The translations under genes and the position numbers were made by a program. The notes beneath the pieces are model-generated. The model was not told the DNA's origin. It searched no databases and worked only from the letters and a program-made list of their open reading frames with translations. This document shows, in pieces, positions 1-64,000 of a stretch of DNA of 64,000 nucleotides. The DNA is from Haloarchaeobius sp. HME9146 (lineage in GTDB: Archaea; Halobacteriota; Halobacteria; Halobacteriales; Natrialbaceae). Within the stretch, counting starts at the first letter, position 1. Each line of letters starts with the position of its first letter. The stretch spans positions 868,001-932,000 of the forward strand of contig NZ_JAODVR010000001.1 of NCBI RefSeq assembly GCF_025399835.1, written 5' to 3'.

Positions 1-149
1 TTCCCCATTTGATGTAGGTGGAATGCCGCTTCGTAGATGTTTTCAAAGGGTTCAGAGCCACTTGGATTGGTAGACCGAGAAATTTGTTGCTTTTTTATTG
101 GGTCATCCAAGCTTCGGTACTTGTGGTAGACTTCTTTCCAATCAGTCAT
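1..149 (-). CDS. hypothetical protein, 5' part only (runs off the left edge)
   Basis: On the minus strand an ATG at 149 opens a frame that stays open to the window edge. It encodes about 49 residues beginning MTDWKEVYHKYR, with a balanced polar composition that looks like a real protein. A TATA-like TTTATTAA (174-181) sits 25-32 bases upstream, the spacing of a leaderless haloarchaeal promoter. The gene diverges from the virus-like structural operon on the plus strand. I do not recognise the family. The start is supported by the promoter spacing, but the gene is truncated here, so length and function are unknown. Confidence 0.55.
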   Translation of the reverse strand, partial: MTDWKEVYHKYRSLDDPIKKQQISRSTNPSGSEPFENIYEAAFHLHQMG

Positions 150-171
150 TCTATATATTGGCGTTAGGAGA

Positions 172-230
172 GCTTAATAAACGTATTGGCGCTAATATCT
201 TCGACAGCCAAAATAACTATAAATATTATC
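172..230. promoter_or_regulatory. divergent promoter region, left-edge gene and structural operon
   Basis: This AT-rich stretch contains a minus-strand TATA element (TTTATTAA, complement of 174-181) for the left-edge gene. It also contains a plus-strand TATA-like element (ctataaatatt, 217-227) that could start the operon beginning at 340, giving a leader of about 90 bases. The AT-rich base composition changes sharply to GC-rich at about 340. Confidence 0.4.
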
Positions 231-339
231 GGTCAGACGACTGGCCTCACAACACTCCACGAGAGTCGGTGATGTTCCGCGATTGTCGGGGGAAATCTTG
301 TCGGTTCCTTACGTACAGCGCCTCTCTATCCGTTTTTGC

Positions 340-639
340 ATGGCTTCGCTCAATGCAGCATTCGGCACGCTTGCCGATGACGACATGTGGGAGGACGCGG
401 TGGCGGCCCTGGCGGGCTACCTCGCGCCGACCGCGCTTCGCAACGTAATAGAACCGAAGACCGGTCTGGACCTGCCTGACGAGGCGTACGGCGCACTCGT
501 GATGGCGGGCGGGCAGTACAGCCCGATGTACGCCTCGAGCATCAGCCTCGGCGGCGGCATCTATGTCGCCGACAAGCTCACGGAACGCTTCGGCCTGCAG
601 CAGGCCGTCACCGGGATCGGGACGGGAGGTAACAACTGA
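340..639 (+). CDS. small protein, first gene of the virus-like structural operon
   Basis: A 99-residue protein starting MASLNAAFG. A TTG 57 bases upstream would extend it, but the extension is in low-GC leader sequence, so I chose the ATG. The protein is alanine- and glycine-rich with short hydrophobic stretches in the C-terminal half (around GALVMAGGQY and SISLGGGIYVADKL). Its stop overlaps the start of the next gene (TGATG at 636-640). Small virion proteins precede the capsid genes in SH1-like viruses, so a virion or assembly role is plausible. That is inference from position only; I recognise no family. Confidence 0.6.
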   Translation: MASLNAAFGTLADDDMWEDAVAALAGYLAPTALRNVIEPKTGLDLPDEAYGALVMAGGQYSPMYASSISLGGGIYVADKLTERFGLQQAVTGIGTGGNN

Positions 640-1118
640 TGGTGTCAGTCAGCCATCTTTCTGACTTCGTCACGCAGCAGACGAACGTCACGGGCACCAC
701 GACGCCCATCCTCGAAATCCAGCCGGAGAACGGGACGATGCTCCGGTTCCGCGACCGCGTCGGCCAGGGCAGTGAGAAGGGCATCCCGGTCGTGATGAAG
801 CTCAAGGACGCCGGCGGCAACGAGCTGCCGACGGACACGGAGGTCATCTTCCGGGTGCTCCGACCGACCGACGACGAGCCGGTTCCTGTCTCGCAGAAGG
901 AGGACAACATCGCGGCCTGGAACGGCCTTAGCACGAAGGAGCAGCGTAACGAGGAGAACATCGACCAGACGAAGATGAACCTCAAGGGCGACCGGGTGAA
1001 CGTCCGCGACAAGGACGTTCTGCGGGTCGAGGCCAACTCGTCGACGGCCATCGACTGGGGGAACTCGGAGTTCTACTTCGGTCGTGAAGCGGTCGAGGAA
1101 CTCCCGTACGAGGGGTGA
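639..1118 (+). CDS. putative small major capsid protein (VP7-like position)
   Basis: A 159-residue protein. The middle (residues about 24-90) alternates short beta strands with acidic turns (TPILEIQPENGTMLRF, VIFRVLRP), as expected for a compact beta-barrel. It is followed immediately by a second, larger beta-rich protein whose start overlaps by 4 bases. SH1, PH1 and HHIV-2 encode two adjacent single-beta-barrel capsid proteins (VP7, about 185 residues, then VP4, about 232). The match here is by order, size and predicted fold, not by an alignment. Other virion roles are possible. Confidence 0.5.
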   Translation: MVSVSHLSDFVTQQTNVTGTTTPILEIQPENGTMLRFRDRVGQGSEKGIPVVMKLKDAGGNELPTDTEVIFRVLRPTDDEPVPVSQKEDNIAAWNGLSTKEQRNEENIDQTKMNLKGDRVNVRDKDVLRVEANSSTAIDWGNSEFYFGREAVEELPYEG

Positions 1119-1858
1119 AACGGATGGTGAACAAGAAGAAGGTGCTCAACGACCTTCGGAACGCCTCGGCGACCCAGCAGCGACTGAAGCGCCAGGACTT
1201 CGACCTGACGAACGGGACGAGTGGCGTCGAGACGAAGATCGCCTCCTACGAGGCAGAGTCGCCCATCGTGCTCCGCGAGGATGCGATGCGGCTGATGTTC
1301 GTCACCGTCGAGCAGTTCAGCCACACCGGCAGCGGGTCGGAGACGTTCAACCTGGCGAACGACATCATCTCGACCTCGAACACGACCGACATCGTACTGT
1401 TCGATGACGGGAACCGGGTTCAACCGAGTTCGGTCGACTACGCGGCCAACACGTTCGACTACTACGACGAGGCAGCGGCGACCCTGCACGTCGCGTACGT
1501 GCCAGCGGACGCCTCAAAAATCCGCATCGAGAAGTCGAGCCCGAAGTCACAGGGCCGGGTCACCCAGACGGTGTTCACGGACGTGTCGAAGGCGCTGCAC
1601 GAGACGAACCAGAACAAGCAGCCGCCGTCGATGAACTTCCAGAACATCCAGGCGAACCCGTTCAAGCCGGTGGTTCCGCGGAAGTGGACGCTCGATGTCT
1701 ACGCGGATGGACCGGTCGCGTTCGAGTGGGACGACTCCGACACGGGCAACCCGCAGGGGGTGACGGCGAGCAACGCAGTGATGTCGCTGCCGGTGAACCG
1801 GGCAAAGAGTGACATCGAGAACCTCTCGGCGGCCGTGAAGGCCGACATCATCGAGTAG
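1115..1858 (+). CDS. putative large major capsid protein (VP4-like position)
   Basis: A 247-residue protein starting with a basic, coiled N-terminus (MVNKKKVLNDLRNASATQQR) and continuing with a beta-rich body from about residue 45 (MRLMFVTVEQFS, TDIVLFDDGNRVQPSSV, TLHVAYVPAD). The start overlaps the stop of the preceding gene by 4 bases, so translation is probably coupled. Size and position fit the second single-beta-barrel capsid protein of SH1-type viruses. The basic N-terminal arm could contact the membrane or a neighbouring capsomer (inference). The family assignment needs a structure or profile search. Confidence 0.5.
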   Translation: MKRMVNKKKVLNDLRNASATQQRLKRQDFDLTNGTSGVETKIASYEAESPIVLREDAMRLMFVTVEQFSHTGSGSETFNLANDIISTSNTTDIVLFDDGNRVQPSSVDYAANTFDYYDEAAATLHVAYVPADASKIRIEKSSPKSQGRVTQTVFTDVSKALHETNQNKQPPSMNFQNIQANPFKPVVPRKWTLDVYADGPVAFEWDDSDTGNPQGVTASNAVMSLPVNRAKSDIENLSAAVKADIIE

Positions 1859-1865
1859 ATGCATC

Positions 1866-2096
1866 ATGAACGACGTTCCCCTTATCGAGACGCAGGGGAG
1901 CACTCGCAGTAGCGGCGCAACCGCGACGGTCACCGACTCCATCTCGGCTTCGACGCCGGGCGAACCGCACATTTCTTGGACCCGTTCAGACGGGTCGACG
2001 GTGGTTCTCGGAGCCGATGACCTGATGGTTTACATCTCGCTGCTGCAGACGCTTCTCTTGCTGTACGTGACGTATCGAGAGGTGGTGGGCGAATGA
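1866..2096 (+). CDS. small membrane protein of the structural operon
   Basis: A 76-residue protein with a polar serine/threonine-rich N-terminal half and one C-terminal hydrophobic helix (about residues 51-70, LMVYISLLQTLLLLYVTY), then a short charged tail. This is the layout of a single-pass membrane protein with an exposed N-terminus. SH1-like viruses have an inner membrane and encode several such small proteins directly after the capsid genes (VP13 position). It overlaps the next gene by 4 bases (ATGA at 2093-2096). Confidence 0.6.
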   Translation: MNDVPLIETQGSTRSSGATATVTDSISASTPGEPHISWTRSDGSTVVLGADDLMVYISLLQTLLLLYVTYREVVGE

Positions 2097-2464
2097 GTGG
2101 CGGTCAAGTCGCCTTCTCGTTTCCCCTGAATGTGCCGCAGGGAGAGGCACACCACTACAAACAACAGATTCCGGAAGATGCGACCATCGAGAAGACGGTC
2201 GTGTTCTTCCCGGTGGGAACGCGCACGGATCTTCAGGTGCAGCTCACCGTCGACGGTGACAACATCATGGAGACGGAGGAGGCTACGGGTAGCGACTCCT
2301 TCGGCGACTACATCGTCGGGTCCGGCACGACCTACCCGTTCGAGCTGTCGGTGCAGGTGTTCGAGGGCCAGAACCTCGGCGTGAAGGCCGAGAACGTGAG
2401 CACCAGCAGCGACCTCGACGGATTCGTGTCGTTCACCCTCAACTACGGCGGGGGTGGTGTCTAA
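2093..2464 (+). CDS. beta-rich virion-like protein, function unknown
   Basis: A 123-residue acidic protein whose sequence alternates hydrophobic and polar residues (KTVVFFPVGTRTDLQVQLTV, YPFELSVQVFEG, GFVSFTLNYGGGGV) and ends in a glycine run, suggesting a small beta-sandwich. It has no signal peptide or membrane helix. It overlaps its neighbours by 4 and 1 bases, so it is translated as part of the structural operon. I do not recognise the family. A capsid-associated or spike-associated role would fit the context. Confidence 0.6.
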   Translation: MSGGQVAFSFPLNVPQGEAHHYKQQIPEDATIEKTVVFFPVGTRTDLQVQLTVDGDNIMETEEATGSDSFGDYIVGSGTTYPFELSVQVFEGQNLGVKAENVSTSSDLDGFVSFTLNYGGGGV

Positions 2465-3303
2465 TGGGTAACGAGCAGCAGTACGCGACGAACGAACTGG
2501 ACGCGCTCACCGACGCCTTGTCTTCACAGGCGACCGACGAGATGCGGGTCACGTCGCCTGGAACCCTGACGACGGACATCACCGACCGGACGGGTCGGAA
2601 CCTCGGGAAACTCCGGCTCATGGACTCCGGAGAGGTGCTCATCGACCCGGCGACCGAAGGCACGCTGCAGGCGATTGCAGCCGCCCTCTCATCGAACGCG
2701 ACCGACAGCCTCCTCGTCGACAGCAACGCGGCGCTCGACGTGAGTGCCGCACAGGTCGACGTGGATCTGGCGGCGCAGACGCTCGGGAGCATCGATGTGG
2801 ACCTAGCCGCGCAGACGCTGGCCGAGGTCGCCGTCGACTTGTCCGCACAGACAGGAGGTCCCCTCGACGTGAGCGCGGCGGAAATCGACGTAGACCTGAA
2901 CTCCCAGACGGGCGGCCCACTTGACGTGAGCGCGGCCGAGGTCGACGTAGACCTGGCTTCGCAGACGAGTGGCCCGATCGATGTGAGCGGCGCGACCGTC
3001 GAGACGGCGGAGACGGCTCTGCCGGGGTTGTTGCACGGGCAGGACTCGACGAGCGCGGCAGACACGCCGGTCGCCCTCAACGGCGGCACGTCGGCGGCTG
3101 TGCCCGCTGGCGCTACCCTGCGAGTGAAGGCACTCAGTGGCAACGGTGGGTCGGTCTTCGTCGGCGGTGCTGGCGTGACGACCGGCGACGGATATGAGCT
3201 GGCCAGCGGCGAATCGACCACGCTCGGCGTCGACGACGTATCGACCGTCTACATCGTGGACGGCACGGGCGGCCTCGGTGTGTCATGGGTGGTCGAACAG
3301 TGA
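2464..3303 (+). CDS. fibre-like repeat protein (VP2-like position)
   Basis: A 279-residue protein with a central array (about residues 93-178) of imperfect repeats of the type DVDLAAQTxGxIDVS, alternating lengths of about 12 and 18 residues. Such alternating Val/Ile-Asp repeats are typical of beta-spiral or trimeric fibre shafts. A C-terminal domain (from about residue 195) with many glycines could be the head. In SH1 the structural protein VP2 is also repeat-rich and lies downstream of the capsid genes; at 279 residues this protein is much shorter. Role as fibre or spike is inference. Confidence 0.55.
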   Translation: MGNEQQYATNELDALTDALSSQATDEMRVTSPGTLTTDITDRTGRNLGKLRLMDSGEVLIDPATEGTLQAIAAALSSNATDSLLVDSNAALDVSAAQVDVDLAAQTLGSIDVDLAAQTLAEVAVDLSAQTGGPLDVSAAEIDVDLNSQTGGPLDVSAAEVDVDLASQTSGPIDVSGATVETAETALPGLLHGQDSTSAADTPVALNGGTSAAVPAGATLRVKALSGNGGSVFVGGAGVTTGDGYELASGESTTLGVDDVSTVYIVDGTGGLGVSWVVEQ

Positions 3304-3311
3304 GACAGAAC

Positions 3312-3386
3312 ATGAACGGAGAGACGCTCGGAGGCTGCATTGCCTCCCACGACGGACGCAGAGACCTGGCCGGAGGTGGTGGATAG
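3312..3386 (+). CDS. possible 24-residue micro-ORF
   Basis: An ATG nine bases after the preceding stop opens a 24-codon frame (MNGETLGGCIASHDGRRDLA...). Its stop TAG (3384-3386) shares its last base with the GTG start of the next gene, the same coupling used throughout this operon. It has no recognisable domain. It may be a real small protein, or simply a translational relay across an otherwise 82-base gap. Confidence 0.3.
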   Translation: MNGETLGGCIASHDGRRDLAGGGG

Positions 3387-3982
3387 TGGTTATCGCTGCA
3401 CCTGGTAGTGTCGCGGAACTACCGACGGTCGAGAAAGACACCGAGGCCCAGCCACACTCGGGACCGCCCGACGACCTGAACCAGGGTCGGCGGCGGCCGA
3501 CTCGGAGCGCTGGCGTCGAGCCGACGGTCGAGAAATCGAAGGGTCGTCACAAGAAGGAGAAACAGAAGAAGGAGCCGAACCCGGTCCAGAGCAGCGAGGA
3601 CCGTGAGGTGCATCACGCGGTCGGCTCGGCAAACGTCACGACCAGCCTCGACCGTGACTCTGGTCGGGCAGAAACGACGCTCACCGGGCCGGGTTCGGGG
3701 AACGCGACCTCAGGCGCAAGCCAGGAGGACGACGTGACCGTCGCGAGAAACGCCCCGACAGACTCACACGCAGACGTCGAACGTACTGAGCAGGCAGTCG
3801 AGAACCAGACTGATGGGGCAGCCTACGGCGACCCTGACACGGTCGAAGACATCGGCAGCGGTGACGCTGTGACCGACACGACTCCCAGCGGCACGTCTGA
3901 GGGCGGGCTCTCGACTGCTGTCCTGGTGGTCGCTGCACTCGCACTGGTCGGACTCACCGTGGCCAACGGAGGTGGTCGGTGA
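3386..3982 (+). CDS. C-terminally anchored, charged virion-like protein
   Basis: A 198-residue protein from the GTG at 3386. Most of it is disordered, very polar sequence with lysine/arginine clusters (KGRHKKEKQKKEPN, about residues 52-65) followed by an acidic, threonine-rich stretch. The C-terminus is one hydrophobic helix (about 174-193, LSTAVLVVAALALVGLTVAN). A long soluble arm with a C-terminal anchor fits a virion membrane protein. A longer frame starting at 3194 overlaps the previous gene deeply and is less likely. It overlaps the next gene by 4 bases. Confidence 0.6.
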   Translation: MVIAAPGSVAELPTVEKDTEAQPHSGPPDDLNQGRRRPTRSAGVEPTVEKSKGRHKKEKQKKEPNPVQSSEDREVHHAVGSANVTTSLDRDSGRAETTLTGPGSGNATSGASQEDDVTVARNAPTDSHADVERTEQAVENQTDGAAYGDPDTVEDIGSGDAVTDTTPSGTSEGGLSTAVLVVAALALVGLTVANGGGR

Positions 3983-4485
3983 TGGGCGGCATGTTCGACG
4001 GGATCGCTGGCTTCGCCGACAACCTCGCGGGCTCGACCGACGAAGCGGTCGGGCGTGCGACTGACGCCGCCATGCGGGGTGACTGGGGCGGTGTGGGAGA
4101 CAATCTCGCCGGCGACGTGGACGACGCAGTTGGTCGCGCCATCGACGCCGCGCAAGATGGTGATTGGGCCACTGCCGGGGACAACCTCGGCGGTGGCTTC
4201 GACGAGTGGTGGGCGACCAACGACATCACCGACGGGTTCACCGACACGGTGTGGTCGGGCCACGATGGCGACACCATCGACCTGTTCGGGCCGACCGCGT
4301 GGGGCGAGCAGGGCAGTGTCGTCGACTACGCGACCGACACCGAAGGCGAGCAGATGACCCCGACCGAGCGCATCGTGCAGGGTGGACTCGACGACTACTG
4401 GTGGGTCTTGGTGGCTGTCGTCGTGCTCATCATGCTGGCACCGTATGCAGATCTCGCCAACACCGCGGCAGGTGGTGGGTCGTGA
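3979..4485 (+). CDS. membrane protein with 27-residue repeats (VP10-like position)
   Basis: A 168-residue protein; the start is GTG 3979 (overlapping the upstream stop) or ATG 3982. The N-terminal half contains two nearly identical 27-residue repeats beginning DNLAGSTDEAVGRATDAA and DNLAGDVDDAVGRAIDAA, and a third partial one, predicted as amphipathic helices. The C-terminus is one strongly hydrophobic helix (about residues 136-153, YWWVLVAVVVLIMLAPYA). The layout suggests a virion membrane protein with a helical repeat domain outside or inside the membrane. Function unknown. Confidence 0.6.
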   Translation: MMGGMFDGIAGFADNLAGSTDEAVGRATDAAMRGDWGGVGDNLAGDVDDAVGRAIDAAQDGDWATAGDNLGGGFDEWWATNDITDGFTDTVWSGHDGDTIDLFGPTAWGEQGSVVDYATDTEGEQMTPTERIVQGGLDDYWWVLVAVVVLIMLAPYADLANTAAGGGS

Positions 4486-4712
4486 ACGACCCACTGCTCA
4501 CGTTCGCGGTTTCGGCGTCGGCCATCACCGCGGGCTCGACGGCAATCTACTGCGGGAAGGTCGCGCGGGACGTGGCGAACACGATCCAGAAGAACGAGCG
4601 GCGCAGTCGGCTGAACAGGCGGCTGCTGTCGGTGTTCGCGAAGGCCCACGAGACGGTTGACACCGACCTGATTCAGGCACTGGATGCGCAGGAAACGGAG
4701 GGCGGTAACTGA
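4482..4712 (+). CDS. small membrane protein of the structural operon
   Basis: A 76-residue protein from a GTG that overlaps the preceding stop (GTGA). It has a hydrophobic N-terminal segment (about residues 4-23, PLLTFAVSASAITAGSTAIY) followed by a basic amphipathic helix (KNERRSRLNRRLL) and an acidic tail. It ends in TGATG, sharing a base with the next gene. It is probably a single-pass virion or assembly protein; no family is recognised. Confidence 0.6.
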   Translation: MNDPLLTFAVSASAITAGSTAIYCGKVARDVANTIQKNERRSRLNRRLLSVFAKAHETVDTDLIQALDAQETEGGN

Positions 4713-4948
4713 TGTGGGGCCTTGAGGTCGCGCAGTCAGCGATGCCGACGGCTTCCGTGGTCGTGCTCGCGTTCCTCGCAGGAGCAGCGTGTCCGGCGTA
4801 CTACGCACAGGAACGCCTGCGTGGGTTCGGGCGGACGATACTCTCGCGGCTTCCGTACGCGCCGCCACCGGGAATGGATGCGGAGCAGGCGATGCAGCAG
4901 GCCGTAGAGGCTGCAGAGACTGGAACGGAGGGCACTCAGGATGAGTAA
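4712..4948 (+). CDS. small membrane protein of the structural operon
   Basis: A 78-residue protein with a hydrophobic helix near the N-terminus (about residues 10-30, AMPTASVVVLAFLAGAACPA), then a basic segment and a glutamate/glutamine-rich C-terminal helix (MDAEQAMQQAVEAAE). It is coupled to both neighbours (TGATG upstream, 8-base overlap downstream). This is the fourth one-helix protein in the operon, consistent with a membrane-containing virion. Specific role unknown. Confidence 0.6.
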   Translation: MWGLEVAQSAMPTASVVVLAFLAGAACPAYYAQERLRGFGRTILSRLPYAPPPGMDAEQAMQQAVEAAETGTEGTQDE

Positions 4949-5765
4949 CTACGACCACATTCAGACGGAAGACGAGAACGGGAACACCCGGCATACGTCG
5001 ACTTCGGAGCCGAGTTTCAAGGCGGTGAGTCTCGGCGGCGGTCCTCCGGTGACGGAAGTGCTCGGGGTCGAGCCGCCAGACGGGAAGATCTACGCGGATG
5101 ACGGCAACACCTACAGCGACCCGTCGGCTGCTGAGTCGGCAGCGTCGGAGTACCTCGTCTTCGGAGCTGGGTCGTTCGACACGCTCCAGGTCAACACTGC
5201 GGACCTGTCGGTCTGGGGCATGGGGAACGCGACCGTCATCGATCCGGGCTTCGGCTACGGAATCGACGTAGATGCCGCTGGCGTGTCTATCCGCAATCTC
5301 AGAATCGACTCCCCGTCGAGTGCAGTCGACCTGTCCGGAGGGGACCTGACTCTGGAGAACCTCAACATCACCAGCGGCCAGCAGGGCGTTTGGTCCACCG
5401 GGTCGGTGACGGTCCGGCACTGCGTGTTCGAGGCGACGGGATACTACGGGTTGAACCTGCGAGGCCCCGACAACCTCGTCGAGTGGTGCCGGTTCCGCGA
5501 TGGAATCACCCAGGGAGCCGTTCGGACGACGGACAACGACAACATCGTCGCGAACTGTAGAATCGACGGCCCCGGTGAAGACGCATTGCTGATGAGTGGG
5601 AACAACGACATCATCCAGGGGAACCGAATCAGCAACGCTGGCTGGGACGGCATCGACGTGCAGGGAAGCGACCAGATAGTGGCACTGAACCGTGTGTCCG
5701 GGTCAGGAGCCTCGAACATCAACAGCGGCACGAACACGACCCTGTCTGGGAACCTGACCGGGTAG
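4941..5765 (+). CDS. right-handed beta-helix protein (putative spike)
   Basis: A 274-residue protein. From about residue 60 it shows pectate-lyase-like periodicity: turns of 21-25 residues ending in N-rich ladders (GVSIRNLRID, DLTLENLNIT, SVTVRHCVFEA, DNLVEWCRFRD, DNIVANCRID, NDIIQGNRIS, DQIVALNRVSG). This is a NosD/pectin-lyase-type parallel beta-helix. No catalytic site is evident and there is no signal peptide. As last gene of the structural operon, where SH1-type viruses encode spike proteins, a receptor-binding or host-surface-degrading spike is likely (inference). The beta-helix call itself is firm. Confidence 0.7.
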   Translation: MSNYDHIQTEDENGNTRHTSTSEPSFKAVSLGGGPPVTEVLGVEPPDGKIYADDGNTYSDPSAAESAASEYLVFGAGSFDTLQVNTADLSVWGMGNATVIDPGFGYGIDVDAAGVSIRNLRIDSPSSAVDLSGGDLTLENLNITSGQQGVWSTGSVTVRHCVFEATGYYGLNLRGPDNLVEWCRFRDGITQGAVRTTDNDNIVANCRIDGPGEDALLMSGNNDIIQGNRISNAGWDGIDVQGSDQIVALNRVSGSGASNINSGTNTTLSGNLTG

Positions 5766-5873
5766 AGCGCCGCCTCTCCTATTTCGTGTTTGTGTACGAG
5801 TCTGAATTAGTCTCTCGAAAACCCATTCTACCGGTATCTTAATATGATACTTACTCAACTATTCGAATCCACC

Positions 5874-6341
5874 ATGCGTGAAACACTTGCCCGCGGGAAC
5901 TGGGACGAAGGATACACCGTTCTCACGGTTACAGATGAGCCTGAGGATGCGCCTGTTGAGGGATATGAATCTAAGAAACTGATGTACGGGTTCAAATCAC
6001 TTAATGAAAACCGGAAAGACTCTCCATGCGTCGAATTCACATCGATGGAACTCCGTGAACTCATCCGTCAGACCCGATTGAATCTCGGTACTGGTGTTTT
6101 CTCCGAGCCCGACTTTGAGAAGATCCAAAACTGGTATGACACTAACGGTGAGGGTGTGGTTGCAGAAATTGGACGAGAGGATGGGTACAGGAAGCAGTTT
6201 AAAATCAGTGAAAACGACGACAATGGAAAACCGTATTTCAAAATTCAGCGGTTTTCCGAAAACGGAGGAAACCTTCAGACACTTCCTACAATGGGTCGCC
6301 AAGAATTCGAACAAATCTTCTCTGGAGTCGCGATTCTGTAG
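5874..6341 (+). CDS. hypothetical protein in AT-richer cargo
   Basis: A 155-residue polar protein. I chose the ATG at 5874 because a TATA-like cttaatat (5838-5845) lies about 30 bases upstream, giving a nearly leaderless transcript; the ATG at 5844 would lie inside the promoter. The sequence is mixed alpha/beta with many charged residues and no membrane helix. Base composition is clearly lower in GC than the structural operon, marking a change of origin. A T-run (6369-6374) after the stop could terminate transcription. No family recognised. Confidence 0.6.
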   Translation: MRETLARGNWDEGYTVLTVTDEPEDAPVEGYESKKLMYGFKSLNENRKDSPCVEFTSMELRELIRQTRLNLGTGVFSEPDFEKIQNWYDTNGEGVVAEIGREDGYRKQFKISENDDNGKPYFKIQRFSENGGNLQTLPTMGRQEFEQIFSGVAIL

Positions 6342-6493
6342 CTGACTTCGCCGGCGGTCAATTTCACGTTTTTTCACAAGCGTGCAACCGACTCGACCCC
6401 ACTGAGCCGAATCGCCTGAAATCCGGCGTCTCACAGAACCCCCTACCCAGCGTCGGAACACTCTAGGTTCACGAAACTCAAGAGAAGCACGCA

Positions 6494-7099
6494 ATGCGGT
6501 GTGAGAGAAACAAGGATGGGTCGTTCAACGTCTGGATGACCCGCGACGAGTATCACGAGTTGCCCCGAGCCGCAGATACCTTCCAGCGAGAGATTGCCAT
6601 CCGACTGATGGGCGATTGTGGGCTCCGCGTCGCTGAGGTACTCGATGTCAAGCCCGTGCACATCTCCAGGAAGGCCGACGGGAAGCACTACGATCTCGAA
6701 GTCGTGAGCGGCAAGGACACCACCGGAGAGTACGCGGGCGGGAAGCATCGCGAGACGTGGCTCCCACGCGAGCTTGAGGCGCTGGTGAATCGCTACTGCC
6801 AGCAGCACAACGTCGACGAGAACGAGCCGCTCATCGACCGCGGGAAGCGCACGGTCCAGTACTGGGTCGAGCAGGCCGCAGAGGTCGCGGCCAAGGAGAC
6901 GGGCGACGAGGACTATCTGCGTATCTCGACGCACGACTTGCGGCGCTGCTGGGCGAACCATCTCCTGGTCGAGGAGAACGTGAGTCCGCGAATCGTGATG
7001 GCGCTCGGTGGATGGAGTAGTTACGATGCGATTGAGCCGTATCTGGCAGCGCCGACGGAGGAGAACATCATAGATTGCATGACTCAAGTTGGACTGTAG
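6494..7099 (+). CDS. tyrosine recombinase, catalytic domain only
   Basis: A 201-residue integrase/recombinase of the XerC/D-lambda Int class. The catalytic set is visible: Arg45 in GLRVAEV, His147-x-x-Arg150 in STHDLRRCW, Trp in GGWSS, and the nucleophile Tyr183 in IEPYLAAP (Tyr177 is the alternative). The usual N-terminal SAM-like arm/core-binding domain is missing, so it is about half the length of a normal integrase. Such short forms occur in haloarchaeal viruses and plasmids, where they may act in resolution or inversion. A full-length integrase lies at 12160, so this one is probably not the only recombinase of the element. Confidence 0.85.
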   Translation: MRCERNKDGSFNVWMTRDEYHELPRAADTFQREIAIRLMGDCGLRVAEVLDVKPVHISRKADGKHYDLEVVSGKDTTGEYAGGKHRETWLPRELEALVNRYCQQHNVDENEPLIDRGKRTVQYWVEQAAEVAAKETGDEDYLRISTHDLRRCWANHLLVEENVSPRIVMALGGWSSYDAIEPYLAAPTEENIIDCMTQVGL

Positions 7100-7108
7100 C
7101 TTGAGAAA

Positions 7109-7780
7109 TTAATCTGAATCTTTGCCTTCTGTTCTGCTCTTGTATGAGAGTACTGCTGCGGCTTCTTCGGGAGGAATTTGTTCTACTGTTTCTCCATCTT
7201 CCACTACAGATACCGTGACCTCACGTTCAATCATTTTTTCAAATAGTGTGTCTCTTTCTCCAACAATATGCAGGAAGGAAGATTCGACTGCCTTTATCTC
7301 TCCCGTCTGGATTACCCTGTCAATTAGCTCTTCAGGGGTGATGGATTCAGACTCTTTTTTGATCTCGACGGAAACCTCTGGTATTCTCCCTTCAAGCAGT
7401 TCTCCGTACTCGATGGCTCCCCTGAGTAATTCCTCGAACCTCTGGTGTGGTTCAATCTCATTTCCATTGACGTGGCCTGCCTCTGAATTTGAATGGTATA
7501 TCAGAGACAGCGCCTCAAGCAGTATATGTGGACCTTCGTCAAATATCTCTTCGAATACCAGTTTTCGGTCTTTATACGGGAGCGTGTTATTGAGGTAGCT
7601 GAGGTCAACGAACGCTTGGAAGATTCGTTTTCTAATCCGATATCTCGCATCACGCCGAATACCCGCCCTTTCTTTTTGACTAGGATGATTCCTCTTCGCT
7701 ACTTCCTCTAACACCTCGTAATCGTCGGAAGTCAATATTCCATTGAACCTTCTGGCTGAACCGTTACTTTTATCTGCCAT
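7109..7780 (-). CDS. hypothetical helical protein, possibly autoregulated
   Basis: A 223-residue protein from the ATG at 7780 (MADKSNGSARRFNG). A longer frame starts at 7810, but that start would lie at or before the expected transcription start, given the TATA element aaatata on the minus strand around 7816-7824. The N-terminal third is basic (KRNHPSQKERAGIRRDARYRIRK), possibly nucleic-acid binding. The rest is acidic and helical. A perfect 12-bp palindrome sits between TATA and ATG, where a repressor would act. No recognised family; it is low in GC like the neighbouring cargo genes. Confidence 0.6.
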   Translation of the reverse strand: MADKSNGSARRFNGILTSDDYEVLEEVAKRNHPSQKERAGIRRDARYRIRKRIFQAFVDLSYLNNTLPYKDRKLVFEEIFDEGPHILLEALSLIYHSNSEAGHVNGNEIEPHQRFEELLRGAIEYGELLEGRIPEVSVEIKKESESITPEELIDRVIQTGEIKAVESSFLHIVGERDTLFEKMIEREVTVSVVEDGETVEQIPPEEAAAVLSYKSRTEGKDSD

Positions 7781-7790
7781 CGTTGTTGCT

Positions 7791-7824
7791 ACTAACGTTA
7801 GTGGTGGCACGGACGTATATTTAT
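7791..7824 (-). promoter_or_regulatory. promoter with 12-bp palindromic operator
   Basis: ACTAACGTTAGT (7791-7802) is a perfect palindrome placed between the minus-strand TATA-like element (about 7816-7824) and the ATG at 7780. It covers the expected transcription start. Binding there would block initiation of the gene at 7780-7109. Confidence 0.45.
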
Positions 7825-7879
7825 TATGGAGGATGCTCTCCTTTGAAGTACAATAAGATAGGTGACGTCTTCCCTACGG

Positions 7880-7985
7880 TTCGTTGAAAAGCCCTGAGTG
7901 GCACCCAGACCGGCTACCACACAGGACGGGTGCCTTCAGGTTCTAATCACCCAGGCGAGTCAGGGGGTTGGGTCCCAGACTCAAG
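7880..7985 (+). ncRNA. possible structured RNA or structured recombination site
   Basis: Two consecutive hairpins are predicted by eye. The first pairs CCTGA (7893-7897) plus GGCACCC (7900-7906) with GGGTGCC (7928-7934) plus TCAGG (7936-7940), a 12-bp stem with a small internal loop. The second pairs GAGTC (7957-7961) with GACTC (7978-7982) around a G/C-rich inner stem. A TATA-like ataagat (7853-7859) lies upstream at a plausible distance. It lies between two divergently arranged cargo genes. It could equally be a recombination or protein-binding site. Confidence 0.3.
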
Positions 7986-7994
7986 GGTTCGATT

Positions 7995-8029
7995 GCACTA
8001 GTTCCTTCTATGGCACTAGTGATATATCT
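7995..8029 (+). promoter_or_regulatory. promoter with paired GCACTAGT sites
   Basis: GCACTAGT occurs twice (7995-8002 and 8013-8020), each containing the self-complementary ACTAGT, 18 bases apart. The second copy abuts the TATA element gatatatc (8021-8028) of the gene at 8060 and would cover the BRE. A dimeric regulator binding both sites is the simplest reading. Confidence 0.5.
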
Positions 8030-8059
8030 TACCCTGGTCGCTGAGACTTGCATTTACGA

Positions 8060-8734
8060 ATGAAAGCAGGAGTAATCGCAACAATTGAAGGCGACTTCGA
8101 TAGACTCGATAGCTACCACGAATCGACTACCGATCGCGGATTCGACTTGACCACTTGTGTCGATGTCCGACGAGGTCACATCGATCTCCCTACCGGAGAC
8201 CTAATCGCTCAGTCAGGTCGGGTGTTAACCCAGTCTGTTGAGAGGGTCTCTGAAGTTGATGTCGAGGATGGAGAAATCATCACCAGTGACGGGCACGATC
8301 GGATTAGCCAGTGGACGCAATTCATTGTCGTCCCGGGCGAGTTCATGATCGTCGAAGGTGGTGACGATACCTTCGCATTCGATGTTGTGGGCGACCTTAC
8401 CCAGACTCACATCGAACGCGCAAACTTCGACCTTGACGAGTATGCAGAAACCCGTCCCGAGGCAGAACCCTGGAAGTATGGGTTCTACAACGGAGCAGGA
8501 AACGCTGAAAGTGGTACTGTTTATGGTACTAACGTGGTCGAAGACCCTGAGATGGGAGATGTCCTCTCTCAGTCTAACAAAAGCCAGCTCGGTCTCGAGC
8601 TGATGTACGAAAGTATGGAGATGAAGATGGAGGTCACGAACAGCGGCTACTCGCGTGTCCTCCGACCGACGAACTTCTCCACTGAGAACTTCGTTCATTT
8701 CATACTGAACGAGTTCTGGGAGCACCGGGAGTAG
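8060..8734 (+). CDS. hypothetical protein of the cargo region
   Basis: A 224-residue acidic protein starting MKAGVIATIEGDFDRLDSYH. The ATG at 8060 is about 35 bases after the TATA element, which favours it over a TTG at 8048. The sequence is mixed alpha/beta, with repeated short strands in the first half (GDLIAQSGRVLTQ, TQFIVVPGEFMIVEGGDD) and a helical C-terminus (NFVHFILNEFWEHRE). No membrane segment or metal-binding motif is visible. Its own controlled promoter and position between a recombinase and a defence-like operon suggest an element-encoded function, but I cannot name one. Confidence 0.6.
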   Translation: MKAGVIATIEGDFDRLDSYHESTTDRGFDLTTCVDVRRGHIDLPTGDLIAQSGRVLTQSVERVSEVDVEDGEIITSDGHDRISQWTQFIVVPGEFMIVEGGDDTFAFDVVGDLTQTHIERANFDLDEYAETRPEAEPWKYGFYNGAGNAESGTVYGTNVVEDPEMGDVLSQSNKSQLGLELMYESMEMKMEVTNSGYSRVLRPTNFSTENFVHFILNEFWEHRE

Positions 8735-8771
8735 CTGACTCCCACTTCTGGATTATTTGACTTAAAAACTC

Positions 8772-9179
8772 TCAGATTGTAGTCTGTGCCTGTTGAGAGA
8801 ATGATATCTTCACTCTATTCTCGCCGAGCTCTCTGTAACGTGGGCTAGGGTTATTGAAAAGAGCAGAGCTAAATTTCTCAATCTTGGTTTCGTGTTGGAT
8901 GTACTCGCTGACTGGATTTTCTGACTTCAGCAATAATGCAACACTATATTCGTTAATTGAATGGTCCGAACTCCGAATCTTATCTTTGATTTCACTAAAG
9001 GTATTTGATAGATTAATGTGGCGGAGGGAATTTATCTCAATTCTGACCCGAATATCTCCATTCGGCAACATCTGTAATTCCATTCCCTCATCAGTCGTTC
9101 TGTATTCGACAGAGCCCTCTTGAGAGACCTCAGTAACGGTTGCGGGCCTAATAAAGTGGAATACCAGCTCAGTCATCAT
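8772..9179 (-). CDS. third gene of candidate defence operon, unknown
   Basis: A 135-residue protein beginning MTELVFHFIRPATVTEVSQ (a second Met directly precedes). The N-terminal 60 residues are predicted beta-rich (VEYRTTDEGMELQML, DIRVRIEINSL) and the remainder mixed. It contains no catalytic motif that I recognise. Its start overlaps the end of the nuclease-like gene by 11 bases, so it is made from the same transcript. It could be an accessory, sensor or inhibitor subunit of the nuclease (inference). Confidence 0.6.
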   Translation of the reverse strand: MMTELVFHFIRPATVTEVSQEGSVEYRTTDEGMELQMLPNGDIRVRIEINSLRHINLSNTFSEIKDKIRSSDHSINEYSVALLLKSENPVSEYIQHETKIEKFSSALFNNPSPRYRELGENRVKISFSQQAQTTI

Positions 9180-10161
9180 CTGCCTCCGAGGATGTAGAGT
9201 CGTCCATATCGATTAGTTTACCAATGTCCTGACTGAGCTCGGTTTCAGTTCTTCTTTCCTGTTCTCTCAGGCGTTGGAGCTCCTCAAAGTTCTCTTCAGT
9301 TCGTGATTCTAAGGTTTCTAGCAGCACTTCATCAACTTTGTCCTTCCCCCTGAGATATTCCGCATAATCGAGGATATCTTCTTTACTTCTCGCAGGTTCG
9401 TCAACCTCGATGTTATCAGGGCCATATTTCGAATGAACTTCTTGAGCCGCAGACTGGAGTTCTTCGGGAGTTTGGCCGGATGAGTTAGTAGAATGCTCTA
9501 ATCTCTTCAACCGGAAACCGGCCGCATTTTGAAGTTCCTCTCGGGTAACCGTCCCGCTGTCGATCGACTCAATTTTGTCTATAATCTTTTTCCGGCCAAA
9601 CCTGGCTTTCCCCGGACTACATTCGCGCAAGTACTCTTCAATACCGTGTATCAACTCTTTCTTTGTATGATGTTTGAAATCAAACCCCCGAAGCAATTCT
9701 TCTATGTACTTGCTTTCTTCCTCTAAATCGTCTACAAGAGAATCGATTATTTTCCGCTCGTGTTTTGTAGATAGAACATTCCACCCAATCGCCCCATCTC
9801 GGAGCCTGCGAATATCATCAACTAATTTCCCTATCTTTTGTTGGACTTGAACGTTAGAAACTAGAACCACATTTTTGATAGTCTCATCAGTCGTCTCTTC
9901 TTCTATGAACACCTTCTCCAGGTTTGGAGCTATATTTTTGGAAAAGTAACTCCAAGTAATTTGTCCTCTTTTCCTGCTCTTTGCCTCAAAATAGAACTTA
10001 CGCTTGTACTCACCATCATGATAAAAAAATGCAAAGTCAGCATGGTGTTTTTCGATATGGAGGGAGTTCGCACTCTCATCACGAAGAAAATAGTACGCAG
10101 CAGCCAGATCCTGATACTCTTGCCCCCTTCTCTGAGGCGCTCCGCCACCTTCTTGCGTCAT
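9169..10161 (-). CDS. DUF4297/Cap4-like PD-(D/E)XK nuclease with helical C-terminal part
   Basis: A 330-residue protein. Residues 9-65 match the pattern of DUF4297 dsDNA endonuclease domains (as in the CBASS effector Cap4): R12-G13-x-x-Y16-Q17-x-L, then Asp42 in HADFAFF and Glu59-x-Lys61 in YFEAKSR as the D...ExK active site. The following helical part (about 100-215), with an EELLRGFDF-type segment and a VTREEL turn, also fits DUF4297 proteins. The last 110 residues are acidic and coiled-coil-like. Known partners of this domain (a CD-NTase, or a HerA ATPase) are absent here; instead it is coupled to two unknown proteins. Likely role: target DNA degradation in a phage-defence response (inference). 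Confidence 0.65.
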   Translation of the reverse strand: MTQEGGGAPQRRGQEYQDLAAAYYFLRDESANSLHIEKHHADFAFFYHDGEYKRKFYFEAKSRKRGQITWSYFSKNIAPNLEKVFIEEETTDETIKNVVLVSNVQVQQKIGKLVDDIRRLRDGAIGWNVLSTKHERKIIDSLVDDLEEESKYIEELLRGFDFKHHTKKELIHGIEEYLRECSPGKARFGRKKIIDKIESIDSGTVTREELQNAAGFRLKRLEHSTNSSGQTPEELQSAAQEVHSKYGPDNIEVDEPARSKEDILDYAEYLRGKDKVDEVLLETLESRTEENFEELQRLREQERRTETELSQDIGKLIDMDDSTSSEADDD

Positions 10162-10880
10162 TCGTCTTCTATTCCTTCAGCTTCGCTGGTTGGTTCAGAT
10201 AGTTCTTGATCGATATCTTCTTCGCGATATTCTTCGACTTGAGATTCTAATTCATCTAGGTCCTCTCGAATCATCTGAACCCTATCTAGATCAATATCAC
10301 GGAGAACGTCTTCACCAATAGCATTCCTCGCGTTTAGTATCTGAGTGAGCATATGCTCTGTTAGCAGGAGAGAATTATTCAGGCCGCTTTGGAAGGTTAT
10401 CGTATTCTCATAATTGATAGATATCTCATGTTCCAAGTATACCCTGCCAGACCGGAGTCCTATATTCGTTTTAATATTGTTCCACCAATTTGGCCCCCGA
10501 CGTTCTTGATACAGACGTTTCTGGAGGTTTCTCCCGTGTTCATTCGATAGTCTAGATAAGAAACAAATAAGATCTTGGCTAACACCTTCCTCACGAAGAT
10601 TATCAATCAGTTCGTGATTCTGAGTTAGATTCATTACAGCAGTTATCAGTGTATTCATTAAGTCAACCAGTTCTTCGCTCCCTGGTTCGACGTCTTGATG
10701 AACAGAAAGCGCTAGCAGTAGTTGCTCAGCAATAGGTTCAAGAGAATTATATTCGGTATCGGAACTGACCCCACCTTCGAATGCTGCAGAGATCTCTTCT
10801 TTTTGGTCAATAATTATCTGAGAGTTCTCTGCCAGCTCATAGAGCTTCTCTGATGGGTCACCGCGTTCCACTTCTACCAT
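10158..10880 (-). CDS. first gene of candidate defence operon, unknown
   Basis: A 240-residue, almost entirely helical acidic protein. The ATG at 10880 is about 30 bases from a strong TATA element (complement of 10905-10915), so the mRNA is leaderless. A conserved-looking basic/aromatic patch (RLYQERRGPNWWNNIKTNIG, about residues 122-141) interrupts the helices. The C-terminal 50 residues are coiled-coil and very acidic. It overlaps the nuclease-like gene by 4 bases (ATGA). No family is recognised; a sensor or regulator partner of the nuclease is the natural hypothesis. Confidence 0.6.
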   Translation of the reverse strand: MVEVERGDPSEKLYELAENSQIIIDQKEEISAAFEGGVSSDTEYNSLEPIAEQLLLALSVHQDVEPGSEELVDLMNTLITAVMNLTQNHELIDNLREEGVSQDLICFLSRLSNEHGRNLQKRLYQERRGPNWWNNIKTNIGLRSGRVYLEHEISINYENTITFQSGLNNSLLLTEHMLTQILNARNAIGEDVLRDIDLDRVQMIREDLDELESQVEEYREEDIDQELSEPTSEAEGIEDE

Positions 10881-10902
10881 TGGAAATAACCCAATCTCCC
10901 AA

Positions 10903-10915
10903 GTAAAAATATATT
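10903..10915 (-). promoter_or_regulatory. TATA element of the three-gene operon
   Basis: The complement reads aatatattttt (10905-10915), centred about 30 bases before the ATG at 10880. No other strong minus-strand TATA element is visible between the three genes, supporting a single transcript 10880 to 8772. Confidence 0.5.
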
Positions 10916-10962
10916 CTGGTTGAAGTCTCGATAGAGTTGGGCACCTGACCGTTAGTAAATTG

Positions 10963-11262
10963 CTACCCTCTCAATGCCATATTCAAATTTGGATAGGGTT
11001 GATGCGCCGCATCAATCTCCCCCTTCAGATATAACTGCCCCCAAGTAGTAATCTCGTACGTCCGCTCGGCCATCGGCGCGATCATGTCGGCATGGGCGAG
11101 CACCCAGCAACGCTCGGCTATCCTTCGTTCACTCGCGTATCTGAACTCGTGCTCGTAGCTCATCGAGCGCGGGGTGGCCCACGAGGTCTCGTTCAGGTGT
11201 TCGAGGATGCGGTCGTCTATCTTCTTCATCCACTCTGCGGAGCGACGGAGTCTTATTGTCAT
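10963..11262 (-). CDS. winged-helix transcriptional regulator (phiH1-repressor-like)
   Basis: A 99-residue protein with the haloarchaeal repressor layout: an SAEWMKKIDDRILEHLNE helix 1, a helix-turn-helix with ASERRIAERCWVLAHADM as recognition part, and a wing (MIAPMAERTYEITTWGQLYLKGE). Regulators of this kind control lysogeny in phage phiH and are common in haloarchaeal proviruses. It stands 30 bases downstream of a second, similar repressor gene on the same strand, so the two are probably co-transcribed. Likely target: the divergent promoter region at 11605-11705 (inference). Confidence 0.75.
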   Translation of the reverse strand: MTIRLRRSAEWMKKIDDRILEHLNETSWATPRSMSYEHEFRYASERRIAERCWVLAHADMIAPMAERTYEITTWGQLYLKGEIDAAHQPYPNLNMALRG

Positions 11263-11292
11263 GGGGAGGGGTTGCGTCTTGGAATGGTGGTT

Positions 11293-11604
11293 TCAGTTTG
11301 CTTCTTCGGATGCCGACACGTCTCCGTTTCCGTTGTTGGGGACCTTGTTGAGCGCGTCTTCGCTGGTGTCGTACTCTCCCCGTAAGTAGGCCTCTCCATT
11401 GTCTGTAATCACGTACACCCCATTACCAACGTGAGTCAATAGCCCGCGTTTGGCGAGTTCTTTGCAACGCTTGGCGATGTACTGGCGAGAGTACCGAATG
11501 GGTCCCTCTTCCATCATCTCGGTCGGGGACCCGTGTTCGTTCTCGTGGATGTACTCGAGCACTCGGTCGTCCACGAGTGCCATCCATTTACCGGATTTCC
11601 TCAT
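11293..11604 (-). CDS. winged-helix transcriptional regulator (phiH1-repressor-like)
   Basis: A 103-residue paralogue of the next gene: KWMALVDDRVLEYIHENEH, then RYSRQYIAKRCKELAKRGLL as helix-turn-helix, then a wing (THVGNGVYVITDNGEAYLRGEYD). The C-terminal 25 residues are an acidic tail. The gene is transcribed away from the structured leader RNA and second integrase. The intergenic region carries tandem TAATCTCT repeats that are good candidates for its operator. It probably holds the element in the integrated state. Confidence 0.8.
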   Translation of the reverse strand: MRKSGKWMALVDDRVLEYIHENEHGSPTEMMEEGPIRYSRQYIAKRCKELAKRGLLTHVGNGVYVITDNGEAYLRGEYDTSEDALNKVPNNGNGDVSASEEAN

Positions 11605-11641
11605 TAGTTCCTATTTCTCCAGTAGGCACCGACTATGATAG

Positions 11642-11702
11642 TAATCTCTCTAATCTCTAATAAGATATCTACGAACTATCTGGCGTCGTCGTAATCTATA
11701 AG
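11642..11702. promoter_or_regulatory. divergent control region with tandem TAATCTCT repeats
   Basis: TAATCTCT occurs at 11642-11649 and 11651-11658, with a related taatctat at 11692-11699 that forms part of the plus-strand TATA element tctataag (11695-11702). The repeats lie between the repressor genes (minus) and the integrase operon (plus), so one regulator could control both directions. Confidence 0.5.
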
Positions 11703-11721
11703 AGACAAGGGTCAGAATAGG

Positions 11722-11820
11722 CGAGTGCGGAGCCACCGACAGGATGTAGAAGACTCTCTTGGGCGGTGTGAAGACCGGGGCGCGTTGTAGCGCGCCCCGA
11801 AAGGTGGCTCCGTTCACTCG
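11722..11820 (+). ncRNA. highly structured leader RNA of the integrase operon
   Basis: A long closing stem pairs CGAGTG (11722-11727), C and GGAGCCACC (11729-11737) with GGTGGCTCC (11803-11811), G and CACTCG (11815-11820): about 16 bp with a two-base bulge. Inside, GGGGCGCG (11777-11784) pairs with CGCGCCCC (11791-11798) around a six-base loop, and a shorter stem (CGGT/ACCG, 11764-11777) is an alternative. The TATA element at 11695-11702 predicts a transcription start at about 11723-11727, exactly at the base of the stem. The gene at 11826 starts six bases after the structure. It is either a regulatory leader hiding the start codon or an independent small RNA. Confidence 0.5.
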
Positions 11821-11825
11821 GACCA

Positions 11826-12035
11826 ATGAGTGCGAAAGCCAACACGGGGCTAGAACCCCGCACGGGAGGAGACGAATCGCCCAAGGAAAACAGTAACGAC
11901 GCGGGCCGGTGCTACATCTGCGGAGGCTACGCAGACGGCATCGACGCGAAGTCTCGCGAGCCCATCTGCCGGCGGTGTGATGCGACCTACGGACTGCTCG
12001 TCAAGCGCGCCCTCTGTGGAGGTACGCGCGCATGA
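11826..12035 (+). CDS. small zinc-ribbon protein
   Basis: A 69-residue protein with two CxxC pairs (CYICGGYADGIDAKSREPIC and CRRC) that form a treble-clef or zinc-ribbon site in the second half; the first 25 residues are disordered. It is the first gene of an operon with another zinc-ribbon protein and an integrase. The stop overlaps the next start (ATGA at 12032-12035). It probably binds DNA or a protein partner during element control. The start codon follows the structured leader directly. Confidence 0.65.
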   Translation: MSAKANTGLEPRTGGDESPKENSNDAGRCYICGGYADGIDAKSREPICRRCDATYGLLVKRALCGGTRA

Positions 12036-12163
12036 AGTGCGTCCGCTGTCGGCGCGAGCACGACACCGATGCCAGTCGGTGTCCGAACTGCGGCGGGACT
12101 CCTGCTAGGGAGTTCGACGCGGAGCTGGTTCTGCGGGCGACGCTCGGGAGGGCCGACGGGTGA
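12032..12163 (+). CDS. 43-residue zinc-ribbon microprotein
   Basis: MKCVRCRREHDTDASRCPNC contains two CxxC knuckles separated by 10 residues, a complete rubredoxin-type zinc site, followed by about 23 residues of acidic helix. It starts inside the stop of the previous gene (ATGA) and its stop overlaps the GTG of the integrase (GTGA), so all three are translationally coupled. Such tiny double-CxxC proteins are frequent in haloarchaea. Here it may assist the integrase or regulate it (inference). Confidence 0.6.
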   Translation: MKCVRCRREHDTDASRCPNCGGTPAREFDAELVLRATLGRADG

Positions 12164-13212
12164 GCGACGATCTCGAACCACTCGCCCCTGCACAGGCCGT
12201 CGAGATGTACCTGGAGGCGAAGCAGGACGACCTCACGGAGTCCACACTGAAGGGTCAGAAGTACCGCCTTCAGGCGGTCGTCCAGTGGTGTGACGAGGAG
12301 GGGATCGAGAATCTCAACGAACTCACCGGGCGCGACCTGTACGCCTACCGTGTCTGGCGACGCGAAGGCAACGGGGACGGGCGGGAGGCAGTCAAGCCCG
12401 TCACGCTTCGAGGGCAGCTCGCCACGGTGAAAGCGTTCCTCCGGTTCTGTGGTGACATCGAGGCGGTGCCGAAGGACCTGCACGACAAGGTCCCGTTGCC
12501 CACGCTCGACGTGGGCGCGGACGTGAGCAACTCGACGCTCGACCCGGCCCGCGTCGAGGAGATCCTCGACTACCTCGGTCGCTACGAGTACGCGAGCAGG
12601 AACCACATCATCGTCCTGCTACTGTGGCGAACCGGCTGCCGGACCGGCGGACTGCGGGCGCTCGACCTCCGCGATGTCGACCTGGAGGGCGAGCATCCAG
12701 CCATCAACGGGCCCGCGGTCCACTTCGTCCATCGACCGGAGGAAGGCACCCCGCTGAAGAACAAGGAGCGCGGCGACCGATGGAACCGCATCGGCGCGCA
12801 CGTCGCGCAGGCGCTCCAGGACTACATCGACGGGCCTCGGGTAGACGTGACGGACGACTACGGCCGCGACCCGCTGCTGACGACCACGCACGGACGCCCG
12901 ACCGGCTCGACGATACGCGACACGCTCTACCGCGTCACGCGCCCCTGCTGGCGCGGCGCGGCGTGTCCCCACGACCGCGAGCCGAAGGACTGCGAAGCGA
13001 CCGATATGAAGAAGGCCAGCCAGTGCCCGTCGTCCCGGTCACCCCACGACGTGCGGAGTGGTCGCGTAACCTTCTACAGGCAGAACGACACGCCCCGCCA
13101 GATTGTCCGGGACCGACTCAACGCGAGCGAGGACATCCTCGACAAGCACTACGACCGACGGAGCGAGCGACAGCGCGCAGAACAGCGAAGCAAGCACCTC
13201 CCAGACCTATGA
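12160..13212 (+). CDS. tyrosine integrase, full length
   Basis: A 350-residue phage-type integrase. Residues 8-110 form the SAM-like core-binding domain (AVEMYLEAKQDDLTESTLKG, LATVKAFLRFCGD). The catalytic domain has Arg in TGCRTGGLRAL, a lysine-containing beta turn (PLKNKERGDRW), His-x-x-Arg in SPHDVRSGRV and nucleophile Tyr331 in DKHYDRR. A cysteine cluster (CWRGAACPHDREPKDCEATD) inserted before the HxxR box is typical of haloarchaeal integrases and may bind zinc. The start is a GTG coupled to the preceding gene. It likely integrates the element; a 14-bp direct repeat (13261, 13360) follows closely. Confidence 0.9.
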   Translation: MSDDLEPLAPAQAVEMYLEAKQDDLTESTLKGQKYRLQAVVQWCDEEGIENLNELTGRDLYAYRVWRREGNGDGREAVKPVTLRGQLATVKAFLRFCGDIEAVPKDLHDKVPLPTLDVGADVSNSTLDPARVEEILDYLGRYEYASRNHIIVLLLWRTGCRTGGLRALDLRDVDLEGEHPAINGPAVHFVHRPEEGTPLKNKERGDRWNRIGAHVAQALQDYIDGPRVDVTDDYGRDPLLTTTHGRPTGSTIRDTLYRVTRPCWRGAACPHDREPKDCEATDMKKASQCPSSRSPHDVRSGRVTFYRQNDTPRQIVRDRLNASEDILDKHYDRRSERQRAEQRSKHLPDL

Positions 13213-13260
13213 AACCGACACACGACACCACGACGGCAACGACGCCCCCAGAACCATGGG

Positions 13261-13373
13261 CCGGCAGGGCCCATCGATTCTGCGAGTCGCAGTAGCGACG
13301 AGCGAATCGTAGATTGCTGCGGATTCGAAGCAGGGAGCGATAGCGACCGAGGTACGAATCCGGCAGGGCCCAT
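13261..13373. repeat. 14-bp direct repeat, possible attachment-site end
   Basis: CCGGCAGGGCCCAT occurs at 13261-13274 and 13360-13373. Between them are palindromic segments, notably GGATTCGAA (13321-13329) opposed to GTACGAATCC, a shape resembling a tRNA T-arm mirrored on itself. The segment lies 48 bases downstream of the integrase gene, where an attachment site is expected. No complete tRNA can be folded here. Confidence 0.4.
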
Positions 13374-13473
13374 GATTTTTGCAACCGTCAGTGACCGACA
13401 GTAGCATCTGTCCCCTCGAAACACCAGCTCCGCTCGTGGTCATCGCTTTCCCCGTCGGGCACCTATTGTGACC

Positions 13474-13713
13474 ATGTCACGACACGAGGCGACGTTCGAT
13501 ATCCGCGACAAGACCGACGCCCAGGCGGTCCAGACACTCATGGAACAGGCGTACAACGCGTTCCGCGAGGAGTTACAGCTGCACAACCGGTCCGATAGTG
13601 CGCCGAACGAGGTCCTTCGTGAGTTCAGGGAGATCCGCGACGCGACGAAACGCACGGTCCCGGGAACGCTGACGATCGTCTACGAGCAGCGTGACGAATC
13701 GTTCGACGACTGA
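13474..13713 (+). CDS. small conserved-looking protein, unknown
   Basis: A 79-residue acidic helical protein (MSRHEATFDIRDKTDAQAVQ) without cysteines or membrane helices. A GTG six bases upstream is possible, but the ATG is preferred. The body is a long amphipathic helix (LMEQAYNAFREELQLHNRS) followed by a shorter one and a terminal strand. It is the first gene with ordinary chromosomal composition to the right of the element. The function is not recognisable. Confidence 0.55.
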   Translation: MSRHEATFDIRDKTDAQAVQTLMEQAYNAFREELQLHNRSDSAPNEVLREFREIRDATKRTVPGTLTIVYEQRDESFDD

Positions 13714-13784
13714 CCACCTGCCCAGCAGCAGGCCGGGGTCGGACCCCATCGGATTAAAGTACGGGACTCACGAGGTTGTAGTCG

Positions 13785-15740
13785 ATGACTGGGCCGATTC
13801 GAGTGCTCCACGTCGACGATGAACCGGCGTTTCTGGACCTCACGGCGAAGTTCCTCGAGCGGGAACTGTCGGGTGTGGAAGTCCGGTCGGTTCGCTCGGC
13901 GTCGGCGGCGCTCGAGTACGTCGATAGCTTCCGGCCCGACTGCGTGGTCAGCGATTACCGGATGCCGGACGCGCATGGACTGGACCTGCTGGAGTCTGTT
14001 CGCGAGTACGACCCGTCGATCCCGTTCGTGTTGTTCACCGGGCGGGGGTCGGAGCAGGTCGCGAGCGATGCCATCTCCGCGGGGGTAACCGACTACCTCC
14101 AGAAGGGGAGCGGCACCGAACAGTTCGAGCTGCTCGCGAACCGGATCGAGAAGGCTGCGGAGGCGTACCGGACGCGGGCCGCGTTCGAGGAGACCGAGCG
14201 GATGGTCTCGACGCTCATCAGCAACCTCCCGGGCATGGTGTACCGGTGCCTGAACGAGCCGACGTGGCCGATGGAGTTCGTCAGCGAGGGGTGTCTCGAC
14301 CTGACGGGCTACCACCCGGAACAACTGGAGGGGCAGGACATCCTGTGGGGTGAGGACATCATCCTCGACGTCGACCAGGAGGACATGTGGAAGGAGGTGC
14401 AGCGTGCCCTCGACACGGCGGAACCGTTCGAGGTGACGTATCGCATCCGACGGCGCGACGGCGAGGTTCGGTGGCTGTGGGAGCAGGGTCGTGGCGTGTA
14501 CCGCGATGGCGAACTCGTCGCACTCGAGGGGTTCATCACCGACGTCACGGACCGGACGCAGTACAGACGACGGCTGGACAGCGTTACGAAGACCGCGGGC
14601 TGGCTCCTGGAGACGGGAGACCGTCACGAGTGTGCCTGGGTCGCAGTCGAGGCGGCCTGTGACTCGCTCGGGTTCCCCATCGCGTCGGTTCGGTTGTACG
14701 ACGAGGCGACGGCGTCCCTCGAGTCCGTGGCATTCACGGACGATACCGCGGAGACACTGAACGACAGGCTCGCGTTCCCCGGCGAGAACGGGCCGGCGTG
14801 GCAGGCTTTCACCACCGGCGAAGTGCAGTCCGTCTCTGACGTGTCCGAGACGGAGACGAGGGTCGAGGCGGCGGTCGACGTGCGGTCACTGCTCGCGTTG
14901 CCGCTGGGCGAGTTCGGTGTGCTCGTCCTCGCGTCACCGGAGCCCGATGCCTTCGACGAGGACGACCGGAACCTCGCCCGGATACTGAGCGCGACCTTGC
15001 AGTCGGCCGTGGAGCGGGCGGACCGGGAGAGTGCGCTTCGCGAGCGCGAGAGCGAGTTACGATCACAGAACGAGCGACTGGAGGAGTTCACCAACATCGT
15101 CAGTCACGACCTTCGAAACCCGGTCGGCGTCGCACGCGGTCAGCTCCGACTGGCCGAAGAGACTGGCGACGCAGCGCACTTCGACCGGGCTAGCGAGGCG
15201 CTCGAACGCGTCGAATCGCTCGTCTCGGACATGCTGACGCTCGCCAGGCAGGGCATCGTCGTCGGCGACACCGAGGCCGTCCACCTCGACGTGGTGGTCC
15301 ACCGGGCGTGGAAGGCGGTCGAGCGCGACGACGCCGACCTGGTGATGGAGTCGAACCTGGGACTCGTCGCCGACACGAGTCGCCTCCAGCAGCTCCTGGA
15401 GAACTTACTCTCGAACGCCGTCGAGCACGGCTCGACGAGCCACCAGCAGGCCGAGGGGGTGGACAAGACAGATAGCGCCGACGACAGGGTCACCGTCAGG
15501 GTCGGGCGGCTGGCAGATCGCGACGGGTTCTACGTCGCCGACGACGGGCCCGGCATTCCTGCCACCGACCACGACGCGATTTTCGACCCCGGCTACAGCA
15601 CGGACGACGACGGCACCGGGTTCGGGCTCGCCATCGTCGCCCGGGTCGCGAGCGCACACGACTGGTCCATCACACTCACCGAGAGCGACGATGGTGGTGC
15701 CCGGTTCGAGTTCACCGAGGTCGAACTCGCCGAGAAGTAG
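13785..15740 (+). CDS. hybrid sensor histidine kinase (REC-PAS-GAF-HisKA-HATPase)
   Basis: A 651-residue cytoplasmic kinase. Residues 5-115 are a receiver domain (acidic pocket D11-D12, phosphoacceptor Asp57 in VVSDYRMPDAHG, Lys in YLQKGSG). A PAS domain follows (about 145-255, with PGMVYRCLNEP), then GAF (about 280-410), then HisKA with His441 in IVSHDLRNP. The HATPase has N (LLENLLSNAVEHG), G1 (DDGPGI) and G2 (GTGFGLAI) boxes. No transmembrane segment is present, so it senses a cytoplasmic signal. Haloarchaea carry many such orphan kinases; no cognate output regulator is adjacent. Confidence 0.9.
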   Translation: MTGPIRVLHVDDEPAFLDLTAKFLERELSGVEVRSVRSASAALEYVDSFRPDCVVSDYRMPDAHGLDLLESVREYDPSIPFVLFTGRGSEQVASDAISAGVTDYLQKGSGTEQFELLANRIEKAAEAYRTRAAFEETERMVSTLISNLPGMVYRCLNEPTWPMEFVSEGCLDLTGYHPEQLEGQDILWGEDIILDVDQEDMWKEVQRALDTAEPFEVTYRIRRRDGEVRWLWEQGRGVYRDGELVALEGFITDVTDRTQYRRRLDSVTKTAGWLLETGDRHECAWVAVEAACDSLGFPIASVRLYDEATASLESVAFTDDTAETLNDRLAFPGENGPAWQAFTTGEVQSVSDVSETETRVEAAVDVRSLLALPLGEFGVLVLASPEPDAFDEDDRNLARILSATLQSAVERADRESALRERESELRSQNERLEEFTNIVSHDLRNPVGVARGQLRLAEETGDAAHFDRASEALERVESLVSDMLTLARQGIVVGDTEAVHLDVVVHRAWKAVERDDADLVMESNLGLVADTSRLQQLLENLLSNAVEHGSTSHQQAEGVDKTDSADDRVTVRVGRLADRDGFYVADDGPGIPATDHDAIFDPGYSTDDDGTGFGLAIVARVASAHDWSITLTESDDGGARFEFTEVELAEK

Positions 15741-15868
15741 GGCCACACCGGCCGACGTTTCGATTCCACGCCCGCGCGCTGACCCGCCGACGGCGGTGTG
15801 GTACCCCACACCTCGGTCGCGTCACATCGAAATCCTTTTTTGTATCATCGGCGGAGTGTAGGATGCGC

Positions 15869-15942
15869 GCCGCCTTAGCTCAGACTGGGAGAGCACTCGA
15901 CTGAAGATCGAGCTGTCCCCGGTTCAAATCCGGGAGGCGGCA
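15869..15942 (+). tRNA. tRNA-Phe (GAA)
   Basis: A full cloverleaf can be folded: acceptor GCCGCCT (15869-15875) with AGGCGGC (15935-15941), discriminator A (15942), anticodon stem CTCGA/TCGAG with loop containing GAA, and T-arm CCCCGGTTCAAATCCGGGG-like. CCA is not encoded. No intron is present. Its 3' half is repeated downstream (16041-16063 and 17273-17359), so the gene served as an integration site. Confidence 0.95.
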
Positions 15943-16441
15943 CTTCTCTGAATCCGACCGCCGAGCGAAGCGAGCGCGGCGGATTCTGTACGTGAGACCC
16001 GAGCGGATTTGAACCAGCGAGCGAACGCAGTGAGCGAGGAGGTTCACACTCCGGGAGGCGGCATGACCTTTTCACTCGGACTCCAATCGAACGACGAGAG
16101 CGTCTTCTCGCGGTTTCACCGCGAATCTCCCGCCAAGATTTGACCAGGGATTTACTCGCGCCCCGACGCCTTCTGGCGCTTCACTCACAATTGACCTGGA
16201 CCGCCCAAGAAGTTACTCGAACCTCTCCGCTCACCTTCGATAATCTCGGAGATGGCCTCCTGCGGCTCGGAGAGAGCGAGAAGACCATCACTGACGGACG
16301 GCCCGGCGAGAGACTCCAACTCTCTCAGGACTTACCCCTGTGCCGGAGACTCGCGGCTACCTCGCGCGCATCTATGGGTTTACTGGCTCAGTCAGTCTCG
16401 CCAGTGTATTTATCCGAAGCTCAGCCATATCATGAGATATC
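15943..16441. other. intergenic remnant region behind tRNA-Phe
   Basis: No convincing gene is present. The first 120 bases hold a palindrome made of GGATTTGAACC (16005-16015), a GAGCGA-rich centre and GGTTCACACTCCGGGAGGCGG (from 16041), i.e. an imperfect copy of the tRNA-Phe 3' end. A tandem 10-bp repeat ATATCATGAG (16427-16436, 16437-16446) abuts the next start codon, and a TATA-like tatttatc precedes it at about 16407. The remaining sequence has stops in all likely frames or lacks coding character. Confidence 0.5.
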
Positions 16442-16918
16442 ATGAGACGAAGAATTTTCATATCTAATCTGGCGGGTGCTGGGGCTATTTCCTTAGCGGG
16501 GTGTACTGGGTCAGAAACGGATGGGGATACCAGCGAGAATCCTACCGAGAGTGAAGCTCCTGAAAGCCAGAAGACCTCTACGTCGCCGTCGACTCAAACA
16601 GAGACTTCCAAAGACTTTGACTCAGGCGTTATCGTCGACGAGACGGTTGAGAATCCCATCGAAGAACAACTCACGTTATCAAAAGGCCAGACCGTCGCGG
16701 TAACGGCCGAAAAGGTAGACGATGGGGAGGAGCTATTCTGGACTGTAGGAGACGGCACGAAGTTCGTCGTCCGAGAGCACTTCTACGAGGATACGACCAA
16801 GGAGTACACTGTTGAGTCGGATGGCTACCACAACCTCCGGCTTTCCCCGAAGCGGCATGAGGCACCTATGAACAAGGACGTAGCCATCGATGTGAAAGTC
16901 GAGATTTCACAGGCATAG
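16442..16918 (+). CDS. Tat-type lipoprotein, small
   Basis: A 158-residue secreted protein. The N-terminus MRRRIFISNLAGAGAISLAG followed by Cys21 has a twin-arginine-like RRRIF motif and an LAGC lipobox, so it is exported and lipid-anchored at the outer face of the membrane. Residues 22-60 are a Ser/Thr/Glu-rich linker. Residues 60-158 form a small beta-rich domain. It lies inside the segment bounded by tRNA-Phe and its partial copy, so it is probably cargo of a decayed integrated element. The ligand or role is unknown. Confidence 0.75.
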   Translation: MRRRIFISNLAGAGAISLAGCTGSETDGDTSENPTESEAPESQKTSTSPSTQTETSKDFDSGVIVDETVENPIEEQLTLSKGQTVAVTAEKVDDGEELFWTVGDGTKFVVREHFYEDTTKEYTVESDGYHNLRLSPKRHEAPMNKDVAIDVKVEISQA

Positions 16919-16920
16919 CT

Positions 16921-17210
16921 GTTTCACCTCTTTTTTCTTGTCTACGGCCGGAGGTTGAGTCCTCTGAGAAAGGGCTGAATCGACTGCGGGATACATCGGC
17001 TCGATGAGTTCGGTCTTACTCATATCCGCCCGTCCTTCGAGGTCTTGCTCCGAGGCTATCTCGTACCCTCTAAGTCCTCGTCGTCAGACGCTGGCGGGAG
17101 GACGATTGCGTACTTACCGCCTTCTGACCCGGCTCGCGGAGTTCGAACCCTTCTCCTTCGAGTGCAGTACGAATTCTCTCGACACGCTCCTCGGTCGTCT
17201 CTTCCCGCAT
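16921..17210 (-). pseudogene. decayed small gene, two frameshifts
   Basis: From the ATG at 17210 the minus strand codes MREETTEERVERIRTALEGE and about 12 more convincing residues. The coding character then moves to a second frame around 17120 (KYAIVLPPASDDEDLEG) and to a third around 17065 (YEIASEQDLEGRADMSKTEL). Read with two frameshifts it would be a protein of about 95 residues. Each single frame is stopped early. Its position inside the tRNA-Phe-bounded segment fits a degenerating mobile element. Sequencing error is an alternative explanation. Confidence 0.4.
16931..16936 (+). terminator. T-run terminator after the lipoprotein gene
   Basis: Six consecutive T begin 12 bases after the stop at 16918 within a pyrimidine-rich context (cacctcttttttcttg), the usual form of haloarchaeal termination signals. 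Confidence 0.45.
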
Positions 17211-17272
17211 GAGACAGTAGAGGGCAGTCCTTTCCTTCGGGCCTTCGCTTCCTGTACTGCTCTGCGGTGGCT

Positions 17273-17359
17273 TGAGTTCGAGCTGTCCCCGTCGCCGCTA
17301 ACGGAGTGAGCGGCGAGTCGACGAGCCTGCTCGTCGGAAGTTCGATTCGGGAGGCGGCA
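17273..17359 (+). repeat. partial tRNA-Phe copy interrupted by two hairpins
   Basis: TCGAGCTGTCCCC (17278-17290) repeats the anticodon-stem/variable part of tRNA-Phe, and GGGAGGCGGCA (17349-17359) repeats its 3' end. Between them 48 bases form two perfect hairpins: TCGCCGCT/AGCGGCGA (17292-17316) and CGACGAGC/GCTCGTCG (17319-17336). It marks the right boundary of an integrated segment that used tRNA-Phe. Confidence 0.6.
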
Positions 17360-17449
17360 TCCCGATTCTACGCGGACTCGATTCGAAGAGCATCTGCACA
17401 CCCGGTAACTCCGCATAGAAAAGCAACAGCGACGCTGCGTGTACCCACG

Positions 17450-18349
17450 CTACTCCAGTAATTCCTTGATAATCTGGAGTTCCTCGTCCTTCGAGATCGT
17501 CTCGGCGTCCATGCAGGCGTGGATGACCTTGTGGACGAGCGCCGGGTCTTCGAACACCGAGCGGCCCTTCGTCTCGGTCTGTCCGCGGGTTGCTTCGAGG
17601 TCTGCGAGCCGGGCTTCGATCTGCTCCAGAGTGGCTTCGACGTCGGTCGTCGCGTCGGCGATCGTCGCGTCCTCGTCGGTCGACTCCGGTTCGGTCTCGG
17701 TCGTCTCGGTGGTGGTGGACTCGCCGTTCATGGGTACAGCAGTAGATGGTCGTTCATCGAAGACGGTGTCGACGAACGACTCGCGCTCGCTCCAGTCGAA
17801 CCCTTCGATGCTGTTCACACGGTTGCTCACGGTCGCGCCCGTCACGTCCAGTCGGTCGCCGATCTCCTGTTGTGTCGCCGTTGGCTGGGCTGCGACCGCG
17901 GTCAGCACCTCTCGTTGTTTCGCGGAGAGTTCATCGAGCGATGGTTCGGTTTCGGAGGGTGTGGCGCTCTCCGGACTGTTTGCATCGTTCGTCTCCTCCT
18001 CGGAGTCGTTCGCCTCGGTCGCGTCGGCCGTCGGGGACTGTTCGCCGGGGTCGTTCGTCTCGGGTTCGTTGGTCTCCATCGCCTGTTCGTCGTCGGTGTC
18101 GCCGTGCTCGCTCGGCTGGTCGCCGGCTGCTGTCGCGGCGGCAGGCTCGGTCGGGGTGTCGTCCTCGGCAGCCGGGTCACCGTACTCCTCGAAGACGTGT
18201 TCGACGAGGTCGGCCGTCGCGCTCGGCACCAGCGACGCCAGTTCCTCGATGGATGCGTCGGGGTTCTCCTCGGCGACGTCGAGGATCTGTCTGTGGCGGA
18301 TGGACTTCGGGAATGAAACGCCGTCGTCTTCCGTTCTCGCTCCTGTCAT
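17450..18349 (-). CDS. helix-turn-helix protein with long acidic linkers
   Basis: A 299-residue protein from the ATG at 18349 (MTGARTEDDGVSFPKSIRHR); a longer frame to 18466 has non-coding character. It has an N-terminal winged-helix-like segment (residues 16-55, RQILDVAEENPDASIEELAS), a long disordered acidic linker, a central HTH (about 150-200, LSAKQREVLTAVAAQPTATQ ... GATVSNRVNSIEG), a second linker and a coiled coil (VEATLEQIEARLADLEATRG). It is probably a DNA-binding regulator, of the winged-helix type that haloarchaea use to sense depth of stress or signals; the target is unknown. Confidence 0.7.
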   Translation of the reverse strand: MTGARTEDDGVSFPKSIRHRQILDVAEENPDASIEELASLVPSATADLVEHVFEEYGDPAAEDDTPTEPAAATAAGDQPSEHGDTDDEQAMETNEPETNDPGEQSPTADATEANDSEEETNDANSPESATPSETEPSLDELSAKQREVLTAVAAQPTATQQEIGDRLDVTGATVSNRVNSIEGFDWSERESFVDTVFDERPSTAVPMNGESTTTETTETEPESTDEDATIADATTDVEATLEQIEARLADLEATRGQTETKGRSVFEDPALVHKVIHACMDAETISKDEELQIIKELLE

Positions 18350-18654
18350 GTTCTCGTGGTTGTCCAAGACCCGCGATGGGTTTCCTGACGGGTGATGGTA
18401 GCTTTGGTGTTCCTTGTTTTGATGTTTTTGGCCGTCGGCCCTACACGTACTCCATTCAGGTGCCATACATTATCTGGCAGGTTCGTGTCGGCGTGGTCGA
18501 TTCTCGACACGGCCGACCACGGTGAGTGGTGCCGGTCTGTGGCGATCCCCCCTGTCGAATCCGGGCGTGGCGGTCGGCGGGTGTGACGAGGTCCGTTCAG
18601 TGGTGCCAATACGCTTATGACCGTCTATGCACGACAAATGTCGAAGGACTACCG
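18350..18654. other. divergent intergenic region
   Basis: This 305-base gap separates two divergent regulators. A TATA-like cgcttatga (18612-18620) is suitably placed for the kinase starting at 18655. A hydrophobic 64-codon frame (18392-18586) exists but has no conserved character after its first 15 residues. I see no repeat or RNA gene. Confidence 0.4.
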
Positions 18655-19749
18655 ATGGATGTCGACGATAGACACGAAAAACGAGAGGTACGCGAAGATA
18701 CGTACACTCTTTCTTCGGGCCGTGGCACCGTTCGATTTCGGCATCTGTTGGAGCACATCCAGGATTCGGTCGTCGAGTTCGAGCTGGTCGGCGGGGAGCC
18801 GCTCGTCCGGGGGTTCAACGCGTCGTTCGTCGAGACGTTCGGGTACGACGAGGAGGCGGTGCTGGGGGAGTCCCTCAACGACCTCATCGTTCCGTCCTGG
18901 CTCACAGAGGAGGCGACGGAACTCGACGGGCGGACCGACGCAGGGATGGTGAACTACCGGGTCGTCCGTCGGCAGACTGCAGACGGTCTCCGCGAGTTCC
19001 TCTACCGGGGGATTCCATCGGCGGACGACGACCCCTTCGGGTTCGCCATCTACACCGACCTGACGGACACGAGGCGAAAGGAACGACGTCTCGAAGTGCT
19101 GAACCGGTTGCTCAGACACAATCTCCGTAACCAGGTGAACGTCATCGCCGGGTACGTGGAGTTGCTGGAGGAACAGCACGAGACCCAGCACGCGATGGAG
19201 CTGCTGGGGTGCCTGGCCGAGGCGGCGGAGAACCTGGACGGGCTCACTCAGGAGGCGGGCGCGATCGACCGGACGCTGAGTGAGCCCCTGCCCGAGGACC
19301 CCCGTGTCGACTGCGTTCCGATGCTCGAACGACTGGCCGAACGCTCCCGGGAGGAGTACCCCCACGCGGCGATCAGCACCCAGACACCGTCGGGTGTGGA
19401 CGTCGCGGCGACGGAGCGACTCGAAGCGGTACTGGCCCAGTTAGTCGAGAACGCCATCCTGCACAACCCGGCTGCCGAGCCGCGGGTGTGGCTCGAGGTG
19501 CACCGGGTCGCGGGCGGTGACTGGGTCGACGTGGTCGTCGCGGACGACGGGCCGAAGATACCGGTGATGGAACACGAGACGGTGACGGGGGACTCACCGA
19601 TAACGGCGACGAGTCACGGGGCGGGGCTGGGGCTGTGGCTGGTTCGGTGGACCGTCCAGCGGTTCGGTGGTGTCCTCTCGTTCGGCACCAGCGATGCGGG
19701 CGGGAACCGCGTGCAGCTTCGCTTGCGGCGTGCCGACGACGGGTCGTAG
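18655..19749 (+). CDS. sensor histidine kinase (PAS-HisKA-HATPase)
   Basis: A 364-residue soluble kinase from the ATG at 18655 (MDVDDRHEKREV); upstream in-frame sequence lacks coding character and a TATA element lies about 35 bases before this start. It has a PAS domain (about 30-140, with HLLEHIQDSVVEFEL and FGFAIYTDLTDTRRKERR), then HisKA with the phosphorylated His in LLRHNLRNQVNVIAGYVE and an HATPase domain (N box LVENAILHNPA, G1 VADDGPKIP, G2 GAGLGLWLVRW). No membrane segments; no response regulator adjacent. Confidence 0.85.
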   Translation: MDVDDRHEKREVREDTYTLSSGRGTVRFRHLLEHIQDSVVEFELVGGEPLVRGFNASFVETFGYDEEAVLGESLNDLIVPSWLTEEATELDGRTDAGMVNYRVVRRQTADGLREFLYRGIPSADDDPFGFAIYTDLTDTRRKERRLEVLNRLLRHNLRNQVNVIAGYVELLEEQHETQHAMELLGCLAEAAENLDGLTQEAGAIDRTLSEPLPEDPRVDCVPMLERLAERSREEYPHAAISTQTPSGVDVAATERLEAVLAQLVENAILHNPAAEPRVWLEVHRVAGGDWVDVVVADDGPKIPVMEHETVTGDSPITATSHGAGLGLWLVRWTVQRFGGVLSFGTSDAGGNRVQLRLRRADDGS

Positions 19750-19765
19750 GTCGACCGCGGTGGGC

Positions 19766-20629
19766 TCAGTCGTCGGTCGTCCCTGTCTCGAACTCACGGA
19801 GGGCACCGTGGACGCGCGAACTGGTGTTCGGGCTCAACAGGAGGTAGGCCGCCCCGGTCGCGGTGACGCGGGTGATCCATCTGGCGAGGCGACGGCGGGC
19901 GGTCCAGCGGGACTCGAGCGCGACCGCGTTCCGCCAGGCGCTGTCGCGGCCCTCGCGGATGGTGCGGATGGAGAGGTACTCGTCGACGCGCCCGAGGGAG
20001 TTGTCGACGGTCGAGATGCCGGGGGCGTCGTAGTCCGCTGCGAGGGTGTCCTGTGACTCGTCGACCAGGCACCGGAGTATCTCGTTGACCGTGCAGTGGT
20101 CGGCGTATTTGCGGCGGGGGTCGGGGGAGACGCCGGCCTCGTGCAGGGCGAACGCGAGGTCGTAGTTAATGTGGGCGTTGATGCCGAGCATGGCGTCTTG
20201 CACGACGAGACAGTCCCCGCGGTCGGCGGCCTCGAAGGCGAGTTGCCACGGGTCGGAGAGCGCGGCGAGGTCACCGGTCTCGTAGTCGTACAGTGCCTGA
20301 CGGTAGAGGTTGGCGAACGCGACGAGGTAGCGGGCGACCCAGTCGCCGTCTTCGAACTCGTCACGCTCGATGCCAGCACCGACGAGTTCGGTCACCCGGG
20401 CGTATATCGAGAGGAAGACCGCCCGTCGGTCGTCGCGCTCGCGGAACAGTTCCTCGAGCGCGAGGAGGCGCTGGTGGGCGTCGGCGACGGAGGTGAAGGG
20501 GAGACTGACGAGGGCTACGATCTCGGGGTCGCCGACGTGCCGGGGGTCGGTCGTGGGTCGTGACTGCCGGACGCCTTCGAGGCCACTCCGCACGCGATGT
20601 CGACTCGGCCCGGTCCCCACATCCCTCAT
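19766..20629 (-). CDS. DUF5995 family protein
   Basis: A 287-residue, mainly helical protein. It carries features of the DUF5995 family: a metal-binding-like set of histidines and aspartates in HINYDLAFAL and KYADHCTVNEIL, and a terminal arginine-rich helix. The family occurs in bacteria and haloarchaea, and its biochemical role is unknown to me. It is convergent with the kinase at 18655, with only 16 bases between stops. The first 30 residues lack family character, so the true start may be internal. Confidence 0.65.
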   Translation of the reverse strand: MRDVGTGPSRHRVRSGLEGVRQSRPTTDPRHVGDPEIVALVSLPFTSVADAHQRLLALEELFRERDDRRAVFLSIYARVTELVGAGIERDEFEDGDWVARYLVAFANLYRQALYDYETGDLAALSDPWQLAFEAADRGDCLVVQDAMLGINAHINYDLAFALHEAGVSPDPRRKYADHCTVNEILRCLVDESQDTLAADYDAPGISTVDNSLGRVDEYLSIRTIREGRDSAWRNAVALESRWTARRRLARWITRVTATGAAYLLLSPNTSSRVHGALREFETGTTDD

Positions 20630-20779
20630 TTGAACGGAGTATGTCGTGTACTGAGATAACTATTCCCTCGCTCTGGGCCCGTGTGCGCCACGGACAACCG
20701 GGATGCCGGCGATACTACCGCCAGTGGGGGTCTCGCCTCCACAAACCTTTTCCGGCGGCAGCGGGACTATTCAAGAGCA

Positions 20780-20974
20780 ATGGCGACAGGCAAGGTTGAT
20801 TTCTTCAACGACACTGGCGGCTACGGCTTCATCGACACCGAGGATTCTGACGAGGACGTTTTCTTCCACATGGAAGACGTTGGCGGTCCGGATCTCGAGG
20901 AAGGACAGGAAGTAGAGTTCGAAATCGAGGACTCCCCCAAGGGTCCCCGCGCGAAGAACCTCACTCGGCTGTAA
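20780..20974 (+). CDS. cspA: cold-shock domain protein, CspA type (copy 1)
   Basis: A 64-residue single cold-shock domain: [18 protein letters not shown] with the RNP1 motif (GYGFI) and RNP2 (DVFFH). It binds single-stranded RNA or DNA and is expected to act as an RNA chaperone in the cytoplasm. An in-frame extension to 20681 lacks coding character, and TATA-like sequence (cttttcc) near 20750 supports the short form. It is the first of five copies within 5 kb; the DNA of the first 20 codons is almost identical among copies. Confidence 0.95.
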
Positions 20975-21152
20975 CTATCGGGATTCGGCCGTCGTCCTGA
21001 CGGCAGGCTCCGATTCCACTTTCATTTATCGACCCACTCGAGAGCGACGCGGCCGTGCGTGACCGGTCACGTGGCCGAACACACTGGCAATCGTCGCGTT
21101 CGCTTTTGCCGCCATAGTGCGAACTACTAGCACACTGGGGTGCCACATAGCT

Positions 21153-21644
21153 ATGGCAATCTTTCACAAGGAGAAGCACGTCGGGGAGTCGCCGTTCGAA
21201 TCACGCTTCAGGTGGCGCAGCGGCGCCGCCTCTGGGTTCCTCGCGTCGGGGGTCACGGGGCTGGCGATCACGCTGCTGGGGATGGAGACGCTCCGGGTCG
21301 CCATCGCCGGGCTGTACGGCTTCGAGGGGAACATCGTGGTCGGGTGGGCGGCCCACCTGATCCACGGCGCGCTGTTCGGTGTCGTGTTCGCGGCGGTACT
21401 CGCGGACCCCGGGCTGTACGCGGTGAGCGACTGGCTCTGGAAGACGGTCCTCGCGGGCGCGGTCTACGGTATCGTGTTGGCGGTGTTCGGGGCGGGCATC
21501 ATCATGCCCATCTGGCTCGGTGCCGTCGGCGCACCGGTCCCGGAGACCATCCCGAACGTGACGACGGCACTGGTCGGCTGGCACCTGCTGTACGGGGTGG
21601 TCCTCGGGACGGCGTTCTTCTTCCTCGAAGCCTCGTCGACGTGA
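21153..21644 (+). CDS. integral membrane protein, about four helices
   Basis: A 163-residue protein from the ATG at 21153 (MAIFHKEKHVGESPFESRFR). It has four predicted membrane helices at about 24-44, 55-80, 90-115 and 130-155, and a charged N-terminal tail. Glycines and histidines within helices (VGWAAHLIHGALFGVVFAAV, VGWHLLYGVVLG) recur as a duplicated GWxxHLxxGxxxG motif, so the protein may be two copies of a two-helix unit. Function unknown; it lies between two cspA genes on the same strand. Confidence 0.7.
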   Translation: MAIFHKEKHVGESPFESRFRWRSGAASGFLASGVTGLAITLLGMETLRVAIAGLYGFEGNIVVGWAAHLIHGALFGVVFAAVLADPGLYAVSDWLWKTVLAGAVYGIVLAVFGAGIIMPIWLGAVGAPVPETIPNVTTALVGWHLLYGVVLGTAFFFLEASST

Positions 21645-21698
21645 GACCTGCTGACACAGGCGTAAACCTCGTATCTCCAGACGTCGTATAGAACCACG

Positions 21699-21893
21699 AT
21701 GGCGAAAGGTAAGGTTGATTTCTTCAACGATACGGGCGGCTACGGCTTCATCGAAACCGAGGACGCGGACGACGACGTGTTCTTCCACATGGAGGACGTC
21801 GGCGGCCCGGACCTCGAAGAGGGCCAGGAGGTCGAGTTCGACATCGTCGACACCGACAAAGGACCGCGCGCGAAGAACGTGAAACGACTCTGA
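21699..21893 (+). CDS. cspA: cold-shock domain protein, CspA type (copy 2)
   Basis: A 64-residue cold-shock protein ([20 protein letters not shown]) with intact RNP1 and RNP2 aromatic residues. It begins 54 bases after the membrane-protein gene; a TATA-like region near 21668-21676 (aacctcgtat) could drive it separately. It differs from copy 1 at a few surface positions (DIVDTDKG for EIEDSPKG). It is expected to bind nucleic acid as an RNA chaperone. Confidence 0.95.
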   Translation: MAKGKVDFFNDTGGYGFIETEDADDDVFFHMEDVGGPDLEEGQEVEFDIVDTDKGPRAKNVKRL

Positions 21894-22064
21894 GACAGGG
21901 ACGAGTGGGCGGCGCACCAACGTGCGTGCTGACTGACTCGTCCAGTGGATTTTCAGCCGGTAAACCCTCGAATAGGGGTCGCTGTGGGTCTGTAGGCCGA
22001 GTTCAGCTGTTCGGGCCCTATCTCGGAAGGCTTAACGGCAAGCCGCTCGTTATAACGAATTGAA

Positions 22065-22259
22065 ATGGCGAAAGGTAAGGTTGATTTCTTCAACGACACC
22101 GGCGGCTACGGTTTCATTACGACTGAGGATGCGGACGAGGACGTGTTCTTCCACATGGAAGACGTCGGCGGCCCGGATCTCGAGGAAGGTCAGGAAGTAG
22201 AGTTCGACATCGAGGACGCCCCGAAGGGCCCCCGCGCGACCAACGTCACCCGTCTGTAA
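22065..22259 (+). CDS. cspA: cold-shock domain protein, CspA type (copy 3)
   Basis: A 64-residue cold-shock protein ([20 protein letters not shown]). RNP1 and RNP2 are complete. A BRE/TATA pair ggaaggcttaacgg (about 22026-22039) lies about 30 bases before the ATG, consistent with a leaderless, strongly expressed mRNA. The protein is nearest to copies 1 and 2 (HMEDVGGPD loop). Confidence 0.95.
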   Translation: MAKGKVDFFNDTGGYGFITTEDADEDVFFHMEDVGGPDLEEGQEVEFDIEDAPKGPRATNVTRL

Positions 22260-22498
22260 GCCGCCGCAGTCTTACTGCGAACGCTGACGACGCGACGATA
22301 CAATTTTTCAGGGACTACACCGAGAAGTGACGACACTGCGTAGACCGCGTCGTGCCGACGCGCCGGAGTCGCGACTGTCGTGACAGGGCAGACAGACGCA
22401 GTGAGCAGCGACAGACGCGGTGCGTAGCGAAGAAACAGTGAGCAGCGAAGTAAGCAGTGAGCAGCGACGAAGCAGTGAGCGGTGGCTCTGCCGGCTGG
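22260..22498. repeat. GAGCAGCGA-type short repeats between convergent genes
   Basis: The 239-base gap between cspA copy 3 and the glycosyltransferase contains a T-run (22303-22308) near its start. It also holds iterations of cagtgagcagcga (about 22398-22412, 22435-22447, 22458-22470) with near copies to 22490. These are not codon-periodic and no gene is present. They resemble the GAGCGA-rich palindrome arms near the tRNA genes. Confidence 0.45.
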
Positions 22499-23698
22499 TC
22501 AGCCGTCCGGGCCGACCTTCGTCGTGACGCGGAACCCGTCCGGGGGATGCAGGATACCGGCGATGGTCCCCATGGAGTGCACCAGCGAGACGAGTGGCAC
22601 GAGCGGCAGCACGGCGGCCCACTTGAGCGCGCGACCGCCGTAGTAGGCGACGCCGCGGAGGTACCAGAACACGGTGAACGCGGCGAGCGTGAGCGACGCG
22701 AGGACGAACAGGCTGCCGTAGACGACCGAGACGCCGAGCACGGAGAGCGGGACGGCGACCAGCGTCACGATGGGCGAGAGCGCCCAGGCGTAGTTGCGCA
22801 CGCGGGTCAGGAGGCGGTACCGGGCGGGGAGCATCGACGCGGCCTGGACGTTGCCGGCGGCCCAGCGGCGGCGCTGCTGGAGGATCTCCGTCAGCGAGGG
22901 CGGGGCCTCGTTCCGGCAGGTCGTCTCCGAGAGGGCGAAGGAGATGTCGTGCTCACGGGCGGCCGCCCAGACGAAGGCGGTGTCTTCGACGATGGTCTCG
23001 CGGTTCCACGTCACGGCGTCTTCGAGGTCGCTCCGGACCGCGATACCGCCGCCCCACGCGAACAGGGGAATCTGGAGCCGCGCGAACGCGCGCTGTTCGA
23101 GCTGGACGCCCATCCGGTAGACGTCGGCGAGGTAGCTGAGCACGGAGCCGGTCCGGCGGGGCTGTTCGCGGAGCTGGACCACGTCGGCGTCCGGAAGCCC
23201 GTTCCAGGACTCGACGACGCTGTCCTCGTCGAGGTAGCAGACGAACTCGCGCTCGCAGGCGAGGGTCCGGCGCGCCCACTCGATGGCGCGGCCCTTGCGG
23301 ACGGCCTCGCACTCGAAGTCGTCGGGGACGACGTGGACCTCGGCACCGTCGACCGAGATGGGCTCTTCGGCGATGACGCGGACGTCGGTCAGCTCGGCGG
23401 GCAGGGAATCGACCGTCGCCTGGACGACGTCGGCCGCGTCGATGGTGAGGATGCGGACCTGGACGTCGTCGCCGTCGTAGGCGGGCGCGGGCGATTCGTA
23501 GCCCTGGCCGACGACGTAGGTCAGGACGAACCAGAAGGCGGCGGTCGCCCCGAACAGGAGCGTGGTCGTCCACAGGGTGAGTTCGAGCAGTGTCTCACCG
23601 GGGACGGTGGCGGGGACCGCCCCGGGAACGACGACCGCCGTGGCCGCGAGCAACAGGACGGCGGTGACCGTCGACAGCGCGTAGCGTTCGAGTTTCAT
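22499..23698 (-). CDS. membrane-bound family 2 glycosyltransferase
   Basis: A 399-residue protein (ATG 23698; a GTG immediately upstream is possible). Two N-terminal membrane helices (about 8-28 and 42-62) precede a GT-A catalytic domain with a DED metal-binding motif (CYLDEDSVV), a second acidic motif (ETIVEDTAFVWAA) and a QRRRW box (EILQQRRRWAAG). At the C-terminus are three to four helices. The QxxRW-type motif is that of processive GT2 enzymes (cellulose/hyaluronan-synthase-like). It would transfer a sugar from a nucleotide donor at the cytoplasmic face. Substrate unknown. Confidence 0.8.
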   Translation of the reverse strand: MKLERYALSTVTAVLLLAATAVVVPGAVPATVPGETLLELTLWTTTLLFGATAAFWFVLTYVVGQGYESPAPAYDGDDVQVRILTIDAADVVQATVDSLPAELTDVRVIAEEPISVDGAEVHVVPDDFECEAVRKGRAIEWARRTLACEREFVCYLDEDSVVESWNGLPDADVVQLREQPRRTGSVLSYLADVYRMGVQLEQRAFARLQIPLFAWGGGIAVRSDLEDAVTWNRETIVEDTAFVWAAAREHDISFALSETTCRNEAPPSLTEILQQRRRWAAGNVQAASMLPARYRLLTRVRNYAWALSPIVTLVAVPLSVLGVSVVYGSLFVLASLTLAAFTVFWYLRGVAYYGGRALKWAAVLPLVPLVSLVHSMGTIAGILHPPDGFRVTTKVGPDG

Positions 23699-23916
23699 CA
23701 CACCCGGTACGCAGGGCTACTCCCCCTTCAACCGGTGACGCCGTTGGGCTGGTTTCACCGCCGTTCAGCCCGTTCAAACGGTTTGAACGGACCGGTTCCG
23801 CCGGGGCGCTTGAGGCCCCGGCCGAGACAGTTAGGGCCGGTTCGTCCCAGTCGCGAGACCCAGGGAACGGTCGGTCGGAATGCACTGGTAAGGAACGTGC
23901 CGACCGACCCGACTGG

Positions 23917-24870
23917 TCAGGGTTCGACCAGCCGTGAGTCGTCGTCTTCGCGCCGCCAGAACCCCTCGTCCTCGCCCCCGTTCGTCCCCTGCTCGGCGGC
24001 CACGGATTCTGCAGTCCGAGGCAGTCCGAGTGCCGGTTCATCGACCGTGAGCGCCCCCGAGAGCGCGTGCTGGCTGGTCGTGCTGAGGTCGATTCCGTGC
24101 GCCCGACACCGTTCGTGGACGGCCGTGAGGTACGCCGACCGAATCTCCGGGAGCCGACGGCGGTCCTCCTTGTGGAGCCAGACCCTGGCCGTGATGATGA
24201 CCGCGGTGTCCGCGAGGTCGGTGACGCGGATGGTCGGGGCTGGCGTGTCGAGGATGACGTCGTTCTCGGCGGCGACGGCCCGCAGGAGGTCGATGGTCGC
24301 CTCGACGTCCTCGTCGTAGTCGATGCCGAACTCGTAGCTGATGCTCACCGGGTCGTTGACCGTCTGGTTCCGGATGGTGAGCGTGACGAGTTGCGTGTTC
24401 GGGATGAGGACGGTCTCGTTGTCCGGCGTTCTGACCCGGGTGACGCGGAAGCCGATGTCGCGGATGGTCCCGGTCACGCCGTCGACGGTGATGGTGTCGC
24501 CGACGTTCAGCTTCGGGTCCTGGATGATGAACACGCCCGCGACGAAGTTCGAGAGGACGTCCCGTGCCGCGAACCCGACCGCGAGCGTGACCCCGGCGGC
24601 GACGATGGCCGAGCCGACGAACGCGGTCCGGAAGCCGGCGGCGGCGATGCCGCCGGTGAGAGCGCCGCCGATGACGAGCACGTGGATGACCTTGCCGAGC
24701 GCCTGCTCGAACGTCTCGTTGAGGCGGCTTCGCGCCAGTACCCAGCGGAGGCCGGGTTCGAGGACGAGTCGGCCGAGGAGGTAGAGTCCCAATGCCGTCA
24801 CGGTGAACTCGAAGAGCTGGATGCCGAGTCCACCGTACCGGTCGATGGGTGCGAGCTGCGAGACCGCCAT
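23917..24870 (-). CDS. MscS-family mechanosensitive channel
   Basis: A 317-residue protein with three N-terminal membrane helices (about 15-36, 58-80, 84-106). The last is the glycine/alanine-rich pore helix (AGVTLAVGFAARDVLSNFVAG), followed by the MscS beta domain (GDTITVDGVTGTIRDIGFRV, VLIPNTQLVTLTIRN) and the alpha/beta C-terminal domain. It should open under membrane tension and release solutes on osmotic downshift. The last 50 residues are acidic and disordered. It is a single gene between two cspA-containing stretches. Confidence 0.9.
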   Translation of the reverse strand: MAVSQLAPIDRYGGLGIQLFEFTVTALGLYLLGRLVLEPGLRWVLARSRLNETFEQALGKVIHVLVIGGALTGGIAAAGFRTAFVGSAIVAAGVTLAVGFAARDVLSNFVAGVFIIQDPKLNVGDTITVDGVTGTIRDIGFRVTRVRTPDNETVLIPNTQLVTLTIRNQTVNDPVSISYEFGIDYDEDVEATIDLLRAVAAENDVILDTPAPTIRVTDLADTAVIITARVWLHKEDRRRLPEIRSAYLTAVHERCRAHGIDLSTTSQHALSGALTVDEPALGLPRTAESVAAEQGTNGGEDEGFWRREDDDSRLVEP

Positions 24871-25043
24871 ACCGGACTAGTGGCGACCGAGCGACAAAGC
24901 GACAGAGGTACTCCCGCCGACTGAGTTCTCAGTCGCCGTTCCTGTCGGGCCGCCAGTGCCACGCCGGTTCGTTCGCAGAGACGCATCACGATGGCGAGAT
25001 ATTCGGAAGGGCTATACGTACACACCGGGTCCGTCCAGAAGCA

Positions 25044-25238
25044 ATGACGACAGGCAAGGTTGATTTCTTCAACGACACAGGCGGCTACGGTTTCATCGAC
25101 GCAGAGGGCGAGGACGACGACGTATTCTTCCACATGGCGGACGTCGGCGGCGAGGACCTGCAGGAGGGCCAGGAGATCGAGTTCGACATCGACGACGCCC
25201 CGAAGGGCCCGCGCGCGACGAACGTCGTCCGCCTGTAG
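25044..25238 (+). CDS. cspA: cold-shock domain protein, CspA type (copy 4)
   Basis: A 64-residue cold-shock protein ([20 protein letters not shown]). Copies 4 and 5 share the variant HMADVGGED / HMADIGGED where the other copies have HMEDVGGPD, so they form a subgroup. TATA-like gctatacgt (about 25011-25019) lies 26-33 bases upstream of the ATG. The in-frame extension to 24849 is not coding. Confidence 0.95.
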   Translation: MTTGKVDFFNDTGGYGFIDAEGEDDDVFFHMADVGGEDLQEGQEIEFDIDDAPKGPRATNVVRL

Positions 25239-25401
25239 AGTCGCGAGACTCACGGCCGCAGTAGCACTCCGACAGCAGTCTCGATCACACCGGGACGTAG
25301 TCTGTTCGAACCGACCGTTTCACGACGACAGCACCGTGAGCGCCGGCAGTGACGAGTATCTCGAAAACGTTATTTTGGACTGCCCACTCCGTCCAGTCGT
25401 A

Positions 25402-25596
25402 ATGGCGAAAGGCACTGTGGACTTCTTCAAGGAGTCCGGCGGTTACGGTTTCATCGATACTGAAGACGAAGACGACGACGTGTTCTTCCACATGGCGGAC
25501 ATCGGCGGCGAGGACCTCGAAGAGGGCCAGGAAGTCGAGTTCGACATCGTCGACGGCGACAAGGGCCCGCGCGCGGCCAACCTGACGCGTCTGTAG
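25402..25596 (+). CDS. cspA: cold-shock domain protein, CspA type (copy 5)
   Basis: A 64-residue cold-shock protein ([20 protein letters not shown]), the most divergent copy: Thr5 for Lys and KES for NDT before the RNP1 motif. The aromatic nucleic-acid-binding residues are kept. A TATA-like gttatttt (about 25367-25375) is about 30 bases before the start. It is separated from copy 4 by 163 bases. Confidence 0.95.
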   Translation: MAKGTVDFFKESGGYGFIDTEDEDDDVFFHMADIGGEDLEEGQEVEFDIVDGDKGPRAANLTRL

Positions 25597-26322
25597 ACAC
25601 GAACACCGGAGCGGATTTCTTTCGCGTACTACCTGCGAGTGGCGACATCGGTGGCCTGCGAGTGACGACATCGGTTGCCCGCCAGTGACGACATCAGTTG
25701 CCTGCCAGTGACCACATCGGCGGTCGTTTCTGGGCACGTATGTGCCGGTCTCTCACACCGCTGTGTGGCGATGCGCTGGTCGAGCACCCCCGCCATTTCA
25801 CCGGTCGTCCGGCCAGCCTCATCTGACGAACGGGCAGTTCCACCGGGGCGCGAACAAGAAATAGTTGCTTCTGTGTCTGTTTCGCGGATTAATTTGCTAT
25901 TTGTTCGTTGTAGTGCGAAATAGATGGCTATCTTTGCGCTAATGGGCAAGATTTTAATACATGGGTCCAAAGATGTAGATGCAGCGGTCACCCGCTGTGC
26001 GCTGGAGTCTCACTTGCCCACGTCGGGCACGTGCCTCTATCGAGCGTTCCCTGCCGATACTCATGCTCAGACGGCGGCCGTGAGTGGCTGCATGGCCGTC
26101 GTCCCGTGTCCTACCACAGTCGGCGGTTGACGCTCGTCGGTTATTCTTCGGACGCTACGTACCAGGAACGACAGGTATCGGTCGGCCGTGTGGCGGTTCC
26201 AGGGGTATGACAAATAGTCTCAACCGTGTGTCATTGCGTAGGTACACATATAATGCCATACTAGGAGTTTCTACTCTCCCCTGCATAGATTTATATTGGA
26301 GAAATGCGACCTCACAAACACA
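25597..26322. other. long intergenic region
   Basis: This 726-base gap contains a four-copy 23-bp tandem repeat (25632-25723), then mixed sequence. From about 25855 a distinctly AT-rich stretch contains T/A-rich blocks around 25885-25960. No frame looks coding. The last 40 bases hold the TATA element gatttatatt (26288-26297) of the next gene. Confidence 0.5.
25632..25723. repeat. 23-bp tandem repeat, four copies
   Basis: Units start at 25632, 25655, 25678 and 25701, with consensus CCTGCnAGTGACGACATCGGTTG. Copies differ at one to five positions. A 23-bp period is not codon-compatible, so the array is non-coding. It lies downstream of cspA copy 5. Confidence 0.8.
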
Positions 26323-26553
26323 ATGAGCATTCAACAGGCTGTCGTCAAACCGACCTTCGAACCGCTGCCGGAAACCCTCACCTCGCCGCGCGCCAAGCTC
26401 GTCTACTTCTTCCTGGAGACGGCCGGCTCGGCGACTGTCGACGAGATTCAGAACACCCTGGGCATGAAGAAGATCGCGCTCCTGAGCGTCCTGAAGTCCC
26501 TCTCGAAGGACGGCCACGTCGAGCGCGACGGCGACGAATACGTCTGCGCCTGA
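26323..26553 (+). CDS. small winged-helix (TrmB/MarR-like) protein
   Basis: A 76-residue stand-alone winged helix: MSIQQAVVKPTFEPLPETLT, then helices LVYFFLETAGSATVDEIQNT and GMKKIALLSVLKSLSKDGHV, then a wing with ERDGDEYVCA. The ATG at 26323 lies about 30 bases after TATA (26288-26297), so the mRNA is leaderless. Such minimal HTH proteins are common in haloarchaea and probably bind DNA as dimers. The target is unknown. Confidence 0.75.
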   Translation: MSIQQAVVKPTFEPLPETLTSPRAKLVYFFLETAGSATVDEIQNTLGMKKIALLSVLKSLSKDGHVERDGDEYVCA

Positions 26554-26711
26554 GCCAACGTTTATAGTATCTGTCTGTTCTTGCGGTCTCTTTCCACCAG
26601 GGCCTGAGTGGTCAGGCTCCGGCATGTCGTCCCGGTTCGGCCGGGCAGCGGGAACCGCTCCCGCTTCGAAGGCTTTATTCACGTTCTCAGCCTCAGTTGT
26701 CCGTAATAACC

Positions 26712-27242
26712 ATGTCGGACAAACCCGCCTCGATGTACCGGGAGATTTCCAAGCCCGCGTACACGCGACGTGAGTACATCACAGGCATCCCCGGTTCGAA
26801 GATCGCACAGCACAAGATGGGCGACACGGCGTCCGAGCCCGACGACTGGCCGGTCCAGATCAGCCTCGTCCTCGAGGAGGAGTGCCAGATCCGCCACGGC
26901 TCGATGGAGGCCTCGCGCCTGTCCGCGAACCGTCACCTCATCAAGGAGCTCGGCGAGGGCAACTACTACATGATCCTGCGGAAGTTCCCGCACCACGTCC
27001 TGCGCGAGAACAAGCAGGCGACCGGCGCGGGTGCGGACCGTGTTTCCGACGGGATGCGCCAGGCGTTCGGTAAGGTCGTCGGCACCGCCGCCCGCATCCA
27101 GCGTGGCGAGCGTCTGTTCACCTGCTGGTGTACGGTCGAGCAGGCTCCCGTCGTCAAGGACGCCTTCCGCCGCGCCTACAACAAGATCTCGCCGCCGTGC
27201 CGTGTCGTCGTCGAACGCGGCGAAGAGAAGCTCATCGCGTAA
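26712..27242 (+). CDS. rpl10e: ribosomal protein L10e/L16 (uL16)
   Basis: A 176-residue large-subunit ribosomal protein: [34 protein letters not shown], and the conserved [12 protein letters not shown] and [20 protein letters not shown] segments of archaeal L10e. It binds near the peptidyl-transferase centre and helps 60S-type subunit maturation. The ATG at 26712 (not the upstream one at 26697) matches the family N-terminus. A TATA-like gctttattc (26672-26680) lies about 35 bases upstream. Confidence 0.95.
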
Positions 27243-27244
27243 GC

Positions 27245-27268
27245 GAGCGCTTTTCTTTTCGCGCTCGA
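27245..27268 (+). terminator. hairpin plus T-run after rpl10e
   Basis: CGAGCGC (27245-27251) pairs with GCGCTCG (27262-27268) around a T-rich loop (two runs of four T). It starts two bases after the rpl10e stop and ends before the next start at 27279. Confidence 0.5.
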
Positions 27269-27278
27269 ACGCCCTCGC

Positions 27279-28163
27279 ATGGTCGACCTCGCTGTCGTCA
27301 CCAATGCGGAGACGTTCGAGCGCATGCGTGCGCCACTCGGAGAGCGTGGCGTCTCGGTCCAGCACGTCCAGGTAGACGAGCGGACGCTCCCGCTCTCGCC
27401 CGCGGACGCCCCCTTCGCACCCGGTGACTTCGACGTCGGTTTCGTCTACCCCAGCCGGCTCATGGAGGGTGACGTGGCCGACGCGTTGCTGGACGTCCCG
27501 TGGATGAACGGCCGGGACGCGATTCTCACGTCCCGGAACAAGGCTGGCGTGCTCGCCCGGCTCGGGCAGGCCGGTATCCCCGTTCCCGAATCCGTGATGG
27601 TGTCGAACCCTGTCGACGAGTCCGAACTGGCCGACGCGTTCGAGCACTTCGACGCGCCGGTCGTGCTCAAGCCGAACTCGACGACGAGAGGCGTGGGCGT
27701 CGCGAAGGTCGGCGACCTCGACTCGTTCCTCGGCGTCACCGACTATCTCGACCTCGTCCACGACTACCGGGCGACGGGCGACCGGTCGTTCCTCGTGCAG
27801 GAGTACGTCCCCGACGCGCGGGACTACCGCGTGATGGTGCTCGACGGCGAGTACGTGGGCGCGGTCGAGCGTCGGCTGCCCGAGCCCGACCGCGAAGCCG
27901 GACGCTGGAAGCACAACGTCCACCGGGGGGCGACCGCGACGCCGGTCGACCTCGACGCCGAGTACCGTCGGCTCGCGGAGTCGGTCGCCGACGCGCTCGA
28001 CATCACGTTCCTCGGCGTGGACCTGCTGGTCGACGAGGACGGTGGAAGGGTACTGGTCAACGAGACGAACGCCCGGCCGACCATCGACGACGCGGACAAG
28101 TACGAGCCGGGGTTCTACGACCGGCTCGCGGACGTGATACGAACGACCGCAGAATCGGGGTAG
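27279..28163 (+). CDS. RimK-like ATP-grasp ligase
   Basis: A 294-residue ATP-grasp protein. The N-terminal domain (residues 1-95) precedes the ATP-grasp fold with the nucleotide-binding PVVLKPNSTTRGVGVAKV, hinge FLVQEYVPDARDYRVMVLDG, and metal ligands in FLGVDLLVDEDGGRVLVNETNARP. RimK-family enzymes join an amino acid or peptide to a carboxylate via acyl phosphate (for example LysX, MptN, RimK). No lysine- or coenzyme F420-biosynthesis gene is adjacent, so the substrate cannot be told. It follows rpl10e by 36 bases, separated by a terminator-like hairpin. Confidence 0.8.
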   Translation: MVDLAVVTNAETFERMRAPLGERGVSVQHVQVDERTLPLSPADAPFAPGDFDVGFVYPSRLMEGDVADALLDVPWMNGRDAILTSRNKAGVLARLGQAGIPVPESVMVSNPVDESELADAFEHFDAPVVLKPNSTTRGVGVAKVGDLDSFLGVTDYLDLVHDYRATGDRSFLVQEYVPDARDYRVMVLDGEYVGAVERRLPEPDREAGRWKHNVHRGATATPVDLDAEYRRLAESVADALDITFLGVDLLVDEDGGRVLVNETNARPTIDDADKYEPGFYDRLADVIRTTAESG

Positions 28164-28169
28164 GGGGAC

Positions 28170-28559
28170 CTACTTCAGGTCGATGTCGGCCGAGCTGTCC
28201 ATCCGGTCGAAGACGACCTCGAGGACCCCGTTGTTGTAGGTCGCGGTTGCGGTGTGTTCGTCCACGCGCGTGGGCAGCTCGACGCGCTCGTGGTACTGTC
28301 GGTGCTCGCTCTCGGCGCCGATGGTCAGCGCCTCGCCGTCGCATTCAAGTTTGATGTTGTCTTTCTCGACACCTGGCATGTCCGCGATGACGCGGATCTC
28401 GTCGTCTGTTTCGTGGATGTCGACATGCGTGTCGGAACCGAAGCCAGCGTCGCCCTCGAAGTGCATGTCCATCGACCGGTCACCCATCATCTCGTTCATC
28501 ATCCGTTCGATCTCCTTGAAGAAGTCGTCGAACGGTTCGTCACGGTCGTCACGACGCAT
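28170..28559 (-). CDS. Hsp20/alpha-crystallin small heat-shock protein
   Basis: A 129-residue protein: an N-terminal amphipathic, Met-rich arm (EPFDDFFKEIERMMNEMMGD) and an alpha-crystallin domain (about 45-125) with VIADMPGVEKDNIKLECDGE and the A-x-x-x-N-G-V-L signature in ATYNNGVLEVVF. The C-terminal I-x-I/V tail is replaced by ADIDLK. It should act as an ATP-independent holdase. It is convergent with the ATP-grasp gene, only 6 bases between stops. Confidence 0.9.
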   Translation of the reverse strand: MRRDDRDEPFDDFFKEIERMMNEMMGDRSMDMHFEGDAGFGSDTHVDIHETDDEIRVIADMPGVEKDNIKLECDGEALTIGAESEHRQYHERVELPTRVDEHTATATYNNGVLEVVFDRMDSSADIDLK

Positions 28560-28617
28560 GGACGTGGGTAGCGGGCGTCAGGTCAAAAACCTTCTGTCCC
28601 CGACACTCACCGTGCGT

Positions 28618-29631
28618 TCAGAGGCCCATCCCCATCGCGTCGTTCGTCGTCTCGACGCTCTCCTCTGCGGATTTCGTGCCCAGAACCGCACGGATGGCGT
28701 CGACGTTCTCGGGGACCACGTCGGACTCCTGGTGGATGGCCTGGAACAGGTAGAGGTCGTTGTCCTCCATCGTGATGGACGCGCCCCAGATGCAGTTCTC
28801 CCAGATGTCGGCGCGCGGGCGGCCACGGTCCATGGCGTACTCCTTGAGCTTGCCCGCACCGTCGATGTCCATGTGGTCGGGCACGACGAAGGTGCGGGAC
28901 TGCGATTCGAGGAGTTCGCGCACCTCGGCGGCGTCGGGGCGTGATTCGAGTTCGACGTTGATGCTGTGGGTGTGCATCAGGGTGGCGGGCACCTTCATCC
29001 CGAGCGTGTCGATGTTGAGGTCGGGGAAGATGGTGTTCACGTCGGGGCCGTGGTGGCTCGGCAGCGTGACCGGGTTCGGCAGGATGTCGTTGATGGGGCC
29101 GCGGCCGGTCTGGCCGGGGTCGCCGCCGCGGCGGACCAGCGTGGCGCGGACCTTCTCGATACCGTACGCCTCTTCGAGGGGGGCGACCAGCCGGGAGAGG
29201 CCGGTCGTGTTGCAGGAGACGACGCGGACGTAGTCGGCGTCGCCCGCCTCGTCGTAGTTCGCGCGGGCGTTGAAGCTCACCTCGCCCACGTCGGCGTCCT
29301 CGCCGCCCTGGAACAGCGCCGGGGTGTCGTACTCCTCGTACATCGCCTTGTTGTCGGCACCGATGCCAGAGGGACAGGCGTCGACGACGATGTCGGCCGC
29401 CTCGACCAGCTCGTCGACGGTCCCGGCGACCTCGATGCCGGCCTCGTCGAACTGGTCGAGCCGGTCCTCGATGGCGGCGTACAGCGGGTATCCCTTCTCG
29501 ACGGCGGTCTCGGCCTCGAAGTTGGGGCGCGTCTTCGCGACGCCGAGGACCTCCATGTCGGGCTGGGCTGAGACGGCGTCAGCCACGCGTTTGCCGATGG
29601 TACCGTAGCCGTTGATGGCCACCTGGATCAT
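28618..29631 (-). CDS. gap: type II glyceraldehyde-3-phosphate dehydrogenase
   Basis: A 337-residue archaeal-type GAPDH. It has the Rossmann NAD(P) motif [15 protein letters not shown] near the N-terminus, the catalytic Cys in [12 protein letters not shown] (about residue 140) and the conserved [17 protein letters not shown] and [10 protein letters not shown] segments. It interconverts glyceraldehyde-3-phosphate and 1,3-bisphosphoglycerate; in haloarchaea the type II enzyme is associated with gluconeogenesis. The ATG at 29631 ([10 protein letters not shown]) is the family start; an upstream Met at 29658 is not needed. Confidence 0.95.
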
Positions 29632-29868
29632 ACGCGAAGGTGCACAGACGCCGTGCATAACGGTTTCGAGGTCCGTACCTACTTCGGAGTCGAGTAAGTT
29701 CTTCGAACCGACGCGGCGTCGGGCGGTTCGGCCATGATGGTGGCTGTGATGTGTGAACAGCTGTGGGGAGTAACGCGTGATTACCTCCGTTCTCAGTCGC
29801 CGCCAATAGTTCCATGGTTGATAATGTGCAAATATTAAATATCAGTCCGGTAATCTGTACGATGGAGG

Positions 29869-30081
29869 ATGTTCACAGTTGGGGTGTTCGTCGCGGGGCT
29901 GGTGCTGTTCGTCGGGGGTATCCGGTCGATCCGGACGACGACAGGCCGGAACAGCCCGGCGAGGCAGCTGTTCGTTCGCGACACCGCCCACCGCGACAGT
30001 GCCATGCGTCACGTCGAGTGCGACGGCGCGGTCCTCGGTATCCTGGGGCTGCTGTTGATGCTCGGGACCACGCTCATCTGA
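29869..30081 (+). CDS. small two-helix membrane protein
   Basis: A 70-residue protein with hydrophobic segments at residues 3-21 (TVGVFVAGLVLFVGGIRS) and 51-69 (GAVLGILGLLLMLGTTL) joined by a basic, histidine-containing loop (RTTTGRNSPARQLFVRDTAH). It is an inner-membrane hairpin with no recognised family. A TATA-like caaatatta (29828-29836) about 35 bases upstream supports a leaderless start. Confidence 0.55.
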   Translation: MFTVGVFVAGLVLFVGGIRSIRTTTGRNSPARQLFVRDTAHRDSAMRHVECDGAVLGILGLLLMLGTTLI

Positions 30082-30216
30082 GCGGTTGTCCTCGGGACCG
30101 ACGCGGCAGGTGTCCTTGAGACCGACGTGGCACGCGTCCACGGGCGGGAGGAGCGTCCGCCACGCGGCGGCACCGAGACGATAAGCTCTTTCAGCCGTCC
30201 CCGAGTTCGAGTTCGT

Positions 30217-31170
30217 ATGTCAGACCTCCAGGAGCCGGCCGAGACGGCCATCCGGCAGTGTCTCGCGGTGCAGCCAGACGAGTCCTGCGTCATCGTCACC
30301 GACGACAAGCGCCAGCCCATCGGCGAGGCGCTGTACGACGCGGCCGCCGCCGTGACCGACGACGTCACCATCGCGCGCTACCCGCCGGGCGACCAGCACG
30401 GTGAGGAGCCGCCCGCCCCCGTCGCGGCCGCGATGGAAGGCAGCGACGTGTTCCTCGCGCCGACGACCAAGAGCATCAGCCACACTCGCGCCCGGGGCAA
30501 CGCCTGCGAGGCGGGCGCTCGCGGGTCGACCCTCCCCGGCATCACCGAGGAGGTGTTCACGACCGGTCTCGACGCCGACTACGAGAACATCGCGGCCGAG
30601 TGCGAGGCGATGCTGGAGCAGGTCGCCGACGCCGACGAGGTTCGCGTCACGACCGAACTCGGAACCGACATCACCTTCGAGATCGGCGACCGCGACTGGC
30701 GCTCCGACACCGGGATGGTCCACGAGCCCGGGGACTTCTCGAACCTCCCCGCCGGCGAGGTGTTCGTCTCTCCGGAGAACACCAACGGGACCTACGTCGT
30801 CGACGGCACTATCGACCCCCACGGCCTGCTCGACGAGGGCGAGACCGTGACCATCGAGGTCGAGGACGGCTACGTCACGTCGACGGACTCCGAGGAGATC
30901 GACGCGATGCTCGAGACCGCGGCCGAGGAGGTCGGGCAGGACGCCTACAACCTCGCGGAGCTCGGCATCGGGACGAACGTCGCCGTGACCGAGTTGGTGG
31001 GGTCCGTGCTTCTGGACGAGAAGGCCGGTGGGACGGTCCACATCGCGTTCGGCGACGACGCCGGTATCGGCGGCGACGTGAGCGCGCCCATCCACCAGGA
31101 CGGCATCATCCGCGACCCGACCGTGTATGCGGACGGGGAGAAGGTCGACCTCCCGACGGTCGACCGGTGA
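30217..31170 (+). CDS. aminopeptidase-like protein (M29/leucyl aminopeptidase-type)
   Basis: A 317-residue protein from the ATG at 30217 (MSDLQEPAETAIRQCLAVQP). The layout follows haloarchaeal M29-like aminopeptidases: an N-terminal alpha/beta domain with APTTKSISHTRARGNACEAG, and a C-terminal domain with metal-ligand candidates in PAGEVFVSPENTNGTYVVDG, ELGIGTNVAVTELVGSVLLDEKAGGTVHIAFG and the final GIIRDPTVYADG. Expected reaction: removal of N-terminal amino acids in the cytoplasm; specificity unknown. A TATA-like cgataagctc sits about 35 bases upstream. Confidence 0.75.
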   Translation: MSDLQEPAETAIRQCLAVQPDESCVIVTDDKRQPIGEALYDAAAAVTDDVTIARYPPGDQHGEEPPAPVAAAMEGSDVFLAPTTKSISHTRARGNACEAGARGSTLPGITEEVFTTGLDADYENIAAECEAMLEQVADADEVRVTTELGTDITFEIGDRDWRSDTGMVHEPGDFSNLPAGEVFVSPENTNGTYVVDGTIDPHGLLDEGETVTIEVEDGYVTSTDSEEIDAMLETAAEEVGQDAYNLAELGIGTNVAVTELVGSVLLDEKAGGTVHIAFGDDAGIGGDVSAPIHQDGIIRDPTVYADGEKVDLPTVDR

Positions 31171-31674
31171 AACCGCGAGACTGGGAGGCGGTCGCGCTGC
31201 CCGGCGGCTCGGAGTAAGGGCGGTTTCTGGGTTTTCGGTTCGAATTTCGACGGGTGCTGTTTCTGGTGGAATCGAGTTGCCGGTTCGAGTCCATACTCAC
31301 CGAGATGCAACTGGTGTCGACGAGCAGCTGACTCGCGCTGGCGGTGATGGAACCGCAACCGCACCGCCACCGCAGCCACGCCCTCCCCAGCCGACTTCCT
31401 CCACTCCGCTTCGTTCCGGTCGTCCACCGTGAGAGCAAGCTCTCACGAGCCCGCTCTCGCTACCGCTCGTGCGGACCTCGCGCGTCGCCTCCGACACGAC
31501 TCGCTATCGCCCGCCCGTCTCGGCCACGCGCGCCACGGCTCTGGTGCAGGACTCAGACGACGAGCTGCCCGAGAAACCACCAGCAGACGACCGGTCACGC
31601 ACCACCGAATGTCACACGCAACCACACGAGACGGACTCCGACGGCTTTTACCGCGCTCCCTGCTAGAACCGACT
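31171..31674. other. intergenic region with dispersed repeat copy A
   Basis: This 504-base gap contains the dispersed repeat copy A (31312-31425), then pyrimidine-rich, imperfectly palindromic sequence. Near its end is a TATA-like acggctttta (31641-31650), about 30 bases before the next gene. No frame is convincingly coding. Confidence 0.55.
31312..31425 (+). repeat. dispersed intergenic repeat, copy A
   Basis: It shares with copy B the opening GGTGTCGAnGAGCAG and nACTCGCGCTGGnGGT, then ATGGAACCGC, then the core CCCTCCCCAGCCGAC (31381-31395) followed by a CTCCGCTTCGTTCC block (31403-31416). It is in the same orientation as copies B and C, directly behind a plus- or minus-strand gene end. Confidence 0.7.
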
Positions 31675-32325
31675 ATGACCGAGGTCGCAGAACGTGTCGC
31701 CGTTTCGTGCCCCTCCTGTGCGACGGGTGAGACCGTCCACGAGGTGCTGAAGGAGCGCGGCGACATGTACACGGTACGCTGTACGGAGTGCAGTCACGTC
31801 CACAAGGAACGAATCGAGGCGGAGGAGACGGTGAACGTCAAGGTCGTCGTCAGCCAGGACGGCGAGTCCTTCACGGCGCGGGTCGACGCCCCCGCCGAGG
31901 AGACCGTCGCGGTCGGCGAGGAGTTCATCCTCGACACCGAGGAGGCCATCATGACGGTGCGCATCACCGACCTCGAGGTCGGCAAGGAACAGCGCACCGA
32001 CGAGGCGCTCGCGAAGGACGTCGACGTGTTCTGGACCCGCGCGGTCGGGAACGTCGGCGTGAACGTGACCATCCACCCGCGCGACGGCCGGAACAACGAG
32101 ACTCGCGCCGAGAAGGTCCACGTGCCCGGCGACTACGAGTTCACCGTCGGCGAGAAGGAGGTGTTCGGTGAGAACGAGTTCACCGTGAAGGGTATCGCGG
32201 TCCGCCAGGACGCCGAGGGCTACCACCAGGACCACCTCAGCCACGCCGGTGACACCGTCATCGCGAAGGACGCGAAGCGCGTTTACGCCTGGGACGAGGA
32301 GACGACGGCCTGGTCCGCCTGGTAA
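31675..32325 (+). CDS. HVO_0476-type zinc-finger protein
   Basis: A 216-residue protein with an N-terminal zinc ribbon (CPSCATGETVHEVLK ... CTECSHVHKE, two CxxC pairs, residues 11-39). A beta-rich domain follows (about 45-190, VNVKVVVSQDGESFTARVDA, VMTVRITDLEVGKEQRTDEA) with an AWDEETTAWSAW end. This matches the uncharacterised archaeal HVO_0476 family. It is probably an RNA- or protein-binding factor near translation or rRNA metabolism (inference). The ATG at 31675 is chosen because the upstream extension is non-coding repeat sequence. Confidence 0.8.
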   Translation: MTEVAERVAVSCPSCATGETVHEVLKERGDMYTVRCTECSHVHKERIEAEETVNVKVVVSQDGESFTARVDAPAEETVAVGEEFILDTEEAIMTVRITDLEVGKEQRTDEALAKDVDVFWTRAVGNVGVNVTIHPRDGRNNETRAEKVHVPGDYEFTVGEKEVFGENEFTVKGIAVRQDAEGYHQDHLSHAGDTVIAKDAKRVYAWDEETTAWSAW

Positions 32326-32401
32326 CCGGCGAGACTCTCACTTCTCCAACGCGAACCGATTTCAGGCTCGCGGTCCAATCTCCTGACGACCAGAGACGAC
32401 C

Positions 32402-33037
32402 ATGGCCACCGACTTCGAGACCGCCCGGAACTCGCTCGTCGACGCGCTCGCCCGCCGCGAGAACGTCCAGCGCGAGTCCACACTGGACGCGATGCGGGCC
32501 GTCCCCCGCCACGAGTTCGTCCCCAGCGGCCACCAGAGCGAGGCGTACGCCGACCGGCCGCTCCCCATCGGCGACGGGGCGACCATCAGCGCGCCGCACA
32601 TGGTGGCCATCATGGTCGACGAGCTGGCCCTGGAGCCGGGCGACCGGGTCCTCGAGATAGGGACCGGGTGTGGCTACCACGCCGCGGTCACCGCCGAGGT
32701 GGTCGGGCCGGCGAACGTCTTCTCGGTGGAGTACAACGACGACCTGGCCCAGCAAGCTGGCACGCGGCTGGCCCGGCTGGGCTACGACGACATCTCGATT
32801 CGGGTTGGCGACGGGCGCGCGGGGTGGCCCGAGCACGCGCCCTACGACGCGGCGTACCTGACCTGTGCAGCGCCCGAGTTCCCCTCGGCGGTGGTGAAGC
32901 AGGTCCGTCCCGGCGGGCGGCTGCTCGCACCCATCGGGACGGCCAGCCAGCGCCTCGTCGCCGCGACCCGCCGGGCCGACGGGTCGCTGGAGACCGAAGA
33001 CCGCGGCGGGGTGCGCTTCGTCAGGATGCAGGGGTGA
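32402..33037 (+). CDS. pcm: protein-L-isoaspartate O-methyltransferase
   Basis: A 211-residue repair methyltransferase with the complete PCMT signature: pre-motif GDGATISAPHMVAIMVDEL, motif I VLEIGTGCGYHAAVTAEVVG, post-I FSVEYNDDLAQ and a motif II-like PYDAAYLTCAAPEFPSAVV. It methylates isoaspartyl residues with S-adenosylmethionine and so restores damaged proteins. It is the first of three consecutive methyltransferase genes. Start at 32402 follows a 76-base gap. Confidence 0.92.
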   Translation: MATDFETARNSLVDALARRENVQRESTLDAMRAVPRHEFVPSGHQSEAYADRPLPIGDGATISAPHMVAIMVDELALEPGDRVLEIGTGCGYHAAVTAEVVGPANVFSVEYNDDLAQQAGTRLARLGYDDISIRVGDGRAGWPEHAPYDAAYLTCAAPEFPSAVVKQVRPGGRLLAPIGTASQRLVAATRRADGSLETEDRGGVRFVRMQG

Positions 33038-33077
33038 GGCTGCAAGGTTGACGTAGCTTGCCCCCGATGACTCGGGC

Positions 33078-34067
33078 ATGAGCGAGCAGACGGAGACGAC
33101 GACGGAGACGCTGTTCCTGCTGTGGGCCGCCCGCGAGACGGGCGTGCTCGACGCGCTCGTCGCCGACGCCGACACACCGGCCGAGATCGCCGCGCAGACG
33201 GGCATCACCGAGCGAGCGGCCCGGCTGACGGTCGAGACGCTGGCCGACGAGGGATTCTTCGCGCAGGTGGACGGGGCCTACGAGCCGACGAACCGGGCAC
33301 TGGGATTCCTCGCGGCGAGTGACCTTCGCTCCGTGAGCCGACTCCCGCACGAACTCGACGTGCTGGCGGCCCTTCGAGAACTCCCCGAGACGATGCGAAC
33401 CGGGGAGCCGGACGCCGCGATAACGAGCGCCGCGGACGCGACCTGGAACGAGCTCGGCCACGTGCAGGCGACCGACGCGGCGACGGTCCGGGCCTGCGTG
33501 ACGGCGGCACAGCACGCGATGTCGGGGACGGACACCATCGGACGGGTGCTGGACCTGGGTGGTGCGCCGGGAACCTACGCCGTCGAGTTCGCCACCCGGG
33601 GATACGACGTGACGCTGCTCGATAGCGAGGAACGACTGGCCGAGAGCGAGTCGTTGCTCGCACACGAACCGGTCGAGACGGTTGCGGGGGAGCCAGCGGC
33701 ACTGGACAGCGAGGACGCCGGGTCGACCCTCCCCGCGGTCGACTGCGTCTTCGTCCCGATGCGGACCCACGAGTTCGACACGGCGACGAACCGCGAACTG
33801 GTCGAGCGGGCGCACGAGGTGCTCACGACGAGCGAGTCCGGTGAGTCCGGCGACACCGGCGGCTGGCTCGTCGTCGTGGACCACCTCCGGGACCGCTCTT
33901 CGCGGGCCACGGCCACGGCGGTCACCGAGCTGGCGACCGGCGAGGGGGCGTGCTACACGAGCGACCGGTACCGCGCGTGGTTCGACGGGGCCGGATTCCG
34001 GGCGGTACAGGTCAGAGATGTGCCCGGAACCGCCAGACAGGTCGTCTTCGGACAGGCGCGAGTTTGA
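33078..34067 (+). CDS. class I O-methyltransferase with N-terminal winged helix
   Basis: A 329-residue protein. Residues 10-75 form a dimerisation winged helix (TLFLLWAARETGVLDALVAD, PAEIAAQTGITERAARLTVE) as in plant/bacterial O-methyltransferases. From about 150 it has a Rossmann domain with motif I RVLDLGGAPGTYAVEFATRG and a motif III-like WLVVVDHLRDRS. A methyl-acceptor motif is not recognisable. It is flanked by two PCMT-type genes; substrate unknown. Confidence 0.75.
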   Translation: MSEQTETTTETLFLLWAARETGVLDALVADADTPAEIAAQTGITERAARLTVETLADEGFFAQVDGAYEPTNRALGFLAASDLRSVSRLPHELDVLAALRELPETMRTGEPDAAITSAADATWNELGHVQATDAATVRACVTAAQHAMSGTDTIGRVLDLGGAPGTYAVEFATRGYDVTLLDSEERLAESESLLAHEPVETVAGEPAALDSEDAGSTLPAVDCVFVPMRTHEFDTATNRELVERAHEVLTTSESGESGDTGGWLVVVDHLRDRSSRATATAVTELATGEGACYTSDRYRAWFDGAGFRAVQVRDVPGTARQVVFGQARV

Positions 34068-34093
34068 TATACGTGCATCACCGAGGCCGACGT

Positions 34094-34819
34094 ATGGAGC
34101 CAGCGGTGCTACGCGACGACATGGTCGACAGCCTCGAACACGACGCGAAGGGCGTCGTGTCCACAGAGGCCGTCGGCCTCGCCCTGCGGGAGGTCCCCCG
34201 CCACGAGTTCGTCGCGGACGACCGCACCGCCTACGCCGACCAGGCCCACGACCACGGCGGAACGACCGTCCTCTCGCCGAGCCTGGTCGCCAGGCTGTTC
34301 GAGGCGCTCGACGTTCGCGAGGGCGACTCGGTCCTCATCGTCGGCGCGGGCGTGGGGTACACCGCGGCCGTCGCCGCCGAGATCGCCGGGTCGCGACACG
34401 TCCACGCCATCGACATCACCCGGCACGTCGTCTACGACGCTCGGACGAACCTCGCGTCGGCGGGCTACGAGGACGTGTTCGTCGACTGCCGCGACGGGGC
34501 CCGCGGGCTACCCGAGTACGCCCCCTTCGATAAGATTCTGGTCGAGGCAGCCGCTGTCGACCCGCCGTGCAAGCTCGTCGACCAGCTGGCAGCCGACGGC
34601 CGACTCGTGATGCCCCAGGGCGTCGGCGAGCAGCACATCGTCGCGGTCGAGGACGGCGAGCAGGTCGACAGCTTCGGCCCGGTCGCGTTCGCCCCCTTGC
34701 TCGTCGAGGGCGAGCAGGCCGGTGCCATCGAGCGCAACCGGACCGCCCGCGAGGACCGTGAGCGCGCGGCCCAGGCGGTCCAGCGCGGCTGGGAGTACGA
34801 CTGGATCGAGTGGGAGTAG
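34094..34819 (+). CDS. divergent PCMT-like protein
   Basis: A 241-residue paralogue of the isoaspartyl methyltransferase. The fold motifs remain (ALREVPRHEFVADDRTAYAD and a motif I region VLIVGAGVGYTAAVAAEIAG). However, the acidic residue of motif I (LEIG in 32402-33037) is Ile-Val, and the pre-motif TISAPHM has become TVLSPSL. It may therefore have changed substrate or lost repair activity. A C-terminal extension (AREDRERAAQAVQRGWEYDW) is typical of the second haloarchaeal copy. ATG 34094 lies about 30 bases after tttgatatac. Confidence 0.75.
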   Translation: MEPAVLRDDMVDSLEHDAKGVVSTEAVGLALREVPRHEFVADDRTAYADQAHDHGGTTVLSPSLVARLFEALDVREGDSVLIVGAGVGYTAAVAAEIAGSRHVHAIDITRHVVYDARTNLASAGYEDVFVDCRDGARGLPEYAPFDKILVEAAAVDPPCKLVDQLAADGRLVMPQGVGEQHIVAVEDGEQVDSFGPVAFAPLLVEGEQAGAIERNRTAREDRERAAQAVQRGWEYDWIEWE

Positions 34820-34837
34820 CCCCTCGTCCTTCCGCCG

Positions 34838-35299
34838 CTACTCCTCGATGACGAGGATGACGGTGTTCGCGCGCTGGTCGGCGTACTCGCTGCCGGCGGG
34901 TGGTTTGATGTCGATCTCGAGCGTGCCTTCTTCCTGATTCGGGCCGAGTGTGGGCGCGATGTCGAGGGTGGCCTGTCCCTCGGCTCCCGTCTTCGCGGTC
35001 CTGATTCCGTCCAGCTTCGCGGTCTCGCCTTTCACGACCACGGTCGCGCCCGCGACGGGGTCGCCGTTGGTGTCGACGACGGTGATGGTCACGGCCTGCT
35101 CGCCGGGCGTGACGACGTCCGGACTCGGCTGGGCGTCGACCTCGGTGACGGTGAGGGCGCCGATGCCGGAGATCATGTTCATCATCACGGAGAGGCTGGC
35201 GACGCCGACGACGAGGGCGATGACGAGTCGGATGGGGAGCCCTTCGATGGCGCGGGTGTCGTCGCGGAGGCGGTCGAGTCGGGAGTGGTCGCGGGTCAT
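34838..35299 (-). CDS. membrane-anchored protein with Ig-like/carboxypeptidase-regulatory domain
   Basis: A 153-residue protein. A charged N-terminus (MTRDHSRLDRLRDDTRAIEG) precedes one membrane helix (about 24-45, RLVIALVVGVASLSVMMNMI), giving an N-in/C-out anchor. The exposed part is a beta sandwich (VVTPGEQAVTITVVDTNGDP, VAGATVVVKGE, GQATLDIAPTL), resembling Big_1 or carboxypeptidase-regulatory domains. It resembles secreted or pilin-like haloarchaeal proteins but lacks a clear class III signal peptide. Convergent with the PCMT-like gene. Confidence 0.65.
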   Translation of the reverse strand: MTRDHSRLDRLRDDTRAIEGLPIRLVIALVVGVASLSVMMNMISGIGALTVTEVDAQPSPDVVTPGEQAVTITVVDTNGDPVAGATVVVKGETAKLDGIRTAKTGAEGQATLDIAPTLGPNQEEGTLEIDIKPPAGSEYADQRANTVILVIEE

Positions 35300-35632
35300 G
35301 CCGGGGTTGGCCGCGTGCTGGTATTTGAATGGTTGGCTGGTTGGGGGTGTTCGAGGGCGGCCCGGTTTTCGTCCGGTCCGGTTCTGGCGATTCGAGAGAC
35401 GGTAGTGGTGTCGAGGAGCAGGTCACTCGCGCTGGTGGTAATGGAACCGCCACCGCACCGTCCCACACCACACCCTCCCCAGCCGACTCCTTCCACTTCG
35501 CTCCGCTTCGTTCCAGTCGTCCCTCGCGCGGCAGCGGCTCACGGCTTCGCTGGCGCGAAGCACGTTCACCAGCGCGCGCCATGGTAATTGATTCCCCAAT
35601 AATTCAAACCCGAAGCCGGGCCCACACCCGCC
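35300..35632. other. intergenic region with dispersed repeat copy B
   Basis: This 333-base gap holds dispersed repeat copy B (35406-35530). An AT-rich segment around 35585-35605 (taattgattccccaataatt, itself a near-palindrome: AATT ... AATT) contains the likely TATA element of the ATPase gene at 35633. No coding frame is supported. Confidence 0.55.
35406..35530 (+). repeat. dispersed intergenic repeat, copy B
   Basis: The fullest copy: GGTGTCGAGGAGCAG, ACTCGCGCTGGTGGT, ATGGAACCGCCACCGCACCG, then CACACCCTCCCCAGCCGACT, CTTCCACTTCGCTCCGCTTC and GTTCCAGTCGTCCCTCGCGC. It matches copies A (31312) and C (54960) over most of its length. Confidence 0.75.
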
Positions 35633-36691
35633 ATGGTCGTCATCGGGCGGGACGCGGACGAGAGTGGCGAGACAGTAGACTTCGGGCATTTCAGGGCCCC
35701 GGACGGGAGCTACGGCGCAGGGGTCGAACTCGACTGCGAGTTCCCGCATGCCGGAATCGTCGTGGGGAAGCGCGGCTACGGGAAGTCCTACACCCTCGGT
35801 GTCATCGCGGAGGGGCTGGCCGGGGCCCGGGGCGTCGCGCCCGTGGTCGTGGACCCGCTGGGCGTGTTCACGACGCTCGATTCGGGGGCGGTCCCGGCCT
35901 CGGTCGTCGCCGAGCCGCGGGTCGCTGCCTCGACCCTGCCACCCCGGGCGTGGTGCGACCTGGTCGGACTCGCACCCGACTCCGCGGCCGGGGCGGTGGT
36001 CTGGCAGGCGGCAGCGGGTGCCGAGACGCTGGCGGGGATGCGCCGGCGAGTCGAGGACCTGGAGTGCGGGCCCGTCGCGCGCCGAACCGCCCGGAACCAC
36101 CTCACACTCGCCGAATCCTGGGACGTGTTCGCGCCGGCGGGACTCGACGCGACCGACCTCGCGACGGGTGAGGCCACCGTCCTCGACCTCGCGGGCACCC
36201 CCGAAACCGCGATGAACGCGGTCGTTCGGGCGGTCGCGACGGGGCTGTACGAGGCCCGGGTTGCCGGGAACATCGCCCGACTCCCGTGGCTGCTCTGCGA
36301 CGAGGCGCACGTGTTCTTCGACGGGGTCGCCGCGCCGGCACTCCAGACGCTGCTGACCAGGGGCCGTCAGCCCGGCGTGAGCCTGCTGGCCGCCACGCAG
36401 CGCCCCGACGCGGTGCCCACTGTCGCCATCTCGCAGTCGGACCTGGTCATCGCGCACCGGCTGACCGACCGGGCCGACCGTGACGCGCTCGACCGTGCTC
36501 GCCCGGCGTACGCCGCGGACGCGCTCACGGCCGGGATGCCGACCCGGCCGGGCGACGTGACGGTCGTCGACGATACGGGAGAGGCCGTGCATGCGGTTCG
36601 CGTTCGAGAGCGAACGACTCCCCACGGTGGGTCGAGCCCGCGTGCAGGCACGGTGGATACTGGCGGAGAGGCCCCCCAGAGCCTCAAATGA
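35633..36691 (+). CDS. HerA/DUF87-type ATPase
   Basis: A 352-residue P-loop ATPase. Walker A is GKRGYGKS (residues 45-52), Walker B is LLCDEAHVFF (about 220), and an arginine-finger-type segment lies in QPGVSLLAATQRPDAVPTVA. This is the HerA/FtsK-like layout without the N-terminal barrel of true HerA. It probably translocates DNA or remodels a protein assembly; no NurA nuclease is adjacent. The last 40 residues are disordered. Promoter-like AT-rich sequence lies just upstream. Confidence 0.75.
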   Translation: MVVIGRDADESGETVDFGHFRAPDGSYGAGVELDCEFPHAGIVVGKRGYGKSYTLGVIAEGLAGARGVAPVVVDPLGVFTTLDSGAVPASVVAEPRVAASTLPPRAWCDLVGLAPDSAAGAVVWQAAAGAETLAGMRRRVEDLECGPVARRTARNHLTLAESWDVFAPAGLDATDLATGEATVLDLAGTPETAMNAVVRAVATGLYEARVAGNIARLPWLLCDEAHVFFDGVAAPALQTLLTRGRQPGVSLLAATQRPDAVPTVAISQSDLVIAHRLTDRADRDALDRARPAYAADALTAGMPTRPGDVTVVDDTGEAVHAVRVRERTTPHGGSSPRAGTVDTGGEAPQSLK

Positions 36692-37026
36692 GCGTTTGAG
36701 TCTCCACCGGGGTTAAGTCCGAGACGGTGCTACAGTAGACTGTCGACAGGACACGCCGCCCACTGTCATCCTCCTGCCCATCCACCGCCCTCCTGTCGGC
36801 ACAGCAACCCCTCGACATCGGCGTCACTGCCCTCTCGCCGGTGTCTTCCGGTCGCCGGTCCGTGCCCTCGACAGCCGGCGACTGGCACTTGTTTCTCGCG
36901 GCGCAACGCGCCCGGACACACACCGACGAATACATGTCTGTAGATTAGATAAAAATCACGTTTTGGACAAAGGGCTCTTTTTCTTAACGTGTCTATTAAT
37001 AGAACTGTCTTGGAACGTTCGGTCGT
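36692..37026. other. intergenic region before the solute-binding protein
   Basis: No gene is visible in this 335-base gap. From 36930 it turns AT-rich (tagattagataaaaatcacg, then ctctttttcttaacgtg and tctattaatagaact). The palindromic CTATTAATAG (36991-37000) lies about 30 bases before the ATG at 37027, so it probably contains the TATA element; the T-run before it may terminate upstream transcription. Confidence 0.5.
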
Positions 37027-38901
37027 ATGTCAGATGAAAAGTCCCTCCAGCGCCGGACGTTCCTGAAAGCGACCGGCGGCGCGGCGACCGCCCTGACCCT
37101 CGCCGGGTGTTCGACCACCGACGACCCCGGCACGACCGACGGCGGAACCGACGACACGAACGGCACCGACGATACGAAGAACACCGACGACGGCGACTCC
37201 TCGGGTGGGAACACGGACGCGACCTTCCAGCTCACCAACGCGACGATGAGCACGCTCGACCCCATCAAGGCGACCGACACGGCCTCCGGTGAGGTCATCC
37301 AGCAGGTGTTCGACCCCCTGATGAACTACCCGAACGCCGAGGTCGCGGTCGAGCCCCTGCTCGCCACGGACTTCGAGGTCTCGGCGGACTCGCGGACCTA
37401 CACGTTCACTCTCAAGGAGGGTGCGACCTTCCACAACGGCGACACCGTCACTGCCCAGGACTTCGTCTACTCGTTCGAGCGCCTCGCGGCGTCCGAACAC
37501 ACCCGTCGTGACTACTTCATCCTCGACTCGATGGGGGTGAAACACGAGACGAAGACCGTCACGACCGACGACGGGGAGGAGACCGAGGTGTACAAGCCCG
37601 GCTCGCTCGCGGTCCGGGCGGTCGACGACACGACCCTCGAGATCGAACTCGCCCAGCCGTTCCACTCCACCCTCGAGATGCTCGCCTACACTGCCTTCGC
37701 GGCCGTTCCCGAGGGCATCCTCGGCGACGTGAAGGGGTACGACGGCGAGATGAGCCACAAGAAGTTCGCGACGCAGAACCCCATCGGTGCTGGCCCGTTC
37801 TCCTTCGAGACTTGGGAGACGAACACGCAGGCCGCGGTCACCCGCTTCGACGACTACCACGGGCAGACCGCGTCGGTCGCGCGCGTCCACTGGCAGGTCA
37901 TCACCGACACCGACGCCCTGTACAACTACGGCCAGAACAAGAACGCCGACCTCGCGCCGATGCCGACGTCGAAGTACGACCCGACCAAGGTCACGGTCGA
38001 GGAGACGGACGACCTCGGGCGGCAGGTCGGGACGTACGGGCCGATGCGCAACGGTGAGACCGCGAACTACCTCTCGGTCCCGACCATCAACACGTACTAC
38101 ATCGGCCTGAACGCGAAGAACGTCGAGGAACCCGCGCGCAAGGCGATTGCGTACGCGATGAACCAGCAGGAGGGCGTGGACCAGGTGTTCAAGGGCCGCG
38201 GCAAGCCCGCCTACCACTTCACGCCCCCGAGCATCTACCCCGGCGGCGCGTCCGCCTACGACCAGCACGCGAAGGAGAACTACCCCTACGGGTACAACAC
38301 GACCGACCTCGAGTCCGCCCGTCAGGTCATGAAAGACGCGGGCTACGGTCCGAACAACAAGTACGAGGTCACCTTCACGACCTACCAGTCCGACACCTGG
38401 CAGGGTCTCGGGAAGATCCTCCGCGACAAGCTCAGCAGCGCCCACATCACCATGAAGCTCGAGGAGGCCCCCTTCTCGACGCTGCTCAACCGTGGTCGCT
38501 CCGGCAACCTCGCCGCGTTCTCCCTCGGCTGGGCGATGGACTGGCCCGCCCCGGACAACTTCTGGGGGCAACTCGCTCCGCCGAAGATCACGGACACGTC
38601 GGACGGTGCGGCCGGTGCCTACGTCGACTGGGACGACGCCGCTGGGTCCGCCTCACAGCGAGCTGCCGACGCCTGGGAGACGATTTCGAACAACCAGGCA
38701 CCGACCGATGCGGCCCAGCAGAAACGGAACGACGGCTACGTCACCCTCGAGGAGGCGAACTGGGAGGACATGGTCCTCCTGCCGGCCTACCACGCGGTCG
38801 ACGAGCGCTTCGCGTACGACTGGGTCGACATCCCCAAGTTCGGTGGGGGCGGTGACTCGCGCCAGAAGTACAACACGGTCAGTATCGGATCGCGTCGCTG
38901 A
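37027..38901 (+). CDS. family 5 solute-binding lipoprotein (peptide/nickel ABC type)
   Basis: A 624-residue exported protein. The signal QRRTFLKATGGAATALTLAG then Cys28 is a twin-arginine lipoprotein signal (RRTFLK, lipobox LAGC). After an acidic Thr/Asp linker come the SBP_bac_5 domains: PIKATDTASGEVIQQVFDPL, DFEVSADSRTYTFTLKEGAT, FHNGDTVTAQDFVYSFERLA. It would capture oligopeptides or similar ligands at the cell surface and hand them to an ABC permease. No permease or ATPase gene lies near, so it is an orphan receptor here. Confidence 0.92.
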   Translation: MSDEKSLQRRTFLKATGGAATALTLAGCSTTDDPGTTDGGTDDTNGTDDTKNTDDGDSSGGNTDATFQLTNATMSTLDPIKATDTASGEVIQQVFDPLMNYPNAEVAVEPLLATDFEVSADSRTYTFTLKEGATFHNGDTVTAQDFVYSFERLAASEHTRRDYFILDSMGVKHETKTVTTDDGEETEVYKPGSLAVRAVDDTTLEIELAQPFHSTLEMLAYTAFAAVPEGILGDVKGYDGEMSHKKFATQNPIGAGPFSFETWETNTQAAVTRFDDYHGQTASVARVHWQVITDTDALYNYGQNKNADLAPMPTSKYDPTKVTVEETDDLGRQVGTYGPMRNGETANYLSVPTINTYYIGLNAKNVEEPARKAIAYAMNQQEGVDQVFKGRGKPAYHFTPPSIYPGGASAYDQHAKENYPYGYNTTDLESARQVMKDAGYGPNNKYEVTFTTYQSDTWQGLGKILRDKLSSAHITMKLEEAPFSTLLNRGRSGNLAAFSLGWAMDWPAPDNFWGQLAPPKITDTSDGAAGAYVDWDDAAGSASQRAADAWETISNNQAPTDAAQQKRNDGYVTLEEANWEDMVLLPAYHAVDERFAYDWVDIPKFGGGGDSRQKYNTVSIGSRR

Positions 38902-39119
38902 ACGACACTCGGTCATCCCACTCTGCGGTCCTGTTCTTTGTCGAGCGTATCGACACACAGCCACGCCTCTCGGGAGTTTGGTTCGTCAGGAAGGGGGGGT
39001 TGGGGGGAGTATGGGGGTGGCGACAGCGGTTAGCTGCTCATTCGCCATCTCATGGTATGGTGGGAATGGGATTAACCGTTTACTCTAATTAGTTCGTGTC
39101 TGGTAACCCGGTACTCTAA

Positions 39120-42100
39120 TCAATTAGAGTCGGATTCGAACACCGACTCGACGAGCTTCCGTTCGGCCGCTCGCAGGTGATAGTGGTACGTCGGGGGCGT
39201 CACGTCGAGGGCGTCGGCGAGTTTCTCGCCGGTGACGCCACGGGGCCACGCGTAGAACCCCGCGTAGAACGCGGCCTGGAGTGCCTCGAACTGGCGTTCG
39301 GTCAACTCGTTCTCGACCCAGGTTCGAAGGTCGCGCGTCTTCCGTGCGCTACTGGTCGTCTCTCGGCGCGCCCCCAGTTCGGTCCCCGGGTAGGTCTCCT
39401 GGATGTCGTTCCAGAGGCCACGGGTGTCACCGCCCTGTGGCAGGTCGACGAGCAGCTCGGTGACGCCCTCGGTCGCCTCCAGTTCACGGAGCGACCCGTC
39501 GTACTCCCGCAGCAACTCGAACAGCCGTGGCTCGACCAGACGAAGCTCGAACAGCGTCCGCTGTTCGTCCTCGTCTTCGGTGATGCGCGTGATCGATGTG
39601 ACCGCCGACCAGTCCGCGACCGTCTCCTCGACCGTCTCGGGTGCGACCCCGGTCACGGTGATGAAACAGAGATGGGTCCCGTCCGGGCGGGCGATCGCGC
39701 CGTCGAGCGCGAGGGTCCCCCCGACCTCCGCCGAGAGCCGGCTGAACGAGAGGCGCTCGTCCTCGACGAGGAACTCGAGTTCGATTCGGCTGTCGGTCAC
39801 GAGCGCCCGAGTTCGCTCGATAGCGTGGATGGCGTAGCCGATGGTCTGGCCGAGCTCGGCCAGCACCTCGACCTCTCGGTCGGTGACGGTCTCCGGCGTC
39901 GAGACGTGTAACACCAGCACGCTGTAGACGCGCTCGTTGTCGACCAGCGGGACCGCGACGACCGTCTGGAAGCCGTACGTCAGCGACTCGGTCCGGCGGT
40001 CCTCCCAGTTGGGCGTGTTCAGGACGTTCTCGACCACCTGCACCGACTGTTCCTCGCTCGCCCGCCGACAGAGTTCACCTTCCGGCGTCGCGGCCTCGGG
40101 CGTGTCACCCACCCGGTCCATGTAGTTCGCGTCGGCGTCCGCCCAGACCAGCGGCGACACCGATTCGGTCGCGGCGTCGACCTCCCCAACCCAGGTGCAG
40201 ACGTACGGGTCCGCGTCGGCCAGCCGGTCACACACCGCCTGCTCTATCTCGCGCCGCGTCGACGCCTGCGCGACCGCCCGGTTCACGTCCCGGACGATCT
40301 TGTTCGTGTGATTCAACTTCCGGAGCTCCTCGTTCTGCTGACTCAGCGTCTGGTCGTGGTCCCGGAGCAACTGCTCGCGTTCGGCCCGGTCGAGTGCCGC
40401 CTCGGTGTTCGCCGCCAGGATGTGCAACATCTCGATGGTCGACTCGTCGAACCCATCGACGACCCCGCTGGCAGCGACGATCGCCCCGTGCGTGCCGAGC
40501 GGGATGACGAGTTCGCTCTCGACACCCGCACAGAGCCCACCATCGCCGTCGCTCACGTCGCTGAAGTACTGCGACTCGCCCGCACTGAACGCCGACCAGA
40601 CGTTGCTGTCCCCGCGTTCGATTGCCGGCGGGGACTCCAGGAGGTCGGCCGTGCTCGGCGTCGTCGCCACCGGCTCCAGCCGGCCGACCTCGCTGTCGAA
40701 CTGGTAGACGACCATCGCGCTCAGGCCGAGCAGGTCCGCGGCTGTCCCGGCCGTCGTCTCGCAGATATCCTCGTACGTCTCCGCCCGCATCAGCACGCGC
40801 GTCGTCTCGTGGAGCGTGTTCAGGGTCTGCTCGTACTGCTTGCGCTCCGTGATGTCCGTCGCGATGGTCAACACCGCCTGCTCCCCCTCGTACTCGATAG
40901 CCCGCGAGGTCGTCTCGACGTGTTTGACGGTCCCGTCCTCCGTGACGATGCGCCGCTCACGCCGCGTCGGTTCGATGGCTCCTCGCTCGACCTCACTGAT
41001 GATCGACTCGACCTCCTCGAGTTCGGTCGCGTGGATGATGTCCGAGACGGACTTCTCCAGGACGGCCTCTGCACTTTCCGCCCCGAGCAACGACACGACC
41101 GCCGGGTTCGCGTACACCACGTCGAGGTTCCGGTGGACCAGGATCGGGTTCGGCGACACCTCGACCAGCGTCCGGTAGCGCTCGCTGCTCTCGCGGCGCT
41201 CGTCCTCGATGACGGTCCGCTCGACCGCGCTCGCCAGCACGGTCGCGACGTTCTGCAGGAACGTCACGTCGTCCTGGGTGAATTTCCGGTGACTGGTCGC
41301 GTGTGCCTCCAGCACGCCCCACGTCTCACCGCGCAATCCGATAGCCACGCACGCGCCGCTTCTGACCGCCGCATCCACCATCACGTCGTTCGGCTCGAAG
41401 CGAGTCTCCTCGTCCACGTCGTCGACGACGACGACCGGTGTGTCGGTGTTGTCCACCACGTGGCGGGCCTGTGCCGAAGGGTCTGCCTCGGCTGTCCAGC
41501 CCACCTCCGCCTCCGGGAGGAGCTCTCCCGTCGACTCGTGGCGGCGCAACACCCGGACGTGACTCACGTCGAGCGCCCGCGCGACCCGCCGGACCGTCGT
41601 CTCGAACAGCACGTCGAGCTGTGGCTCGTTCAACGCCTGTTGCCCGATGGCTGCCACCGCCTCCTGCTGTCTGACCCGGTCGCGCAGTGCACTCTCGGTC
41701 CGGTACTGCGACACCGCGTTCCCGATCTGGTTCGCCAGCAGCGTGAACCGGTCCCGCCCCGGTTTCTTCTGGAGATACTGCGTGACACCCGCCGCGATCG
41801 CCTCGCTTGCGATCTCCTCAGAGCCTTTCCCGGTGAACAGGATGAATGGGAGCCGGTCGTCGCGTTCCCTCACCGACTCGAGTAACTCCAGCCCGTTCAT
41901 CTGGGGCATATCGTAGTCACTCACGATGCAGTCGACCGGCTGGCCGTCGTCGATCGCCGTCAACGCGGCTTCCCCGTTCGGGACCGGAACCACGTCCAGC
42001 CCCGGTTGTTCTCGCTCCAGCATCGCCTTCGATACGTCCGCGAAATCGGGGTCGTTGTCGACGAACAGCACGGTCACCTCGTCTATCGGTGCCTCCCGTC

Positions 42101-42131
42101 GTTCGAACCGACCGATTCCGTCCTGCGCCAT
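39120..42131 (-). CDS. Bat-type regulator (REC-GAF-PAS-GAF-GAF-BAT-HTH10)
   Basis: A 1003-residue soluble protein. It has a receiver domain (residues 20-130, phosphoacceptor Asp in CIVSDYDMPQMNG, Lys in YLQKKPG), a GAF domain (about 165-310), PAS (about 320-430), GAF (about 440-570) and another GAF (about 600-750). A bacterio-opsin-activator (BAT) region follows, ending in an HTH_10 DNA-binding domain (LTERQFEALQAAFYAGFYAW, LADALDVTPPTYHYHLRAAE). It lacks a histidine kinase core. It should integrate redox, light or small-molecule signals with phosphorylation and control transcription. Target genes are unknown. Confidence 0.88.
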   Translation of the reverse strand: MAQDGIGRFERREAPIDEVTVLFVDNDPDFADVSKAMLEREQPGLDVVPVPNGEAALTAIDDGQPVDCIVSDYDMPQMNGLELLESVRERDDRLPFILFTGKGSEEIASEAIAAGVTQYLQKKPGRDRFTLLANQIGNAVSQYRTESALRDRVRQQEAVAAIGQQALNEPQLDVLFETTVRRVARALDVSHVRVLRRHESTGELLPEAEVGWTAEADPSAQARHVVDNTDTPVVVVDDVDEETRFEPNDVMVDAAVRSGACVAIGLRGETWGVLEAHATSHRKFTQDDVTFLQNVATVLASAVERTVIEDERRESSERYRTLVEVSPNPILVHRNLDVVYANPAVVSLLGAESAEAVLEKSVSDIIHATELEEVESIISEVERGAIEPTRRERRIVTEDGTVKHVETTSRAIEYEGEQAVLTIATDITERKQYEQTLNTLHETTRVLMRAETYEDICETTAGTAADLLGLSAMVVYQFDSEVGRLEPVATTPSTADLLESPPAIERGDSNVWSAFSAGESQYFSDVSDGDGGLCAGVESELVIPLGTHGAIVAASGVVDGFDESTIEMLHILAANTEAALDRAEREQLLRDHDQTLSQQNEELRKLNHTNKIVRDVNRAVAQASTRREIEQAVCDRLADADPYVCTWVGEVDAATESVSPLVWADADANYMDRVGDTPEAATPEGELCRRASEEQSVQVVENVLNTPNWEDRRTESLTYGFQTVVAVPLVDNERVYSVLVLHVSTPETVTDREVEVLAELGQTIGYAIHAIERTRALVTDSRIELEFLVEDERLSFSRLSAEVGGTLALDGAIARPDGTHLCFITVTGVAPETVEETVADWSAVTSITRITEDEDEQRTLFELRLVEPRLFELLREYDGSLRELEATEGVTELLVDLPQGGDTRGLWNDIQETYPGTELGARRETTSSARKTRDLRTWVENELTERQFEALQAAFYAGFYAWPRGVTGEKLADALDVTPPTYHYHLRAAERKLVESVFESDSN

Positions 42132-42470
42132 GCCCCTGTCTACGACCGGAGGGTACTAAACAATTAGAGTCGCGTGTGAGACAGTAGACAGGTCTGTCGA
42201 TAAAATCGCCTGCCTGCTCGGTGGTGGTCGTATCCCGCCCTTCCTGTTGGGCGTACAACAGCACTCGCTGCTTCTGGTGAGCCCGTTCGGAGTACTGTGA
42301 GAGAGTTCACTCGAAAAGCGCCTGAGGCGGGATTTGAACCTCGCTCGCACGGTCTCGCTAACGCGAGCTGCGTGCTCGCTGGTTCAAATCCCTTGTCGGC
42401 GTGTTCGACGAACTCGTTGTGCTCGCAACACAGCAAAGCTGGTTGCTCGTGGGTTGAGTTCGTCAGAAAG
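42132..42470. other. intergenic region with tRNA-Asp remnant and palindrome
   Basis: No gene. The upstream part contains the promoter of the Bat-type gene (aacaattagag around 42159-42169 resembles the taattagag motifs at its 3' side, 39090 and 39117). At 42319-42392 lies a palindrome: GGGATTTGAACC (42329-42340) opposed to GGTTCAAATCCC (42381-42392) around a GCTCGC-rich hairpin. Its left arm continues into a tRNA-Asp-like acceptor (GCGCCTGAGGC), so it is a tRNA 3'-end remnant. Confidence 0.6.
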
Positions 42471-42543
42471 CGCCCGAGGCGGGATTTGAACCCGCGTCAC
42501 GACCGTGACAGGGTCGTATGATGGGCCACTACACCACCCGGGC
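42471..42543 (-). tRNA. tRNA-Asp (GTC), copy 1
   Basis: On the minus strand: acceptor GCCCGGG paired with CTCGGGC (one G-U), discriminator G, anticodon arm CGACC-CTGTCAC-GGTCG with anticodon GTC, T-loop TTCAAAT. CCA is not encoded. It is identical to the copy at 43636-43708 over the full 73 bases as far as I can read. Confidence 0.95.
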
Positions 42544-42689
42544 TCCCTGCACTCATTGCTAACTGCCGGGTACTTTTATGCCTTTTCAATCGTCGGCCCT
42601 GTGCCCCGCGTTCTCACTGCGCTCGAAATCGCGAGCCGGCGGCTATGCGGTCGGGACTGAAAGAATGTATCTACGAAGGTCGCCGAGTC

Positions 42690-42884
42690 TTAGAGACGGA
42701 CGACGTTCGCGGCGCGCGGACCCTTGGGGGAGTCCTCGATTTCGAATTCGATCTCTTCGCCCTCTTCGAGGTCCGGTCCGCCAACGTCCTCCATGTGGAA
42801 GAAAACGTCCTCGTCCGCGTCCTCGGTGTCGATAAAGCCGTAACCGCCAGTGTCGTTGAAGAAGTCAACCTTGCCTGTCGCCAT
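42690..42884 (-). CDS. cspA: cold-shock domain protein, CspA type (copy 6)
   Basis: A 64-residue cold-shock protein ([20 protein letters not shown]) with intact RNP1 and RNP2. It differs from copy 1 mainly at EGEEIEF and RAANVVRL. It lies 20 kb from the other five, between two tRNA-Asp genes and next to a PD-(D/E)XK gene on the same strand, 86 bases from that gene's stop. A longer upstream frame (to 43244) overlaps that gene and is not credible. Confidence 0.95.
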   Translation of the reverse strand: MATGKVDFFNDTGGYGFIDTEDADEDVFFHMEDVGGPDLEEGEEIEFEIEDSPKGPRAANVVRL

Positions 42885-42970
42885 TGCCTCTGATGAGACC
42901 GGCCCCGGACGGATAAGGGTTCCGAGAGGTGAAGTACCACGATTCGGTGGTTCTGGCGAATCGACAGCGG

Positions 42971-43390
42971 TCACCCGAACCGATGGGAGACCTCGTACTC
43001 GGCTGCCCAGTTGATTCGGGACCGTGGTGCCTTCGGATGGGGGTCCTCGACGCGGAGCCGCATCTCTCCGGACCCGGTGTCTGCGATCGGAACCCAGTAG
43101 ACCTGCTCCATCTCTCGCGAGTGGACCGCGTACGCGTCGATCTCGTCCGCGGTGTAGTCCGTGTTCACCCGTCCGTCGGTGCCGACGGTCGAACTGTAGA
43201 GCTTGAACCGAACCGCGCCGTTCACCCAGCTTCCGGTCTTGCACTGCACGCGGTAGCAGTCGTCACCGTCGTCGACGACCATATCGTACCGGTCGCTGTC
43301 GCCGAACGGGACCGAGACGGAGAGACCCAGGCGCATCAGTGCGCCGAGAATGACCGCCTCAGTCTCGTCCCCTTTTCGAGATGGATTCAT
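42971..43390 (-). CDS. PD-(D/E)XK endonuclease-like protein
   Basis: A 139-residue protein: MNPSRKGDETEAVILGALMR, then the active-site pattern Asp in DRYDMVVDDGDDCYRVQCKTG (D...D, then Q-C-K) and SWVNGAVRFKLYSST. This resembles the group-I-intron-associated PD-(D/E)XK family (PF11645), whose members include homing-type enzymes such as I-Ssp6803I. Its position between duplicated tRNA-Asp genes makes a mobility role conceivable, but free-standing members are common in haloarchaea without known function. Confidence 0.75.
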   Translation of the reverse strand: MNPSRKGDETEAVILGALMRLGLSVSVPFGDSDRYDMVVDDGDDCYRVQCKTGSWVNGAVRFKLYSSTVGTDGRVNTDYTADEIDAYAVHSREMEQVYWVPIADTGSGEMRLRVEDPHPKAPRSRINWAAEYEVSHRFG

Positions 43391-43484
43391 GCCGATGCTG
43401 AGTCGATATCGTTGATAATCTCTCGGTCGGAGACGCCGCTGGTCGACGCTGGGGGCAGACCGCTCGTGGAGTTGAAATCGAAGA

Positions 43485-43562
43485 AGTGCCCGAGGCGGGA
43501 TTTGAACCTCACTCGCACGGTCTCGCTAACGCGAGCTGCGTGCTCGCTGGTTCAAATCCCTT
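43485..43562. repeat. second tRNA-Asp remnant with T-arm palindrome
   Basis: GGGATTTGAACC (43497-43508) is opposed to GGTTCAAATCCC (43549-43560) around the same GCTCGC-rich centre as at 42329-42392. From 43512 to 43560 the sequence is nearly identical to the first copy. The left arm continues into GCCCGAGGC, the tRNA-Asp acceptor end. Confidence 0.65.
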
Positions 43563-43635
43563 TGTCTGTGGCTTTCTCGCTCACGGAGACGAGCACACGC
43601 TACGCGGTGCTCGTTGGAATAGTTCGCTCGAAAAG

Positions 43636-43708
43636 CGCCCGAGGCGGGATTTGAACCCGCGTCACGACCGTGACAGGGTCGTATGATGGGCCACTACACC
43701 ACCCGGGC
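43636..43708 (-). tRNA. tRNA-Asp (GTC), copy 2
   Basis: It has the same 73-base cloverleaf as copy 1, with anticodon GTC. The two genes, each followed on the minus strand by the T-arm palindrome, form a direct repeat of about 230 bases. The repeat flanks cspA copy 6 and the PD-(D/E)XK gene. Confidence 0.95.
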
Positions 43709-43989
43709 TCCCTGCAACCATTCGTTTCGCAGTCGCAGTATTAAGGCTTTCCAATCGATGGACGTGTGGTAGGGGAGGCCGTGGGGCAAACCATTTAGTA
43801 CAGTAGTACAATCGTGAGACTGTAACATCTATTCGCAACTGGGACACCTCGGTCCTGCGAACCCCCGTCGGATTGACGGGAACCGATAGCGCTAAGTCTC
43901 GGACGACTTGGCAAGCGTTAAATGGGTCCCACTAATAGTGACCTGTAGTATCTCGTGACAGCCGCTTCTCCCTCTGGCCAGACACACCC

Positions 43990-44217
43990 ATGGTAGACGT
44001 AAGCCAACATGAAATGGTTCCGGAGCACACCATCCTCGACGAGGACGAGCTCGAGGACGTGCTTACGGAGTACGACATCGATAGTACAGACCTTCCGAAG
44101 ATCAAGCGCACGGACCCTGCGCTCCCCGACGATGCCGAGGTCAACGACGTGATCAAAGTCGTTCGGAACTCGCGAACAACAGACGAAGCCGTAGTATACC
44201 GACTCGTGGTGGAGTGA
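43990..44217 (+). CDS. rpoH: RNA polymerase subunit H (Rpo5)
   Basis: A 75-residue protein homologous to the C-terminal domain of eukaryotic RPB5: [20 protein letters not shown] and [39 protein letters not shown]. It forms the lower jaw of the archaeal polymerase. As first gene of the rpo operon it is followed after 3 bases by rpoB2. A TATA-like gttaaatgg (43917-43925) lies about 70 bases upstream. Confidence 0.97.
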
Positions 44218-44220
44218 ATA

Positions 44221-45786
44221 ATGGACCGATCAAAACGACGCGCGATTTCGAAGGAGTACTTCTCGAAGGACAGACTCGCAGAGCACCACTTCCGGTCGTT
44301 CAACGCGTTCCTGACGCGTGGCATGCAGGAGGTCGTCGACGAGAAGGCGACCATCGAGACGGACATCGGCGACAAGGAAGGCGAGGAACCGGTCCACGTG
44401 GAGCTGGGCGACGTTCGCGTCGTGACCCCGCGTGTGCGTGAGGCCGACGGTTCCGAAGAACTGCTGTACCCGCAGGAGGCTCGCCTGCGCAACATCACCT
44501 ACTCCGCACCCGTGTTCATGGAGATGTCCATCGTGAAGGGCGAGGAAGGTGAAGAGCGCGTGGTGGACTCCACGGAGACCAAGGTGGGACGGATGCCCAT
44601 CATGGTCGGCTCCGAGAAGTGTAACATCGCGGGCTTCTCCGACGAGGAACTCATCGAGATCGGTGAGGACCCCGCCGACCCCGGTGGCTACTTCATCGTC
44701 AACGGGTCCGAGCGCGTCCTGATGACGAGCGAGGACCTCGCGCCGAACAAGATCCTCGCGGAGTACGACACCAAGTACGGTGACGAGATCCAGGTCGCGA
44801 AGACGTTCAGCCAGCGCCGTGGCTACCGTGCCCTGGTGCTGACCGAGCGGAACCGTGAGGGCCTGCTCGAGGTCTCGTTCCCGTCGGTCTCGGGGAGCAT
44901 CAACTTCGTGACGCTCGTGCGTGCGCTCGGACTCGAATCCGACGAGGAGATCGTCCACCGCGTCAGCGACGACCCCGAGGTCGTCAAGTACATGCTGGAG
45001 AACCTGGAGGCCGCCGAGGTCCAGTCCCAGGAGGAAGCCATCGAGAAGCTCGGGAAGCGCGTCGCCTCCGGGCAGGGCAAGAACTACCAGCTCAAGCGTG
45101 CGAACTACGTCATCGACCGCTACCTCCTCCCGCACCTCCACGAGGACGGCGTCGAGGAAGAGGACGTTCGCATCAACAAGGCGTTCTACCTCTGCCGGAT
45201 GGCCGAGGCGTGTTTCGAGCTCGCACTGCAGCGTCGCGACTCGGACGACAAGGACCACTACGCCAACAAGCGGCTCAAGGTCTCGGGCGACCTGATGAAG
45301 GACCTGTTCCGGACCGCGCTGAACAAGCTGGCGCGTGACGTGAAGTACCAGCTCGAACGCGCGAACATGCGCAACCGGCAGCTGTCGGTCAACACGGTCG
45401 TTCGATCCGACGTGCTGACCGAGCGGCTGGAGCACCCCATCGCGACGGGGAACTGGGTGGGTGGCCGCTCCGGTGTCTCCCAGCTGGTCGACCGGACGGA
45501 CTTCATGGGTGTGCTGTCTCACCTGCGTCGCCTGCGCTCGCCGCTCTCGCGGTCGCAGCCGCACTTCGAGGCACGTGACCTGCACGCGACCCAGTGGGGT
45601 CGCATCTGTCCCTCCGAGACGCCGGAGGGACCGAACTGTGGGCTGGTGAAGAACTTCGCCCAGGCCATGGAGCTGTCGCAGAACATCGAAGACGAACAGG
45701 AGCTCAAGCGCGAGCTCGCGTCGATGGGGGTACAGGGTATCCCCGGACTCGAGGGACAGGGAACGGAGCAACCCGCGGACGACTAA
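44221..45786 (+). CDS. rpoB2: RNA polymerase subunit B'' (Rpo2N)
   Basis: A 521-residue N-terminal half of the split second-largest subunit: [42 protein letters not shown], and the end [36 protein letters not shown] that forms part of the fork region. The split between B'' and B' is typical of euryarchaea. It is translated directly upstream of B', with a 4-base gap. Confidence 0.97.
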
Positions 45787-45790
45787 ACAA

Positions 45791-47620
45791 ATGGCAAGCC
45801 AACAGCGAGAAGCGAAAGTCTACGTCAACGGTAGTCTGGTCGGGACACATCCCGAACCACACCAGCTAGCAGAACAGATTCGAGAGGCCCGACGCCTGGG
45901 TGACGTCTCCGAGATGGTCAACGTCTCGGTGAAAGACCGTACCCGGGAGGTCATCATCAACGCGGACGCCGGTCGTGCCCGCCGTCCGCTGCTCGTCGTC
46001 GAGGACGGCGAGCCGCTCATCTCCGAGGAGGAGTTCGAGGCGGTCCAGAACGGCGAGCTGGAGTTCGACGACCTCGTCGAACACGGCTACGTCGAGTTCA
46101 TCGACGCCGAGGAGGAAGAGGACATCTACGTGGCGGTCGATACCGACGACCTCAACGAGGACCACACGCACCTCGAGGTCGACCCGCAGCTCATCTTCGG
46201 TATCGGTGCAGGGATGATTCCGTACCCGGAGCACAACGCGTCGCCGCGTATTACCATGGGTGCAGGGATGATCAAGCAGTCGCTGGGGCTGCCCGCGGCG
46301 AACTACCGCATCCGCCCGGACACCCGCCAGCATCTGCTGCACTACCCGCAGCTCTCGATGGTGAAGACCCAGACCACCGAGCAGATCGGCTACGACGACC
46401 GCCCGGCGGCCCAGAACTTCACCGTCGCGGTCATGTCCTACGAGGGCTTCAACATCGAGGACGCACTGGTCCTGAACGGCGGCTCCGTGGACCGCGCGCT
46501 CGCTCGCTCGCACTTCTTCCGTACCTACGAGGGCGAGGAGCGCCGCTACCCCGGTGGCCAGGAGGACCGCTTCGAGATTCCGAGCCAGGACGTGCGCGGT
46601 GCACGCGGTGAGGACGCGTACACGCACCTGGACGAGGACGGCCTCGTCAACCCCGAGACGCGCGTCGGCGAGAACGACGTGCTGCTCGGCAAGACGTCGC
46701 CGCCGCGATTCCTCGAGGAACCGGACGACATGGGTGGGCTCTCGCCGCAGAAGCGCCGGGAGACCTCGGTGACGATGCGCTCCGGTGAGTCCGGTGTCGT
46801 CGACACCGTCACCCTGATGGAGGGCGAGGACGGCTCGAAGCTCTCGAAGGTGTCCGTGCGCGACCAGCGTATCCCGGAACTCGGGGACAAGTTCGCGTCG
46901 CGACACGGCCAGAAGGGTGTCGTCGGTCACATCGCACCCCAGGAGGACATGCCCTTCACGCAGGAGGGTGTGGTCCCGGACCTCATCGTCAACCCGCACG
47001 CGCTGCCGTCACGCATGACGGTCGGCCACGTGCTGGAGATGCTCGGCGGCAAGGTCGGCGCACTCGAAGGCCGGCGTGTCGACGGGACGCCCTTCACGGG
47101 CGAGGACGAGTGGGAGATCCGCGGCGGCCTCGAAGAGGCCGGCTTCAAGTCCTCTGGCAAGGAGATCATGTACTCCGGCGTCACCGGCGAGAAGATTGAA
47201 GCGGAGATCTTCGTCGGGGTCATCTTCTACCAGAAGCTCTACCACATGGTCTCGAACAAGCTGCACGCCCGTTCGCGCGGGCCGGTGCAGGTGCTCACGC
47301 GCCAGCCGACCGAGGGTCGTGCCCGCGAGGGTGGCCTGCGTGTCGGTGAGATGGAACGTGACGTGCTCATCGGACACGGTGCCGCGATGGCGCTCAAGGA
47401 GCGTCTGCTCGACGAGTCCGACCGCGAGTTCATCAACGTGTGTGGCCAGTGTGGGATGAGCGCGGTCGAGAACGTCGACCAGCGCCGTGTCTACTGCCCG
47501 AACTGTGGCGAGGAGACGGACATCCACGAGATAGAGATGTCCTACGCGTTCAAGCTCCTCCTCGACGAGATGAAGGCGCTCGGTATCGCCCCGCGACTGG
47601 AACTGGAGGACGCAGTCTAA
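45791..47620 (+). CDS. rpoB1: RNA polymerase subunit B' (Rpo2C)
   Basis: A 609-residue C-terminal half of the second-largest subunit. It has the hybrid-binding and flap regions ([20 protein letters not shown]), the catalytic-site lysine/arginine region ([35 protein letters not shown]) and a C-terminal zinc ribbon ([25 protein letters not shown]). It contributes residues to NTP binding and the clamp. Operon position two bases before rpoA1. Confidence 0.97.
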
Positions 47621-47621
47621 C

Positions 47622-50561
47622 ATGGTAAGCTCACAGACACCGAAGGAGATCGGCGAGATCAACTTCGGACTCATGGACCCGGAGGAGTACCGAGAGATGT
47701 CCGCCACGAAGATCATCACGGCGGACACCTACGACGACGACGGCTTCCCCATCGACATGGGGCTGATGGACCCGCGCCTGGGCGTCATCGACCCCGGCCT
47801 GGAGTGCAAGACGTGCGGGAAGCACTCCGGCTCCTGTAACGGGCACTTCGGTCACATCGAGCTGGCCGCGCCCGTCATCCACGTCGGGTTCACGAAGCTC
47901 ATCCGTCGCCTGCTCCGCGGGACCTGCCGCGAGTGCGCACGCCTCTGTCTCACCGAGGACGAGAAAGAGGAGTTCCGCGAGCAGCTCACCCAGACGCGAC
48001 GACTCAGCGGCGACCTCAACGACGTGACGAAGGCCGCCATCCGGCAGGCCCGCAAGAAGGACCGCTGTCCGCACTGTGGCGAGATCCAGTTCGACATCCA
48101 GCACGAGAAGCCGACCACGTACTACGAGGTCCAGCAGGTCCTCACTGGTGAATACTCCCAGCGCATCGCCGCCGCGATGCAGCCCGACCCCGACGACGAG
48201 GACGACGAGGGGATGGGCCGCGAGGAGCTCGCCAACGAGACCGGCATCGACCTCTCGCGTGTCAACCAGATCCTCTCGGGCGAGTTCCGCCCGCGGGAGT
48301 CCGACCGCAAGAAGCTGGAGAAGGCACTGGACATCGACCTGACCGAGGAGGACATGAACAAGCTGATGCCCTCGGACATCCGCGACTGGTTCGAGGACAT
48401 CCCGGACGAGGACATCGAGGTGCTGGGTATCAGCTCCGAGAAGTCCCGCCCCGAGTGGATGATCCTGACGGTGCTGCCGGTCCCGCCGGTCACCGCCCGT
48501 CCCTCCATCACGCTGGACAACGGCCAGCGCTCCGAGGACGACCTGACCCACAAGCTGGTCGACATCATCCGCATCAACCAGCGGTTCATGGAGAACCGCG
48601 AGGCCGGTGCACCGCAGCTCATCATCGAGGACCTGTGGGAGCTGCTCCAGTACCACGTCACGACGTTCATGGACAACGAGATCTCGGGGACGCCGCCGGC
48701 GCGACACCGCTCCGGCCGCCCGCTGAAGACGCTCTCCCAGCGCCTGAAGGGCAAGGAGGGTCGCTTCCGTGGCTCGCTCTCCGGGAAGCGTGTGAACTTC
48801 TCGGCGCGTACCGTCATCTCGCCGGACCCGACGCTCTCGCTGAACGAGGTCGGTGTCCCGGACCGGGTCGCAAAGGAGATGACCCAGACGATGAACGTCA
48901 CCGAGCGCAACATCGAGGACGCCCGGCGCTACGTCCGTAACGGCCCCGAGGGCCACCCGGGCGCGAACTACGTCCGCCGTGACGACGGCCGTCGCCTGAA
49001 GGTGACCGAGAAGAACTGCGAGGAGCTCGCCGAGAAGATCCTCCCCGGCTGGGAGGTCAACCGGCACCTCATCGACGGTGACATCGTCGTCTTCAACCGG
49101 CAGCCGTCCCTGCACCGGATGTCCATCATGGCCCACGAGGTCGTGGTGATGCCGTACAAGACGTTCCGCCTCAACACCGTCGTCTGCCCGCCGTACAACG
49201 CAGACTTCGACGGTGACGAGATGAACATGCACGCCCTGCAGAACGAGGAGGCTCGCGCCGAGGCGCGCGTCCTCATGCGCGTGCAGGAGCAGATTCTCAG
49301 CCCGCGCTTCGGGCAGAACATCATCGGTGCCATCCAGGACCACATCAGTGGCACCTACCTGCTCACCCACGACAACCCGCAGTTCAACGAGACGCAGGCG
49401 CTCGACCTGCTGCGTGCGACCCGCATCGACGAGCTGCCGGAGCCGACCGGCCACGACGACGCGGACCGCCCGTACTGGACGGGTCGCCAGCTCTTCTCCG
49501 AGCTGCTCCCGGACGACCTGAACATGGAGTTCACGTCGAACACGGGCGACACGGTCGTCATCGAGGACGGCCAGATGATCGAGGGCACCATCGACGAGGA
49601 CGGCGTCGGTGCCTTCGGTGGCGAGGTCGTCGACACCATCGCGAAGGTGTACGGCATGACGCGTGCCCGTATCTTCATCAACGAGGTCGGCGCGCTCGCG
49701 ATGCGTTCCATCATGCACTTCGGGTTCTCCATCGGTATCGACAACGAGACGATTCCGGAGGAGGCCCAGGAGCGCATCGACGAGACCATCGGCGACGCGT
49801 ACGACCGCGTCGAGGAGCTCATCACGACGTACGAGGCGGGCGAGCTCGAATCCCTGCCCGGTCGGACCGTCGACGAGACGCTCGAGATGAAGATCATGCA
49901 GACGCTCGGGAAGGCCCGTGACAACGCCGGTGACATCGCGGAAGAGCACTTCCAGGACGACAACCCGGCGGTCGTCATGGCCAACTCCGGTGCCCGTGGG
50001 TCGATGCTCAACCTGACCCAGATGGCCGGCTGTGTCGGCCAGCAGGCAGTCCGGGGCGAGCGCATCAACCGTGGCTACGAGGACCGCACCCTGAGCCACT
50101 ACCAGAAGGACGACCTGAGTGCGGAGGCACACGGCTTCGTCGAGCACTCCTACACCGGCGGCCTGACCCCGCGTGAGTTCTTCTTCCACGCGATGGGTGG
50201 CCGCGAGGGGCTGGTCGACACGGCAGTCCGTACCTCCAAGTCCGGGTACCTGCAGCGCCGGCTCATCAACGCGCTCTCCGAGCTGGAGACGCAGTACGAC
50301 GGCACGGTTCGGGACACCTCGGACACCATCGTCCAGTTCGAGTTCGGTGAGGACGGTACCTCGCCGACGAAGGTCGCGTACGACGACGAACACGGTATCG
50401 ACGTGGACCAGATCGCGGACCGCGTGATCGAAGCGGAGTTCGAGGACGAGGACTCCAAGCTGGAGTTCCTCGGCGACAAGGCGCGCCCGACCAACCTCTC
50501 CGAGCACGCCGACTCACGTCGTAACCCCGACCTCCTGCAGGGGGTGGAATCAGATGACTGA
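47622..50561 (+). CDS. rpoA1: RNA polymerase subunit A' (Rpo1N) with HTH-like insertion
   Basis: A 979-residue N-terminal part of the largest subunit. It has zinc-binding clamp cysteines ([25 protein letters not shown]), the metal-binding catalytic loop [10 protein letters not shown], and the bridge-helix region near the C-terminal end ([20 protein letters not shown]). It is longer than many archaeal A' proteins because residues about 190-260 hold a very acidic segment and a Cro-like helix-turn-helix ([20 protein letters not shown]). It overlaps rpoA2 by 8 bases. Confidence 0.97.
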
Positions 50562-51759
50562 ATTCGACGTTTCCGACGACGTAGAAGCCGTCGTGGAGGA
50601 CACGGAGCTCCCGCGACGACTCAAAGACGAGGTGTACCGCACGGTCGAAGAGCGTGGTGCGACGGTCGAGCAGGCCGACGAGATCGCTCGCGCGGTCCAG
50701 CACCGCTACCTCGACACGCGGGTCGACCCGCTCGACCCCGTCGGGACGGTGAGCGCGCAGTCCATCGGGGAACCGGGGACGCAGCTCACGATGAACACGT
50801 TCCACTACGCGGGTGTCGCAGAGATCGACGTCACCCAGGGCCTGCCACGGCTCATCGAGCTGGTGGACGCCCGGAAGACGCCGGACACGCCGATGATGAC
50901 GGTGTACCTCGAGGACGAGTACGCGACGGAACGCGAGCGCGCCCACGAGGTCGTCTGGCAGATCGAGGCGACGAAGATCCTCGCACTGGGTGACATCTCG
51001 ACGAACGTCGCCGACATGCGCGTGCAGGTCAGCCTGAACCCGGACACGCTCCAGGAGCGCTGGCCGACGATGGAGAGCACCGACGAGATCGCCGGCGAGG
51101 TGGCCGACATCATCGAGGACAGCCTCGGTGTGACGACCATCCAGCAGGGGACGAACATCGAGTTCGGCCCCGAGGAGCCCAGCTACCGCGACCTGCTCCA
51201 GCTGGTCGAGGAGCTGCGCGACATCACGTTCAAGGGCATCGAGGAGGTCACCCGCGTCGTCATCCGCAAGGAGGAGACCGACGACGGCGAGGAGTTCGTC
51301 CTCTACACCGAGGGGTCGGCCTTCGGCGACGTGCTCACCATCGAGGGCGTCGACGCGTCGCGCTCGACGTGTAACAACATCCACGAGATCCACCGCGAGC
51401 TCGGCATCGAGGCGGCTCGCGAGGCCATCATCGAGGAGACGAAGAACACGCTCGAAGAGCAGGGTCTCGACGACGTGAACATCCGGCACCTGATGCTGGT
51501 CGCGGACATCATGACGAACCGTGGTGAGATCGAGTCCATCGGTCGGCACGGCATCTCCGGTTCGAAGGAGTCCGTGCTGGCGCGTGCCGCGTTCGAGGTC
51601 ACGGTCAACCACCTGCTCGACGCGGCCATCCACGGCGAGATCGACGACCTCAACGGCGTGACGGAGAACGTCATCGTCGGCAAGCCCATCAAGCTGGGCA
51701 CGGGTGACGTGAACCTCAAGATGGGTTCGGTCAGTCGCCAGCCCGAACAGGCCGACTGA
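50554..51759 (+). CDS. rpoA2: RNA polymerase subunit A'' (Rpo1C)
   Basis: A 401-residue C-terminal part of the largest subunit, including the trigger loop ([20 protein letters not shown]), jaw and the conserved [20 protein letters not shown] and [20 protein letters not shown]. It starts inside the end of rpoA1 and its stop shares a base with the nusA start, so the whole operon is translationally coupled. Confidence 0.97.
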
Positions 51760-52178
51760 TGGCGATCACGCTGTCCGACGAGGCGCGCCGTATCCTGGCG
51801 CTGTTCGAAGACGTGACGGGTGCGACCGGACGCGACTGTCTGGTCGACGACGACCGGGTCGTCGTCCTCGTCGCAGCGGGCGACATGGGCGAGGCCATCG
51901 GGCCGGGGGGACAGCACGTCCGCACGTTCGAGGAGAAGCTCAAGCGCGACGTGAAACTGGTCGAGGACGCGAGCCTCGTCGAGGACTTCGTCGCGAACGC
52001 GCTCGCGCCCGCGGCGGTGTACCACGTCACCATCAGCGAGAACGGTGACACGGTCGCGTACGCGGAGGTCGCCGAGGAGGACACGGGTGTCGCCATCGGC
52101 GTCGACGGTCGCAACATCGACGCGGCGCGTCGGCTCGCGTCGCGGCACTTCGACGTGGATGACATCCAGTTGACCTGA
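51759..52178 (+). CDS. nusA: NusA-like KH protein
   Basis: A 139-residue archaeal NusA family protein consisting of two KH domains (GDMGEAIGPGGQHVRTFEEK with the GxxG loop, and VAIGVDGRNIDAARRLASRH). It lacks the N-terminal and S1 domains of bacterial NusA. It binds RNA and probably affects elongation or termination. It is the last gene of the rpo operon; TGATG couples it to rpoA2. Confidence 0.92.
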   Translation: MAITLSDEARRILALFEDVTGATGRDCLVDDDRVVVLVAAGDMGEAIGPGGQHVRTFEEKLKRDVKLVEDASLVEDFVANALAPAAVYHVTISENGDTVAYAEVAEEDTGVAIGVDGRNIDAARRLASRHFDVDDIQLT

Positions 52179-52246
52179 ATTCAGGTCGACACCTCATCTC
52201 CCAGCAGAAATTTATCTACCCCGCCGTCGTATCAGTAGTCGTTACT

Positions 52247-52285
52247 ATGGTCCACATTCGTTCCAGTGGGGGTGTCCCGAAGTGA
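52247..52285 (+). CDS. 12-residue upstream ORF overlapping the cetZ start
   Basis: ATG 52247 opens MVHIRSSGGVPK and its stop TGA (52283-52285) overlaps the GTG start of cetZ (52282). A TATA-like aatttatct (52209-52217) about 35 bases upstream would place this ATG close to the 5' end of the mRNA. It probably couples ribosomes to the weak GTG start and may be regulatory. Confidence 0.4.
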   Translation: MVHIRSSGGVPK

Positions 52286-53448
52286 AACTCGCGATGATCG
52301 GCTTCGGGCAGGCGGGTGGCAAGGTCGTCGACCGGTTCATCGAGTTCGACCGCCAGACCCGAGGGAAGACGGTTCGCGCGGCCATCGCCGTCAACACGGC
52401 GAAGGCGGACCTGCACGGCCTCGAACATGTCCCGCCGGAGAACCGCGTGCTCATCGGCCAGACACGGGTGAAAGGACACGGGGTCGGTGCTGACAACGAA
52501 CTCGGTGCGGAGGTCGCACAGGAGGACATCGAGGAGGTACAGGCGGCACTGGACGGGGTTCCGGTCCACGAGGTCGACGCGTTCCTCATCGTCGCCGGGC
52601 TCGGTGGCGGCACCGGCAGCGGTGGCGCGCCCGTCCTCGCGAAGCACCTCAAGCGGATCTACAGCGAACCGGTGTACGGGCTCGGTATCGTCCCGAGTTC
52701 CCAGGAGGGTGGCATCTACACCCTGAACGCCGCGCGGTCGTTCCAGACGTTCGTCCGCGAGGTGGACAACCTCATCGTGTTCGACAACGACGCCTGGCGC
52801 TCGACCGGGGAGTCCGTGGAGGGTGGCTACGCGACCATCAACGACGAGATCGTCCGCCGACTCGGGCTCCTGTTCGGTGCCGGCGAGATCGAAACGGGCG
52901 ACGTGGTCGCAGAGAGCGTGGTCGACTCCTCGGAGATAATCAACACGCTCGCGGGTGGTGGCGTCTCGACCATCGGCTACGCGGTGGACCCGCTCGGGGA
53001 CCAGAAGAAGGGCGGACTGCTGTCGCGCTTCTCGAAGGAGGACCTCGACGAGGTGGACGAGACCAACCGCATCACGTCGCTGGTCCGGAAGGCGACGCTC
53101 GGGCGGCTCACCCTGCCCTGTGAGGTCCAGGGGGCCGAGCGGGCGTTGCTGGTCGTCGCGGGCCCGCCGAACCGGCTCAACCGGAAAGGCATCGAGCGCG
53201 GGCGGAAGTGGCTCGAGGAGCAGACCGGCTCGATGGAGATCCGCGGCGGCGACTACCCGCTCCCGAAGGAGAACGCGGTGGCGTGTGTCGTCCTGCTGTC
53301 GGGCGTGACCAACGTGCCGCGGATCAAGGAACTCCAGCAGGTCGCCATCGAGGCGCTGGAGAACATCGAGGACATCCGGTCACAGTCCGAGGCGAACCTC
53401 GAGGACCTGCTCTCGGACAGCGACGAGGAACTCTCCCCGCTGTTCTGA
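52282..53448 (+). CDS. cetZ: CetZ-type tubulin/FtsZ superfamily GTPase
   Basis: A 388-residue cytoskeletal GTPase. The N-terminus MKLAMIGFGQAGGKVVDRFI and tubulin signature GLGGGTGSGGAP are complete, as are VRKATLGRLTLPCEVQGAER and the acidic, disordered tail (EDLLSDSDEELSPLF). The CetZ family polymerises with GTP and is known to affect cell shape and motility in haloarchaea. The start is a GTG after a short upstream ORF. Its place between nusA and rps12 is unusual for a cytoskeletal gene. Which CetZ subgroup it belongs to I cannot tell. Confidence 0.88.
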   Translation: MKLAMIGFGQAGGKVVDRFIEFDRQTRGKTVRAAIAVNTAKADLHGLEHVPPENRVLIGQTRVKGHGVGADNELGAEVAQEDIEEVQAALDGVPVHEVDAFLIVAGLGGGTGSGGAPVLAKHLKRIYSEPVYGLGIVPSSQEGGIYTLNAARSFQTFVREVDNLIVFDNDAWRSTGESVEGGYATINDEIVRRLGLLFGAGEIETGDVVAESVVDSSEIINTLAGGGVSTIGYAVDPLGDQKKGGLLSRFSKEDLDEVDETNRITSLVRKATLGRLTLPCEVQGAERALLVVAGPPNRLNRKGIERGRKWLEEQTGSMEIRGGDYPLPKENAVACVVLLSGVTNVPRIKELQQVAIEALENIEDIRSQSEANLEDLLSDSDEELSPLF

Positions 53449-53770
53449 GCCCCGGTTTTTCGGATGTTCGAATCCTGTGTCACCCGGTAGCACCGCGCTG
53501 GGTTGCACCTGTACGGGAGCCCGAGACACCTCGCAGTGGTGACGACCGGGTCGCTGACAGGGTGTGCGTACGGCCTGGCACGGGACGCCAGGCGACCCGA
53601 ACGAGCGGCGTTGCGCGGACTTTACTGGATAAAACGCTCGCAGAACCCGTAACTCGAATCTCTGAGACTGCCTCAGATTCCTTCTTTGCACCCTCTCGCG
53701 CCCGCTGGGGGCGTAACTCCGGGTCGAAAGAGGGAGGCTTAAGTGCCTCCGTCAGGTAGCGACTGATACT
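53449..53770. other. intergenic region between cetZ and rps12
   Basis: A T-run just after the cetZ stop (53455-53459) may end that transcript. The remaining sequence lacks coding character. The last 40 bases hold the rps12 promoter. No RNA gene is recognised. Confidence 0.45.
53733..53750 (+). promoter_or_regulatory. rps12 promoter within a palindrome
   Basis: GGAGGC (53733-53738) and GCCTCC (53745-53750) are inverted around TTAAGT, so the TATA element gcttaagt forms the centre of a hairpin-like sequence. It is 21-38 bases upstream of ATG 53771, giving a leaderless mRNA. Confidence 0.5.
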
Positions 53771-54199
53771 ATGGCAAACGGCAAATACGCCGCACGCAAA
53801 CTGAAGAAGGACCGCCAGAACCACCGGTGGTCCGACTCCGAGTACGCCCGACGCGAGCGCGGGCTTCGCAAGAAGTCCGACCCCCTCGAGGGTGCGCCGC
53901 AGGGTCGTGGTATCGTCCTGGAGAAGGTCGGCATCGAAGCGAAGCAGCCGAACTCTGCAATCCGGAAGTGTGTCCGCGTGCAGCTCATCAAGAACGGGAA
54001 ACAGGTCACCGCGTTCTGTCCCGGTGACGGTGCGATCTCGTTCATCGACGAGCACGACGAGGTCACCATCGCCGGTATCGGTGGTGCGAAGGGTCGCGCG
54101 ATGGGTGACCTTTCCGGCGTGAACTACAAGGTCGAGAAGGTCAACGGTGTCTCGCTCATCGAACTGGTCCGCGGTAACGCAGAGAAACCGGTGCGCTAA
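53771..54199 (+). CDS. rps12: ribosomal protein S12 (uS12)
   Basis: A 142-residue archaeal S12: [20 protein letters not shown], the decoding-site loop [20 protein letters not shown] and the conserved [20 protein letters not shown]. It contacts the decoding centre of the small subunit. It precedes rps7 by 2 bases, the classic str-type pair. Confidence 0.97.
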
Positions 54200-54201
54200 A
54201 C

Positions 54202-54816
54202 ATGGCAGCAGAAGACTCTCCCGAGCCGGAGAAGCCCGCCGGCACGGACGACGACACCGCCCGCGCACAGCTGTTCACGAAGTGGGACATCACTGAGATC
54301 GAGTACAGTGACCCCTCGACGGAGCGCTACATCACGGTCACCCCCATCGCGCACACGATGGGCCGTCACGCCTCCAAGCAGTTCAAGAAGTCCGAGATCT
54401 CCATCGTCGAGCGGCTCACCAACCGCCTCATGCAGACCGAGGAGAACACGGGGAAGAAGCAGAAGGCGCTGAAGATCGTCCGCGAGGCGTTCGACATCGT
54501 CCACGAGCGCACCGAGGAGAACCCGGTGCAGGTGCTCGTCCGTGCCGTCGAGAACGCGGCACCGCGCGAGGAGACCGTCCGCCTGAAGTACGGTGGCATC
54601 TCCGTCCCGAAGGCCGTCGACGTCGCACCGCAGCGTCGCGTCGACCAGTCCCTGAAGTTCATCGCGGACGGGGCACACAAGGCCTCCTACAAGACGGCCA
54701 CCCCGGCCGCTGAAGGGCTCGCCCAGCAGCTCATCGGTGCCGCCAACTACGACGTCCAGGCGTACCCGATCAGCCAGAAGGAAGAGAAAGAGCGCGTCGC
54801 GGCTGCAGCCCGCTAA
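54202..54816 (+). CDS. rps7: ribosomal protein S7 (uS7)
   Basis: A 204-residue archaeal S7 with an acidic 25-residue N-terminal extension typical of haloarchaea, then KWDITEIEYSDPSTERYITV, HTMGRHASKQFKKSEISIVE, and the conserved PVQVLVRAVENAAPREETVR and PQRRVDQSLKFIADGAHKAS. It organises the 3' major domain of 16S rRNA. It is co-transcribed with rps12. EF-2, usually close by, lies 6 kb further on. Confidence 0.97.
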   Translation: MAAEDSPEPEKPAGTDDDTARAQLFTKWDITEIEYSDPSTERYITVTPIAHTMGRHASKQFKKSEISIVERLTNRLMQTEENTGKKQKALKIVREAFDIVHERTEENPVQVLVRAVENAAPREETVRLKYGGISVPKAVDVAPQRRVDQSLKFIADGAHKASYKTATPAAEGLAQQLIGAANYDVQAYPISQKEEKERVAAAAR

Positions 54817-54959
54817 CGTCTGCGATTTCTGTCTTTTCGGTTTTCTGCGTGTCGTGAGTGGCGACTTTCGGTTTCTGTTGGGCCCTGTCGAGAGTGTGTT
54901 GCTGACGGGTGGGTCTACAAGCATGTGACTCCGCCGATGGCAGTGGAGACCGTCACTGC

Positions 54960-55056
54960 AACCGCCCCGCACAGCACCGCACCCACACCCTCCCCAGCCG
55001 ACTCCTTTCACTTCGCTTCACTCCGTTTCGCTCCGTTCCAGTCGCCCCTCGCGCGC
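54960..55056 (+). repeat. dispersed intergenic repeat, copy C
   Basis: It carries the core CACCCTCCCCAGCCGACTCC (from 54984) followed by TTTCACTTCGCTTCACTCCG and CGCTCCGTTCCAGTCGCCCC, then CTCGCGCG. It matches copies A and B in order and orientation but lacks their GGTGTCGA opening and carries a short internal duplication (CTTCGCTTCACTCCGTTTCG). Confidence 0.7.
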
Positions 55057-55135
55057 TTTCGTCGGCTGGCTCACTTCGTTCGCACTGCCGCCAGCGCACG
55101 CCACGTGGGTTGGGTCGGCTCCCACGAACACAATC

Positions 55136-55163
55136 GTCAACCGGTATGATTTTACTGGTTGAC
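55136..55163 (+). promoter_or_regulatory. BirA-type operator over the bioY TATA box
   Basis: GTCAACC (55136-55142) and GGTTGAC (55157-55163) form a perfect inverted repeat with a 14-base spacer. The published biotin-repressor operator has the same half-site length and spacer (GTAAACC-N14-GGTTTAC). The TATA-like gatttta (55148-55154) lies inside the spacer, 25-31 bases before ATG 55179. Repressor binding would therefore block TBP directly. Confidence 0.7.
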
Positions 55164-55178
55164 GGGCCTCTCCCGTAC

Positions 55179-55781
55179 ATGGCAGATTCGGAATCACAGG
55201 CAGAGGGGTACGGTGACGTCGACCTCGTCGCGGGCGAGACGGTGAAGATGGTGGCCGGGTCGGCACTGTTCGCGGCGCTGGCCGCGGCACTGGCACAGGT
55301 CGCGGTGCCGATGCCGGGGCCGCTTCCGCCGGTGACGCTCCAGACGACGGCGGTGTTCCTCGCCGGCCTCGTGCTGGGGGCGCGGTGGGGTGGGTTCGCC
55401 ATGCTCCTGTATATCGCGACCGGCGTCGCGGGGGCACCCGTCTTCGCGGAGGGGAGCGCGGGCCTGGGGACGCTGGTCGGGGCTTCCGGTGGGTTCATCG
55501 TCGGGTTCCTGCTGGCCGCCGTGGCCATCGGCGCGGTCGTCCACCGCGGGCTCGGGACGCGCTCGCTCGCTGCGGTGTCGGTCCCCACGCAGGTCGTGGC
55601 CATCTGTCTCGGTATCGCCATCATCTACGTCGTCGGCACGCCGTACATGGCGTTCGTGCTCGACTGGTCGCTCGGGAAGGCGTTCACGTTCATGCTCCCG
55701 TTCCTGCCCGGTGACCTGGCAGAGATGGCCGCAGTCATCGGGCTGGTCTACGCGGGCGAGCTCACCGAGCTGACTGGATGA
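55179..55781 (+). CDS. bioY: BioY, biotin-binding S component of ECF transporter
   Basis: A 200-residue membrane protein with six predicted helices. BioY features: MPGPLPPVTLQTTAVFLAGL and LGARWGGFAMLLYIATGVAG with the conserved GAP(V)F, and the C-terminal PFLPGDLAEMAAVIGL (biotin-site region). It binds biotin in the membrane and delivers it with the ECF module encoded next. The start at 55179 fits the leaderless promoter. It overlaps bioM by 4 bases. Confidence 0.92.
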   Translation: MADSESQAEGYGDVDLVAGETVKMVAGSALFAALAAALAQVAVPMPGPLPPVTLQTTAVFLAGLVLGARWGGFAMLLYIATGVAGAPVFAEGSAGLGTLVGASGGFIVGFLLAAVAIGAVVHRGLGTRSLAAVSVPTQVVAICLGIAIIYVVGTPYMAFVLDWSLGKAFTFMLPFLPGDLAEMAAVIGLVYAGELTELTG

Positions 55782-56482
55782 TACGGGTCGAGGACCTGGT
55801 CCATCGGTTCGGCGACCACGACGCGCTGGACGGCGTCTCGCTGACGGTTCCCGACGGGGAGTTCCTCCTCCTCGTCGGGGCGAACGGGAGCGGGAAGACG
55901 ACGCTGGTCCGGCACTTCAACGGGCTGCTGGAACCCGACTCGGGAACGGTCACGGTCGATGGCGAGTCGGTGGTCGAGAACCCGGTCGCCGCCCGGACCA
56001 GCGTCGGGATGGTGTTCCAGCACCCGCGGGACCAGCTGGTCGCCTCGACCGTGGGTGCTGACGTGGCGTTCGGCCCGGAGAACCTGGGCGTGCCTCGCGA
56101 GGAGGTGGACCGCCGCGTTGCGGCGTCGCTCGACGCGGTCGGGCTGGCGGGCCGCGAGGACGAACGGGTCGACGAGCTCTCCGGCGGGGAGCAGTCACGG
56201 GTCGCTATCGCGGGTGCACTCGCGATGGAGCCCAGTCACCTCGTGCTCGACGAGCCCTTCGCCGGGCTCGACCAGCGTGCCCGCCGGTCGGTGCTGGCCC
56301 GGCTGGACGACCTGCACGCCGACGGGACGAGTATCGTCGTCGTCACGCACGACCTCCGCGACCTGCTGACCCGTGCGGACCGCGTGGTCGCGCTCTCGGA
56401 CGGAAACATCGTCGCCGACGGTTCGCCCGACGCGGTCCGGGAGGACCTGTCGGGGGTCGCGGTCGACGTGCCATCTTCGTAA
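55778..56482 (+). CDS. bioM: ECF transporter ATPase, BioM type
   Basis: A 234-residue ABC ATPase: Walker A GANGSGKTT (residues 33-41), Q-loop GMVFQHPRDQLVASTVGADV, signature LSGGEQSRVAIAGALA, Walker B HLVLDEPFAGLD and switch His in VVTHDLRDL. The Q-loop sequence is of the CbiO/EcfA class. It powers biotin uptake together with BioN and BioY. Confidence 0.92.
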   Translation: MIRVEDLVHRFGDHDALDGVSLTVPDGEFLLLVGANGSGKTTLVRHFNGLLEPDSGTVTVDGESVVENPVAARTSVGMVFQHPRDQLVASTVGADVAFGPENLGVPREEVDRRVAASLDAVGLAGREDERVDELSGGEQSRVAIAGALAMEPSHLVLDEPFAGLDQRARRSVLARLDDLHADGTSIVVVTHDLRDLLTRADRVVALSDGNIVADGSPDAVREDLSGVAVDVPSS

Positions 56483-56488
56483 CCCACC

Positions 56489-57217
56489 ATGCTCGCTTAC
56501 GCACCGGGTGACTCGGTCGCCCACGACCTGGACGCACGCGCCAAGCTCGTGTTCCAGATGGGCTTCGCCGTGGCCGTGTTCGCGAACCCGACGCCGTCGT
56601 GGCTGGCCGCGATGGCACTCGTCGCCGCCGCCTCGCTCGCGGCCGCGCGGCTCTCGCCGGTCGCGGTGGTTCACGCGTACCGGGTCGTCCTCGCGTTCTT
56701 GCTGGTCGGGCCGCTCATCGGGGCCCTGACGCTCGGGCCGCCCTGGCTGGTGCCAGCACAGGCGGTCGATTCGGCGCTGGCCATCACTCGGGTGATTCTC
56801 GTGCTGTTCGTGAGCATGGCGTACGTCACGTCCACGCCTGTCCGGGAGACCCGGGCGGCCATCCAGCGCCACGTCCCCGGGAAACCCGGGCGGCTGCTCG
56901 GCGTCGGGATGGCACTCACGCTGCGGTTCCTCCCGCTGTTACGCCGTGACGTCCGCTCGATTCGCGAGGCGATACAGGCACGGGGTGGCGCGAACCGGTC
57001 GGTCGTCGACCGGGCGCGACGGCTGGTACTCGTGGGACTCTCGCGGGCGATGGAGCGGGCAGACCGACTGTCGGTGGCGCTCCAGGCGCGCTGTTTCTCG
57101 TGGAACCCGACGCCGCCCGAGATGTCGTTTTCGCGGGTGGATTACGTGGTGCTGGCGGTCGGGGTGGGGCTCGCGATGGCGGGACTCATCCCAGTCGTGA
57201 CCGGGGCCGTGGGCTGA
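56489..57217 (+). CDS. bioN: ECF transporter transmembrane subunit, BioN type
   Basis: A 242-residue membrane protein with about five helices and the EcfT coupling motifs between them: RFLPLLRRDVRSIREAIQAR (first A-R-G-like) and SRAMERADRLSVALQARCFS (second ARxx). These helices dock on the BioM ATPase dimer. It follows bioM by 6 bases and completes the bioYMN operon. Confidence 0.9.
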   Translation: MLAYAPGDSVAHDLDARAKLVFQMGFAVAVFANPTPSWLAAMALVAAASLAAARLSPVAVVHAYRVVLAFLLVGPLIGALTLGPPWLVPAQAVDSALAITRVILVLFVSMAYVTSTPVRETRAAIQRHVPGKPGRLLGVGMALTLRFLPLLRRDVRSIREAIQARGGANRSVVDRARRLVLVGLSRAMERADRLSVALQARCFSWNPTPPEMSFSRVDYVVLAVGVGLAMAGLIPVVTGAVG

Positions 57218-57224
57218 GGGTCGA

Positions 57225-58556
57225 TTACTCGGCTGACTGCGCTGCCGCGGCGTCCACGACCCGGCCGAGGAAGACCACCGAGTCGGTCTCGCGATGCCGG
57301 ATGGCGAACAGGAACGGCCGGTCCGCGACGAACTCGAAGGGGTTCATCGGGGCGGACTCGTCGCCGACGACGACCCCGGTCGCGGCGGTCGCCTCGGTGC
57401 CGTTCTCGTCGACCGCGACGAAGCTCTCGTGTTGCACGTCGTCGATGGCGAGGCGTTCCGGGGTCCCGGGTTCGACCAGCCCGGAGAAGTCCGCGCGGTC
57501 GTGGTCGAAGGCGTCGGGCATCCCGAGGTCTTTCAATGCCTGGTTCAGGCCGACCTTCGTGCCGAAGGTGAACTTGGGGAGGACGACTCGCCCGTCGTTC
57601 GCTTCGAGCGCGTCGAACAGGGTGTGGAGGCCGTCGGCGTCCAGTGCTTGCTCGTAGGTCTCGAACTCGCCTTCGGGTGGGAGGACGACGACCATGCTGG
57701 CCGCGTCGCCCTCGTAGGGGAGTTCGACCGCCTGTACGCCGTCGACCTCGGCGTAGGGGACCGCCACGTCGGAGTGGCGCATCAGCGGGACCTGCGACTC
57801 CGTGCCGTCGAGCGCAGTGAAGGTCCCCTGGCTGGTGGTTTCCTCGGGGAAGGGCTGGGCCCACTTCGCCTTGAAGTAGACCGCGTTGGTGCCGACGAGC
57901 CGGGTCAGGTCGTTGATGGAGTCCTGAGGGAGCAACTCCTCGATGCGGTCTTCGGTCTGGTCGGCGACCCACGAATTGATAGTCTCGCGGGCGGCCTCGG
58001 GTTCGGCCGCGAAGTCGAGGGTCCGCAGGCCAGCGCCGTAGTTGCGGGCGACGGTGTCGAGATACTCGCTGCTGATGGGGTAGTCGGTCTGGCCCCAGAG
58101 GGCGTTCACGAGGTCCAACCTGAAGGCCTCGTCTTCGGCGTCTTCCGGGGTGTCCAGCGCGAGGTCGAGCCGGTTGAACGTCGGGTGGAGATCTTCCTGG
58201 TCCTCGACGTAGTGCAGCGTCTCGGCTATCTGGGCCTCGGTGTCGCCGCGGGCACCGGCCCACACCATCGCCATGGCGAGCGAGATGGACAGCGGCGAGA
58301 GGAACAGGTTCTCGTCGGGCTTCTCGGTCACCCGGTTGTGATGCAGGTCGAGCGCGAACTGGGTGTTGGCCCGGACCTGGTCGCGGAGTGTGTCGGTCGA
58401 GACCTCGGGGTCCATGTCGCGGGAGAGGTCGGAGGCAAGCAGGCCGGGCGTCACGTCGGGGCCACTGTTGCCGAGGCTCCCGAGACAGCCCGCCAGGGCC
58501 GGAATGGAGAGCGCGCCCGCCAGGGCGAGTACCTCTCGACGATTCCAGGTGTTCAT
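57225..58556 (-). CDS. serpin-family lipoprotein
   Basis: A 443-residue exported serpin. The signal NRREVLALAGALSIPALAG then Cys23 is a Tat lipoprotein signal. The serpin fold is recognisable throughout (NLFLSPLSISLAMAMVWAGA, ALWGQTDYPISSEYLDTVAR, FPEETTSQGTFTALDGTESQV). The reactive loop hinge DENGTEATAATGVVVG has small side chains as in inhibitory serpins, and the signature FVADRPFLFAIRH is complete. It probably inhibits serine or cysteine proteases outside the membrane. Convergent with bioN, 7 bases between stops. Confidence 0.93.
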   Translation of the reverse strand: MNTWNRREVLALAGALSIPALAGCLGSLGNSGPDVTPGLLASDLSRDMDPEVSTDTLRDQVRANTQFALDLHHNRVTEKPDENLFLSPLSISLAMAMVWAGARGDTEAQIAETLHYVEDQEDLHPTFNRLDLALDTPEDAEDEAFRLDLVNALWGQTDYPISSEYLDTVARNYGAGLRTLDFAAEPEAARETINSWVADQTEDRIEELLPQDSINDLTRLVGTNAVYFKAKWAQPFPEETTSQGTFTALDGTESQVPLMRHSDVAVPYAEVDGVQAVELPYEGDAASMVVVLPPEGEFETYEQALDADGLHTLFDALEANDGRVVLPKFTFGTKVGLNQALKDLGMPDAFDHDRADFSGLVEPGTPERLAIDDVQHESFVAVDENGTEATAATGVVVGDESAPMNPFEFVADRPFLFAIRHRETDSVVFLGRVVDAAAAQSAE

Positions 58557-58629
58557 GTCGGTACAGAGGACGTGCGAGTATATCTCGGCTCGCTTACCTA
58601 AAATAGCGGTTTGAACTTGCCGGTCCGAC

Positions 58630-59382
58630 TCAGTCCGCGGCCTGTTGCCGCCCGAGGGCGTACTCCCGGGTCACGTCGACCAGGGCCTTGCGGTACTCGC
58701 TCTCGGAGGGGTCGTCCGCCAGCGTCGCGAACCGTTGCTTGAATCGCTCGACGCTCACGTCGGGCGCGTCGCCCGCGGCTACGCGTGCGAGGTCGTACAT
58801 CGGGTGGTCGTCGTCGACCAGGTCGTGGCGCTCCACCAGCGCGAGTGCAAAGGCGGCGTTGACCGCGGTGATGTCCGGGTCCGACCCCGGCTGGATGGGC
58901 ATCAGGCCCGCCCGGGGTGGGGTCGGCTGGTCGGCGACCGCCGCCGCCAGACTGGATTCGAGGAAGGAGACGAGCTTCTCGGGCGGCGAGACCTGCATCG
59001 TGATGTCGTCGGCGTAGATGTCCTTCATGTGGTTCGCGATCTGGTAGCAGTGTGCGACCTTGCGGCGCTCGACGCTGTTGCCCGCGAGCCCCAGGAACAG
59101 CGCCTCCTCGGTCGACTGGACGTGCGAGGGGTGGTTCTGCTCGTAGCGCACCATGTGCGAGAACTCGTGGATGGTGAGTTCGCGAGCCATCACGCTCGTC
59201 GCGGCCCGTCGGGAGATGTTGAGGACGTGGTGGTCGTCGTAGTGGCCTGTCCAGGTCCGCTCGTCGGGGTCGTCCCTGACGTGGACGTGAATCGGCAACT
59301 GGACGTCGGCCTCGGTCTCGAAGACGTCCCGGGCGCTCAAGAAGGGGGCCGTGGGCCCGGAACCCTGTACGCGAACCTCCAT
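58630..59382 (-). CDS. DUF5781-like HExxH protein
   Basis: A 250-residue cytoplasmic protein containing HEFSHMVRYEQNH (about residues 72-84), an HExxH zinc-metalloprotease-type motif in which the second residue pair is E-F-S-H, and a nearby glutamate (ESTEEALFLG) as possible third ligand. No signal peptide is present. The family is found in haloarchaea (DUF5781). Peptidase activity is inferred from the motif only. It is on the same strand as the serpin and next lipoprotein, but separated by 73-78 bases. Confidence 0.7.
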   Translation of the reverse strand: MEVRVQGSGPTAPFLSARDVFETEADVQLPIHVHVRDDPDERTWTGHYDDHHVLNISRRAATSVMARELTIHEFSHMVRYEQNHPSHVQSTEEALFLGLAGNSVERRKVAHCYQIANHMKDIYADDITMQVSPPEKLVSFLESSLAAAVADQPTPPRAGLMPIQPGSDPDITAVNAAFALALVERHDLVDDDHPMYDLARVAAGDAPDVSVERFKQRFATLADDPSESEYRKALVDVTREYALGRQQAAD

Positions 59383-59460
59383 GCTATACAGTCACAAGCG
59401 TTCTACCCGTATGAGGGTTCCGGCCCCGTGTCCCGTTGCCGATACTGGGTTTCGTGGGCG

Positions 59461-60495
59461 CTAGAACGGCGTCGACCGGATGGACAGCGACCCACGCCAC
59501 CAGCGGTCATCGAACGAGAAGCGGGCACCAGTCAGCGACGTGTACTGGCCGGGGTTCTCCGGGATGTAAGGAGTCATCCCGAGTCGGTCGGCCAGTTGGG
59601 CCAACCCATCGGACAGCTGGCCAGACTCGCTGTGGACGCCACCGATCCCGTTTCCGGTCACGTCGCGGAGGATGTCGACAGCTCCTGTGTCGAGGCCGGG
59701 GCGGTCGAAGACGGCGTCGACGACGGTCGATTCGACGTGGGCCTCAAGTTCCGCCCGTGACGATGCGACTTCTTCGATGCCGAACGTGTACCGCGTCAGG
59801 TCGACTGGGCCGCGCTCGGCACGCGGGACGAGGTACTGGTCACCTCGTCGGAAGTAGTCGAACGGGGCCGACGGGACGAGGTCGCTCGCCCCGGGGTCCA
59901 TCTCGTGGTGGAAGGCGGGACCACGGCCCTGTAGCGGTTCGTCGTCCACGTCGTAGAACGAGCCGTGACCCGTCACCGCCTCGCGAGCACGCCGGACGAG
60001 CAGTTGGTCCGTCTCGGAGAGCGACGGCGGGGCTTCGGTGACGACGGTATCACCACTGCCCGGTTTCTCATCGACGAGGTCGAGGTAGAACACCCAGCGG
60101 TCCTCGGTGAACTCGGTCCGGTCGGTCTCCTCGACCGAGTGGTAGGTGCCGTCGTTCACGATGAACCTCGGTTCGGGCCGGGTCGTCGTCCCGAACTCCC
60201 GGTCGTAGGCGAGTTGCCACTGGACGGCCTCGGCGGTGCCCTGGTCGAGGAGCGTCTCGACGACCGACCGTTTGTACTCGGCCGAGTAGTCGATGGCCTG
60301 CTGTGCGTGGATCTCCGTTGGGTCCGTTTCGACGAACCCCTCGGTCAGCGCGGCCAGCGAGTCGGCGGCGTGGGACACCGTGAACGTGTACTTGGTCCCG
60401 CCGAACCCACCGAGACAGCCGGCAGCGCCGACGGTTCCTGCACCCGCGGCGAGTCGTGCGAGGAACCCCCGACGGGGGACCATGGTCGGCTTCAT
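59461..60495 (-). CDS. Tat lipoprotein, unknown function
   Basis: A 344-residue protein from the ATG at 60495 ([18 protein letters not shown]; an internal Met at 60483 is the alternative). The RRGFLARL motif and AAGC lipobox show Tat export and lipid anchoring. The body is mixed alpha/beta with acidic surface; no domain is recognised. An N-terminal extension to 60564 would spoil the signal peptide. It is probably a haloarchaeal surface protein. Confidence 0.7.
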
Positions 60496-60711
60496 GACTT
60501 GACTGTCACCGCCGGCGGTAAATGCTTTGTTCGTCGACACGAGACCCGGTTCCGACGGTCTCACGCCGGTTTCGCCGCTCGAGTGACGTGGCTACTGTGC
60601 GTATCATTGACTCACCAAGCCGTTCCGAGGTGCCCGAAAACGGCCGTCTCACGGTTTCACGGCGAATCGAAAACAGCATACTTTTACCGCCTACGTCGGT
60701 ACGCAACACCA

Positions 60712-62898
60712 ATGGGTAGACGAAAGAAGATCGTCGAACAGTGCGAACGGCTGATGGACAACCCGGAGCACATCCGGAACATCGCCATCGCCGCGCACGT
60801 CGACCACGGTAAGACGACACTCACAGACAACCTGCTCGCCGGGACGGGCATGATCGCCGACGAAGGTGAGGCGACCAAGCTCATGATGGACACGGAAGAG
60901 GACGAGCAGGAACGTGGGATCACCATCGACGCGGCGAACGTGTCGATGACCCACGAAGTGGACGACCAGAACCACCTCATCAACCTCATCGACACGCCGG
61001 GCCACGTCGACTTCGGTGGCGACGTGACGCGTGCGATGCGTGCAGTCGACGGTGCACTCGTCGTCGTGGACGCAGTCGAGGGAGCCATGCCGCAGACGGA
61101 GACCGTCGTTCGGCAGGCACTCCGTGAGGGTGTGAAGCCGGCCCTGTTCATCAACAAGGTCGACCGCCTCATCTCGGAGCTGCAGGAAGGCCCCGAGGAG
61201 ATGCAGAAGCGTCTCCAGAAGGTCATCGGTAACGTCAACGAGCTCATCCGCGGGATGACCGAGGACATGGACGACGTCGACGACTGGACCGTCTCCGTCC
61301 AGGACGGAACCGTCGCGTTCGGGTCCGCCCTGTACATGTGGGGCGTCTCCGTCAACTCCATGCAGCGGACCGGTCTCGACTTCGGCGACATCATCGACCT
61401 GGAGCGCGCCGGCAAGCGCAAGGAGCTCCACGAGAAGACGCCGCTCTCGAACGTCGTGCTCGACATGGTCGTCGAGCACTTCCCGGACCCCATCGAGGCA
61501 CAGCCCCGTCGTATCCCGCGCATCTGGCGCGGTGACGACGAGCTCGACGTCGCCGAGCAGATGCGTCTGGTCGACGACGACGGCGAGGTCGTCTTCATGT
61601 GTACCGACATCCACATGGACCCCCACGCTGGCGAGGTCGCGACCGGTCGCGTCTTCTCCGGCACGATGGAGAAGGGACAGGACCTCTACGTCTCCGGGAC
61701 CGCGGGCACGAACCGCCTGCAGTCCGTTGGCCTGTTCATGGGTGGCGAGCGCGAGGAAGTGGACCACGTCCCTGCAGGGAACATCGCAGCCGTCACGGGC
61801 CTCAAGGACGCCATCGCCGGATCCACCGTCTCCTCCATCGAGATGACGCCGTTCGAGTCCATCGAACACATCTCGGAGCCGGTCATCACGAAGTCCGTCG
61901 AGGCGAAGAACATGGACGACCTGCCGAAGCTCATCGAGACGCTCCGCCAGGTCTCCAAGGAGGACCCGACCATCCAGATCACGATCAACGAGGACACGGG
62001 CGAGCACCTCATCTCCGGGCAGGGCGAGCTCCACCTCGAGGTCATCACCCAGCGCATCGAGCGCAACCAGGGCATCCCAGTCATCACCGGTGAGCCGATC
62101 GTCGTCTACCGCGAGGCACCGCGCGCGGAGACCGGCGAGGTCGAGGGTATCTCCCCGAACCGCCACAACCGGTTCTACATGACCCTCGAGCCGATGGACG
62201 AGGACATCGTCGAGAAGATCCGCATGGGCGAGGTCTCCATGGACATGCCCGAACTGGAACGCCGTGAGGCCTTCCAGGAGGCCGGCATGGACAAGGACAC
62301 CTCCCAGAACGTCGAGCACATCTTCGGGACGAACGTCCTCATCGACGACACGAAGGGTATCCAGCACCTCAACGAGACGATGGAACTCGTCATCGAGGGC
62401 CTCGAAGAGGCGCTCGCCGACGGTCCGCTCGCTGCCGAGCCCGTCCAGGGTGCGCTCCTTCGCCTGAAGGACGCCCGACTCCACGAGGACACCATCCACC
62501 GTGGTCCGGCGCAGGTCATCCCTGCGGTCCGTGAGGCCGTCCACCGGTCGCTCATCCACGCGGGTGTCGCGCTGATGGAGCCGATGCAGGACGTCCGCCT
62601 CGACGTGCCGAACGAGCACATGGGTGCGGCGTCCGGCGAGATCCAGGGTCGCCGTGGCCGCGTCGACGACATGTACCAGGAGGGTGACCTCATGGTCGTC
62701 GAGGGTATCGCGCCCGTCGACGAGATGATCGGCTTCTCCTCCGACATCCGCAGCGCGACCGAGGGTCGTGCGTCGTGGAACACGGAGAACGCTGGCTTCG
62801 AGTTCATGTCCGACAGTCTCCAGAAAGAGAAGATCATGGAGATCCGCGAGCGCAAGGGAATGAAGCTCGAACTCCCCGAAGGCGCAGACTACCTGTAA
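60712..62898 (+). CDS. fusA: elongation factor EF-2
   Basis: A 728-residue translocase from the ATG at 60712 ([20 protein letters not shown]). GTPase motifs: G1 [10 protein letters not shown]2 GITIDAA, G3 DTPGHVDF, G4 NKVD. Domain IV contains the diphthamide site in [20 protein letters not shown], where the His is modified. Archaeal EF-2 drives tRNA-mRNA translocation on the ribosome. TATA-like actttta (60681-60687) lies about 28 bases upstream, so the mRNA is leaderless. A longer frame reaching 59965 is non-coding shadow. Confidence 0.97.
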
Positions 62899-63018
62899 CT
62901 CGGTTCTCTCCCTCTTTCGTTCTCGACCCCGCCCAGCGGCGCGTCTGTTGGTTGAACTGAGTGTATGATTCGTTATCAGGAAGGTTTATTCTATCCGACG
63001 AGACATACGGAATGTAAC

Positions 63019-63354
63019 GTGCCTGCAGGCTGCCCCCACTGTGGTCGTCAGCTCATCCCGGTCGGCGTCCACACGACGGTCATCTCGCCACCAGTCGCCG
63101 CCTCGGCCGGCGATGGAAGCGATGTCGAGTCAGCGGCGATGGCCGGTCCAGCGGGCGAACGCGAGGAACTGCGCCGGACGGTGGCCGAACTCACGGAACG
63201 GACCATCGTCATCAGGGCAGTCGCGCTCCGCCCTGACGACCCGGAGCCGGTCGTCGCGGAGTGGTGTCCCGAGGAGTCGTGCACCGGGCAGCAGGAGGCG
63301 AGGGACGCGGTCGGGGCCCACCTCGACCGGCTGGCCCAGACGTACCGGGAGTGA
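63019..63354 (+). CDS. small protein with CxxC motifs
   Basis: A 111-residue protein; the GTG at 63019 (M-PAGCPHCGRQLIPVG) fits a TATA-like gtttatt (62984-62990) about 30 bases upstream. The ATG at 62965 would lie before this promoter. A CPHC knuckle near the start and a CPEESC near residue 80 could bind one zinc. Between them is an acidic helix. Family not recognised. Confidence 0.6.
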   Translation: MPAGCPHCGRQLIPVGVHTTVISPPVAASAGDGSDVESAAMAGPAGEREELRRTVAELTERTIVIRAVALRPDDPEPVVAEWCPEESCTGQQEARDAVGAHLDRLAQTYRE

Positions 63355-63364
63355 TGTTCTCCGC

Positions 63365-63583
63365 TCAGAACGGCAGGTAGCGGTCGTACAGGTCGTCGAT
63401 ACGGTCGTTGATCTTCGTGCCGTCCTGTGACCCCCACGGATAGCGCGAGAAGTAGAACCCACAGGCGACGAGGATGGCGAGCGTCGAGGCCAGCTGTGGC
63501 GCGACGTAGCTTCCGAGGAACAGGATGACGAACGCGAGCACGCCCGCCACGAGGACGTCGAACAGTTGCCGTGCGATGGACAT
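63365..63583 (-). CDS. small two-helix membrane protein
   Basis: A 72-residue protein with hydrophobic segments at about 8-27 (FDVLVAGVLAFVILFLGSYV) and 30-46 (QLASTLAILVACGFYFS) followed by a charged tail (DGTKINDRIDDLYDRYLPF). It lies convergent with the preceding gene, 10 bases between stops. No function is recognisable. Confidence 0.65.
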   Translation of the reverse strand: MSIARQLFDVLVAGVLAFVILFLGSYVAPQLASTLAILVACGFYFSRYPWGSQDGTKINDRIDDLYDRYLPF

Positions 63584-63779
63584 ACCGAAGGATTCGGTCG
63601 GGCGGCAAAGAAGTCACCGAAGGTGAAACCAGTCGCCGACGGCGAAACGAGTCGCCCGATGCGAAAGTACTCACCGAAGGAGAGGAGAGTTTTGCGAGTG
63701 GCTGAAGGCTTATATCGCTCAGGCAGGTCAGACCTACGTATGGACCGACGACGCGCCGTGTTCTTCGCGGGTGATTTCG

Positions 63780-64000
63780 ATGGCGACTGACGTCTCCGAG
63801 ACGCGGCGAGCGTACACAGTCCGGCTGGAACTCGTCGACGAGCCGGGCGAACTGTTGCGCGCGCTGCGTCCCATCGCGGACAACGGAGGGAACCTCCTCT
63901 CTATCTTCCACGAACGGGGGAACCTCACACCGCGGGGGAACATCCCGGTCGAGGTCGACCTGGAGTGTACGCCGAGTCGCTTCGACGACGTCGTCAACGG
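63780..64000 (+). CDS. ACT-domain (amino-acid-binding) protein, 5' part
   Basis: From the ATG at 63780 the frame is open to the window edge (73 codons). Residues 8-30 (RRAYTVRLELVDEPGELLRA) have the ACT strand-helix pattern with the ligand-binding DEPGELL turn, followed by NGGNLLSIFHERGN. Haloarchaea often place such a gene before homoserine dehydrogenase; the next gene is outside the window. It is likely an amino-acid-sensing regulator. Confidence 0.75.
   Translation, partial: MATDVSETRRAYTVRLELVDEPGELLRALRPIADNGGNLLSIFHERGNLTPRGNIPVEVDLECTPSRFDDVVN

Follow-up and report, generated by a model that had tools for sequence, protein, structure and literature searches.

The stretch of DNA analysed here (the window, 64,000 nucleotides from a contig of Haloarchaeobius sp. 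HME9146) covers most of an island of 20.05 kb, which runs from a tRNA-Met gene (C1:861245-861320) to a 19-bp copy of the end of that gene at window positions 13355-13373. Within the island, positions 340-5765 hold 11 plus-strand genes, separated by short gaps or overlapping by 1-26 nt, at the positions given by a preliminary description of this DNA, which had regarded them as coupled. The features of the island that fall in the window, with one gene that crosses its left edge, are the following:

149 leftwards to -987 (1-149 in the window), minus strand: FRG-domain gene, 378 aa, cargo between packaging ATPase and VP6-like gene (Pfam FRG, E 2.5e-13)
340-639, plus strand: VP6-like small virion protein, 99 aa (37% identity to SNJ1 VP6, E 5e-15; present in 53/56 related loci)
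639-1118, plus strand: predicted small major capsid protein of 159 aa with a single jelly roll (44% identity to SNJ1 PB7 over nearly full length)
1115-1858, plus strand: predicted large major capsid protein, 247 aa (38% identity to SNJ1 PB2 over 99%, E 1e-52)
1866-2096, plus strand: small protein whose C-terminal part contains a hydrophobic stretch (matching SNJ1 gp28 and HJIV1 gp24 in position and layout, judged by eye)
2093-2464, plus strand: 123-aa beta-rich protein, possible spike base (a 118-123 aa gene occupies the equivalent place in L101, L104 and L109)
2464-3303, plus strand: fibre-like repeat protein, 279 aa (C-terminal domain common to same-place genes in related proviruses and HRTV-29 gp42)
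3278-3982 (start codon uncertain), plus strand: protein with one C-terminal transmembrane helix (homologues in two same-genus proviruses, E 9e-26 and 9e-21)
3979-4485, plus strand: VP2-like, SNJ1 gp29-like Ala-Asp repeat protein with a C-terminal transmembrane helix, 168 aa (composition, layout, place)
4485-4712, plus strand: 75-aa protein (phmmer E 3e-10 to L102, 5e-6 to L056)
4712-4948, plus strand: one-helix membrane protein, HJIV1 gp30-like, 78 aa (65% identity to HJIV1 gp30 over 55 aa; in 21/56 loci)
4941-5765, plus strand: right-handed beta-helix protein, 274 aa (Pfam Beta_helix, E 1.1e-12)
5844-6341, plus strand: 165-aa protein without family match, absent from related loci
6494-7099, plus strand: short tyrosine recombinase, 201 aa (Pfam Phage_integrase, E 6e-13; homologues in 27/56 related loci)
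7109-10880, no strand assigned: cargo block of low G+C (genes for 233, 135, 330 and 240 aa that only this provirus has, and a 228-aa gene)
10963-11604, minus strand: two winged-helix regulators, 99 and 103 aa (like HHPV4 ORF4 and ORF3, 42% and 50% identity; in 23/56 loci)
11826-12035, plus strand: zinc-ribbon-like protein, 69 aa, member of the HHPV4 cassette (49% over 53 aa)
12160-13212, plus strand: SNJ2-type tyrosine integrase, 350 aa (68% identity to SNJ2 integrase, 64% to HHPV4)
13261-13274, plus strand: partial copy, 14 bp long, of the 3' end of tRNA-Met
13355-13373, plus strand: attR, closing the island on the right (19 bp identical to the 3' end of tRNA-Met; 0.02 expected)

Judged from sequence, the 11 genes at 340-5765 are more than chance open reading frames, because four of them (340-639, 639-1118, 1115-1858 and 4712-4948) significantly match proteins of SNJ1-type viruses and because the trio of packaging ATPase, small and large capsid genes recurs in other genomes. 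The two adjacent genes previously described as capsid-like do match SNJ1 capsid proteins. The match of 639-1118 to the Pfam VP16-like family (E 3.4e-4) lies below the curated cut-off, and its structure model (pLDDT 77.7) has the single jelly roll fold of VP7 and VP16, with HCIV-1 VP7 matched at a Foldseek E of 1.5e-9 and a VIA Z of 15.9 and all top matches being VP7 or VP16. The single beta-barrel anticipated for this protein is thus present in the model, and sequence and model agree in assigning it as the predicted small major capsid protein. The product of 1115-1858 had no Pfam family match and none in a PDB profile search, and its own model is poor and unreliable (pLDDT 49); SH1 6qt9_C was the sole fold match of this low-confidence model at E<1e-3, with a VIA Z of about 6. 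Single-sequence scans of genome contigs and viral contigs with the large capsid protein returned no matches, and its relatives were retrieved only when an alignment including SNJ1, HJIV1 and NVIV1 served as query.

Upstream of the window, where a packaging ATPase was expected, a predicted FtsK/HerA-type ATPase lies 1.2-2.0 kb to the left, on the same strand as the capsid genes, with Walker motifs and a match to the phrog_2666 terminase. It is preceded by homologues of SNJ1 VP2-VP5, and the order from VP2 to VP6 is that of the SNJ1 map. With the fold of the small capsid protein and this ATPase both found, neither of the outcomes named beforehand as refuting a viral module was borne out. The FRG-domain gene between the ATPase and the VP6-like gene matches the PADLOC candidate PDC-S15 (E 1.2e-19) and is absent from the 56 related loci; cargo in this gap nevertheless appears normal, since 17 other loci carry cargo there. 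In the second cargo block, the 330-aa protein is weakly Cap4-nuclease-like and the 228-aa gene (8048-8734, plus strand) is common to a few relatives. Both insertions, the FRG gene and 7109-10880, might have damaged the provirus, yet the core frames are all open.

Downstream of the capsid genes, where relatives have their spike genes, the provirus carries genes that are foreign or private to it. The product of 1866-2096 has weak phmmer matches at the equivalent place in loci L012 and L014, and that of 2093-2464 has no phage match and one weak match among 125 family genomes. The fibre-like repeat protein that had been described is present at 2464-3303, and its C-terminal domain occurs also in a tailed halovirus (HRTV-29 gp42); a search for similarity between this domain and turret proteins of solved structure found none. 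A lectin identity, suggested by one PDB match of 28 residues only, was disregarded. This gene had been taken for a shortened VP2. It encodes a different fibre-like protein, and composition, layout and place suggest that the Ala/Asp repeat protein at 3979-4485 is instead the counterpart of SNJ1 gp29, HJIV1 gp25 and HHIV-2 VP2; the related-locus comparison gave no significant sequence match for it. The gene at 4485-4712 is linked to SNJ1 VP7 and HJIV1 gp26 by position only. Four or five one-helix membrane proteins had been proposed, which roughly fits, as a simple hydropathy threshold gives three clear helices (3278-3982, 3979-4485, 4712-4948) and two marginal ones (1866-2096, 4485-4712). The beta-helix protein, also correctly recognised from the sequence, is absent from the phages and related loci searched and is private to the provirus; by position and fold class it is a candidate receptor-binding or glycan-acting spike.

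The att sites of the island are intact, and a congener (G001) has an empty site, in which tRNA-Met and the right flank lie about 0.1 kb apart without the island. No RepA, Rep-Arvir or Orc1/Cdc6 was recognised among the island genes, and a tblastn search for the SNJ1-type rolling-circle RepA gave no match in the island and found the gene in 1 of 52 other loci. No long inverted repeats were found in this 20-kb integrated island. The module is oriented differently from locus to locus with respect to the tRNA and the SWIM gene, which suggested that the 201-aa recombinase might flip the structural module; this idea is unsupported, as no flanking inverted repeats were longer than chance.

The large capsid protein was matched in 63 of 391 haloarchaeal genomes, spread over 30 of 86 genera, and the ATPase is encoded in all 58 genomes positive for the large capsid protein that were tested, with tRNA genes close by in most cases; proviruses of this kind are therefore, as far as sequence comparison goes, common among haloarchaea. 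The ATPase/small/large capsid trio has the same order on one strand in each of the 57 other loci that hold all three genes, the two regulators and both integrases are found again in relatives, and 31 of the 32 tRNAs near 40 loci of other families have their 3' end facing the capsid genes. In a FastTree phylogeny the capsid core falls within a broad SNJ1-type clade, the branch joining the provirus to the SNJ1 group being weakly supported (0.61). By sequence the core is an ordinary member of this clade, and the divergent lineage proposed earlier, an argument built on the mis-mapped VP2, is not supported.

The nearest described viruses, according to the sequence matches, are SNJ1, HJIV1 and NVIV1 (Simuloviridae) and not, as first supposed, SH1/HHIV-2. 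The capsid proteins are 32-44% identical to those of the three simuloviruses (32-37% for HJIV1 and NVIV1), whereas SH1/HHIV-2/PH1/HCIV-1 records gave no match at E<=0.1, and the ATPase identity is 38-43% (41-43% for HJIV1 and NVIV1) against 25-29%. With SNJ1 (Yingchengvirus SNJ1; NC_003158) the provirus shares the one-strand order VP2-VP3-VP4-VP5-ATPase-VP6-small capsid-large capsid, protein identities of 29-45%, and SWIM-type and AbrB-type early genes, but nothing in it corresponds to PB1 and VP1, the SNJ1 genes of the spike region. As in HJIV1, a gp30-like gene closes the operon, whereas HJIV1 and NVIV1 have other genes between the large capsid protein and gp30. Eleven provirus genes significantly match SNJ1, HJIV1 or NVIV1, the structural ones collinearly, and a few more correspond by position only; simuloviruses share 17-21 collinear ORFs (PMC12642351). 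The known Simuloviridae are episomes with a rolling-circle RepA, and the gene table of SNJ1 lists no integrase (PMC12642351), whereas the provirus is RepA-less and integrated at tRNA-Met with an SNJ2-type integrase cassette. Their genomes are circular dsDNA of 16-19 kb, and the provirus measures 20.05 kb from att to att. The family has three recognised species in two genera; RepA is present in SNJ1 and HJIV1 and absent from NVIV1.

Integrated SNJ1-related loci have been described before, namely ViPREHmuk1 and a Haloarcula marismortui locus, in which SNJ1 homologues and an integrase likewise lie in a tRNA-flanked island (PMC3622292). Both differ in using tRNA-Ala and in carrying Orc1/Cdc6 genes, and the Hmuk island holds more than one virus type (PMC3622292). 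The integration genes point elsewhere: the betapleolipoviruses share the integrase, the tRNA-Met end as attachment site (SNJ2), and the winged-helix pair and small zinc-ribbon protein (HHPV4), but have another virion type and no capsid gene in common with the provirus.

We consider it very probable (roughly 93%) that the chromosome carries an integrated temperate virus of SNJ1 type (Halopanivirales), icosahedral, without a tail and with an internal membrane, and that the module is its late operon for building virions. This reading follows from the capsid identities, the VP7/VP16 fold, the upstream ATPase, the VP2-VP6 order, the conserved trio, the island ends and the integrase cassette, and it supports the earlier proposal that a structural module is integrated here from a tailless virus of membrane type, with two predicted single-jelly-roll capsid proteins. 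Weighing against it are the unreliable model of the large capsid protein and the contrast between episomal, RepA-bearing Simuloviridae and an integrated provirus lacking RepA. In such a virus, the integrase would insert the circular genome at tRNA-Met and excise it on induction (the 201- and 350-aa recombinases are both candidates), and the winged-helix proteins would repress the late operon during lysogeny. Around a membrane carrying the one-helix proteins, the two capsid proteins would assemble into a shell, into which the ATPase would pump the DNA; by position and fold class, the vertex spikes that bind the host may be formed or decorated by the beta-helix protein (4941-5765) and the fibre-like pair at 2093-3303.

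A decayed provirus or composite island ('ViPRE'), with SNJ1-type capsid genes beside pleolipovirus-type integration genes and a virus no longer formed, is a possible but distinctly less likely explanation. It would account for the cargo that breaks the block between ATPase and VP6, the HHPV4/SNJ2-like cassette and the lack of a recognised replication initiator, and composite islands that combine SNJ1 homologues with a tRNA-Ala att have been described (PMC3622292). However, no core structural frame is broken, the gene order is conserved, the att sites are intact, the gap is a cargo site in other loci, and the regulators and both integrases recur in relatives.

Takeover of the capsid genes by a non-viral element, as gene-transfer particles or as a satellite packaging another genome, seems very improbable: the heavy cargo load and the absence of a recognised replication gene would suit it, but the island has its own packaging ATPase, an integrase and a full structural set, its 20 kb compares with a typical 16-19 kb, and many relatives hold the same gene set. 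A true provirus of SH1/HHIV-2 type (Sphaerolipoviridae) is, if anything, more improbable still. Integrated alphasphaerolipovirus-like proviruses are known (PMC5332951), the order from the ATPase to the VP12/VP7/VP4 region is the same, and SH1, HHIV-2 and HCIV-1, together with P23-77 (Matshushitaviridae), share the fold of the small capsid protein (VP7, VP16) and the ATPase superfamily. Nevertheless, the sequence matches of capsid proteins and ATPase favour the SNJ1 group, and the HHIV-2 ATPase lies on the opposite strand to its capsid genes, whereas here, as in SNJ1, it lies on the same strand. SH1-group genomes are linear and of 30 kb.

The SNJ1-type provirus described here thus adds a new member, though not one of a fundamentally new kind, to a group that is already known and surprisingly common. 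There may be, with about even odds in our judgement, a large and mostly chromosomal SNJ1-type radiation that deserves several new genera or families. Its members would retain the capsid core but trade spike genes, replication genes, the integration cassette and a cargo slot freely with the host, with tailed haloviruses and with pleolipoviruses, and the episomal simuloviruses would be the exception. Where double-jelly-roll viruses come from is debated, and one argument brought forward is the narrow known range of single-jelly-roll membrane viruses (PMC8328091). The 63 genomes provide a ready set of proviruses, of which this one is a testable member, for studying spread and spike exchange in single-jelly-roll membrane viruses, and allow one to ask whether that narrow range reflects sampling.

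All eleven genes that the preliminary description had read as the structural module of a tailless membrane-containing virus (window 340-5765) were found, on the + strand and with short overlaps. The finding is real and was mostly well read, and the module is part of an integrated SNJ1-type provirus. The window (C1:868001-932000) lies within a haloarchaeal genome of 4.19 Mb, and its left flank was read as L005 (C1:853001-873000), where window position equals L005 position minus 15000 and positions left of the window are negative. From the capsid genes leftwards, the main features are:

window 1115-1858, + strand: large capsid protein, 247 aa, homologue of SNJ1 PB2
window 639-1118, + strand: small capsid protein, 159 aa, homologue of SNJ1 PB7
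window -987 to 149, - strand: FRG-domain gene, the first gene leftwards
about window -1984 to -1187 (L005 13016-13813): ATPase, beyond the FRG gene
back to about window -4640: homologues of SNJ1 VP5, VP4, VP3 and VP2, in that order leftwards
left of the VP2 homologue: AbrB-like and SWIM-like genes
L005 8245-8320: tRNA-Met, left of the AbrB-like and SWIM-like genes

The packaging ATPase expected upstream of the window is thus present, as judged from its identity to the packaging ATPases of NVIV1 (43%), HJIV1 (41%) and SNJ1 (38%), with 25-29% to those of SH1, PH1, HHIV-2 and HCIV-1, and from its match to a PHROG terminase family (E 1.9e-33). The gap between ATPase and small capsid gene, here 1826 nt (L005 13813-15639; window -1187 to 639), acts as a cargo slot; among 57 related loci it measures 475-611 nt in 40 and 953-2353 nt in 17. 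The cargo differs each time: the FRG gene here and, at related loci, a Mrr nuclease (L057), a PIN-domain gene (L096), an acetyltransferase (L120) or an HTH_10 regulator (L102).

The proposed VP7-type fold of the small capsid protein was recovered. This protein shows 44% identity to PB7, 32-36% to the small capsid proteins of HJIV1 and NVIV1, and a weak Pfam VP16-like match; its AlphaFold2 model (pLDDT 77.7) matches VP7 of HCIV-1, SH1 and HHIV-2 and VP16 of P23-77, and almost no other fold (Foldseek E 1.5e-9), while VIA gave Z 15.9 (142 residues, 2.1 A), the next unrelated chain scoring 6.4. The large capsid protein is 38% identical to PB2 over its whole length. Because its model is poor (pLDDT 49) and resembles no solved chain at E below 1e-3 except 6qt9_C of SH1, its putative capsid fold rests on homology and not on its own model.

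Downstream, 1866-2096 has a layout like SNJ1 gp28 and HJIV1 gp24, and 4712-4948 shares 65% identity with HJIV1 gp30, which closes the HJIV1 operon. VP2 had been placed at 2464-3303, which was not borne out: compared by eye, it is 3979-4485 that has Ala/Asp repeats and a C-terminal helix in common with SNJ1 gp29, HHIV-2 VP2 having similar repeats, and it is therefore the likely VP2 counterpart; a search against related loci gave it no significant sequence match. Between 1866-2096 and 3979-4485 lie 2093-2464, 2464-3303 and 3278-3982, the last with homologues in two same-genus proviruses. The C-terminal domain of 2464-3303 also occurs in genes at this position in five related proviruses; the tailed halovirus HRTV-29 has it in gp42, encoded directly after its capsid gene. 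It would be a capsid-surface domain common to unrelated virus types. In this fibre-like protein the domain is 45% identical to gp42 (see also 3088-3426 of the related locus L081). The beta-helix protein 4941-5765 had no counterpart elsewhere in the group when phages and related loci were searched. We infer a spike role for 2093-2464, 2464-3303 and 4941-5765; vertex genes are the least conserved genes in viruses of this kind (PMC5332951).

Window 13355-13373 repeats 19 bp of the tRNA-Met 3' end exactly; 0.02 matches with ≤3 mismatches were expected in the window. An unoccupied site is seen in the congener G001, where about 0.1 kb separates tRNA-Met from the right flank, and the island is therefore 20.05 kb long. 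A further, 14-bp copy lies at 13261-13274. Adjoining the right end is a 350-aa integrase with 68% identity to that of the betapleolipovirus SNJ2, whose genome starts with the tRNA-Met end. Ahead of the integrase gene stand two winged-helix genes and a 69-aa gene, which find their matches in the HHPV4 cassette. The regulators and integrase (10963-13212) thus form a cassette of the SNJ2/HHPV4 type, as in betapleolipoviruses. SNJ1 and SNJ2 share a known host strain, in which such a cassette exchange could have taken place. Of 56 related loci, 27 also have a homologue of the second, 201-aa recombinase (6494-7099). The block at 7109-10880 is low in G+C (46-50% vs about 64%); family searches gave no match besides a weak Cap4-nuclease one (9169-10161), and the block is perhaps a defence cassette.

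The provirus belongs to a known kind, since integrated relatives have already been reported (PMC3622292, PMC5332951). The provirus is not placed in the Simuloviridae, as that family is defined, since tests for an episomal state and RepA found neither in it; an SNJ1-type RepA occurs at 1 of 52 loci. In capsid-protein trees the provirus groups with the related loci L102 and L107 (support 0.91), then near SNJ1 (0.61), whereas its ATPase joins another set (0.90); these differing placements point to mosaic descent, with modest support.

When aligned large capsid proteins served as the query, matches turned up in 23 of 125 family genomes and, across the class, in 63 of 391 genomes (30 of 86 genera). 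All 58 positive genomes tested had a strong ATPase match, and wherever else the three genes were located (57 loci), they lay on one strand in the order ATPase, small capsid protein, large capsid protein. Some genomes carry two to four equal-scoring copies (four places on C1 of G378, three in G295); in G018 the copies at C1:894456 and 916739, 22.3 kb apart, look like a tandem integration. Many relatives (L056-L059, L012, L014-L018) have the structural module inverted with respect to the SWIM gene, and this window, SNJ1 and L060-L062 do not; flanking inverted repeats that could account for the inversion were not found. Of the 32 tRNAs close to the capsid genes at 40 loci in other families, 31 turn their 3' end towards those genes (20 upstream, 11 downstream), so insertion at a tRNA gene is the norm, with the structural module in either orientation.

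Follow-up and report, generated by a model that had tools for sequence, protein, structure and literature searches.

Results

An SNJ2-type integrase operon headed by a structured leader

The 64,000-nt stretch of the Haloarchaeobius sp. HME9146 genome analysed here (the window; contig NZ_JAODVR010000001.1, positions 868,001 to 932,000) contains an operon in which two small ORFs precede a tyrosine integrase gene, with a structured 5' leader RNA in front of the first ORF (Table 1). Two divergent regulators lie upstream of the leader, both belonging to PHROG 2440. The second ORF overlaps each of its neighbours by 4 nt (ATGA and GTGA); for the first, no Pfam family was found at E 0.1. Over 100% of its length the integrase shares 67.7% identity with the SNJ2 protein, and it shares 63.7% with that of HHPV4; this places it among the SNJ2-type tyrosine integrases, a family for which a review requires at least 30% identity across 60% of the protein (PMC8371274).

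Table 1. Features of the integrase operon and its leader in window coordinates. R1 is the covariance model and A1 the unfitted alignment of class I leaders described in the text.
Feature	Position	Strand	Basis and remarks
Divergent winged-helix-type regulator	11293..11604	-	phrog_2440, E 6.6e-33
TATA element TCTATAAG of leader promoter	11695..11702	+	Sequence; 31 nt before R1 position 1 (11726)
Structured 5' leader RNA, class I	11722..11820	+	Fold, R1 match 11726-11814, covariation
P1 closing stem, 5' arm (A)	11722..11737	+	Conserved core 11728-11737; fold, covariation
Central joining region	11738..11775	+	Near-invariant GA-N-GACUCU (window: GAAGACTCT) and GUGAAGA; invariant columns of A1
P3 GC hairpin	11776..11799	+	9 bp, 6-nt loop; fold, covariation
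P1 closing stem, 3' arm (B)	11803..11820	+	Conserved core 11803-11812; common to both competing helices
First ORF, 69 aa, two CxxC pairs, small zinc-finger-like protein	11826..12035	+	Translation
C segment GAGTGCGAAAGCC	11828..11840	+	Near-copy of A (GAGTGCGGAGCC, 11723-11734); complementary to B
P4 hairpin CGGGG-ctagaa-CCCCG inside ORF	11845..11860	+	Hairpin scan of homologues
Second ORF, 43 aa, zinc-ribbon-like	12032..12163	+	Pfam match below curated cut-off
SNJ2-type tyrosine integrase, 350 aa	12160..13212	+	phrog_1; protein comparison

When attachment sites (attL/attR) were sought, no repeat of at least 13 nt from 13205-13480 was found elsewhere in the window, and nothing convincing emerged from the organism's own genome. 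A direct repeat (CCGGCAGGGCCCAT...) is present just past the integrase gene, at 13261-13283 and 13360-13382. The surroundings also include a second tyrosine integrase gene at 6494-7099 (PF00589, E 6e-13), 4.6 kb from the leader, and a minus-strand gene at 9169-10161 whose weak, below-cut-off likeness to the Cap4 nuclease domain (E 0.006) would make it possibly a defence gene.

The leader is single-copy in its own genome. The original prediction, made from the sequence of this locus, described a 16-bp closing stem with an inner GC-only hairpin, and both are substantiated by folding: the segment 11710-11830 reaches -60.3 kcal/mol against -41.9 (sd 3.9) in 200 shuffles (z -4.68), none of which folds as well. 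The closing stem, P1, joins 11722-11737 to 11803-11820 through 16 bp with a 2-nt bulge at 11813-11814, while the GC-only hairpin, P3, has 9-bp arms at 11776-11784 and 11791-11799. The stem ends just before the first start codon as proposed, at a spacing of 5 nt (ATG at 11826) rather than the six bases first given. Two small extra hairpins in the minimum-energy fold of the single sequence were dropped for want of covariation support, and the covariation ranking of the class I loci supports no helix within the central joining region. A search of the window against Rfam 15 returned tRNAs only, with no family at its gathering score covering the leader; the best score within 11600-12200 was 16 bits, from a microRNA family with a cut-off of 100.

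Upstream of the leader, a TATA-like element (at least 6 of 8 matches to CATTTATG) occurs in 91 of 100 homologous loci, compared with 9 of 100 at a control position, and 81 of the 91 elements stand at -31 or -32 relative to the covariance model. In archaea, the usual spacing between the TATA element and the start places the latter at the first P1 bases. Since the TATA spacing is fixed among homologues, transcription should begin at the first bases of P1; the expectation that the leader begins at the TATA-predicted start thus holds, the 31-nt spacing of the window being the commonest among the 100 loci. The TATA box of class I leaders often sits within a palindrome (TGCATTTATGCA-like, e.g. in L087 and L108), and a degenerate form of this pattern surrounds it in 57 of the 100 loci. 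This palindrome is a possible operator of the divergent regulator.

Class I leaders covary as a sense-strand RNA

Among 391 haloarchaeal genomes, blastn with the window leader gave matches in 20. Five of these matches looked unrelated and were dropped (L017, L019, L020, L021, L026), and three others were reverse matches of the P3 palindrome (L022, L023, L025). When P1 and P3 were written by hand onto an alignment of 16 matched loci and the window that was not fitted to any structure (A1), 94.4% of cells were paired, compared with 37-41% when the pairing was slid by 1-3 columns. Both sides had changed in 9 of 19 pairs, so that the compensatory changes named as a test in the original prediction are present.

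A covariance search, likewise proposed there for related integrase loci, recovered the leader widely: the resulting model, R1, found it in 97 of the 391 genomes and 42 of 86 genera, including 46 of 125 genomes of the window's family, R1's training sequences being among these matches. The window leader itself scores 91.5 bits. We fetched 100 loci, the weakest R1 matches excepted. With L169 set aside, R1 was searched in the remaining 99 together with the window, and every one of these 100 loci carries the element, a 101st match being the reverse reading of one P3 palindrome. By ORF clustering, an SNJ2-like integrase lies downstream in 94 of 100 (the exceptions are L105, L111, L112, L122, L133 and L155), and a divergent winged-helix-type regulator starting about 100 bp upstream is present in all 100, with 91 in one cluster and nine in another. 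The view that a structured leader heads this integrase operon is therefore borne out by both its covarying, conserved structure and its genomic place.

A further alignment, A2, was fitted to R1, so counts made in it lean toward the structure. Ranked by average-product correction, the 12 top covarying column pairs comprise 11 from P1 or P3 and one loop pair alternating between C-A and U-G. In window coordinates, P3 loop positions 11785 and 11790 covary in this way, with C-A in 63 and U-G in 28 of 100 loci, as an isosteric wobble pair would. Across 61 representatives (class I loci below 85% identity to each other), the 488 interior P1 cells include 405 Watson-Crick pairs, 63 G-U pairs and two A-C combinations. 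Because G-U reads as an A-C mismatch on the opposite strand, selection acts on the plus strand as a single strand that folds, as RNA does; compensatory change together with this asymmetry indicates that the leader acts as a sense-strand RNA. From the promoter and the strand asymmetry, we infer that it is transcribed.

A possible competing helix at the start codon

All 100 class I loci have an ATG 5-14 nt beyond P1, and a further hairpin, P4, lies inside the ORF. P4 starts 17-19 nt past the A of the ATG in 54 of the 61 representatives and has a stem of at least 5 bp in 60 of them, with 35 different 5' arms; its mean stem score is 17.5, against 10.5 (sd 2.9) in mononucleotide shuffles, which ignore codons. 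As P4 is retained at a near-fixed distance inside the ORF, the conserved structure reaches the coding sequence. The suggestion that the leader might be a separate small RNA loses ground for the same reason, as the conserved fold spans the start codon and continues inside the ORF.

The B sequence is complementary not only to A but also to C, the near-copy of A around the start codon. This second partner, like P4 and the class II leaders described below, goes beyond the original prediction. Over the 61 representatives, the A:B duplex averages -17.83 kcal/mol, compared with -13.03 for permuted partners. The B:C duplex averages -13.99 kcal/mol against -11.00 (sd 0.33), the best of 2000 permutations, which ignore phylogeny, reaching -12.2. 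A control region downstream gave no excess (-8.49 against -8.67 permuted). C was not selected for by the search, as R1 contains no C sequence.

When A is blocked in folding, 55 of the 61 representatives have a best fold that joins B to the AUG region. The cost of blocking A has a median of 6.6 kcal/mol and a range of 1.6-15.6, with B:C already in the best fold at some loci and the window at the A:B end of the spread (-66.9 against -51.3 with A blocked); these values derive from energy parameters not made for haloarchaeal salt. Such a spread is wide for one switch. The mean unpaired probability of the AUG also speaks against switching, at 0.57 unconstrained and 0.52 with A blocked. Computed exposure hardly changes because the AUG lies mostly in a hairpin loop, which is a weakness for the idea that B:C occludes the start. 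A generic scan for the A-B-C layout separated poorly (sense 46/88, antisense 34/88, shuffled 29/88), and was not used for counting as it is not specific.

A second leader class in front of related integrases

SNJ2-type integrases occur in 356 of the 391 genomes (E 1e-30), so class I serves only part of them. R1 found no match at E 0.01 in 79 integrase upstream regions away from R1 matches, drawn from the best-scoring part of the integrase list. The idea that the leader accompanies the integrase as such was rejected, since relatives at 40-77% identity (L027-L034) have no R1 match; some integrase relatives of this kind carry a different leader, class II, instead. Class II runs in the order A (ACGGAAGC-type), GGACCCG hairpin, second GC hairpin, B (GCUUCCGU) and C (UACGGAAGC), with C directly preceding the ATG.

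A second covariance model, R2, was built without C from 15 seeds picked by a pattern that includes C. At E 0.01 it matches 138 of 391 genomes and 47 of 86 genera, the weak tail of which may contain chance matches. R2 matches SNJ2, Halfgib1 and HRPV9 at 38-39 bits and, on the sense strand, 40 of the 79 upstream regions without R1. It is also absent from the other 39, which counts against the switch reading. The ATG follows the R2 match by 15-19 nt in 71 of 73 cases, L242 and L289 having no ATG within 35 nt; the R2 seeds are counted among these 73. The class II B:C duplex averages -12.11 kcal/mol against -10.85 (sd 0.36) for permuted partners, with the best of 2000 at -12.21, in a set of only 18 representatives that includes three R2 seeds. 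Either R1 or R2 is found in 197 of the 391 genomes, and both in 38.

The first class II alignments, A3 and A4, mixed two registers; A4 was left unused and A3 served for pair counts only. A3, with 20 of 25 candidates (L219, L242, L198, L243 and L237 were dropped), has 91.7% of P1 cells and 89.4% of anti-P1 cells paired, figures that are biased when taken alone because an anchor string containing C had placed 7 of the 25 candidates (5 of the 20 used). Upstream of the integrase in L028, L181 and L208, we also saw a third leader sequence with the same A-B-C layout (GAGCGACAC ... GUGUUGCUC ucgc GAGCGAACAC AUG), anecdotally a possible third class.

Discussion

Haloarchaea are known for leaderless mRNAs and, to our knowledge, hardly any natural leaders resembling riboswitches are known from archaea. 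No leader of the kind reported here is described in the literature we searched, which excluded most subscription papers. Given this and the lack of an Rfam match, we call the integrase leader a new RNA family among structured regulatory leaders, with an unusual layout apparently suited to turning translation of the first gene on and off.

We consider it rather probable, judging from comparative sequence evidence, that the leader gates the integrase operon as a translational switch based on strand exchange. Both helices would then form in the cell. A, as the first nucleotides of the transcript, would pair with B and close a multiloop containing the conserved centre and P3, and this helix could form first, during transcription. 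With A:B in place, the start region would be open and the first ORF translated, and integrase translation would follow through the overlapping genes; given these overlaps in the window, initiation at the first AUG could determine how strongly the entire operon is expressed. Were C to take B instead of A, a hairpin would enclose the AUG in class I or adjoin it in class II, and initiation would be hindered. A precedent for AUG masking in haloarchaea is a synthetic riboswitch (PMC8241225). The balance between A:B and B:C may be tipped by a metabolite, ion or protein bound to the conserved centre, which makes the central joining region a candidate sensor or protein site; in class I, the near-invariant GA-N-GACUCU is the candidate sensor. 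The divergent regulator presumably sets transcription, with the leader adding a second lock.

Alternatively, the leader may simply be bound by a protein (for example the small CxxC protein or the integrase from the operon, or L7Ae of the host) that represses or activates translation, with C as a second copy of the binding site. We regard this as rather unlikely, though several features fit it: the near-repetition of A in C gives A:B and B:C almost identical duplexes, the first ORF encodes a small CxxC protein, and GAUGA, which we take to recall box C, is frequent in the leader centre. Furthermore, translation of L7Ae is autoregulated by way of a k-turn in its 5' leader (PMC6298567); that leader is likewise an archaeal mRNA leader whose fold controls translation, but differs from the integrase leader in gene and fold. 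Against this stands the centre itself, which differs between class I and class II, so that one common protein is not obvious.

It is improbable that the leader is a stable structure that never switches, in which the 5' fold protects the mRNA and sets the start codon between two hairpins while B:C is a by-product of A having been duplicated. The greater average strength of A:B (-17.8 versus -14.0 kcal/mol) and the nearly fixed distance of P4 after the AUG would suit such a role, but B:C complementarity is kept across diverged sequences beyond permutation and recurs in class II with a different sequence. That the element works as DNA, as an integrase or repressor site, origin or cruciform, is scarcely credible despite the dense inverted repeats beside the integrase and regulator, given the 63 G-U against two A-C cells in P1, attP sites annotated past the 3' end of int, and the rolling-circle origin of betapleolipoviruses, a hairpin that PMC13107129 places in SNJ2 downstream of the Rep gene orf19, as opposed to upstream of the integrase operon like the leader.

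A strand-exchange switch would have much in common with translational riboswitches. The class I leader is, like those, a conserved structured 5' leader of an mRNA, with a conserved multiloop, near-invariant unpaired bases and complementary segments at the start codon whose pairings would exclude each other. It departs from them in having a near-copy of the 5' arm as the competing strand, a structure that extends into the ORF and a ligand that is only hypothetical. The fluoride riboswitch of Thermococcus is given in PMC8241225 as the only natural archaeal one determined experimentally.

Two known viruses place the leaders in a biological setting. The integrase operon of SNJ2 (orf1-3), from the temperate pleolipoviruses, resembles that of the window in its small accessory ORFs before int and its divergent regulator upstream, and differs in carrying a class II leader (R2 38.5 bits) rather than class I. 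Two alternative starts are reported for orf1-3 in the review (PMC8371274), and a leader RNA is not among the features of this operon described in those parts of the literature that we searched. In Haloarcula hispanica pleomorphic virus 4 (HHPV4), the integrase is preceded by a class I leader (L171, 3701-3789; R1 66.2 bits); this virus differs from the window in that its record annotates a minus-strand ORF at the leader. Within 3653-4018 of that record (NC_047943.1), minus-strand ORF2 runs antisense to the class I leader and to a plus-strand CxxC ORF (MSESTITGLQPRT...); the latter, and not ORF2, is probably the real gene.

More broadly, the two classes may represent a riboregulator family that is natural and widespread among the temperate viruses and integrated elements of haloarchaea, in which at least two unrelated sensor domains on one A-B-C platform would gate integrase translation by a cellular signal and bring RNA into the choice between integration and excision. 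This wider proposal is tentative, and we would not count on it at present. Two families of structured leaders nonetheless occur in 197 of 391 haloarchaeal genomes, tied to a single type of operon, one responsible for integrating and excising viruses. This brings the lysogeny decision in archaeal viruses within reach of tests at the RNA level, in SNJ2 of Natrinema and HHPV4 of Haloarcula, both of which have genetics. Finally, the leaders offer a handle on how the haloarchaeal ribosome chooses a start codon that lies between two hairpins.
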